From NCBI GenBank assembly GCA_002050095.1, contig MWSR01000078.1, positions 1-32,567 on the forward strand: 32,567 nt of DNA, read 5' to 3'. The stretch is from Microgenomates bacterium UTCPR1 (lineage in GTDB: Bacteria; Patescibacteriota; Microgenomatia; UBA1406; GWC2-37-13). Numbering within the stretch: the stretch's first letter is position 1; the number at the start of each line of letters is the position of its first letter. Of the stretch, positions 1 to 32,567 are shown in pieces. Both the position numbers and the translations under genes were made by a program. The notes beneath the pieces were generated by a model. It had not been told where the DNA came from. It saw only the letters and a program-made list of their open reading frames with translations, and ran no database searches.

Positions 1-1054
1 GATCGTATGTCTACAACGTCAATCACGGAAAACAAGAAAGAGTCAGTAGGAGTCTATTGATGCACGCAAACAATCGGGAAGAAATTGATAAAGCCTATGC
101 AGGAGAGATAGTTGCTCTCGTTGGTCCTAAAGAGTCAAAGACCGGAGACACCCTTGCCGATCAAAATAATCCTATTATTCTTGAACAGATTAATTTTCCC
201 GAACCGGTCATTTCTCTGGTAATTGAGCATCAAAAACAAAAGCCGATCAAGAAAAACTTTCCTACAGTTTACAAAGATTAGCAGAAGAAGATCCGACCTT
301 TATCAACCATGAAACTGGTCAAACAATTATGGCCGGTATGGGAGAGCTTCATCTTGAGATACTGGTCGATAGGATGAAGAGAGAGATGGGTATGGACGTT
401 AGTGTCGGAAAACCTCAAGTGGCCTACAAAGAAACGATAAAGAAAACCGTCGAAGAAGTCGAGGCAAAATACATAAAACAGACCGGTGGCCATGGTCAGT
501 ACGGTCACTGTGTCATCAAACTTGAGCCCCTTGGTCGAGGAGAAGGATTTAAATTTGTCAATAAAATTAAAGGAGGGACAATCCCTTCGGAGTTTATTCC
601 ATCGGTTGAAAAAGGTGTCATTGAAGCGATGGAGAAAGGCGTCCTTCTTGGCTATCCGATGACCGATCTTCAAGTCACCCTTTTTGATGGAAGCTATCAC
701 GATGTCGACTCTTCGGATATTGCCTTTAAAATCGCCGGCAGTATGGCTCTTCAAGATGGAGCAAAAAAGGCGGGGCTAACGATTCTTGAGCCGATAATGA
801 AGCTCGAAGTTACCGTTCCCGAAGATTTTATGGGTGTTGCTATTGGTGATATTTCGGCAAAAAGAGGGAAGATTTTGGGCACCGAGAAAAGAGCCAGAGC
901 CGTTGTCATAAAAAGTACCGTGCCTTTGGCCGAAATGTCCGGATACGCAACGGTATTAAGATCTCTCACCGAAGGCCGTGGTATCTTCTATATGGAGCCC
1001 TCCCACTACGAAGAAGTGCCTCAAAATATCGTCAACTCCATGATACAAAAGTAA
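1..1054 (+). CDS. fusA: Elongation factor G, C-terminal part, frameshifted and cut by the window edge
   Basis: EF-G is the GTPase that moves tRNA and mRNA through the ribosome. Only the C-terminal part is present. An open frame runs in from the window edge (position 3 onward; residues [22 protein letters not shown], then [24 protein letters not shown]) and stops at 281. The family sequence continues in the -1 frame (KADQEKL, then [28 protein letters not shown], domain III) through domain IV ([13 protein letters not shown]) and domain V to TAA at 1052-1054. The break is at about 228-233. Removing two bases there restores [11 protein letters not shown], the usual EF-G sequence. Everything else is well conserved, so a sequencing or assembly error is likelier than a dead gene. 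Identity is very sure; whether the gene is intact in the cell is open. Confidence 0.93.
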
Positions 1055-1125
1055 TATTTTTATATTAATAGAAAAAATAGAAATATTATTCGGGGTCTAA
1101 TTCCCGAACCCTTGAAATTTGTTAA

Positions 1126-1145
1126 GTGATTAATCACGTGATTAA
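1126..1145. repeat. Overlapping palindromes upstream of the lexA-like promoter
   Basis: GTGATTAATCAC (1126-1137) and TTAATCACGTGATTAA (1130-1145) are both perfect palindromes and share bases, giving three alternating GTGATTAA half-sites. They end 8 bp before the -35 box of the LexA-like gene. The spacing suits a regulator site or an upstream promoter element; the binding protein is unknown. A separate small inverted repeat, TTCGGG/CCCGAA, lies at 1089-1108 between fusA and this site and has no T-tract. Confidence 0.5.
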
Positions 1146-1153
1146 AATAACTC

Positions 1154-1183
1154 TTGACAGTGAACAAATGTTTACTATATAAT
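1154..1183 (+). promoter_or_regulatory. Promoter of the lexA-like gene (leaderless)
   Basis: A perfect -35 TTGACA (1154-1159) and a perfect -10 TATAAT (1178-1183) are separated by 18 bp. The ATG follows after only 7 nt, so transcription should start at or next to the start codon. No ribosome-binding site is present. Confidence 0.85.
1159..1176. promoter_or_regulatory. Probable LexA operator (SOS box) between -35 and -10
   Basis: AGTGAACAAATGTTTACT is an 18-bp near-palindrome whose 8-base arms differ at one pair. It contains GAAC-N4-GTTT, one base from the GAAC-N4-GTTC core of the Gram-positive LexA/DinR box. It fills the spacer between -35 and -10 of the lexA-like gene, where bound repressor would block RNA polymerase, so the natural reading is autoregulation. 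I found no second good match upstream of other genes here. Confidence 0.7.
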
Positions 1184-1190
1184 CGGTAGT

Positions 1191-1760
1191 ATGGCTAATA
1201 CTAGATTAGAAATATTAAAAAAGTACTATAAGAAAAATCGGAGGCTTCCTTCCTACTCTGAAATGTTGAAACTTTTTAACCTATCTTCAAAAAATTCCGT
1301 ATTTAAAATTGTAAATAAATGGATTGATGAGAATTTTCTTAAAAAAATTAATGGGAAATTATCTCCGACCTCAAAATTTTTTGCTCTCCCCCTTCTTGGC
1401 AATATTAAAGCCGGCTTCCCTATTCTTGCCGAAGAAAATAAAAACTACTTAACCTTAGACGACTACCTGATTGAAGACCCTTCCACTTCATTTTTGCTTA
1501 AAGTATCCGGCGATTCGATGACCGGAGTCGGCATCTTTGAAGGTGACATCGTCATTGTAGAAAAGAAAAAGATCCCAACAATCGGAGACATCGTCCTTGC
1601 CCAAATTGACAGGGAGTGGACTCTCAAGATCTTTAAAAAAGACAGAAAAAAACACACTAACTATCTCGAAGCCGCCAACCCGAAATACCCGCCGCTATAC
1701 CCCCTCCAAGAACTACAAATTTATGGTGTGGTAAAAGCCGTCATCCGAAAGTTTAACTAA
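1191..1760 (+). CDS. lexA: LexA-type SOS repressor with S24 self-cleavage domain
   Basis: This is a transcriptional repressor that inactivates itself by autoproteolysis when RecA filaments form. The N-terminal ~60 residues look like the LexA winged-helix domain (YYKKNRRLPSYSEMLKLFNL, then an SVFKIVNKW helix). The C-terminal half is an S24 peptidase domain with an Ala74-Gly75 cleavage site, Ser109 in GDSM and Lys146 in TLKIF. The Ala-to-Ser and Ser-to-Lys distances (35 and 37) equal those of E. coli LexA. Length is 189 residues, against about 200 in the family. The start follows the -10 box by 7 nt. Its 3' end overlaps the convergent recF by 48 bp. UmuD is an alternative, but the DNA-binding half and the operator in its own promoter favour LexA. 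Confidence 0.88.
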   Translation: MANTRLEILKKYYKKNRRLPSYSEMLKLFNLSSKNSVFKIVNKWIDENFLKKINGKLSPTSKFFALPLLGNIKAGFPILAEENKNYLTLDDYLIEDPSTSFLLKVSGDSMTGVGIFEGDIVIVEKKKIPTIGDIVLAQIDREWTLKIFKKDRKKHTNYLEAANPKYPPLYPLQELQIYGVVKAVIRKFN

Positions 1761-2777
1761 ATTCTTTATTTTTGTTTCCGTCGTTGTGGTAACCGTCTGG
1801 TGCTTCTTAATTAATTCAAGAATAATCTTTTGATTTGTTTCATCCAACTCCGAAAATATATCATCAAGCAAAAGAATAGGTTTGATTTTTTTTAATTCAT
1901 AAAATTTTAGTTCATTGATTTTCAACCAAAATATTGCCAGCCTTTCCTCGCTTCTTGACCCAAACAGATCAACGTCTTTCTGTTCTTTATCGTTACCGTT
2001 GCCTACCAAGATCCTAAAATCATCTTTTTGAGGGCCAATCAATGTCCGTCTTAATATCCTTTCTTTCTCGATAACTTCTGCAAGTCTTTTGCCGTTAAAT
2101 TCGTTTTTCATATAGATAATCGAAAATTCCTTTGAATCAAGTTTCCGATTTGAGTTTAAAAAATCGACATACAGTTGTCTTTTATTAGTTATGTATCTTG
2201 CCTCTTTTTCAAGATAGTCGTTCCAAAAGACCAACTCGTCCTTCAAGCTAATCGACTCCACATGTTTCTCCAATACCTTATTTCGTTTTCTTAACGCGCT
2301 ATCATAATTGGTTAAGTGTTTTTTATATTCAAGATCATGTCGGGACAACTGATGATTAAAATAATCACGCCTTGCACTAGGCGGACCGGTTATCGTATAG
2401 ATCTGCTCGGGTGTAAACAAGACTACACCGGGAAAATCGGCTCTATATTTAGTATATTTTTGAGGTGTTTTGTCAATAAAAAATACTTTCTGCGTTAGGT
2501 CTTTCCTCCTGATAATTTTGATCTGGAAAGAATATTTTTCTTTTCCTTTAGAGAAATTTGCCACAGCTGAAAGCTCGTCTTTACCAAACGAGATCAACTC
2601 TTCCTCTTTCTCCTCTCGAAAACCAACCCCTGCAATTATAAGGTAAATTGATTCCAGGAGAGTTGTTTTTCCTCGTGAATTGTTACCGATTATCAAAGTT
2701 AAGTTAGGAGAAAAATCAAAAGACCGTCGTTCAAAATTCCTAAAATTACTAAGAATAATCTCTTTAAGAACCATCAT
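1713..2777 (-). CDS. recF: DNA replication and repair protein RecF
   Basis: RecF is an SMC/ABC-like ATPase that binds ssDNA-dsDNA junctions at gaps and, with RecO and RecR, loads RecA. Visible are the N-terminal LKEIILSNFRNF strand, Walker A GNNSRGKTT (residues 31-39), the RecF signature region GPPSARRDYFNHQLSR and Walker B LLLDDIFSELDE near the end. The 354-residue length is normal. The start overlaps the stop of the upstream kinase-methyltransferase gene by 4 bp, so translation is probably coupled. A second ATG one codon in (MVLKEI) is equally possible. The gene converges with the LexA-like gene, so an SOS repressor and a RecA loader sit side by side. Confidence 0.92.
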   Translation of the reverse strand: MMVLKEIILSNFRNFERRSFDFSPNLTLIIGNNSRGKTTLLESIYLIIAGVGFREEKEEELISFGKDELSAVANFSKGKEKYSFQIKIIRRKDLTQKVFFIDKTPQKYTKYRADFPGVVLFTPEQIYTITGPPSARRDYFNHQLSRHDLEYKKHLTNYDSALRKRNKVLEKHVESISLKDELVFWNDYLEKEARYITNKRQLYVDFLNSNRKLDSKEFSIIYMKNEFNGKRLAEVIEKERILRRTLIGPQKDDFRILVGNGNDKEQKDVDLFGSRSEERLAIFWLKINELKFYELKKIKPILLLDDIFSELDETNQKIILELIKKHQTVTTTTETKIKNLVKLSDDGFYHTINL

Positions 2778-4099
2778 TTCTTTTTAAATAAGTATCGGGT
2801 TTCGAAAAAAGATGGGAATAGGATTCTCTTTCTCACCCTGACCAATTCTTTAAACGAAGAAAATATACTGTTCCAATATTTAAGTGAAAAGTGAGATATA
2901 TTTGAATAGTCTTGTTTGTGTGTTAAGCTCAACCAAAAATTCTCTCGTGTATAGATTTTATGACTGATATATTTACTACTCACCCTTATAGACTCTTTTA
3001 TTACTTTCCTAATTTTAGATTGTTCTATATGATTAAATAAATCATAGCTCAATACGAGGTCAAAACTGTTATCGGCAAAAGGGATATTGGTAACATCGCC
3101 CAACTTTATGTATTGTTTTATTCCTTTATCGGCAAGCATTTTCGCCGACTCGGAAAAATCCAATCCGTAAGCTTCAACCTTAAAAAATCTCAACCATCCG
3201 ATTAATCCTCCCGTCCCACAGCCAAGATCAAGGCATTTCTTAGGAGCCAGTTCGGCGATAATTAATACCGCTCGAATAAAATTAACCAAATTATGAAACG
3301 CTCTTCCAAAAAATGAACCGGTCAAAGTTACCCGATGACCTCCTTTCTTACCCATATAATAATCTCTATCATAGAAGGTCGAATCGATCCGATACGGCGT
3401 CACTACCGTTCCGTCAAACGACTCTTTATCGATAATATTCTCAATATTTTTAAGATCTTTCCCATAAGTAATAATTACGGTCAATCCCAATTTTTTTGCC
3501 AATGGAGTTGCTACCGGATCAAAAGGAGAGTTGAAGCCGGGCGACCATTTATTCCCAATAATCTTTTCCATTTCTTCCCAGGTGATTTTCTTTATCAGTT
3601 GAGCGTCTTTAAACTTTTTCGGATCTTTATCATAGACGCCATTTATATTTGATAAATTTATCACCAACTGCGCCTTATAATCTCTTGCCAGGATGACGGC
3701 ATCGTAATCCGTCGACCAACCGGGTTTCCATCCGGCTCCAATCGCGACGGGCTCTTTCCAATTAAAAAGTTTTTTATCGTAGTTTGCGATTATACGGGGA
3801 TGAGCGATATCCTGAAAAATTGTTCTAAGTAAGTGGGCGTTAAATCGAGTTGCATGAATTCCTAACCAATCAAGATCTTCATCGTTAATGTTTCCAATTA
3901 CATTTCTGGCTGCTTCCTGATAGTGTCTGCAGATATTCCCTCCTCCGGCAATAAGCATAAATCTTTTTCCTTGAGCAACTTTTTTACGAATAAGCAAGTT
4001 CAGTTGAGAAAGAAATTCCGTATCAACTCCCGTATCGGGAGCAATTAAACTGCCTCCTACGGAGATGATTATTGGCAGCTCTTTGGTTTTGAAAAGCAT
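2774..4099 (-). CDS. pyrH: UMP kinase fused to a class I SAM-dependent methyltransferase
   Basis: Residues ~8-235 form an amino-acid-kinase domain of the UMP kinase type: ISVGGSL at the phosphate loop, LIAGGGNICR, DWLGIHATRFNAHLL, GAGWKPGWSTDYDAV and INLSNINGVYDKDP. It should convert UMP to UDP. Residues ~240-441 form a separate Rossmann methyltransferase domain: KCLDLGCGTGGLIGWL (motif I, ~288-303), an acidic residue in YGLDFSE, GDVTNIPFADNSFDLVLSYD, and no visible clue to substrate. PyrH is normally about 240 residues, so this protein carries a full extra domain. There is no stop or frame change at the join (~235-250). It heads an operon with recF. A TATAAT lies 13 nt before the ATG. Confidence 0.88.
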   Translation of the reverse strand: MLFKTKELPIIISVGGSLIAPDTGVDTEFLSQLNLLIRKKVAQGKRFMLIAGGGNICRHYQEAARNVIGNINDEDLDWLGIHATRFNAHLLRTIFQDIAHPRIIANYDKKLFNWKEPVAIGAGWKPGWSTDYDAVILARDYKAQLVINLSNINGVYDKDPKKFKDAQLIKKITWEEMEKIIGNKWSPGFNSPFDPVATPLAKKLGLTVIITYGKDLKNIENIIDKESFDGTVVTPYRIDSTFYDRDYYMGKKGGHRVTLTGSFFGRAFHNLVNFIRAVLIIAELAPKKCLDLGCGTGGLIGWLRFFKVEAYGLDFSESAKMLADKGIKQYIKLGDVTNIPFADNSFDLVLSYDLFNHIEQSKIRKVIKESIRVSSKYISHKIYTRENFWLSLTHKQDYSNISHFSLKYWNSIFSSFKELVRVRKRILFPSFFETRYLFKKK

Positions 4100-4112
4100 A
4101 AGAATCTAGTCA

Positions 4113-4118
4113 ATTATA
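4113..4118 (-). promoter_or_regulatory. -10 box of the UMP kinase fusion-recF operon
   Basis: TATAAT on the minus strand, 13 nt before the ATG at 4099 and directly after the stop codon of the pilin-like gene. The leader would be about six nt with no Shine-Dalgarno. Confidence 0.5.
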
Positions 4119-4460
4119 TCAGATTATTCCTGTCTGTAGTCCAAAAATCATCGCAATAATCCTGGTAATAAAAAAAGATAGCGCCAATAACACGAAGCCG
4201 ATTATCCCTGTTGTAATTTTTGCTTGCGCTCCTTTAATTTTTTCAGGATTTCCTTGCGACATCATAAACTCATAACCTCCCCAGATTAATACAAAAAGAA
4301 GTATTACCCCGGCTAAGGGAAAGATAAACTGGGTTATACTACTGACAATATCCCCTATTTTAGGATCGGAAATAATCTCGCCATTACTCCCTCTTATCTT
4401 CAACGGCCCTTCTATGGTCTGTCCGCCTAAATTAACCGATTGAGTTAGAAGATTTTTCAT
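4119..4460 (-). CDS. Small pilin-like membrane protein (T4SS-pilin family type)
   Basis: This short protein ends in two hydrophobic helices around the loop WGGYEFMMSQGNPEKIKGAQAKIT. That layout (TM, G-rich turn, SQGNPEKIKxAQxKIT, TM) is typical of the small T4SS-pilin/VirB2-like family that CPR genomes carry in many copies. I chose the ATG at 4460 (MKNLLTQSV), giving 113 residues; a TTG at 4496 would add 12. Either way the start lies inside the 3' end of clpC, which suggests coupling to clpC translation. Related copies are at 10770-11507, 26638-26934 and 26937-27311. Assembly into a filament or a pore is inferred from the family only. Confidence 0.75.
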   Translation of the reverse strand: MKNLLTQSVNLGGQTIEGPLKIRGSNGEIISDPKIGDIVSSITQFIFPLAGVILLFVLIWGGYEFMMSQGNPEKIKGAQAKITTGIIGFVLLALSFFITRIIAMIFGLQTGII

Positions 4461-7410
4461 TTTGTAATTGATTTGAACTTGATAATCCGGAGCCAATTTC
4501 CATACTTTTACCTTTGTCGAAGGTTGGAGTTTCTTTATTATCTACCCCATGAGAAGTCGCCTTCTTCCCACACTTTGGACAGATAACGGTTGAGTTTTTT
4601 ACAACCTCTTGTTCAAAAGCAAAATGACATCCGTTACACTCATACTTCTTTTTATCCAACTGTTTCAAAACCGTCTTCTCAATATTAAAAACAAGGTTCC
4701 CTCTCTCCAAGTGAGCCCGTATTACATCACCCATCTTGACCTTCCCCTCGATGATAAGATTTGATATCGGGTTTTCCACCAACTTCTGGATTGCCCTTTT
4801 TAGAGGTCTTGCCCCAAAAAGAGGATCAAATCCTTCTTGAACGACTCTCTCAACAACTTCATCGGTATAGAAAAAATCCATTTCCTGATCCTCCAGCAAC
4901 TTCGCTACCCCTTTCAGTTGAAGTTTAACGATCTGTGACATATGTTCATACTTCAAAGGCTCAAATACGGTAATCTCGTCAAAGCGATTAACCAACTCCG
5001 GCTTAAAAAACTTAAGTAGCTCGGCCAAAACTTTTTCTCGAATTATTCGAAAGCCGTTTGATCCTTGTCTATTCTTTGATTTAACTGTTTTTCCCTTCGG
5101 CAATCCATCTTTATCTTTATCCGATAGAGGTGCTTTTTCCTGTTTAACTATCTCCTCCTGAATTAGTTTTGTCCCGATATTTGAAGTACAGATAATCACC
5201 GTATTTTTAAAAGAGATCACGTGACCTTTATTATCGGTAAGCCTGCCGTCATCAAGTATCTGAAGAAGGATGTTAAAAATATCGGGGTGCGCTTTTTCAA
5301 TCTCGTCAAATAAAACAACCGAGTACGGTTTTCTTCTGACCGCCTCCGTTAGTTTCCCGCCCTCTTCGTATCCGACATAGCCCGGAGGGGCTCCAAGCAG
5401 CTTGGCAACCTCATGTTTCTCCATATATTCGGTCATATCAAACCTGATCATCAAGTCCTCACTACCAAACAAAACATCGGCCAGAGTCTTTGCCAGCTCC
5501 GTCTTACCGACACCCGTTGGACCAAGAAAAACAAAGCTACCTATCGGCCGTGTTGCCGATTTTAATCCCGCCCTGCCACGACGCACCGCCTGGGAGACAG
5601 ATGACACCGCCTCCTCCTGGTTAATCAATCTTTGGTGAATAATATCTTCAAGTTTTGATAACTTTTCAACTTCTGACGAGCTGATTTTTGCAACCGGGAT
5701 ACCGGTCCATCGGGAGACGATATCGCGAATAATATCAGGGGTCACACTGGTCGTTGTCTGACCTTTTTTTAAGTTATACTCTTCTTGTTTTATCTTCAAT
5801 TCATCCTGAATTTCGGCAATCTTCGATTTCAAGATTCTTGACTTTACCCTATCGACCTTTTTATCCGCTTCCTGCATCTCTTGAGAGAGCTCCTTCACTC
5901 TCGTATCCAGCGATTTTATCTCTTCCGGAAGCGAGATTAAAGGAAGGCGAACCGCCGATGCCGCTTCATCAATAAGATCTACCGCCTTGTCGGGCAGAAA
6001 TCTCCCACCAACATATCTTTTCGACAACCGAACGGCCGCCTCAACCACATCCGACGGGATTTTGACTCGATGAAAAGCTTCGTACTTATCCTTTATCGCT
6101 CCCAACATCTTTATTGCCGCCTCCTCCGTCGGCTCGGGCACAACAACCGGCTGAAAACGTCTCTCAAGCGCAGGATCTTTTTCGATATACTTTCGATATT
6201 CCGTCAGGGTCGTAGCCCCAATCAACTGGATCTCGCCCCTGGCCAAGGCAGGCTTTAAAAAGTTTGAGGCATCAAGCGTTCCGTCGCCCGAAGAACCCGC
6301 TCCGACGATATTATGGATTTCATCGATAAACAATATAATCGCTCCGCTTGAAAGCTTTACTTGTTCAATTAGATCTTTCATTCTCTCTTCAAACTCTCCT
6401 CTTCGCGATGCTCCCGCCAGAATACTCATTAGATCAAGTTGAAGAATTCTTTTATTCAACAGAGGTTCCGGCACTTCCTTTGAGACGATCTTTTGGGCAA
6501 GACCCTCGACAATGGCCGTCTTACCGACGCCCGCTTCACCGACCAACGAAGGATTATTTTTCGTTCTTCTTGACAGAATATGAATCACCCGCTCAACGAC
6601 CGTTGATCGTTCAACAACCGGATCAAGAAGGCCTTGGGAAGCTTTTGCGGTCAGATCGATTGTGTATTGCTCCAATGCCTGCCTCTTCTTTTCGGCATGC
6701 TTTTCCTCTTCGGTTAAACCTTCTTTCTTACCCGTAACTTTTTTGTTAAGAACATCTTTTTGGACGCCAAGCTTTGCAAGAATTCTGGCACCGGCACCCT
6801 CTCCTTCCTCAAACAAAGCCAAAAGAAGGTGCTCCGGAGCAATAAATTCAAAACCCAACCGACGGGCGACGGTTAATGCATTATCGACAATCCTTTTTAC
6901 TCTTGGAGAAATCTGAATCGGGCGATCAACCGTCCCTCTTTTAAAGATCTTCGTTAACTCGTCCTGGACCAGCTGCGGTTGAACTTTGATTTCGACCAAT
7001 AGACTATATATCTCGCTATCGGTGGTTAATCCGTAAAGCAGATGCTCGCTGTCAACAAAGTCGCCTTTAAGCTCCTTTGCTTTAACCTGCGCCGACATCA
7101 TCGCCCTATTTGAGCGTTGTGTCAGATGAGTCATCAAATCAAGGTTGTTATTCTGCGGCTTTGATCTTGTTTGGGTGTTATCAACAACGGATTGAGGCGG
7201 ATTATTTCCTTTTGGATTATTGCCGGGTGTTTGAGCTGGATCTTTGGTCACCTGTCCAGTGTTATTTTGTATATTACTTTGACCTTGTTGGCTCACGATA
7301 TCATTGCCCGCCAAACTCTGTGCAGGTGTTCCTGGCACAGCCGTTGCTACCTGATCATTTACACTTGTATTGGTAGCAGGTTTTTTTATAAAATCAAAAT
7401 AATCAGCCAT
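4432..7410 (-). CDS. clpC: ClpC/ClpA-type AAA+ unfoldase with C-terminal zinc ribbon
   Basis: This is an ATP-driven unfoldase that would thread proteins into ClpP. Order: Gln/Asn/Pro-rich disordered leader (residues 1-90), double Clp N-domain (~95-235), AAA1 with Walker A GEAGVGKT (291-298) and Walker B ILFIDE, a short coiled-coil middle region (~495-550) of ClpC rather than ClpB size, AAA2 with Walker A GPTGVGKT (630-637) and VVLFDE, and the D2-small domain. After the normal end it adds a four-cysteine ribbon (C925, C928, C944, C947) and a Ser/Asn-rich tail. At 752-784 a Lys/Asp-rich insertion leads into NGF, at the position of the ClpP-docking (I/L/V)GF loop, so ClpP binding is plausible. 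The ATG follows TATAAT by 6 nt. The ribbon may bind adaptors or substrates (inference). Confidence 0.93.
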
Positions 7411-7416
7411 ATTTTT

Positions 7417-7446
7417 ATTATATGAAGAAAACGATTACTATTGCAA
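7417..7446 (-). promoter_or_regulatory. clpC promoter lying inside the start of the divergent gene
   Basis: Minus-strand -35 TTGCAA (7441-7446), an 18-bp spacer and -10 TATAAT (7417-7422), then 6 nt to the clpC ATG at 7410. The -10 overlaps the first base of the divergent gene's ATG at 7422. In the other direction TATTTT (7410-7415) lies 6 nt before 7422. The whole intergenic gap is 11 bp. Confidence 0.7.
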
Positions 7447-8531
7447 GTGTGATTCTGCTTTCTCTCCTCTTGCTAATCTTTCTATTAACAAGACCAAAAA
7501 ATCAGAGCCAAACCAACAAAATGCAGGTAGTCCTACCGACAACAGCTGCGTCTGATTTTAGAGTAAAAAAACAATCTGATCAAAACGATAGCAGTCAAGT
7601 TGACAATCTATCCGATGACCCTTCAATCAATCAAACACTTAGGGTAATTAACCCTTTTATTCCGTATGAAGACGACGATTTTAAGATAGAGTATTCTTCC
7701 GATGTCGATAAGATAGTCATCACCGAAAAAACACCTAAGGCGGCGGAAAAAGTCAGCCAATGGTTACAACAAAAAGAGATTTCCGATTCGATTAACCCTG
7801 GAGCCTTCGTCCTAAAAGATACCAACACCAATACCTATGTCACCCCCACCCCTCCGATAAAAGTTCTCACCGATCTTTTTGATATTTTCTTATTCACGGG
7901 ACAGGGTACCTCTCAATCAAATACACGTATAAATACAAATCCGACAATTATTCCGACAATTAGGTCGTCAAATAATCTAAAAAAAACCACAAAGATTACT
8001 AAAAATGGCGGCAATAATTCGTACGTTTACTATGCCCAATGCGACAGCCCTTATGCTTCGATTCCTATGGCGGAAGGCTGTACGGTTTGCAATACCGGTT
8101 GCGGTCCGACAACGGTTGCGATGATCGCTTCATCTTACATAGACAAAAGTTACGACCCGAAAAAAATTATCGATCTATATAAGGAAAAAGGGTATCTTCT
8201 TAGCTGCTCGGGGACAAGGTATGCCGACGCAAAAGCTATTCTTGAATCGTTGGGTCTCAAAACAACGGACTACATAACCTACGATCTGGAGAAGGCAGAC
8301 AAAGTCGCCGAGGATTTAAAAAAATACTACAAAGCCGGTTGGACTTTTATGGCGTTGGCAAACTTCAAAGACGAAGGTCCCGGTCATTTTTTCTGGATCA
8401 CGGAGATAGATGATAAAAACAATCTTTGGGCTTACGACGTCTACTATGGGAGATTCGAAGCTCCCCCCCTAAATGAGAACGGTCGTTATCCGTTTCCAAA
8501 GTACCGTGTTATCTTTGGAGTTAAAAAATAA
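7422..8531 (+). CDS. Membrane-anchored C39-like cysteine peptidase
   Basis: An N-terminal membrane helix (residues ~5-22) is followed by a low-complexity polar stretch, a small module at ~72-131 shared with the next gene, a second low-complexity linker, and a papain-like peptidase_C39_2-type domain at ~200-369. Candidate catalytic residues are C227 in GCGPTTVAM, H322 in GPGHFFWITE and D339 in AYDVYYG. C207, C220, C223 and C227 cluster before the active-site helix, so a disulfide or metal site is possible. The domain should face outside the cell. C39-family enzymes process exported peptides or cleave peptide bonds in the wall; the substrate here is unknown. It starts an operon with 8538-8981 and 9002-10750. 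Confidence 0.8.
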   Translation: MKKTITIASVILLSLLLLIFLLTRPKNQSQTNKMQVVLPTTAASDFRVKKQSDQNDSSQVDNLSDDPSINQTLRVINPFIPYEDDDFKIEYSSDVDKIVITEKTPKAAEKVSQWLQQKEISDSINPGAFVLKDTNTNTYVTPTPPIKVLTDLFDIFLFTGQGTSQSNTRINTNPTIIPTIRSSNNLKKTTKITKNGGNNSYVYYAQCDSPYASIPMAEGCTVCNTGCGPTTVAMIASSYIDKSYDPKKIIDLYKEKGYLLSCSGTRYADAKAILESLGLKTTDYITYDLEKADKVAEDLKKYYKAGWTFMALANFKDEGPGHFFWITEIDDKNNLWAYDVYYGRFEAPPLNENGRYPFPKYRVIFGVKK

Positions 8532-8537
8532 AAAAAT

Positions 8538-8981
8538 ATGCAAGCCCCAAATACCAAAATATATTTAGTTGTTTCCGTGATTCTTGTTATCTTGTTTTTC
8601 CTGGTAACTTTTTATCCTTTAAGCAAGAAGCCACAAATACCCAACCAAAAGACAGATGATAACCTGGTTCTCCCAACATCCATTGAAAGTAAGGAAGCCG
8701 ATAACATTCCAAACCGAATTCCAACCGTTAAGGTCGCAGACTCAACGGGAGTTTATGAAGAGGCTCTGCCTCAATACACTCTTAATCTTTCCAATCAAAA
8801 ACAAGATCTAAGGCGAAGGGTTCCTTTTGACACCGGCCTATTCCAGATTGATTTCGATTATGAGGACGACAAATTTGTCGTCACCCTATCGGAGCCAAAA
8901 CAGGAAAACCGGTCTCAATTTGATCAATGGCTAAAATCAAACTATCCAAATCTATCAGTTAACCAGTTTAATTTCCGATAA
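8538..8981 (+). CDS. Small anchored protein sharing the stalk module of the upstream peptidase
   Basis: A 147-residue protein with one N-terminal membrane helix (~8-25), a polar linker and a C-terminal ~55-residue module. The module aligns by eye to residues 72-131 of the preceding peptidase: hydrophobic-PF, F-x-I-x-(Y/F), DxDKxVxT, PK, QWL, then a final N-x3-F. The peptidase domain itself is absent. It starts 6 nt after the upstream stop and is probably co-transcribed. Function is unknown. The shared module may bind a common partner in the envelope. Confidence 0.65.
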   Translation: MQAPNTKIYLVVSVILVILFFLVTFYPLSKKPQIPNQKTDDNLVLPTSIESKEADNIPNRIPTVKVADSTGVYEEALPQYTLNLSNQKQDLRRRVPFDTGLFQIDFDYEDDKFVVTLSEPKQENRSQFDQWLKSNYPNLSVNQFNFR

Positions 8982-8989
8982 ATTTCTAC

Positions 8990-8995
8990 TACAAT
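8990..8995 (+). promoter_or_regulatory. -10 box before the VirB6-like gene
   Basis: TACAAT followed by 6 nt and the ATG at 9002, in the 20-bp gap after the 147-residue gene. I see no convincing -35, so this is either a weak internal leaderless promoter or chance. Confidence 0.4.
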
Positions 8996-9001
8996 GAAGA
9001 T

Positions 9002-10750
9002 ATGTTAATGTTCTTCAAACCGACATTCGACTCGATTAAGAAAATTTTTATTGTCACTATTGTTTTCTTGGCGGTTATTAATCTTTTTTTCTATTCGATT
9101 GACAAAAATAAAAGACAGCTCAAGTTCGACCCACCGGCCAAGTTGATTGAAAAAAATCGTCAAGACATCTATAAAGTCATCAACGATAAGGAACTACTAT
9201 CGACTAAGGAGGGTAAATATACCGTTTTGGCTTATCGAACAATGTTTTGTACCATGCTCGGTGAAGCTTGTACCGACAATCCGAAAGACGGAGATAAGAA
9301 CTACGATACCAGTGTTTTTGGTCGATTGACCAAGTTGTTTGTACTGCCATTTTCCAGGCCTCCCGCTTCGGGAATCTACTGGGCGTACTCCGGTCTTGAA
9401 ACAGCCGGTTTTGTCCCAAAAACATTGGCTGCCGAAGGAATCGGCTTTTCCGTTATAAAACCGTTTGCAAATATCTGGAAAATTTTCCGCGACTTTTCGT
9501 ATATGCTTCTTGTCCTTATTCTAATAGCTATCGGTTTTATGGTGATGTTCAGAACCAAAATCGACGCCCAAACCGTTATTACGGTTGAGAGCGCCCTGCC
9601 AAGAATTGTTATGTCGTTAATCCTGATTACTTTTTCATTTGCTATTGCCGGATTTATGATCGATCTGATGTATATTTCGATAATACTAATCATCGCTGTT
9701 TTAGGAAACAACGGTAATAACTTTGATATCGCCTCTACTCAAAATACCTATCTTGGGGCAGGGATGGGTCAACTATTTAAAGATGTTACCGCCGGAAGGC
9801 CTTGGTCAACATCAGGGATGAGCACCCTTCTTCACGGACCGGGAATGATCCAACGGCTTACCGACTCTCTGTTTGGTATTTTTCCTGGGTATGTAAATTT
9901 TATATTAAGATCTCTGGTTGGTGTTATTTTTACCATATGGTCTATCAATAGAGTGTACTCCTCAACAATAAAGGATGCCACCAAAGTGGCGGATGATATA
10001 GAAGCGGCATCATTTTCACTGGGAAAAGTGCCTGGATTTATCTTGGGGGGGGCTTCTAATGCAATATTCACAATCCTAATGTTATTAATAGGTTCAAGCG
10101 TGATTGTCAACGTGCTGTTTCTAATACTTTTTGTGGGGACTTTCCTTTTTCTTATTTTCAGGGTATTCGCTTTATTGTTTTTTTCTTATATTAAATTACT
10201 ATTACTCGTAATCTTAGGCCCCTTTCTTCTTATTTTTGAGTCGATTCCGGGAAAAAATGTTTTTTCATGGTGGTTAAAAAGTCTTATTGGCCTGTTGATT
10301 GCTTTTCCAATCGTGATCACCGTTGTATTAATTGGATACATAATAGTAAACTCATCCACGCCAACAACCTATTCCGACCTAACTCTTCCTTACCTAAACG
10401 GTATCGATACGGACTCATTCAAAATTCTTATTGGGATCGGGTTAATTCTTATAATCCCCGACCTGGTCAAGCTTACCAGGGAGACTCTGGGGATAAAGGA
10501 TCTACCGATCAACTTAGGCCTTGGTACCTTCTTTGGCGGTGCCGGAGCGGCGATGGGCGGTCTTACGGGATTGGCTGGACAGGTTGGTAGTTTCAGTATG
10601 GGTTTAAGTGCTATAACCGGAAAGTCGATCAACGAAATATTTAAAAAAGGTGGTTCATCCAAAAAAGGTGATCCGGGCGAACCGGGCGATTTGAAAGCAG
10701 CCGTAAGTCAGCTATCTCAAGCGGTAAAAAATCTAATGAATAAGGTGTAA
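9002..10750 (+). CDS. Polytopic membrane protein, VirB6/TrbL-like
   Basis: A 582-residue protein. One membrane helix at ~15-32 is followed by an extracellular-type loop of ~120 residues with two Cys (MFCTMLGEACTDN), then a series of hydrophobic segments between ~160 and ~465, and a Gly-rich segment (FFGGAGAAMGGLTGLAGQVG) before a Lys-rich cytoplasmic tail. This layout resembles VirB6/TrbL inner-membrane channel proteins of type IV secretion and the long versions seen in CPR genomes. The assignment rests on topology and on neighbouring pilin-like genes, not on a motif. It is the last gene of a three-gene plus-strand operon and converges with the Cys-rich pilin-like gene across 19 bp. Confidence 0.6.
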   Translation: MLMFFKPTFDSIKKIFIVTIVFLAVINLFFYSIDKNKRQLKFDPPAKLIEKNRQDIYKVINDKELLSTKEGKYTVLAYRTMFCTMLGEACTDNPKDGDKNYDTSVFGRLTKLFVLPFSRPPASGIYWAYSGLETAGFVPKTLAAEGIGFSVIKPFANIWKIFRDFSYMLLVLILIAIGFMVMFRTKIDAQTVITVESALPRIVMSLILITFSFAIAGFMIDLMYISIILIIAVLGNNGNNFDIASTQNTYLGAGMGQLFKDVTAGRPWSTSGMSTLLHGPGMIQRLTDSLFGIFPGYVNFILRSLVGVIFTIWSINRVYSSTIKDATKVADDIEAASFSLGKVPGFILGGASNAIFTILMLLIGSSVIVNVLFLILFVGTFLFLIFRVFALLFFSYIKLLLLVILGPFLLIFESIPGKNVFSWWLKSLIGLLIAFPIVITVVLIGYIIVNSSTPTTYSDLTLPYLNGIDTDSFKILIGIGLILIIPDLVKLTRETLGIKDLPINLGLGTFFGGAGAAMGGLTGLAGQVGSFSMGLSAITGKSINEIFKKGGSSKKGDPGEPGDLKAAVSQLSQAVKNLMNKV

Positions 10751-10769
10751 AGTAAAATCCGTTAATACT

Positions 10770-11507
10770 CTACTTAAATCCGGGAATTCTTAATATGTTA
10801 ACTCCAATTAACCTCAAGATAAAGATCGAAAATATTATAAGCATCAACCCCATTATGCAGCTTGTAATCATCTCTTGAGCCTTCTTCAGCTTCTCCGGAT
10901 TTCCTTGAGACGACTGCATCATAAACGCCGAATAGATCAGACAAAGCAAAGACACTCCCCCAGCCAGTCCAACACCCAAACTAAAAACGGTATCCCTAAT
11001 GAATCCGCCAACCGTCCCCTGTACACAACCCAACCCCGTCCAGACTCCGCCTAAATTGATACAACCAAGACAGCTACTAACCTCTTCGGGCTTTGTTTGA
11101 GCCTGGCAAAACTTTGTCAATCTTTCAAGAGGTTTTATAGCAGCCTCTCCGTCAAGCTCACAACGGCAATTTAAATCCGACGGATCTTCCGTTGATTGTT
11201 TCCCTGTTAGGCATACTTTGGCCATTTTTTGTTTATATTCCTCAAACGGACTTAAAAAATTTCCCCGAAAAAACTCAATGGTTGTCCCAAGAATAGCATT
11301 TTTTATGGTATTAAAAAGATCACCATATTCGGGTCCTTGCTTAATTGGTACTTCGTTCAGATAACAACATTTATTCGTCGCAATGTCTCCCGCGATCCCA
11401 CAGTTTATTCCCGGATAAAGATTTAGAGCTTCTTGCGCCTCTACCGGCCGTAAAGCGATAAATATTACGAAACAAAGAGTTACTATTAGCTTAATAAAAT
11501 TACGCAT
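10770..11507 (-). CDS. Secreted Cys-rich protein with pilin-like C-terminal membrane domain
   Basis: A signal peptide (residues 1-24, ending PVEAQ) precedes a Cys-rich extracellular region containing pairs such as NCG, KCCYL, NCRCEL and CLGCI. The C-terminal ~75 residues hold two membrane helices around FMMQSSQGNPEKLKKAQEMIT, the same signature as the 4119-4460 protein. The extracellular Cys residues suggest disulfide stabilisation, which needs an oxidising surface. It starts 18 nt after the stop of the 1194-residue gene, so the two are probably one operon. It may be a pilin-like subunit with an exposed adhesive head (inference). Confidence 0.7.
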   Translation of the reverse strand: MRNFIKLIVTLCFVIFIALRPVEAQEALNLYPGINCGIAGDIATNKCCYLNEVPIKQGPEYGDLFNTIKNAILGTTIEFFRGNFLSPFEEYKQKMAKVCLTGKQSTEDPSDLNCRCELDGEAAIKPLERLTKFCQAQTKPEEVSSCLGCINLGGVWTGLGCVQGTVGGFIRDTVFSLGVGLAGGVSLLCLIYSAFMMQSSQGNPEKLKKAQEMITSCIMGLMLIIFSIFILRLIGVNILRIPGFK

Positions 11508-11525
11508 AACTTTATATTACCAAAT

Positions 11526-14500
11526 TTATCTTTTCTTTCCTTGTGCATCCTCCAAAGCTTCCTTCAAATACTGCCACAAAATCAAAGCCATTACTATCGG
11601 TAGGAACTTATTAACCATATCAAACGCAATCGCTTTAAAGTCACCACCAAATTCTTTTCTAAATTTTGCCGCTGTCCACTTAAAGTCCGGTTGGATTTTG
11701 CGACCCAACTTAAACTCCAATCCCAGTATCTTAATTTTCCTATCAACAAATCTCGGCCCAATACTCATATCATAACCCTGGAGCGGTAAAATACCATAAG
11801 ATTCAACCGCTGTCATATATCGATCAATCACGCTTGAGTCCCATTCCCAAACCGCCGCCGATCGTCCGGCATATTCGGCCGCGATTGAGTTTATTCTTCC
11901 TAAGCCAAAAATACCTCCGAAAGCCTTAGATATGGAGTCTTTCTTAAAATAGTTAACAACTAAACCTGATACATTATATGCAAATTTATAAAATTCGTCT
12001 CCTACTCCATGGACCGAATCAAAAGCGTTTTTAGCTTTTTGTAAATATTCTATTATCGGACTAAAATCGTTTTTACCGTCTATTGAAATTTTATGTAATA
12101 ATTTAGGCAGGTCCAATAAGCCGTTGATAACCTCATCCTCCAGAAGTGCAATATCTCCAATTGATCTTGCCGCCATTCTTGGACCCGTTCCTCTGAAGGC
12201 AATTAAGCGTGAGTCAACATCCTCAACTCCAAACGCAAAAGGATAAAGCGACATCATATCCATAGCCTTATTATCCAAAAACGATTCGTTAAGATAATTT
12301 TTCTTTATAAGTTCATATAGTTTTATCGTTCTGTTAATGTCTCTGTCCGTCCTTTCTCCCCCAAATTTTTCTCGAAGTATCGTCTTTACGCTTTCTTCTG
12401 TCAGATTTTTCATCAGCTTATCATAGTCGCCCAGACTAAAGCCTTCCCTGTTTCTTGTCATCTGCGCTGTCTCAAATATTCTATCACTACTTCTCATCCT
12501 TAAATACGACTCAATGAAAGCCAGATCCTTCATGCTTCGGTCAAACTCATCATTTGTAATATTCTTATACTCTTCGGTATCTATCATATCATTAAAAATT
12601 TTGTTCCAACGACTGTATTGATCCTCTTTATTGTTATAATGAAACCTGTTTTTATCTATTTTTAAAAACTTTGTCGGAAACCTTAAAGCGATAATTCTGG
12701 CCATCGTTCTATCCGTAAACATACCGTCAATCTTTTTCTGCAGTGACTCTTCCGTGATTTCCTCATTGTTTTTTTTCATCTCTTCCTTGGCTAACGAGCT
12801 AAGATTTGACATATAACTGCTAAAGTTGGCGTTTTCATTAATTGCCTTAAAATAACGATTGAATATAAACTCATACAGTTCCATCTTTTCGGCTGCGGAA
12901 GGAAGTTTAAAATTATTATAAAAATCGGAGTTAAGGCTACTTAAAAAATACTTAACCGCCTCATATCCGATAACATCCACGGCACGAAACGACTTAATTA
13001 AGTCAATTTCGCTATTTAATTCTCCCTTATATACATAATGAGGCTCATACATCATGTTATTCCTCCAACCTCCCCTAAAAAATACACTTCCTGTTTTTGC
13101 TACTCCCAATAGCGTATCGATAAACAAATTCTTATTCGATCCTTCTATTCCGTTCTCTAAATGTTTAAACTGATCCTTGTATGCCGCTATATTCCTAAAA
13201 ACACTGTTATGGTCCCAGCCTCCGAAAAACTTTCCTGCATCTCCCGTTACCGGGATAAAAAATGCCTGATTAAAATTCCCTTGGCCTTGCCACCGTAAAA
13301 TTCGATGAAGCGGATTAAGAGCCATAATTGGAGAGGCGTCATTGGTGCCGTATGACGGGAAAAAACCCGTTCCCTTGGCATCAACCGGATCGGCAAACGC
13401 ATTAGTTTCGGACTCGGTCAAATAGACTCCACGGGCAAAAAACCCAACCGCACTTTTAATTGCGTTATTAATTCTCATATCCGAAAGCTCTTTCCCATGA
13501 CTAATCCGTAGATAATTGGCCACCTCCTTTTCAACGCCGTTATTAAACTCCGAAAGCTTGTTTGAAAACATATCCGGCCGTAATCGCCAATCTATGCGAG
13601 CATATTCCTCCTGAAGAAGTTTTGTATATAGTACAAACGCTTCCTGTACCAAAGGAGCATCAGGTAGAAGCATAAACGAATCAAGGCTAATTCCTTTTAT
13701 CTGCTCGGCATATTTGGCCAGTCCTTTATAAAAGCTTCCTTCATGAGCGGGAAAGGAATATGTATAGCTTGCATTGTGGCTGTAACCTGTCCTTGCTCGC
13801 CAATGATCAAATTCCGAGATTAAGTTAATTGAAAAATCCGACAAGCTAATCGGCTTTAAGATGGGGGTCGGTCTTGTTCTCGGCACGGGCCTTCTTATCC
13901 CGTCAATTCCCATCTCATAGATAGTATTTTCCTCTTCTCCGTGATAATATAAAGTTAAATCTCGCACTCGATCATCTCTTTGTTGTTCAAGTTCTTTAAC
14001 CTCCGTTTTTATTCTAAAAAAAGACCTTTCTATTTCATTTCGAAGCACCTCAATACCTCTCATTAAGTCTTCTCTTTCGGCTTCTTCAAAGGGCTTATCG
14101 GCGCCTATGGTAAATATCTTCATATAGATCTGGATATAGATATCGTTAAGCCGATTAGTAATGTTTTCGGCCACCTTGGTCATAATTCTTTTCTCGACCT
14201 CCGCTTTCAAATTGGCTTCGCTAATCGTACTCCCAAATAATTGTTGGTGGACATCTCTAATTTCTTTGGCAAGTTCTCCTCCCTCATTTTCCTTACTTCG
14301 CAATTGATTGATTTTTTCAACGAACGTATCAATATAAAAATCGGTGTCGTGAAGGAAGCGGTCAAAGAATTCTCTATCACTACTGGATAAATTGGCAAAT
14401 AGATGCTCTATTCGTTCAAAGTTAGGATTATTTCCTCTATTTTGATTCTCACTTCGATCTTCTCTCTTTATGCCAAACATCTCCTCAACATCCTTCCTTT

Positions 14501-15110
14501 CCTTGCCATACTGCCCATGATTATCGACAACTGCGTCAATAAGATAACTCGCTGTAATCGGGTCTTCTTCTCGATAACGTTCAACTTCCTTTACAAACTC
14601 GCTTTTTTGATCATCGGTTGAAAGGACGATATCCTTCTCACCTAACAAATAGGGTGCGAATTTGGTCATTAAATCGACGGCCTTTTCTTGGGAAGCAAGC
14701 CTAAAGGACAGGTTATTTAGGATTGTTTGGGCTTGACGAGTTTTGGCAACTTGAACTCCTTTTTGAGCGGCCAGATAAATTTTTAGTAGATGCTCTTTTG
14801 TACTTTCTTTTATTTTCTTTTCTTTCTCCTTTATTTCATTTTTTTTAATTTCACTATCATCCGTTTGGTTTGCCGATTCCTCCTGAAGTTGCCTATACTC
14901 ATTAATGCGCGAGAGCAGTTGATCTCTCATATTTTTCTCTATCTCGCTTATTTTTTGTTCCTGTTCTTCGGCAGATAGCCCTGAAGCCCTTGCTACCATT
15001 ATCTCTCTGCTTAACTCTTCATTTAGTCTTCCTAATATCTCTTGTATTCTACTCTCAAAAGAATAGTCCCTCCCATCTCCGGTATTTTTTTCTCCATTAC
15101 TTGAGTCCAT
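11526..15110 (-). CDS. Giant tail-anchored protein of unknown family (1194 residues)
   Basis: I do not recognise a family. The first ~170 residues are highly charged and probably coiled coil (Glu/Lys/Gln-rich), as is the region ~330-390. The middle (~420-1100) looks globular, with aromatic-rich stretches such as SYTYSFPAHEGSFYKGL and FFRGGWRNNMMYEPHYVY. A single hydrophobic helix (FLPIVMALILWQYL) lies at the very C-terminus, leaving a short Lys/Arg tail, so the protein is probably cytoplasmic and tail-anchored. I find no signal peptide and no cysteine in the whole sequence. Its own leaderless promoter lies upstream and the Cys-rich pilin-like gene downstream. A cytoplasmic scaffold for the envelope apparatus is a guess from context. 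Confidence 0.7.
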   Translation of the reverse strand: MDSSNGEKNTGDGRDYSFESRIQEILGRLNEELSREIMVARASGLSAEEQEQKISEIEKNMRDQLLSRINEYRQLQEESANQTDDSEIKKNEIKEKEKKIKESTKEHLLKIYLAAQKGVQVAKTRQAQTILNNLSFRLASQEKAVDLMTKFAPYLLGEKDIVLSTDDQKSEFVKEVERYREEDPITASYLIDAVVDNHGQYGKERKDVEEMFGIKREDRSENQNRGNNPNFERIEHLFANLSSSDREFFDRFLHDTDFYIDTFVEKINQLRSKENEGGELAKEIRDVHQQLFGSTISEANLKAEVEKRIMTKVAENITNRLNDIYIQIYMKIFTIGADKPFEEAEREDLMRGIEVLRNEIERSFFRIKTEVKELEQQRDDRVRDLTLYYHGEEENTIYEMGIDGIRRPVPRTRPTPILKPISLSDFSINLISEFDHWRARTGYSHNASYTYSFPAHEGSFYKGLAKYAEQIKGISLDSFMLLPDAPLVQEAFVLYTKLLQEEYARIDWRLRPDMFSNKLSEFNNGVEKEVANYLRISHGKELSDMRINNAIKSAVGFFARGVYLTESETNAFADPVDAKGTGFFPSYGTNDASPIMALNPLHRILRWQGQGNFNQAFFIPVTGDAGKFFGGWDHNSVFRNIAAYKDQFKHLENGIEGSNKNLFIDTLLGVAKTGSVFFRGGWRNNMMYEPHYVYKGELNSEIDLIKSFRAVDVIGYEAVKYFLSSLNSDFYNNFKLPSAAEKMELYEFIFNRYFKAINENANFSSYMSNLSSLAKEEMKKNNEEITEESLQKKIDGMFTDRTMARIIALRFPTKFLKIDKNRFHYNNKEDQYSRWNKIFNDMIDTEEYKNITNDEFDRSMKDLAFIESYLRMRSSDRIFETAQMTRNREGFSLGDYDKLMKNLTEESVKTILREKFGGERTDRDINRTIKLYELIKKNYLNESFLDNKAMDMMSLYPFAFGVEDVDSRLIAFRGTGPRMAARSIGDIALLEDEVINGLLDLPKLLHKISIDGKNDFSPIIEYLQKAKNAFDSVHGVGDEFYKFAYNVSGLVVNYFKKDSISKAFGGIFGLGRINSIAAEYAGRSAAVWEWDSSVIDRYMTAVESYGILPLQGYDMSIGPRFVDRKIKILGLEFKLGRKIQPDFKWTAAKFRKEFGGDFKAIAFDMVNKFLPIVMALILWQYLKEALEDAQGKKR

Positions 15111-15116
15111 ACTACT

Positions 15117-15144
15117 ACTATACCAAAAATTGGAGTTCTAACAA
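15117..15144 (-). promoter_or_regulatory. Promoter of the giant tail-anchored protein (leaderless)
   Basis: Minus strand: -35 TTGTTA (15139-15144), 16-bp spacer, -10 TATAGT (15117-15122), then 6 nt to the ATG at 15110. It lies in the 55-bp gap after jag and separates this unit from the ribosomal/insertase operon. Confidence 0.65.
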
Positions 15145-15165
15145 AATTTTCCGCTCTTTCCTTGC

Positions 15166-15639
15166 TTATGAAGTCACCGGTGTATTAGATTTCATATCGA
15201 CAACCAGTCTTCGATCGCGTCCTTCCCCGATCGAATAGGTTGTCAGATCGGGATAGTTCTTTGTCACATACTCATGAACAAGCTTCCTTTCGTAGGAAGA
15301 CAGATTTCTTATAAAGCTTGGCCCATGGCTTGACTGTGTTTTCTCGGCATACTCCGAAGCCAAAATCTCCAACTTTTCTTTCTGTTTTTCACGAAAATCA
15401 TTAACATTGACAAGGATCTCGACACCTTCACCAAACTGCTTGTACAAGATGACTTCGAGGATCTTCTGGATTGCTCTGATTGTCTCTCCGTGGCGCCCAA
15501 TGACCGTTGAAGCTTCATCGTCGGTCTTGATAATAATCTGAAAGATGCCCCCGTCTTCTTCAACATCAACCGTAAAACTACTAACCATCTTCGAAAGAAT
15601 CGCTTCCGTTTCTTTTTTGATTGTACTTTGTTTATCCAT
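15166..15639 (-). CDS. jag: KH-R3H RNA-binding protein Jag (KhpB/EloR)
   Basis: This is an RNA-binding protein normally encoded next to yidC and linked to cell elongation and envelope control in Gram-positives. It has a KH domain with the GxxG loop GRHGETIRAIQKIL (~residues 50-63) and a C-terminal R3H domain with LSSYERKLVHEYV. The N-terminal Jag_N domain is absent, so the 157 residues are KH plus R3H only. It has the clearest Shine-Dalgarno in the window: AAGGAG, 5 nt before the ATG (minus strand, 15645-15650). A 6-bp inverted repeat (ACCCTT/AAGGGT, 15660-15680) separates it from the yidC stop. Confidence 0.92.
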   Translation of the reverse strand: MDKQSTIKKETEAILSKMVSSFTVDVEEDGGIFQIIIKTDDEASTVIGRHGETIRAIQKILEVILYKQFGEGVEILVNVNDFREKQKEKLEILASEYAEKTQSSHGPSFIRNLSSYERKLVHEYVTKNYPDLTTYSIGEGRDRRLVVDMKSNTPVTS

Positions 15640-15679
15640 ACTGTCTCCTTATCGTTTCAACCCTTTATCTATGTAAGGG

Positions 15680-16483
15680 TCAATTTTTAATTTTTAATTG
15701 CTTACCCTGAATGATACTAAAAATTGAAAAAATGTTCCAGTACAAAGAAAGGCCGACCGGTAACGTATACGAAAACCAGCCGATCATTATCGGAAACATA
15801 AACTTCATCTGGGTATTCATTGCCTTTTGAAAATCATCTCCGCTTCCTTTTTCCTTATCATCACCCTTCTCTTTGGTCTTTTCGACCGTTTTAGCCGTCG
15901 TTGTCGGAGTCGTCATCGATACCGCCTGCCAATACTGAAGTGCTCCTGTTATTAAAGGGATTAACATATAGTACCAAAGCCCCGACTGTTTTGGAGTTGT
16001 TGCCAAATTAAATCCGATAAACCAGAGATCAACCGATCCTATTTTCAGAAACGGTGAATACAGCGCCTTATTAATGCTCTCAACTGCCTCTTTCCCCTGC
16101 CCGTTAGTCAAAAATATCGACAAACTGTTGTATAGAGCAATAAAAACAGGGATCTGGACGATCATCAACAGACATCCTGATGCCGGATTAATCCCCGCCT
16201 GTTGATAGAGCTTCATCTGTTCCTGTTGAAGAGTTTTCTGGTCGTCTTTATGCTTTTTACTCAATTTATCAAGGTGGGGTTTTAGCTCGGCCATTTTTTT
16301 CGAGGTCTCCAACTGCTTCCTGAAAAAAGGCTGAAACAGTCCTCGAATCAATGCCGTAAGAGCAACTATGGCAAATCCAAACGCTCCGGGAATTTTTATC
16401 AAAAGAAATCCTTTATATAAAAATACCAGAAGATTAAGAATCGGAAATACAAAAATGGAATTAAAAAAATTTGGTTGAAGCAT
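15680..16483 (-). CDS. yidC: Membrane protein insertase YidC/OxaA
   Basis: This protein inserts and folds inner-membrane proteins, alone or with SecYEG. At 267 residues it is the short Gram-positive-type form without the large periplasmic domain. Visible are the core YidC sequences AIVALTALIRGLFQPFFRKQLETSKKM, then a charged hairpin (LKPHLDKLSKKHKDDQKTLQQEQMKLYQQAGINPASGCL, the typical C1 loop), VQIPVFIALYNSL, and the last helices with FPIMIGWFSYTLPVGLSLYW. The cytoplasmic loop between the later helices carries a Thr/Lys-rich insert (TTPTTTAKTVEKTKEKGDDKEKG). It starts 2 nt after the rpmH stop. Several polytopic and pilin-like proteins here are likely clients. Confidence 0.95.
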   Translation of the reverse strand: MLQPNFFNSIFVFPILNLLVFLYKGFLLIKIPGAFGFAIVALTALIRGLFQPFFRKQLETSKKMAELKPHLDKLSKKHKDDQKTLQQEQMKLYQQAGINPASGCLLMIVQIPVFIALYNSLSIFLTNGQGKEAVESINKALYSPFLKIGSVDLWFIGFNLATTPKQSGLWYYMLIPLITGALQYWQAVSMTTPTTTAKTVEKTKEKGDDKEKGSGDDFQKAMNTQMKFMFPIMIGWFSYTLPVGLSLYWNIFSIFSIIQGKQLKIKN

Positions 16484-16485
16484 AT

Positions 16486-16620
16486 TTATACCGTTAGTCT
16501 CCTTCTTCCTTTATTTCTCCTTCTTTTCAAAACATTCTTCCCGTCATGAGTTTTCATTCTTTTCAAAAAACCATGCTTTCTTCCTCTTTTTGCCTTCTTT
16601 GGTTGCCAGGTGCGTTTCAT
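16486..16620 (-). CDS. rpmH: 50S ribosomal protein L34
   Basis: A 44-residue, extremely basic protein ([20 protein letters not shown] at the start, [12 protein letters not shown] at the end) that matches L34 in length and sequence. It is a structural protein of the large ribosomal subunit. It sits directly upstream of yidC with 2 nt between stop and ATG. In most bacteria rnpA lies between them; there is no room for it here. No Shine-Dalgarno precedes the ATG. A possible promoter (TACAAT at 16648-16653, minus strand) would give a ~20-nt leader, but its -35 is poor, so readthrough from valS is possible. Confidence 0.96.
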
Positions 16621-16697
16621 ATTAGTCGTTAAGTTTACACGTCCTAAATTGTAACCAAGTACTTTTTAAGACTAAAAACTTAAATAAATTTGATAAC

Positions 16698-18857
16698 TTA
16701 TAATCTGTCTTGCAATATCGACCTTCCGTCTTTTTCAAACACTTTATAGATCGCTTCCGTCACAAACGGCACAAACGGATGAAGCATCTTTAAGTTTTCC
16801 AAAAATACTTCCTCAAGCGTCTCCAAAGCTTTTATATTACCATTTATGACATCATCTTTCAATTGCTCAAGATAATAATCGGCAAAACGATGCCAGACAA
16901 ACTCATACACCAACCCAAAAGCTTGAGAAAATTTGTATCCGTCCATTGACTTCAGGTATTTTTTCTTTTCCTCCTTAAACTCTTTTCCCAATTTCTTAAG
17001 TATTTCCAACTTCTGACCTTTCGCTTTTGTCTTTTGACCTCGATTCATATCTATAAACCGACCGATATTCCAAACCTTGTTGCAAAAGTTTCTCATCCCG
17101 ATCAGTTTATCCTCGGTAAAAGGAAGATCCCCTCCTTCTTTGACGCCAAAAACAAGAGCTGCCCGAAGGACATCGGCCCCGTATCTGTCTACTATTGCCA
17201 TCGGATTTATAACATTGCCTTTACTTTTACTCATCTTCTGGCCGAATCTATCCCTCACCAATCCGTGAAGGAATATGTTCTTAAAAGGAGGTTTCCCGGT
17301 TGCAAAATAACCAATCATAATCATCCTCGAAACCCAAGCTCTCAAAATATCGTAACCCGTTTCCATCACGGTTGTCGGATAGTAGTAGTTAAACAACTCA
17401 TTATTATAATCGGTCGTTTTGATGTTGTTGCCTTTCTGTGTCGCCAAAACGGCAAACGGCCACTGTGCCGACGAAAACCAAGTATCAAAGGTATCTTCGT
17501 CCTGGATAAAATCATCCTTCCCGCAAATGGCACAATATTTAGGAGCGGTGGTTTCGATAAACCACTTCTTCGTCGATCGACACCGATAGGCGGGTATTCT
17601 AATCCCCCATACTATCTGTCGCGATATATTCCAATCAATGAAGTTATCCAATATATCAATCAGTCTTTTTTTAAATCTTTTAGGATAAATCTTTATTTCT
17701 CCATCAACAACCAGCTTCTTTGCCTTATCAACCAAAGGCTTTACTTTGATAAACCATTGCTCAAGCGGTAACGGTTCAATCACGCGCCCGTCACGGTAAC
17801 ATGTCCCAACCCTGTGAGTATAGTTTTGGTCAACCTTTATCAATAGCCCGTCCGTTTTTAGATCTTCAACTATCATCGATCTTGCAACCGCAACTTTTTG
17901 GTTATGATACTTATTTGCCCTTTGGCGATATTTTTCCGAAATATCCTTCCTATTCAAAAACCACGAAAAGTCCATCTTCCCCGAAGTAGTGATAATCGGA
18001 GTGACCGGTAGATCAAATTTCTTTCCTAACTCAAAATCATGAGGATCATGGGCGGGAGTAACCTTCATTATCCCCGTACCGAACTTCGGGTCAACTTCAG
18101 GGTCGGGAATGACGGTCATCCGAATCGGACCAAGTAATCCTTGAACTTCGATTACTTCCCCGATATATTTTTTGTATCTTTTATCTTTCGGGTTAACGGC
18201 AAGCGCTGTGTCCCTGAATTTGGTTTCGGGTCTGACTGTCGCGATAGTAAACGGTCCATACTTCATATAGTATAGAGGGTCTTCTCTTTCGACATAGACA
18301 ACTTCCAGGTCAGAAAAAGAAGTCCCACAGCGGGTACAGTAGTTGACGAGTTTATAGTCGCGATAAAGCAAATTTTTATCTGCCAGTTTTTTGAAGGTCC
18401 GATAGACCACCTTGACAATATCATCATCCAGAGTAAACTTCTTCTTCTCCCAATCAAGCGAAAAGCCCAATCTTCTCAACTGATCCTCCATTGTTCCTCT
18501 ATTTTCCATGACAAAATCCCATATCTTCTTAAATAAAGTTTCCCTGTCATAGTCAAACCTGCTTTTTCCCTGTTTTTGAAGAAATTTTTCAAAGACATAC
18601 TGCGTTTCGATACCGGCATGATCCGCGCCCGGAAGCCAAAGAGTTTCGTCTCCTATTAGCCTGTGGTAACGGATCATCACATCCTCATAGACGTACATTG
18701 CGTGGCCCAGGTGCAAAGAGGCATTTGCATTCGGTGGCGGAAGGATTATCGAAAACGGCTTCTTACCTTTATCAACGACGGCTTTAAAAAGATTCCTGTC
18801 TTCCCATTCTTTATATATCTTTGCTTCGATCTGCTGTGGTTTGTACTTCGGGTCCAT
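16698..18857 (-). CDS. valS: Valyl-tRNA synthetase, short form
   Basis: A class Ia synthetase that charges tRNA-Val. HLGH (signature 1, residues ~49-52) lies in PPPNANASLHLGHA. GADHAGIETQ, the editing domain and KMSKSKGNVINP (signature 2) are intact. Cys pairs in YCTRCG and YCAICG suggest zinc sites. I chose the ATG at 18857 (MDPKYKPQQIEAKIYKEW, where the family normally starts) over a TTG at 18872, giving 719 residues. Bacterial ValRS usually has 850-950, and this one ends inside or just after the anticodon-binding domain (HPFVPFVTEAIYK...), with no C-terminal coiled coil. A repeat-like GQKTKAKGQK stretch lies before the anticodon-binding domain. Confidence 0.94.
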   Translation of the reverse strand: MDPKYKPQQIEAKIYKEWEDRNLFKAVVDKGKKPFSIILPPPNANASLHLGHAMYVYEDVMIRYHRLIGDETLWLPGADHAGIETQYVFEKFLQKQGKSRFDYDRETLFKKIWDFVMENRGTMEDQLRRLGFSLDWEKKKFTLDDDIVKVVYRTFKKLADKNLLYRDYKLVNYCTRCGTSFSDLEVVYVEREDPLYYMKYGPFTIATVRPETKFRDTALAVNPKDKRYKKYIGEVIEVQGLLGPIRMTVIPDPEVDPKFGTGIMKVTPAHDPHDFELGKKFDLPVTPIITTSGKMDFSWFLNRKDISEKYRQRANKYHNQKVAVARSMIVEDLKTDGLLIKVDQNYTHRVGTCYRDGRVIEPLPLEQWFIKVKPLVDKAKKLVVDGEIKIYPKRFKKRLIDILDNFIDWNISRQIVWGIRIPAYRCRSTKKWFIETTAPKYCAICGKDDFIQDEDTFDTWFSSAQWPFAVLATQKGNNIKTTDYNNELFNYYYPTTVMETGYDILRAWVSRMIMIGYFATGKPPFKNIFLHGLVRDRFGQKMSKSKGNVINPMAIVDRYGADVLRAALVFGVKEGGDLPFTEDKLIGMRNFCNKVWNIGRFIDMNRGQKTKAKGQKLEILKKLGKEFKEEKKKYLKSMDGYKFSQAFGLVYEFVWHRFADYYLEQLKDDVINGNIKALETLEEVFLENLKMLHPFVPFVTEAIYKVFEKDGRSILQDRL
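17011..17040. repeat. Short purine-rich repeat-like insert inside valS
   Basis: On the coding strand this is three imperfect copies of an AGGTCAAAAG-like unit, translated as GQKTKAKGQK. It is more repetitive than the surrounding ValRS sequence and sits in a surface-type linker. Comparable short AAAGTCAAAA-type repeats occur scattered in Microgenomates genomes (from memory), so it may be a mobile-type repeat fixed in frame. Confidence 0.4.
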
Positions 18858-18906
18858 AATTTGGATAGTCAACTTTCATCTTCAAAAAACAACGCGATGA
18901 ATATTA

Positions 18907-18912
18907 TATAAT
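18907..18912 (+). promoter_or_regulatory. -10 box of the DUF2298 membrane protein gene
   Basis: TATAAT with 8 nt to the ATG at 18921, in the 63-bp gap between divergent valS and this gene. The predicted leader is 0-2 nt. The -35 is not clear. Confidence 0.6.
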
Positions 18913-18920
18913 ATTTTCTT

Positions 18921-21053
18921 ATGGATTGGATTTTAACCTCGTTTCAATGGTATTTTTTTACTTTAATAATCGGAGTCTTCTTTCTACCTTTGACAAATCG
19001 AATTTTCAGACGTTTCTCTATTGATTTTGGCTATCCTTTTGCCAGAGTATTGGCAATCGTTTTCATTACATACGCCACATTTGTCCTCGGAGTTACAAAA
19101 GCTCTGCCTTTTCATCGAGTAAGTCTTTTTTTTATTATTCTTATCTCCGTTTTAATTAATTTCTTTATTGTAAGAAAAAATAAACTTCGTTATCAAAAAA
19201 CTAACTTCTATTTTATTGTCTTTGAGGAAATTCTTTTTCTCGCCTCGTTTGTATTCTGGACATTTATCCGATCTCAGGAGCCGTCAATCCATTCCCTTGA
19301 AAAGTTTATGGACTTTGGCTTTATCAACTCCATCCTAAGGTCGGACTTCTTTCCTCCAAAAGATATCTGGTATCCGCCAAAGTCAATAAATTACTATTAC
19401 TTTGGCCATATGATCGGTGCCGTATTAATCAAGTTGACCAACGTCCTCCCGTCAAAAGGATACAACTTGATTCTGTCGACTATCTTTGCATTGGCTATGA
19501 CCCAAGTCTTCTCTTTCGTCTCCAACATTATCCATTTTTATAAGGAAAAGACAAAGAAGGTGGTTATTGCCGTCTTTGGCATCATTGGTAGCTTGATTGT
19601 CAATCTCGGCGGCAATCTGCACACAATCTATCTTTTTACAAAAGGATATCCAAACGACAATCCCATCCCTTTCTGGAAAATTTTTTCTTCCTACAATCCC
19701 GGCTCATACTGGTATCCAAACGCAACCCGATTCATCCCCTATACCATCCACGAGTTTCCCTCGTATTCCTATGTTGTTGCCGATCTTCATGGCCATGTCT
19801 TTGATATTCCGTTTGTTCTTTTAACGCTGGCATTCCTCTTCCTGATGTTTACCAAGCCGCAAAAAAAAAGTACCGACCAAAATAAAAAAGTCGACTACCG
19901 GCTGCCTTCCGTCATCTTTCTTGGTTTTCTGACCGCCATCCACTATATGACCAATGCTTTTGACGGCCCCATATATCTTCTTCTGATAACGGCGATACTC
20001 TTTCTTCTCTTTGGTTTTTCTTCAGGCTTTGTCCTATCCCTAATCGTCCTTTTTCTTTCTTTCTTATTTTTTTCCTTGCCTTTTTCTGTCAACTTTTCAC
20101 CTTTTGTGTCGGGAATCGGAGTCAACTGTAGTCCCGATTTTCTAATAAAACTCAAAAAAATCGGCCCTTTTCTTTTTGAGCAAGGCAACTGTCAGACCTC
20201 TCCTTTCTGGATGCTCTTTGTCCTCTGGGGATTTTTCTGGATAAGTTTTGTTTTGTTTGCATTAGTCAAACAAAAAACTAAAGGCGGCAATAGACTGTAT
20301 CTATTCAATACCTTCTTCCTTGTTCTTTTTTCTTTTGGGACTTTTCTTGTAATTATTCCTGAGTTTTTTTATATCAAAGACATCTACCCACAACATTTTC
20401 GCGCCAACACGATGTTCAAGCTGGGCTATCAGGCTTTCATTATGATGGGTATTTCCTCGGCGGTCACTTTTTTCCTGATTAAACAGATTAAAAGAGAGTA
20501 TTTCTGGAAAAGAGCCTTGCTAAACGGCATCTGGATAGTTCCCTTTCTCCTTGTCGTCATATATCCTTTTTATTCTATTCCATCCTACTACGGATCTTTA
20601 AAAAATCCAATCGTCCTTGACGGGGCTGCCTGGCTAAAATCGATCTATCCCGAAGACAAAGAGATCATCGATTTTTTAAATAATAATATCAAAGGGCAAC
20701 CGATAGTTCTTGAAGCCCAAGGCGATTCCTACACCGACTATGAAAGGATATCCGCCTATACGGGTCTGCCGACCGTCGCCGGTTGGTGGGTCCATGAATG
20801 GCTCTGGCGGGGAGATTCCAATGTCGTTGGCGAAAGGATCCCCGACATAACGTCAATTTACCAATCGGAAGACATCAAAGAGACAAAAGAGCTCCTAAAC
20901 AGGTATAAAGTTTCTTATGTAGTTATCTCCAAACTTGAAAAGGAAAAATATCCGGAACTAAACGAAGAAAAATTCGAACAAATTGGGCGTCTCATATTCA
21001 GATCGAGCAACCAACTTGGCGCAGTATATCAAATAAACCAAACTGCTTATTGA
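18921..21053 (+). CDS. DUF2298 (YYY-domain) polytopic membrane protein
   Basis: A 710-residue membrane protein with many hydrophobic helices across the first ~550 residues. The NYYYFGHMIGAVLIKLTNVLPSKGYN stretch (~residues 155-180) is the tyrosine motif that names the Chlor_Arch_YYY/DUF2298 family, known from archaea, Chloroflexi and CPR. Further shared features are HEFPSYSYVVADLHGHVFD, YPQHFRANTMFKLGYQAF, and a C-terminal soluble part with GDSYTDYERISAYTGLPTVAGWWVHEWLWRG and RYKVSYVVISKLE. The fold resembles GT-C glycosyltransferases that use lipid-linked sugars, so a role in surface glycan or protein glycosylation is likely but unproven. A strong terminator follows the stop. Confidence 0.85.
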   Translation: MDWILTSFQWYFFTLIIGVFFLPLTNRIFRRFSIDFGYPFARVLAIVFITYATFVLGVTKALPFHRVSLFFIILISVLINFFIVRKNKLRYQKTNFYFIVFEEILFLASFVFWTFIRSQEPSIHSLEKFMDFGFINSILRSDFFPPKDIWYPPKSINYYYFGHMIGAVLIKLTNVLPSKGYNLILSTIFALAMTQVFSFVSNIIHFYKEKTKKVVIAVFGIIGSLIVNLGGNLHTIYLFTKGYPNDNPIPFWKIFSSYNPGSYWYPNATRFIPYTIHEFPSYSYVVADLHGHVFDIPFVLLTLAFLFLMFTKPQKKSTDQNKKVDYRLPSVIFLGFLTAIHYMTNAFDGPIYLLLITAILFLLFGFSSGFVLSLIVLFLSFLFFSLPFSVNFSPFVSGIGVNCSPDFLIKLKKIGPFLFEQGNCQTSPFWMLFVLWGFFWISFVLFALVKQKTKGGNRLYLFNTFFLVLFSFGTFLVIIPEFFYIKDIYPQHFRANTMFKLGYQAFIMMGISSAVTFFLIKQIKREYFWKRALLNGIWIVPFLLVVIYPFYSIPSYYGSLKNPIVLDGAAWLKSIYPEDKEIIDFLNNNIKGQPIVLEAQGDSYTDYERISAYTGLPTVAGWWVHEWLWRGDSNVVGERIPDITSIYQSEDIKETKELLNRYKVSYVVISKLEKEKYPELNEEKFEQIGRLIFRSSNQLGAVYQINQTAY

Positions 21054-21085
21054 CAAGCAAAAATATTTCTGCTAATTTAATGCAG

Positions 21086-21142
21086 AGAGCATTACTACTC
21101 GTCGTTCCCCTAATACGAGCGGTAGTGATGCTCTTTTTTTTT
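21086..21142 (+). terminator. Rho-independent terminator after the DUF2298 gene
   Basis: A 17-bp stem (AGAGCATTACTACTCGT at 21086-21102 with its partner at 21115-21134, one G-U pair and a 3-nt bulge in the 3' arm), a 12-nt loop and eight T's (21135-21142). It begins 32 nt after the stop of the DUF2298 gene. On the minus strand the stem is preceded by A's but not followed by T's, so it acts mainly on the plus strand. Confidence 0.9.
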
Positions 21143-21151
21143 ACTACTCGT

Positions 21152-21304
21152 CTAAAGCTGATACATCTGAACAGGAATCCGCAGATTTTTTTTGGCCAAC
21201 TTTCGAAACTGATCGGCAACATAAGAAATAAATTGAACCCGATCACCTGGCTTGTTTTTCATAAATTCGTCTTTAGACTTATTTGACAAGACAATCTTCT
21301 TCAT
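21152..21304 (-). CDS. Small 50-residue protein, unknown family
   Basis: A 50-codon reading frame (MKKIVLSNKSKDEFMKNKPG at the start, QFRKLAKKNLRIPVQMYQL at the end) with no signal peptide or membrane helix and a basic character. I do not recognise it. It is supported as a real gene by the best promoter in the region: -35 TTGACA, 17 bp, -10 TATATT, then 6 nt to the ATG. It is encoded opposite and just beyond the terminator of the DUF2298 gene. Given its size and charge it could bind nucleic acid or a partner protein, but nothing in the sequence settles this. Confidence 0.65.
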   Translation of the reverse strand: MKKIVLSNKSKDEFMKNKPGDRVQFISYVADQFRKLAKKNLRIPVQMYQL

Positions 21305-21310
21305 AGGCTA

Positions 21311-21339
21311 AATATAGATTAATTTATTTCATTTGTCAA
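21311..21339 (-). promoter_or_regulatory. Consensus promoter of the 50-residue gene (leaderless)
   Basis: Minus strand: TTGACA (21334-21339), exactly 17 bp, TATATT (21311-21316), 6 nt, ATG at 21304. The strongest vegetative-type promoter I see apart from that of the LexA-like gene. Confidence 0.8.
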
Positions 21340-21490
21340 GCCCTATAGATTATTTAGTGGTTTCTATAGGATAGCCTATATTTTTTATAGTCCTATTTAG
21401 GTCTTTGTATCCTTCTAAATATACTTATACAAAACGTGTGGATAACTATTTCCTTATCTTCATCTTTAATATTGATATAATTACACGTAT
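21340..21490. other. AT-rich non-coding stretch with a perfect DnaA box
   Basis: About 150 bp with no supported gene. It contains TGTGGATAA at 21437-21445 (the exact complement of the DnaA box TTATCCACA), a near-match TTATACAAA at 21425-21433, several CTATAG/CCTATA motifs (21342-21385) and the -10 box TATAAT (21476-21481) of the downstream EEP gene. One good box is too few to call an origin. Confidence 0.45.
21476..21481 (+). promoter_or_regulatory. -10 box of the EEP-family gene
   Basis: TATAAT with 9 nt to the ATG at 21491, predicting a leader of about 2-3 nt. Confidence 0.55.
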
Positions 21491-22279
21491 ATGAAACTGT
21501 CTTTTCTAACCTACAATACCCTTTTCAATAGCGGCCTTGAAAACATAGAAGATATTCTGGACATCATCAAGCCCGATATCATCTGTCTTCAGGAAGTCGA
21601 TACTGCCGAAAAAAACTTATCACGGATGTCAAAATTCGGATATGAGCTTGCTGGTTATGAAAATTCTTTTATTAGATTAGGCATAATCTATGGTATCGTT
21701 ACCTACTACAATAAAAATATCTTCAAAATCAAACGCCATCGTTGGTCTATTAAAAAAAAGGGGGTTGATTTTTTAGACGTATTCTATAATATGATAAATA
21801 TCATCCTTCGAACCGGCCGTCAAAAAAGTTTTTTACTTTCCGATCTCGTTCATCTAAAAACAAATAAAGAAGTGACCGTATGCAACACTCACCTTCTCGT
21901 CTTTGGTTCAAACGTTCTTAAGATGAAACACATCGAACATCTGCTTAAAAGTCTAAAACTTAAAAAAAGACAGCGATTTATTATCTCGGGCGATTTCAAC
22001 TACTTTCCATATAAGAGAAAGAGGCTGGAACAACTTTTCCTAAAATACGGCCTTTTGGAAGCGACAAAGGATATAAACCAAACAGTCAAGTTCTCCGGGA
22101 AAAAAATTATCAGTACCTTTAGCCTCATCCAGAGGTTACTGATTAAGCTGCTTCATAGAGTACTAAGAAACCTGAAGGTTGATTATATTTTCTACAAAGG
22201 AGTTGAGCTCGAAGATACCAAACGCATTGAAGTCCGATTTTCCGATCATTATCCGATAATTTCTGTTTTTAAAGTCTAA
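21491..22279 (+). CDS. Endonuclease/exonuclease/phosphatase-family hydrolase
   Basis: A 262-residue member of the EEP (DNase I-like) superfamily of Mg-dependent phosphodiesterases. Family landmarks in order: SFLTYNTLF at the N-terminus (metal-binding Asn), IICLQEVD with the catalytic Glu at ~35, VTVCNTHLLVF, IISGDFNYFP (catalytic Asp/Asn pair) and FSDHYPIIS with the final Asp-His at the C-terminus. No signal peptide is visible. The substrate could be DNA, a phospholipid or a phosphoinositide-like head group; the sequence does not decide. Its TAA overlaps the TAG of the convergent glycosyltransferase gene (22276-22279). Confidence 0.85.
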   Translation: MKLSFLTYNTLFNSGLENIEDILDIIKPDIICLQEVDTAEKNLSRMSKFGYELAGYENSFIRLGIIYGIVTYYNKNIFKIKRHRWSIKKKGVDFLDVFYNMINIILRTGRQKSFLLSDLVHLKTNKEVTVCNTHLLVFGSNVLKMKHIEHLLKSLKLKKRQRFIISGDFNYFPYKRKRLEQLFLKYGLLEATKDINQTVKFSGKKIISTFSLIQRLLIKLLHRVLRNLKVDYIFYKGVELEDTKRIEVRFSDHYPIISVFKV

Positions 22280-23103
22280 GCGGATAACAATTTCCTAAAA
22301 AGTTTTTTTATTTGACTGAAATATTTTGTAAATAGCTCTTCTTTTTTATGAAAATCTTCTTTATTATAGATCTGGCCACCCATTTGGTAGTTAAATATCT
22401 TATTCCTTATTTCTTCGTTCAAAAATATTCTGCGAAAAGATACAACCAAGTACTTATACATTAACTTCAGCCGGCCTTCCTTTTTCATTCTTCTTAAAGA
22501 AATATAGACAAAGATCTGTTTAAAAAATTTCGGAGTCACTCCCCAGGAATAAGCTCTTTGAATTAACTCGTGATCTTCGGCTATAAATAAACTGTCATCA
22601 AAGCCGCCCATCAGATCAAAGAGATGTCTGTTAATGATAATCGATCCGCCCAAAGAAAACTTTTTTGATAATTTTTGAGAGAATTCGACAAAAAGGTTTA
22701 CCAGGTCCAATAATGGCTTATACTGTCCGAATTCTTTTGTTGGATACAAATAGGGTATAAATAGTAATCCTTTTTTTCTTTTTATAAAGGAGATGGTTTT
22801 TGCTAAAAAAGCCTGTCCTATTCTCATATCGGCATCTAAAAAAATCAAAAACTTTCCTTTTGATTTTCTTGCTCCTAAATTTCTTTGAACGGATACGTTG
22901 CTTATTTTTGAACTTACTACTTTTAAATTAAGGGATTCTCTATGATGTTGAGCACATTTAACAGTGTTATCCTTTGATTTTCCATCTACTATTATCACTT
23001 CAAAATCTCTTTCCTTCTGTTTTGTTAGATCGTTTAACAACTTTGGAAGAAATTTTTCTTCATTATATGTAGGTATAATGATAGTAAAAAATGGCTTATC
23101 CAT
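22276..23103 (-). CDS. Family 2 glycosyltransferase
   Basis: A GT-A fold enzyme that transfers a sugar from a nucleotide donor. The N-terminus FFTIIIPTYNEEKFL and EVIIVDGKSKDNT bind the donor; FLIFLDADMR holds the DxD-type metal site; FIAEDHELIQRAYSWG is the ED acceptor-side motif. I chose the ATG at 23103 (MDKPFFT) because the fold begins there and a TATAAT lies 10 nt upstream; the upstream ATG at 23157 would add 18 residues with no family match. No clear membrane helix is present. It is divergent from a second GT2 gene across 70 bp, so both may serve one surface-glycan pathway. Confidence 0.87.
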   Translation of the reverse strand: MDKPFFTIIIPTYNEEKFLPKLLNDLTKQKERDFEVIIVDGKSKDNTVKCAQHHRESLNLKVVSSKISNVSVQRNLGARKSKGKFLIFLDADMRIGQAFLAKTISFIKRKKGLLFIPYLYPTKEFGQYKPLLDLVNLFVEFSQKLSKKFSLGGSIIINRHLFDLMGGFDDSLFIAEDHELIQRAYSWGVTPKFFKQIFVYISLRRMKKEGRLKLMYKYLVVSFRRIFLNEEIRNKIFNYQMGGQIYNKEDFHKKEELFTKYFSQIKKLFRKLLSA

Positions 23104-23113
23104 AAAACAACAT

Positions 23114-23119
23114 ATTATA
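23114..23119 (-). promoter_or_regulatory. -10 box of the minus-strand GT2 gene
   Basis: TATAAT on the minus strand, 10 nt before the ATG at 23103. It supports the shorter start, since it would lie inside the coding region if translation began at 23157. Confidence 0.55.
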
Positions 23120-23173
23120 CCACTTAGAGTGATTATATCTTTTTGCGCTTTGCGCATAGTGTAAAATAAATGA

Positions 23174-23842
23174 ATGAAAATATCGGTCGTTATCCCTGCC
23201 TACAACGAAGAGCACTACATCAAGGCTTGTCTGGATAGCCTGCAAAAACAGGTTAAAAAACCCTATGAGATTATTGTTGTCGATAACAATAGCACCGATA
23301 AAACGGCCGAAATCGTAAAAAATTATAAAAATGTCAAACTTCTTAAACAAAAAATTAAAGGAACCATAGCGACAAGAAATCTTGGTTTTGACAGTGCTAA
23401 AGGAGATATCATTGCCAGATGTGATGCCGATACGGTCGTCTCGCCCGATTGGGTAAAAAATATTGCTAATGACTTTAAAAAGAGTAACTCGATAGTTGGA
23501 GTATCTAACCTTATCGTAATGTCCGGAATCCTTGAGAGGTTTAAATTCTTATTTTATATCTATATGTTTGTTCCGAGACGATTCCTTGGTTACCACTCAC
23601 TGGTTGGCCCAAGTATGGCTATCAGAAAAGATGCCTGGAATAAGATAAGAAAAGAACTTTGTACCGATAATAAAGCTGTTCATGAAGATGTCGACGTTGC
23701 TTTTCATATCAAAAAACTCGGAGATATATATTTTGATAAAGATAATGTTGCCATAACCTCATCAAGAAGAGTCAAACATAACCCTTGGTCTTTCTTTATC
23801 GAATACCCGATAAGATTTTTTAGGATGTTAGGGAGTCATTAA
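23174..23842 (+). CDS. Family 2 glycosyltransferase
   Basis: A 222-residue GT2 enzyme: KISVVIPAYNEEHYI and EIIVVDNNSTDKT at the N-terminus, IIARCDADTVVSPDW with the DxD metal site, GPSMAIRKDAW and VHEDVDVAFHIKKLG as the ED region. A hydrophobic patch at ~residues 128-140 (FKFLFYIYMFVP) may touch the membrane. It is shorter than many GT2 enzymes but has all core motifs. The ATG follows TAAAAT (23162-23167) by 6 nt. An earlier ATG at 23170 is out of frame. Its 3' end overlaps the convergent DNA ligase gene by 15 bp. Confidence 0.87.
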   Translation: MKISVVIPAYNEEHYIKACLDSLQKQVKKPYEIIVVDNNSTDKTAEIVKNYKNVKLLKQKIKGTIATRNLGFDSAKGDIIARCDADTVVSPDWVKNIANDFKKSNSIVGVSNLIVMSGILERFKFLFYIYMFVPRRFLGYHSLVGPSMAIRKDAWNKIRKELCTDNKAVHEDVDVAFHIKKLGDIYFDKDNVAITSSRRVKHNPWSFFIEYPIRFFRMLGSH

Positions 23843-25546
23843 TCCAACTTCTTTAAGGGTGGTTGCGTCTTCAGGCTTCTTGTCAAACCTAAATCTCTCA
23901 AGTCGTGGAAATCGCAACGCGAAGCCGGCCGTGTGTACGGGTGATTTTGTCACTTCGTCGGCGCGAATCTCAACGACAATCGAAGGTGCAATCCAAGCAT
24001 CACACTCCATCCCCTTGTTTACCAAATAATTCTCCGGCTTTTTTTGAATTTTGAAATTTGAAATTTGAGCTTTTAACTGTCGCCATTCGTCATCGGTCAG
24101 ACCGGTACCGATCTTCGCAACGGTCACAAAACGATCTCTATCCTCGTCATAGACTCCGACCAAAAAAGCCCCGATACCAAAATCGGCTCTCTTCCCCTTC
24201 CCGAGATCGTACCCCATGACCACGCAGTCAATCGTATCGTTTACCTTCGACGAATAACTCTTTTTATACTTAATCCAGTTCCATTCCCTTGCCCCAGGCT
24301 TATAAATCCCTTCGATCTTTTTTGCCATGATTCCTTCCAGTCCGTCGTTTACCGCTTTGTCAAACAACTCATCCAAAACCCTGTCTTCGACTACTTTTTT
24401 CTGATCGGTTACAACAATTGTTCTGTTTGACCCCTGTTTCGACAAAACAGATTTTACAAGCTCACCTCTTCTCTCAATAAACGGTCTGTCGATATAACTC
24501 TCACCGTCTTTATACAATAACTCAAAACAAAATAATCGCAACGGTATCTCTTTTACCTTCTCTTCAATGTCATATTTTCTTTTTCTTTGAACGGTCTCTT
24601 GAAACGGTAGGTATTGATCGGTTTTTGGATCAAAACCAATGGCTTCACCCTCAAGGATAACCTCGTTAGCCAATACTTGCTTTTTGATACCGGTAACAAT
24701 ATCCGGATACATAAAAGTTACATCCTCCAGACTTCTAGAAAAAAGTTTGACTTCGGAAGTATCTTTCTTAAAATGAATTTGCAAGCGGAATCCGTCAAAC
24801 TTCGACTCAACCAGACACGGCCCGATCTGCTTTATGATCTCACTTCCCGAAGTCAATCTCTCCGCTCTCATCATGATAATCGGGGTAAATATTTTTGGCT
24901 TTATTTTATTTAACTCTTTTACCCCTTTCTCTTTTATCAGCCTGCCGATATATCCAAGTTCGGGTCGGACATGGTAAGCCGCTTGAATCTGTGGTCGAAG
25001 TTTCTTGTCGCCATCGATCATCCACGAATAAGCGTCAAGGACGGTCATATCCGAAAAACCCATTCGAATATTTCCGGTTGGGATTCTCACCAAAAATCTC
25101 GATGATAGCGGATCAAGTTGCCTTATTAATTGTGAGAGTAAACTGATCTTTTTCTCTTGACTGCCGGCTCCCTGCGAAGTCGCTAAAGAAAAAAATACTT
25201 CATAAACTTCGGTGATCTCCATCTCTCTTTCTTCAAACGAAGTATACTGTTTTTTAAAATTCTCAACCGTTGCGCCAAGATCCCCTATCTTTTTGAACTC
25301 TCTTTCAAAATAGCCCTTATCGATATTAAGAGCCAAAATAGACGACTTAACAATTGTTCTCTCGGCCATCCCAAAATCAATCCCTTCGTAGGCCGGTCTG
25401 ACTCTGCCTTGAAGAAGGTAGATAACTTTCTCCAACTCTTCAAAAGACAGTTGTCTAAATAATTCCGAAAGAATTTTTGTTATCTCAAGACGCGAAGAGG
25501 TATCGCTTATCCTTTTAAAGTAAGTTGATAATTTGCTAAATTTCAT
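23828..25546 (-). CDS. ATP-dependent DNA ligase, archaeal/eukaryal type
   Basis: Seals nicks using ATP through an adenylated lysine. The N-terminal helical DNA-binding domain (residues ~1-220) is followed by motif I ESKFDGFR with the adenylated Lys at ~249, motif III LEGEAIGFD, motif IV GLEGIMAKK, motif V WNWIKYKKSY, and an OB domain ending with APSIVVEIRADEVTKSP. At 572 residues it matches archaeal LigI-type enzymes rather than bacterial NAD-dependent LigA (~670), so it was probably acquired or supplements LigA. A short repeat-like insert (ISNFKIQ) lies at the base of the OB domain. It follows the Fic gene by 23 nt on the same strand. Confidence 0.93.
   Translation of the reverse strand: MKFSKLSTYFKRISDTSSRLEITKILSELFRQLSFEELEKVIYLLQGRVRPAYEGIDFGMAERTIVKSSILALNIDKGYFEREFKKIGDLGATVENFKKQYTSFEEREMEITEVYEVFFSLATSQGAGSQEKKISLLSQLIRQLDPLSSRFLVRIPTGNIRMGFSDMTVLDAYSWMIDGDKKLRPQIQAAYHVRPELGYIGRLIKEKGVKELNKIKPKIFTPIIMMRAERLTSGSEIIKQIGPCLVESKFDGFRLQIHFKKDTSEVKLFSRSLEDVTFMYPDIVTGIKKQVLANEVILEGEAIGFDPKTDQYLPFQETVQRKRKYDIEEKVKEIPLRLFCFELLYKDGESYIDRPFIERRGELVKSVLSKQGSNRTIVVTDQKKVVEDRVLDELFDKAVNDGLEGIMAKKIEGIYKPGAREWNWIKYKKSYSSKVNDTIDCVVMGYDLGKGKRADFGIGAFLVGVYDEDRDRFVTVAKIGTGLTDDEWRQLKAQISNFKIQKKPENYLVNKGMECDAWIAPSIVVEIRADEVTKSPVHTAGFALRFPRLERFRFDKKPEDATTLKEVGLMTP
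24044..24068. repeat. Short AAATTTCAAATTT-type repeat inside the ligase gene
   Basis: Three imperfect heptad-like copies of TTTGAAA read in frame as QISNFKIQK. Similar tandem AAATTTCAAATTT sequences are scattered in Microgenomates genomes (from memory). It falls in a loop of the OB domain rather than in a ligase motif. Confidence 0.45.
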
Positions 25547-25569
25547 TTTTTAAAGTTCCACAACTGCGG

Positions 25570-26613
25570 TTAAACCAGTACGTACCTTGCCGCTTTAGTC
25601 GAACCGACTTTTTTAATTAAGCCTTTTTTTATTAGATCCTGCAGATCCCTCAAAACGGTATCTTCCGATACCTCCGGAAAAACATCTCCAAATATTTGAT
25701 TTTGAATATAGCCGACTTCGTGTAAATACTCAACCAACTTCATCTGTCTTTCGGTAAGATAGATCTGTTGACCGCCAAACTTTTCTTTTAACTTGACGTC
25801 CTTGGATAGCTTAAGTATCTTTTCTTTGATTTTTTCAAATTCGACCGCCGCTCCAAAAGTAAAATATTCAAGCCAGCTCGAAAGATCGCCTGCCGATGCT
25901 TTTTGCAGACTATGATAGTAAGAGGCGGCATCTTTATCATAGTACTCTTCAAGCGAAAAGAATCTTCTGATATCATAGCCGCCCAAAAGCAAAATTAAAG
26001 TTGCCAACAGTCTCGAAACCCGTCCGTTACCGTCAATAAAGGGATGAATTCTTACCAACTCATGATGGGCAATCCCTGCCTTCAAAACGGGATGAAGTCT
26101 GTCTTTATCGTCTTTATTTAACCAGTAGATATATTCCCTCATCAAAAACGGAACTTCAAGAGGAGGGGGAGGCTTGAAGGTCACTTCACCCGTTTGGGAG
26201 TTTCTGATTATCACCTGTTTGTTTCTATACACCCCCATCTGTTCCGTAGACAGTATTTTATCGGTAATCGTTCGGTGCATCTTTTTGATGAGAAACTCGG
26301 TAATTTTATCGATCTTTTTGTTTGCTTCTTCATCGATAAGCTCAATTACTTTACGATAGTTAATAATCTCCTGGATATCCCGCGGCCTGCCGATCACGTC
26401 TTTGCCTTCCAGGATATCTTTGGCATCATCTTTTTGAAGGGTGTTTCCTTCCAGATGGGTTCCGTGGTAGGCGGAACGGATGATGGCGTCTTGTTTGAAC
26501 TGTTTTTCCCACAAAGGTAAAAGAGGAGAGTGTTTGATCACCTCTTCGGCAGCCTCAATTTTGGCAATATTTGTTAAAATTTTATTAGTGATGGAAAAAG
26601 CAGGATTAAACAT
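25570..26613 (-). CDS. Fic-domain AMP-transferase with C-terminal winged helix
   Basis: Fic enzymes usually attach AMP to protein hydroxyls. The catalytic loop HPFIDGNGRVSR (residues 190-201) matches HPFx(D/E)GNGRxxR completely, so the enzyme should be active. An N-terminal segment AYHGTHLEGN (48-57) resembles the inhibitory-helix motif (S/T)xxxE(G/N): the Glu and Gly are there but the Ser/Thr position is Gly. The last ~80 residues look like a winged helix (LTERQMKLVEYL, SEDTVLRDLQDLIKKGLI). The 347-residue layout is that of stand-alone Fic/DOC proteins with a DNA-binding tail. It is divergent from a pilin-like gene and followed by the ATP-dependent ligase. Confidence 0.92.
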   Translation of the reverse strand: MFNPAFSITNKILTNIAKIEAAEEVIKHSPLLPLWEKQFKQDAIIRSAYHGTHLEGNTLQKDDAKDILEGKDVIGRPRDIQEIINYRKVIELIDEEANKKIDKITEFLIKKMHRTITDKILSTEQMGVYRNKQVIIRNSQTGEVTFKPPPPLEVPFLMREYIYWLNKDDKDRLHPVLKAGIAHHELVRIHPFIDGNGRVSRLLATLILLLGGYDIRRFFSLEEYYDKDAASYYHSLQKASAGDLSSWLEYFTFGAAVEFEKIKEKILKLSKDVKLKEKFGGQQIYLTERQMKLVEYLHEVGYIQNQIFGDVFPEVSEDTVLRDLQDLIKKGLIKKVGSTKAARYVLV

Positions 26614-26620
26614 TTAAAAT

Positions 26621-26630
26621 ATTATATACT
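26621..26630. promoter_or_regulatory. Overlapping divergent -10 boxes for Fic and pilin-like genes
   Basis: Minus-strand TATAAT (26621-26626) lies 7 nt before the Fic ATG at 26613. Plus-strand TATACT (26625-26630) lies 7 nt before the ATG at 26638. The two boxes share two bases within a 24-bp gap, so the promoters must exclude each other. -35 elements are weak on both sides. Confidence 0.65.
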
Positions 26631-26637
26631 AAAAGCT

Positions 26638-26934
26638 ATGTACTTGTCTCAAGTTGACATCCAAAAACAGTTTGTCCCGGCCGGCAAGATAAATTCTATC
26701 GGTGGGATTGTCAACCTTCTTCTTCCGATTATGTTGATAGGTTCGGCACTGATCTTTCTGGCAATGTCGCTTTTTGGAGGGTTTATGTACATCACTCAAG
26801 GCGATAATCCCGAGGGTCTGAAAAAAGCAAGGTCAACGGTTATCTTCGCCGTACTTGGTCTCGTTATTGTCATTATTAGTTTTGTTGCCGTTCAAATAAT
26901 TGGTAAAATGTTTGGAATACAGAAGATTATTTGA
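26638..26934 (+). CDS. Small pilin-like membrane protein (T4SS-pilin family type)
   Basis: A 98-residue protein with two hydrophobic helices (~28-52 and ~70-95) around the loop LFGGFMYITQGDNPEGLKKARSTV, the signature shared with the copies at 4119-4460, 10770-11507 and 26937-27311. It has no cleavable signal peptide in the usual sense; the N-terminal 25 residues are polar. It starts a two-gene unit with the next pilin-like gene (2-nt gap). Family membership is fairly sure; filament or channel function is inferred. Confidence 0.75.
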   Translation: MYLSQVDIQKQFVPAGKINSIGGIVNLLLPIMLIGSALIFLAMSLFGGFMYITQGDNPEGLKKARSTVIFAVLGLVIVIISFVAVQIIGKMFGIQKII

Positions 26935-26936
26935 CT

Positions 26937-27311
26937 ATGAAACTTTTAGCGGAAGACATCAATAGTATTTTCGGCACCGTCAAGCCTCCGGAAGGGATGA
27001 GTTTTGGCAGCGATGATCCGGCGCAAGGATTCTCAAAACTAATAAGTTTTGGTATTCGCCTGTTTATCATCGGGTCGGGTCTGCTTTTACTTGTTTATCT
27101 TCTCTGGGGTGCATTTGATTGGATAAACTCCGGTGGAGAAAAAGAAAAGATTCAAAAAGCTCAAAGCAAGATTACAAATGCTCTTATCGGCCTTGTCATA
27201 ATCTTTGTAGTACTATCGGTATTCAACGTCCTGGTCGGCGGTATGTTGGGCATCATTCAGGTTGAGGACGACGGCAGTTGGACATTCAGTCTTCCGACTC
27301 TTGGAGAGTAA
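26937..27311 (+). CDS. Small pilin-like membrane protein (T4SS-pilin family type), second in tandem
   Basis: A 124-residue protein: a polar N-terminus, a first helix FGIRLFIIGSGLLLLVYLLW, the loop WGAFDWINSGGEKEKIQKAQSKIT, a second helix, then a short acidic tail (VEDDGSWTFSLPTLGE) absent from the neighbour. The ATG at 26937 is preferred to an in-frame TTG at 26931, which would overlap the upstream stop. Tandem placement of two different members suggests a duplicated pair with separate roles. Its 3' end overlaps the convergent kinase gene by 26 bp. Confidence 0.72.
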   Translation: MKLLAEDINSIFGTVKPPEGMSFGSDDPAQGFSKLISFGIRLFIIGSGLLLLVYLLWGAFDWINSGGEKEKIQKAQSKITNALIGLVIIFVVLSVFNVLVGGMLGIIQVEDDGSWTFSLPTLGE

Positions 27312-28056
27312 CCAGAGTTCTTACTCTAAAAAGATCGTCGGTCAAATTACTTTCAATACCGGCATCGGCCAACTTAAGGCACTGATTAACCTTGTATTCC
27401 ATCCCTCCCGATACGTCTTTTGTTCTTTGACGGTAAAACAAAGGCTGGCGATCGGTTAGTTTGGCAAGTGATTTTCTGGTTATCTTTCTTATTGTTTTTT
27501 TCCTTCCCTCACTGTTGATGACAACCCCGGCAGACGAGCCGACAAAGATCGCTCTCTCCACCCGGATATCGTTTTTTTTAAAAAATATGGCCAGGTCTGT
27601 CAGTAATTTGTCCATCGATAAGATTATAGGACCCGACCTTCTATCTTCAACAATATCGGCATGAAAAACGGGGACGACTCCCTCTTTTAACAGTTTTGTC
27701 AACAAATCCAAAGATGCATCGGTCAACTTTCCCGATTCATAAGTTGTCACTCGATCAGGCTCAAGTATCTTTGCCTGCAGGCCAGCTTTGACAAGCTCGT
27801 CAACGACAATACCGGCGATCTCCCGACAGGCCAATTTTATCTTGGCCGAACCTGCCTTTAGATTATTCCTATATTTAAAGGCAACCGGATGCCCAAAGCT
27901 TCCGGCTCCGATGAAAACAACGGTGTTAAAGTCTTTCTTCAGGCTGGCAGTTTGACGTGCCAATCGTAAGATTCTGTCTTTTCTCACGCTTTTTGCCTTC
28001 CCTTTATCGGTAACGACCGACCCCCCAAGCTTGATAAATAGAAGTTGTTTGTCCAT
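27286..28056 (-). CDS. Isopentenyl phosphate kinase-like amino-acid-kinase family protein
   Basis: The sequence follows archaeal isopentenyl phosphate kinase closely: FIKLGGSVVTDK at the phosphate loop, FIGAGSFGHPVAFKY with the catalytic-type His at 56, VVPVFHADIVEDRRSGPIILSMD, and DVSGGMEYKV near the C-terminus. IPK phosphorylates isopentenyl phosphate to IPP in the alternative mevalonate route or recycles IP. At 256 residues it has the expected length. UMP or glutamate kinase is unlikely given the SFGHPVA motif. It starts 2 nt after the stop of the 581-residue envelope protein, so it is probably the last gene of that unit. No other isoprenoid gene is in the window. Confidence 0.85.
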   Translation of the reverse strand: MDKQLLFIKLGGSVVTDKGKAKSVRKDRILRLARQTASLKKDFNTVVFIGAGSFGHPVAFKYRNNLKAGSAKIKLACREIAGIVVDELVKAGLQAKILEPDRVTTYESGKLTDASLDLLTKLLKEGVVPVFHADIVEDRRSGPIILSMDKLLTDLAIFFKKNDIRVERAIFVGSSAGVVINSEGRKKTIRKITRKSLAKLTDRQPLFYRQRTKDVSGGMEYKVNQCLKLADAGIESNLTDDLFRVRTLVTLQESED

Positions 28057-28058
28057 TT

Positions 28059-29804
28059 TTAATCTATTTCATAGATCTTGCTCCCTTTCAAAAACAAGAT
28101 CCTATTTCCATAGACAACAAAGTCGTCTCCCTCATCTATTATTTGAGAATTAATCTGCTCGACAAAGTCACCCGTCTTCCCAACCACGTAGATAACACCC
28201 TTACTCTTATCCCAAAGATAGACTTTATCTTCTTCTTTGGAGGTAAAGACTCTATTAAAAAAAACGTCTTTATTCGGAAGATCAATATCAAAGCCGTCTC
28301 TTGATCCCGAAGTATACTTCATTACCGTCTTATCTCCTGCCAAAAAGATCGACCCGTCAATGACAAAAGATTTCACCTTCGACAGATCGCTCGACTGACC
28401 GCTTTGAAAGTATCCGATTTTATTTCCAAACTCGTCTTCCCCTTTCTGATACTTCCAGATCTCATCCTTACCTTTATCCAAAAGGTAAATATTCCCGTTA
28501 TACATTGTCATATCGGCAATCTCACCCCAGTCCTTATCCTGATCAATTACTTTTTTCAGCTTAGTTCCTTCAATCGTATAGACCCCGGATCCTTTTATAA
28601 ATACATACACGTTGTCCTCATACGCCGCAACCAGATCCGTCTTTTTAAAATCGGAGTTAACTATTTTTTCAAGAGATTTCTTGTCAACCGCCAGACGATA
28701 GATCACACCTCTTTTCTTATCTAAAATAAAAGCGCTGTCTCTATCAAGATATATTATTTCCCCCGAAGCCGCCTTATCGTCAACGGCCAAATCAAAAAAC
28801 TCACTAAAGCTTTTCTGCTCCTTCTTAAATATTCTATTTTCGGTTCGGAAGATTATTTCTTCCAGCCTGCTCAACTGCGCTTTTTTTACTCCTTTATCGT
28901 TTTTTAACTTGTCAACTTCTTCTTTTGACTCTTTGATTAAGATCGTCGCCCGATCCATATTTAAAAATGCCACTTCTTCGGCCGAGGCCAATTTTTGGGT
29001 AATCAGCTCTTCGGTCATCTTTACCTTTTTACTCGCATTACTATATATTCTCCGTTGAAATCCCAAAATGACACTCCAGATAAATAATAAAAATAAAATT
29101 ATTACCGTCAAAAAAGTAAATGTTTTTTTACCGGTTTTCATCAGTCTCCAAATATCCACAACCTTCTCCGTTATTTTTTTTATTCTGCTGTCGCGACTTT
29201 GGTATTCCTCCCGTGAGGATTCGGCCAGAGTCATATCTTCCTGTTCGGCCAAATTGAAGCTCACAAAAAGCGATACCGCCCCAAGATCACTTTTTGCTTT
29301 TAAAGTTGGAGTAATCTCCTCAATGATCTGGCTTGGCGACCGATGATCAAAAACATCTTTTAATCCTTTTTCTCCTCCTACCAGTTCAAAAAAATTATCG
29401 GTTAAAAAAATAAAAATATCTTTGTCTTGAACGGGGCCGGAAGCGGTATTATCCCTTTCAATCAGGAGTCCCATTTTATCGCCTCTCTTGATATATATCT
29501 TACCTCTGCCGACTGTTTTTAGGTAGATCCCTCCTTCTTTGTAAAAACCCATCGCAATCGAAATACCCGACGGTAAGTTCTTTTCTTCAATTAATTCGGC
29601 TACAAAATTATCAAGCGATGAAAGTCGGTCAATCTTCACTAAAGCCATCTTCTTTTTAACAAATTCAACGAACTCATGTCCTTGCTCTTGACTAAAACCC
29701 GATGATGCCTCAAAGCAAAAAAATAAATTATCCAGATTAACTACCGTCGAGTAGCCGTCTTCTTTCTGTTCTCCCAAATAAAATGCCAGATCCTGACGAT
29801 ACAT
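28059..29804 (-). CDS. PP2C-like / transmembrane / beta-propeller-like protein
   Basis: A 581-residue, three-part protein. Residues ~1-185 resemble a degenerate PP2C-type (PPM) phosphatase fold: a SGxS region, GRGKIYIKRGD and DIFIFLTDNFFEL strands, but not the usual metal-binding Asp set, so activity is doubtful. One membrane helix lies at 229-249. Outside it is a coiled-coil segment (~260-330) and about six repeats of a YLDRDSAFILDKKRGVIYRL-like pattern, consistent with a beta-propeller. It could carry a signal from the propeller side to the cytoplasm (inference). It follows a 70-residue 2-TM protein with no gap. Confidence 0.6.
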   Translation of the reverse strand: MYRQDLAFYLGEQKEDGYSTVVNLDNLFFCFEASSGFSQEQGHEFVEFVKKKMALVKIDRLSSLDNFVAELIEEKNLPSGISIAMGFYKEGGIYLKTVGRGKIYIKRGDKMGLLIERDNTASGPVQDKDIFIFLTDNFFELVGGEKGLKDVFDHRSPSQIIEEITPTLKAKSDLGAVSLFVSFNLAEQEDMTLAESSREEYQSRDSRIKKITEKVVDIWRLMKTGKKTFTFLTVIILFLLFIWSVILGFQRRIYSNASKKVKMTEELITQKLASAEEVAFLNMDRATILIKESKEEVDKLKNDKGVKKAQLSRLEEIIFRTENRIFKKEQKSFSEFFDLAVDDKAASGEIIYLDRDSAFILDKKRGVIYRLAVDKKSLEKIVNSDFKKTDLVAAYEDNVYVFIKGSGVYTIEGTKLKKVIDQDKDWGEIADMTMYNGNIYLLDKGKDEIWKYQKGEDEFGNKIGYFQSGQSSDLSKVKSFVIDGSIFLAGDKTVMKYTSGSRDGFDIDLPNKDVFFNRVFTSKEEDKVYLWDKSKGVIYVVGKTGDFVEQINSQIIDEGDDFVVYGNRILFLKGSKIYEID

Positions 29805-30017
29805 TTAAAGCAAAAAAATAGAAAATATTAATAATATTATCCCAATCGTAACCTGCAAAGAGCTGATAAAGATTATCAACCAATTGAATTCATCTTCAAG
29901 AGTTTTACTCATAATCTTAACCTGTTTGGATACAACAACGGAAAAAAGGACAAAAATTCCCGACAAAACAATCGCCGATACCTTAAAAAATATGTCAATG
30001 ATAAAATTAAACTCCAT
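29805..30017 (-). CDS. Small two-helix membrane protein
   Basis: A 70-residue protein with two hydrophobic helices (~8-30 and ~46-68) joined by a charged cytoplasmic-type loop (SKQVKIMSKTLEDEFNW). I do not recognise a named family. It overlaps the end of the PH-domain gene by 11 bp, and its stop abuts the ATG of the 581-residue protein, so the three genes form a tight cassette and the protein is probably a partner of one of them. Confidence 0.65.
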   Translation of the reverse strand: MEFNFIIDIFFKVSAIVLSGIFVLFSVVVSKQVKIMSKTLEDEFNWLIIFISSLQVTIGIILLIFSIFLL

Positions 30018-30561
30018 GTTTTTTGCTTAACAACCTATTAATCTGTTGAACAGCTTCGGCAGGATAAGGAATATCCGCAAACTCTATATTAACTTCTTGA
30101 CCGGCGGTTTGAATAAAGACCGTACCAAAGTCAAAAAATGACTCAAAATAACCGCCGCTTTTAATAGTTATATCCTCAATTTTATCGAGCCTTGCGGTTG
30201 TAACCTCCTTATAAATTACCCCGCTTAAATCAATATCTATTATTCTTTTATTGGTGATTATCCCGACGTTGAAGTACCAGGTTATGATATTTATCCAAAT
30301 AAAACTTAATATAAAAGTTAACAAAATACAGTTGGCAACGAATATCTTATTTAAGCTAAGAAATGACGGCATAAAAAAATTTATGATCAGCAACAGAACA
30401 AATAAAACTACGGCGTTGACTATCCATCTTAGCTGGGTAAAAGGATGAGCACGTAACATAATGATTATCTTTTCTCCCGGCTCATAAGACTCAAATCTAA
30501 TTTTGGGATATAAAAGATAAGAAGAAAAAACGCGTCTTTCCGATTTTGGATTGTTTTCCAT
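30007..30561 (-). CDS. Membrane protein with bacterial PH domain
   Basis: A 184-residue protein. A polar N-terminus with PGEKIIIMLRAHPFTQL is followed by two membrane helices (~47-66 and ~73-95) and then a bacterial PH-like (DUF304-type) domain starting at NVGIITNKRIIDIDLSGVIYKEVTTARLDKIEDITIKSGGYFESFFDFGTVFIQTAG. The ITNKRI and LDKIEDI stretches are characteristic. It is the first gene of the cassette 30561-28059 (and likely IPK). Such proteins sit in the membrane; the partner is unknown. TATAAT lies 8 nt before the ATG. Confidence 0.82.
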   Translation of the reverse strand: MENNPKSERRVFSSYLLYPKIRFESYEPGEKIIIMLRAHPFTQLRWIVNAVVLFVLLLIINFFMPSFLSLNKIFVANCILLTFILSFIWINIITWYFNVGIITNKRIIDIDLSGVIYKEVTTARLDKIEDITIKSGGYFESFFDFGTVFIQTAGQEVNIEFADIPYPAEAVQQINRLLSKKHGV

Positions 30562-30579
30562 CTAATAGTATTATATACT
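30551..30579 (+). promoter_or_regulatory. 5S rRNA promoter, interleaved with the divergent PH-gene promoter
   Basis: Plus strand: TTGTTT (30551-30556), 17 bp, TATACT (30574-30579), then 7 nt to the first base of the 5S gene at 30587. Minus-strand TATAAT for the PH gene lies at 30570-30575 and overlaps this -10 by two bases. The 5S -35 lies within the first codons of the PH gene. Confidence 0.65.
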
Positions 30580-30586
30580 ATATAAT

Positions 30587-30708
30587 TGCCCTGGTTATTT
30601 ATGCAACTTGGCACCACCCTTTTCCATCCCGAACAAGGAAGTGAAACAAGTTAGCGCCAATGATACTATCGCCGAGAGGTGGAGGGAAAGTAGGTCATAG
30701 CCAGGGCA
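30587..30708 (+). rRNA. rrf: 5S ribosomal RNA
   Basis: A 122-nt 5S rRNA. The terminal helix TGCCCTGG/CCAGGGCA closes perfectly (30587-30594 with 30701-30708). The inner conserved sequences are present: CCATCCCGAACAAGGAAGTGAAACA in loop B/helix III style and CGCCGAGAGGTGGAGGGAAAGTAGG for helices IV-V. It stands alone; no 16S, 23S or tRNA adjoins it. Seven T's follow at once (30709-30715), so the terminal helix itself can act as the terminator stem. Confidence 0.95.
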
Positions 30709-30716
30709 TTTTTTTA

Positions 30717-31151
30717 TCAAAATATTTCTTTTTTACAGGAATTGACAATTTCCTGAACGTCGACTTTCTTTGAAGTATACCTGTAAATCAACTCCTCAAG
30801 CGAAGTAATATCGTTTGTTGCCAGTACTCCTTCCATATTCGCCACATATTTGGACAGGTCCAATTCGTTTGTTTTCTCTCCCGATTTGACTACCAATCTA
30901 ACCTGACGATTTTTTATATAGACTCTATACTCCTGCCCTTCCATTTTATAATGGCAGACCAACGGTCCTTCAAAGTCGATACTAACTTTCTTTGTGTTTC
31001 TTGGTTTTATCGTAACCGTTGGAGAAATCCCATCTATTCTATTGTAGATTTTAATAGGCTTTTCGTTGAACTTCAGTACCAAAGCGAAGATAACAATTAC
31101 AATCGGAACTATCATCACCGCTTTCGAGGCTATTGAAAAAAAGTCGTCCAT
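30717..31151 (-). CDS. Anchored protein of unknown function
   Basis: A 144-residue protein with the start set at the ATG at 31151 (MDDFFSIASK), 4 nt after the stop of the DUF2130 gene; the upstream ATG at 31223 would lie inside that gene. One N-terminal membrane helix (VMIVPIVIVIFALVL, ~12-27) is followed by a soluble beta-rich domain with VTIKPRNTKKVSIDFEGPLVCHYKMEGQEYRVYIKNRQVRLVV and a C-terminal helix pair. I do not recognise the family. It ends 8 nt from the 5S gene on the opposite strand and is probably co-transcribed with the DUF2130 gene. Confidence 0.65.
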   Translation of the reverse strand: MDDFFSIASKAVMIVPIVIVIFALVLKFNEKPIKIYNRIDGISPTVTIKPRNTKKVSIDFEGPLVCHYKMEGQEYRVYIKNRQVRLVVKSGEKTNELDLSKYVANMEGVLATNDITSLEELIYRYTSKKVDVQEIVNSCKKEIF

Positions 31152-31155
31152 TTTA

Positions 31156-32250
31156 TTATTGCTTCCCCGATTCCAGCAAATCCAATCCTTTAAGTTGAGG
31201 AAATTCCGAACCGGTACGGCCACTTATCGAGCCAACGATTCTTGCCGTATTTTTAATTAGTTTATCCGCTTGTTCTTCTCTGTCTTTCCAAATTTTTTCG
31301 AAAGCTCTTTTTTCCCGATCAAGTTGAGATTTAATAGACGTATAAGACTCAATAATCGCTTCGACCTGGTGCCTGAACTCGTCTCCCATGACATACGAGT
31401 AGACGTCGTCCGCCTTTGTTCCTTGATTTTTAATGATATATTTTTCTCGCGCAACTTCGATAAGCCTCTGTCTCAACATTTGAGCTAAAATTAATGCAAA
31501 TCTGCTTGTACATATCCAAACACCATCCTGAAAAAAGATATCCTGTTTGCTTTCTTTCGGCATCATGGTTGTTACGATCACCGGAATATTCGCATTCGCG
31601 ACTCTAAGATCTTCTTTTAGCTTACTGATAAACTCATTTTTCCATGCTTTAGTATTCTTGGACTCCCATAAAATAATTCCGCAGGCTGTGCCTTTTTGAG
31701 TCCTGACCACCTGCTTAACATCGGCGCCCCGTTCACCCTTTTTGACCTCCTCAACATCATCTGTCGGAAACATTTCACGCAATTCTTTTTCCAATTCCAG
31801 CTCTTGAACTTCTCCTTGAATCTGTTGTGATCCTTGACTCGCCTTTCTATTGGCATCTTCCAATGCTTTTTTTGTGTCCTGCAACTGTTTCTCAAGCTCC
31901 GAAAACTTATACTTGTCTTTCTCGCTCTGCTCCTCAATGGCTTTGATTCTTATCGCTTCTCTTTCTTTATCGAGTTGTCTTTCTTTTTCCAACTCGAATT
32001 TGCGCTTTTCTTCTTCAAGCTCTGTCCTTCTCTTGCGAAGCTCAAGCTCAACCTCTCTCGCCTCTTTAAGCTCTTTTTCTTTCTTTTCATTCTGTTCTTG
32101 GAGAAATTTCATTTCGGTTTGCAGCTCTTTTTTAGCATCTTCCTTGGCTTGTTCGGAGATTGTCTCTTTTATTTTATGAGATAGGGCCTCTTGGACTGAT
32201 ATCTCTTTACCACAATGAGGGCAATTAATTTTCATCGACTTATCATCCAT
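31156..32250 (-). CDS. DUF2130 protein: zinc knuckle, coiled coil, nuclease-like core
   Basis: A 364-residue DUF2130 family protein. It starts with a CPHCGKEIS Cys pair (C10, C13), then a long Glu/Lys/Gln coiled coil (~25-150), then the conserved core: FPTDDVEEVKKGERGADVKQVV, GIILWESKNTKAWKNEFISKLKEDL, PVIVTTMMP and DGVWICTSRFALILAQMLR. The WESKNTK stretch looks like the E-x-K of a PD-(D/E)xK nuclease fold, so a DNA-acting role is plausible but not proven. The first ATG is preferred because TATAAT lies 7 nt upstream. Confidence 0.85.
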   Translation of the reverse strand: MDDKSMKINCPHCGKEISVQEALSHKIKETISEQAKEDAKKELQTEMKFLQEQNEKKEKELKEAREVELELRKRRTELEEEKRKFELEKERQLDKEREAIRIKAIEEQSEKDKYKFSELEKQLQDTKKALEDANRKASQGSQQIQGEVQELELEKELREMFPTDDVEEVKKGERGADVKQVVRTQKGTACGIILWESKNTKAWKNEFISKLKEDLRVANANIPVIVTTMMPKESKQDIFFQDGVWICTSRFALILAQMLRQRLIEVAREKYIIKNQGTKADDVYSYVMGDEFRHQVEAIIESYTSIKSQLDREKRAFEKIWKDREEQADKLIKNTARIVGSISGRTGSEFPQLKGLDLLESGKQ

Positions 32251-32257
32251 AAGTAAG

Positions 32258-32263
32258 ATTATA
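32258..32263 (-). promoter_or_regulatory. -10 box of the DUF2130 gene (leaderless)
   Basis: TATAAT on the minus strand, 7 nt before the ATG at 32250; the -35 region is weak. Confidence 0.55.
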
Positions 32264-32394
32264 ACAAAACCAAAAACTTTTGCCTTTAATTAAAAAAACT
32301 TCAAAAAAGGATATGACTACGAAGTGAAACATGAGGGTTGGCGTGGTAAAATATATAAGGATTTTTCCTACAGAAGAAGAGTTTTTAAGCAAGA

Positions 32395-32465
32395 TGGGAG
32401 ATCGTCTAATGGTAGGACAACAGACTTTGGATCTGTTTATCTAGGTTCGAATCCTAGTCTCCCAA
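32395..32465 (+). tRNA. tRNA-Gln (anticodon TTG)
   Basis: A 71-nt tRNA. The acceptor stem TGGGAGA/TCTCCCA (32395-32401 with 32458-32464) is perfect. The D arm is GTCT-AATGGTA-GGAC, the anticodon arm ACAGA-CTTTGGA-TCTGT with TTG at 32427-32429, and the T arm CTAGG-TTCGAAT-CCTAG. CCA is not encoded (A then CAAAT follow), so it must be added by CCA transferase. No intron or variable-arm extension. Confidence 0.95.
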
Positions 32466-32488
32466 CAAATAAAGAGAAGAAAGCCGTT

Positions 32489-32546
32489 GGGAGGTAGTGC
32501 TTGCCGCACCCGCCTCCGCGGCAAGCGCGTCAAATCCTCCTTTTTT
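32489..32546 (+). terminator. GC-rich nested hairpin with T-tract after tRNA-Gln
   Basis: A perfect 9-bp stem GCTTGCCGC/GCGGCAAGC (32499-32507 with 32518-32526) lies inside an outer GGAGG/CCTCC pairing (32490-32494 with 32536-32540), and six T's follow. It could terminate the tRNA transcript. A second CCTCC in the loop (32513-32517) can compete for the same GGAGG, so two folds are possible. The GC content is well above that of the surrounding DNA. Confidence 0.5.
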
Positions 32547-32567
32547 GAAACGTGCGGACAGCCGCCG

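Follow-up and report, generated by a model that had tools for sequence, protein, structure and literature searches.

A channel and pilus locus, probably the relocated half of a Patescibacteria-type T4SS, with a giant, putatively membrane-anchored partner protein in a Roizmanbacterium

Analyses of the window, the whole 32,567-nucleotide stretch of Microgenomates bacterium UTCPR1 DNA, indicated that seven adjacent genes within it are probably the relocated channel and pilus half of a single Patescibacteria-type (MPF-FATA-derived) T4SS, with lineage-specific additions. The source is a tiny, probably host-dependent Roizmanbacterium, and the locus would have moved away from the other half of the machine, the virB4, trsD, prgI and virD4-like genes near dnaA. 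Only a few machines have been shown to be indispensable to the host-dependent lifestyle of Patescibacteria, among them the T4SS, whose list of parts is incomplete. The genes of the locus, its flank and two further genes of the window were as follows.

4119-4496, (-) strand: PIL, VirB2-like pilin gene; ORF confirmed
4432-7410, (-) strand: Clp unfoldase gene, two-AAA, ClpB/ClpC-type
7422-8531, (+) strand: C39-like cysteine peptidase gene, PF13529 Peptidase_C39_2
8538-8981, (+) strand: STK, stalk paralogue gene, hhalign match to the C39 N-terminus
9002-10750, (+) strand: VB6, VirB6/TrbL-like gene, 582 aa, polytopic
10770-11507, (-) strand: CYSPIL, gene for a pilin with a Cys-rich head, weak PF18895 domain
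11526-15110, (-) strand: GIANT, 1194 aa, without a Pfam match
15166-15639, (-) strand: Jag/KhpB gene, Pfam R3H and KH_KhpA-B
15680-16483, (-) strand: YidC gene, Pfam 60KD_IMP
26638-26934 and 26931-27311, (+) strand: two further pilin-like genes, two TM helices in the first, PF18895 in the second

The seven ORFs from PIL to GIANT were all present in the orientation - - + + + - -, in agreement with the two converging units described in the initial annotation, and the unfoldase that it placed at the flank is the two-AAA Clp protein at 4432-7410. Its names for the parts were also largely right: T4SS-type pilins, a VirB6-like channel, an anchored C39 Cys peptidase and a Cys-headed pilin. The profile searches it had proposed gave Pfam matches for PIL, Clp and C39, with CYSPIL below the cut-off; the window VB6 protein itself and GIANT had no Pfam match. 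The order Clp–C39–stalk–VirB6-like converging on Cys-rich pilin–giant–jag–yidC was conserved in dozens of Roizmanbacteria genomes. CYSPIL and a convergent giant-sized ORF were found in all 43 of the own-family loci whose sequence ran far enough downstream, and jag and yidC in 34 of the 34 that were long enough. Loss of the neighbourhood in relatives had been named as the outcome that would count against a common apparatus; because the neighbourhood is conserved, that objection falls away. Outside the own family's arrangement, jag-yidC-dnaA lay close to VB6 in loci L152 and L211, and the jag/yidC flank ties the locus to an ancestral T4SS neighbourhood on the oriC side. The neighbours clp, jag, yidC and valS, ordinary housekeeping genes, were equally conserved.

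The motor genes of the genome were located by family search. Genes for VirB4, PrgI, TrsD-like and VirD4/T4CP-like proteins lay on another contig, upstream of dnaA-dnaN, which answered the earlier suggestion to look for virB4/virD4 elsewhere. VirB4 (G000:C5:9516-11279) matched PF19044 with 96 bits and NF045971 with 388 bits (cut-off 325), the PrgI/VirB3 gene beside it matched PF12666 (40.9 bits, cut-off 27), and the TrsD-like 218-aa gene had a weak match to NF041427 (17.7 bits, cut-off 200) and one of 44 bits to NF045975 over its N-terminal part. No relaxase was noticed in the window. Among the other families of Microgenomatia, 53 of 78 genomes had VB6 within 25 kb of virB4 (median 11 kb). In the own family this was so in 0 of 25 genomes, and contigs holding both genes had them 64-318 kb apart. 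Intact clusters read pilins-VB6-giant-PrgI-TrsD-VirB4 (L146) and VB6-giant-CYSPIL-pilins-PrgI-TrsD-VirB4 (L155). Closeness to virB4 characterises the usual cluster and not the machine, and the relocation explains why searching beside virB4 misses part of it. Components away from virB4 are known exceptions to the usual clustering, according to a 2025 T4SS survey (PMC12102498). VB6 and VirB4 were co-absent in 12 genomes when 3 were expected (Fisher P 2e-6, in a test that ignores phylogeny and genome incompleteness), among them the complete genome G107, whose congeners keep both.

The Patescibacteria (CPR) T4SS (PMC12102498) and the Southlakia epibionticum T4SS SEML1_0006-0019, which is essential (PMC10633639), likewise combine in a single genome VirB4, TrsD, PrgI, a T4CP-like protein, pilins of PF18895 and a VirB6-like protein, with the virB4 side near dnaA/dnaN. 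The own family differs from them in that its channel/pilin half is relocated from virB4, and no description of the giant partner, the Cys-headed pilin or the anchored C39 peptidase was found in these two papers.

These data did not sustain the idea of a "distinct surface or secretion machine" put forward in the initial annotation, as VirB4, TrsD, PrgI and VirD4-like genes occur near dnaA in the same genome, and other families hold the same VB6 and giant homologue inside a virB4-linked T4SS cluster. A more specific form of the idea is that virB6 was duplicated, that an 825-aa VirB6-like protein encoded on contig C42 serves the dnaA-linked T4SS, and that window VB6, CYSPIL, GIANT and C39 constitute a second, VirB4-independent Roizmanbacteria surface apparatus. 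Assembly overlap places the C42 gene nearer the dnaA-side T4SS genes, and window VB6 may for that reason serve something else. Paralogues of the C42 type were found in 62 of 72 family genomes, so that most hold two VirB6-like paralogues, and the two Cys-headed pilins, the constant separation from virB4 in the own family and the family-specific C39 and stalk would fit the same explanation. We nevertheless consider it quite unlikely, based on the placement of VB6 and giant homologues with virB4-trsD-prgI in other families and the co-absence of VB6 with VirB4; in addition, the Clp unfoldase was the only ATPase seen in the locus that could power such a machine.

The homology of VB6 to the VirB6 family was established by family matches. 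PF04610 (TrbL/VirB6) was matched directly by 3 of 58 VB6 homologues (best E 4e-4) and by 2 of 22 in another homologue set, and one phylum homologue, adjoining VirB4-TrsD, scored above the PF04610 cut-off. The protein has about nine hydrophobic segments, and its AlphaFold model (pLDDT 82.7) had VirB6/TrwI or DotA as at least seven of the top nine solved-structure matches, although none was individually significant (best E 0.11); a PDB sequence search with the VB6 profile found nothing. These top fold neighbours, VirB6/TrwI of the R388 T4SS (PDB 8rtd, 7o3v) and DotA of Dot/Icm (9ngy), are also polytopic channel or stalk-base proteins. VB6 differs from them, beyond the lack of a single significant match, as a 582-aa protein whose N-terminal extracytoplasmic domain of ~130 residues has two conserved cysteines. 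Where the VB6 profile searches matched a genome twice, the matches were mostly segments of one gene parted by a variable loop and not two paralogues. The VB6 protein was identified in 243 of 281 Microgenomatia genomes, which gives most of this class a candidate VirB6. As such it looks new, VirB6 having been called scarce in Microgenomatia, and VirB8 missing almost everywhere, in the survey (PMC12102498). VB6 would serve as the inner-membrane channel or as the platform at the pilus base, in company with the VirB4, PrgI and TrsD proteins whose genes lie elsewhere.

GIANT was mostly helical and had no signal peptide. Its sole strong hydrophobic segment, at 1160-1178, represents a C-terminal anchor and recurred at the same end in 49 of 55 relatives, consistent with its earlier description as tail-anchored. 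The AlphaFold model (pLDDT 83.4, pTM 0.78) had no match at E <= 0.001 in fold searches of the PDB and a viral library, and a PDB sequence search with the GIANT profile found nothing. The hits obtained, superhelical or tape-measure-like, all scored low (best E 0.07 in the PDB and 0.03 in the viral library, TM-score about 0.1) and were discounted. A protein of ~1200 residues with a confidently predicted helical model and no structural relative looks to be a novel element, and searches of the literature for such a locus, or for a giant protein partnering the T4SS, gave no report other than the T4SS survey (PMC12102498). The sequence evolves very fast (mean column identity 19%), and with this divergence the family profile matched, of 254 genomes beyond the own family, just 14. 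Invariant residues of the giant include W682-R683, P812, G976 and R982. The profile of the Roizmanbacteria giants aligned with giants from Gottesmanbacteria clusters (P 98.7, E 3e-16); Chisholmbacteria and some other giants were tied in mainly through position and C-terminal similarity. Large proteins adjoining VirB6-like genes in other classes had no homology to the giant profile.

The pairing of GIANT with VB6 was observed in several families of the class, and the locus thereby names a co-conserved partner without a known fold. One large convergent gene stood beside VB6 in 43/43 own-family and 16/16 other-family loci, and genome-wide searches outside the order matched nine genomes, in at least eight of which the giant adjoined VB6, within 8 kb. 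That pairing, kept across families despite changed surroundings, makes it highly improbable that unrelated envelope and housekeeping genes are neighbours merely through the slow rearrangement of compact CPR chromosomes within a family, an explanation for which the equally conserved housekeeping genes would speak. The fixed place beside VB6 is also unlike that of typical effector repertoires. GIANT could be T4SS cargo, encoded beside the channel gene, with its conserved C-terminal hydrophobic/basic tail as export signal; the fast evolution, the lack of a signal peptide or known enzymatic domain, and the conserved tail would all be in keeping with an effector. Conservation is strongest over about 200 residues or more, a stretch that takes in the membrane anchor and is no short signal, and we regard cargo as an unlikely role.

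Within the relocated T4SS half, GIANT would instead be a helical scaffold on the cytoplasmic side, held in the membrane by its C-terminus and docked on VB6, where it would act as an assembly or substrate platform. A broader reading, which we put forward tentatively as possible, is that VB6 and GIANT are an undescribed core T4SS subcomplex of the whole class Microgenomatia, in which a very large helical platform with a new fold, anchored in the membrane at the mouth of the channel, may have taken over substrate recruitment or gating; in the other classes of Patescibacteria, the large and seemingly unrelated proteins next to VirB6 would be its functional counterparts. In most classes no VirB8 has been found for this T4SS, and the role of the coupling protein is uncertain. 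The physical complex is inferred, as are its direction of transport and cargo.

The pilins were homologous to T4SS pilins and would form the filament. PIL, with two TM helices, matched PF18895 T4SS_pilin with 39.5 bits (cut-off 26.6) and lay upstream of clp in 21 of the 27 family loci that were long enough. Its ORF was called from a TTG, overlapping clp by 65 nt, and the true start is more likely the in-frame ATG at about 4460. CYSPIL has a signal peptide, a Cys head and a C-terminal T4SS_pilin domain (19.7 bits to PF18895), and its profile aligned to that of PIL (hhalign P 98.4). The alignment indicated a head of disulfide type, in which 7 invariant cysteines (9 in all) precede the pilin domain. 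A paralogue on contig C42 (hhalign P 96.7) gives the genome its two Cys-headed pilins. A Cys-headed pilin added to the T4SS by the own family looks new; CYSPIL would be a minor, disulfide-stabilised subunit, probably at the tip or in host contact. A type IV pilus was rejected, as the pilin-like proteins matched PF18895 and no family of type IV pilins; PilB/PilC was not detected among the locus proteins scanned. PF18895 exceeded its cut-off at five loci of the genome, two of them in the window, and was below it at two more. The gene at 26931-27311 scored 36.2 bits, and that at 26638-26934 had no significant Pfam match; both probably encode extra VirB2-like subunits.

The C39, stalk and Clp genes were essentially confined to the own family. 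The 369-aa C39 protein matched PF13529 (30.1 bits, cut-off 24) and has an N-terminal TM (4-22) followed by an extracytoplasmic catalytic domain. The Cys-His-Asp catalytic residues of the PF13529 peptidase C39-like family are intact, and conserved among homologues (C227 in 32/34, H322 in 34/35, D339 in 32/34). Such an anchored peptidase with these residues intact, added by the own family, looks new. Unlike bacteriocin-processing C39 exporters, the window enzyme is single-pass anchored, lacks ABC transporter parts and adjoins a paralogue without a catalytic domain; a C39 bacteriocin-processing ABC exporter was rejected on the basis of its one TM and the absence of an ABC domain. That paralogue, STK, was present in 31 of 39 family loci and comprises a TM and a small extracytoplasmic domain that recurs towards the N-terminus of the C39 protein (hhalign P 97.5, E 6e-12); it is thus a paralogue, as the initial annotation had proposed. 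Both proteins would work on the outer side of the membrane, with pilins or cell-wall/host peptides as substrates. The Clp protein has AAA_2, ClpB_D2-small and Clp_N domains and a weak C-terminal zinc-ribbon-like segment. No Clp gene was seen near VB6 in other families; in the own family it is a conserved neighbour of the putative apparatus, present in 33 of 39 loci.

Analysis of the window confirmed the seven ORFs that the initial annotation had described between 4119 and 15110, and these are followed by a conserved flank:

4119-4496 (-), VirB2-like pilin
4432-7410 (-), Clp unfoldase
7422-8531 (+), C39 peptidase
8538-8981 (+), stalk protein
9002-10750 (+), VB6, a VirB6-like polytopic protein of 582 aa
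10770-11507 (-), CYSPIL, a pilin with a Cys-rich head
11526-15110 (-), GIANT, a protein of 1194 aa
15166-15639 (-), jag
15680-16483 (-), yidC

A Pfam scan identified T4SS_pilin, Clp unfoldase and C39_2 peptidase matches, with a weak T4SS_pilin domain in CYSPIL, and gave no match for the window's VB6 or GIANT proteins. The annotated parts list was a good one. The window corresponds to contig 46 in a draft genome of 0.89 Mb (92% complete). Locus maps of relatives showed a recurring order in which pilin–clp diverges from C39–stalk–VB6, and these converge on CYSPIL–GIANT–jag–yidC–valS. In VB6-anchored loci of the window's own Roizmanbacteria family, CYSPIL and a convergent giant-sized ORF were both present in all 43 with enough downstream sequence, jag and yidC in 34/34, clp in 33/39 and C39 in 31/39; a profile identified a GIANT homologue in 34/34 loci of the first set fetched. 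Retention of the order across the family excluded assembly artefact and chance adjacency. The functional tie of clp, jag, yidC and valS to the apparatus, of which they are neighbours, is uncertain.

The C39 peptidase retained its Cys, His and Asp. CYSPIL has a signal peptide and a head with seven invariant cysteines, followed by a C-terminal pilin domain holding two more. The same genome encodes a VKOR homologue (93 bits; contig C62, 8024-8413, locus L214), which could be the oxidant for the Cys-rich pilin heads. At its C-terminus the Clp unfoldase (4432-7410, -) carries a segment resembling a zinc ribbon (weak PF09723), which is not usual in ClpB/ClpC. The clp gene lies 11 bases from the start of the divergent C39 gene.

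A passage of a 2025 survey (PMC12102498) describes VirB6 homologues as scarce in Microgenomatia, suggesting extreme divergence. Judged from its sequence matches and predicted fold, the VB6 family is a candidate VirB6 filling this gap. PF04610 (TrbL/VirB6) was matched by 3 of 58 close homologues (best E 4e-4) and 2 of 22 phylum homologues, one of the latter above the curated cut-off and adjoining VirB4–TrsD. Among the nine best PDB matches of the VB6 AlphaFold model (pLDDT 82.7), nearly all were to R388 VirB6/TrwI, in chains of the stalk complex, or to DotA; no single match reached significance (best E 0.11). The VB6 profile matched 243 of 281 class genomes and 130 of 333 sampled across the phylum. 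VB6 and VirB4 were jointly missing in 12 of the 281, against ~3 expected (Fisher P 2e-6; 2e-5 within high-quality genomes; both ignoring kinship and incompleteness). The complete genome G107 lacks both proteins; its congeners G087 and G122 have both.

The motor genes, absent from the window, were located elsewhere in the genome. Contig C5 encodes a VirD4-like protein and a row of PrgI, TrsD-like and VirB4 genes upstream of dnaA-dnaN. Its end overlaps contig C42, where a further Cys-headed pilin, SpoIID/LytB and cohesin-domain proteins and another VirB6-like protein (825 aa) are encoded. By hhalign, the VirB6-like proteins belong to two distantly paralogous families (P 96, E 5e-9, 83 columns), and the Cys-pilins are homologues of each other (P 96.7). 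VirB4 was identified in 44/44 high-quality own-family genomes, mostly as a single copy. On C42 (locus L044, 453-2982 and 3066-5543), the SpoIID/LytB, cohesin-domain and 825-aa VirB6-like genes are consecutive; SpoIID may be a wall-remodelling (VirB1-like) component of the T4SS.

In other Microgenomatia families the two sets of genes occur together, as a pilin array–VB6 converging on a giant, then PrgI–TrsD–VirB4 (L146), or as VB6 converging on giant–CYSPIL–pilins–PrgI–TrsD–VirB4 (L155). In other classes (L206, L208), PrgI/TrsD/VirB4 are preceded by VirB6-like homologues. Of 78 other-family genomes, 53 had VB6 and virB4 no more than 25 kb apart (median 11 kb). Of 25 own-family genomes none did, and the five with both genes on a single contig had them 64 to 318 kb apart. 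Because the motor genes are on C5 and VB6 sits in virB4-linked T4SS clusters of other families, the distinct surface or secretion machine originally proposed is not the best reading; the locus is best read as a relocated half of a known kind of T4SS, whose VirB6 occurs across the class and whose giant partner is new. In L152 and L211, jag–yidC are still together with VB6 and dnaA, and they are kept beside the window locus, which suggests that a rearrangement carried this VB6-side half off the replication origin.

GIANT has a single C-terminal hydrophobic helix and no signal peptide. Its AlphaFold model is largely helical (pLDDT 83.4, pTM 0.78), and fold searches of the PDB and a viral library found no structural match for it. 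Its relatives diverge rapidly in sequence. Giants of Gottesmanbacteria T4SS clusters aligned to the Roizmanbacteria giant profile across 700 columns (P 98.7, E 3e-16); those of Chisholmbacteria aligned over the last 180, at the C-terminus (P 96.7). All 16 other-family loci with enough sequence have a large gene convergent with VB6. In a separate genome-wide search, the giant profile matched 9 genomes outside the order, in at least 8 of which the match adjoins a VB6 match (seven within ~3.5 kb, one at 8 kb). We infer, for function and topology alike, that GIANT is a cytoplasm-facing scaffold on the channel, and the cargo of the T4SS is likewise inferred; GIANT may possibly be an exported effector instead.

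In other Patescibacteria classes (L199-L205, L207, L212, L213), VirB6-like genes have neighbours encoding 900-1500 aa, with no sequence relation to GIANT. Several seem to end in metallopeptidase-like domains, with a HELGH-type motif by eye and a weak M23 match in L204.

Elsewhere in the window, a single gene (2774-4099, -) joins an amino-acid-kinase (UMP-kinase-like) domain to a C-terminal SAM methyltransferase domain; this fusion of ~443 aa is kept in many relatives, and some have a ~250-aa version. An ATP-dependent DNA ligase of archaeal/eukaryotic type (23828-25546, -) has all three ligase domains. The 581-aa product of 28059-29804 (-) had no usable Pfam match; its sequence suggests an N-terminus of phosphatase type, a single TM and an outer part resembling a beta-propeller. 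A Fic-family protein gene (25570-26613, -) adjoins a second pilin pair.
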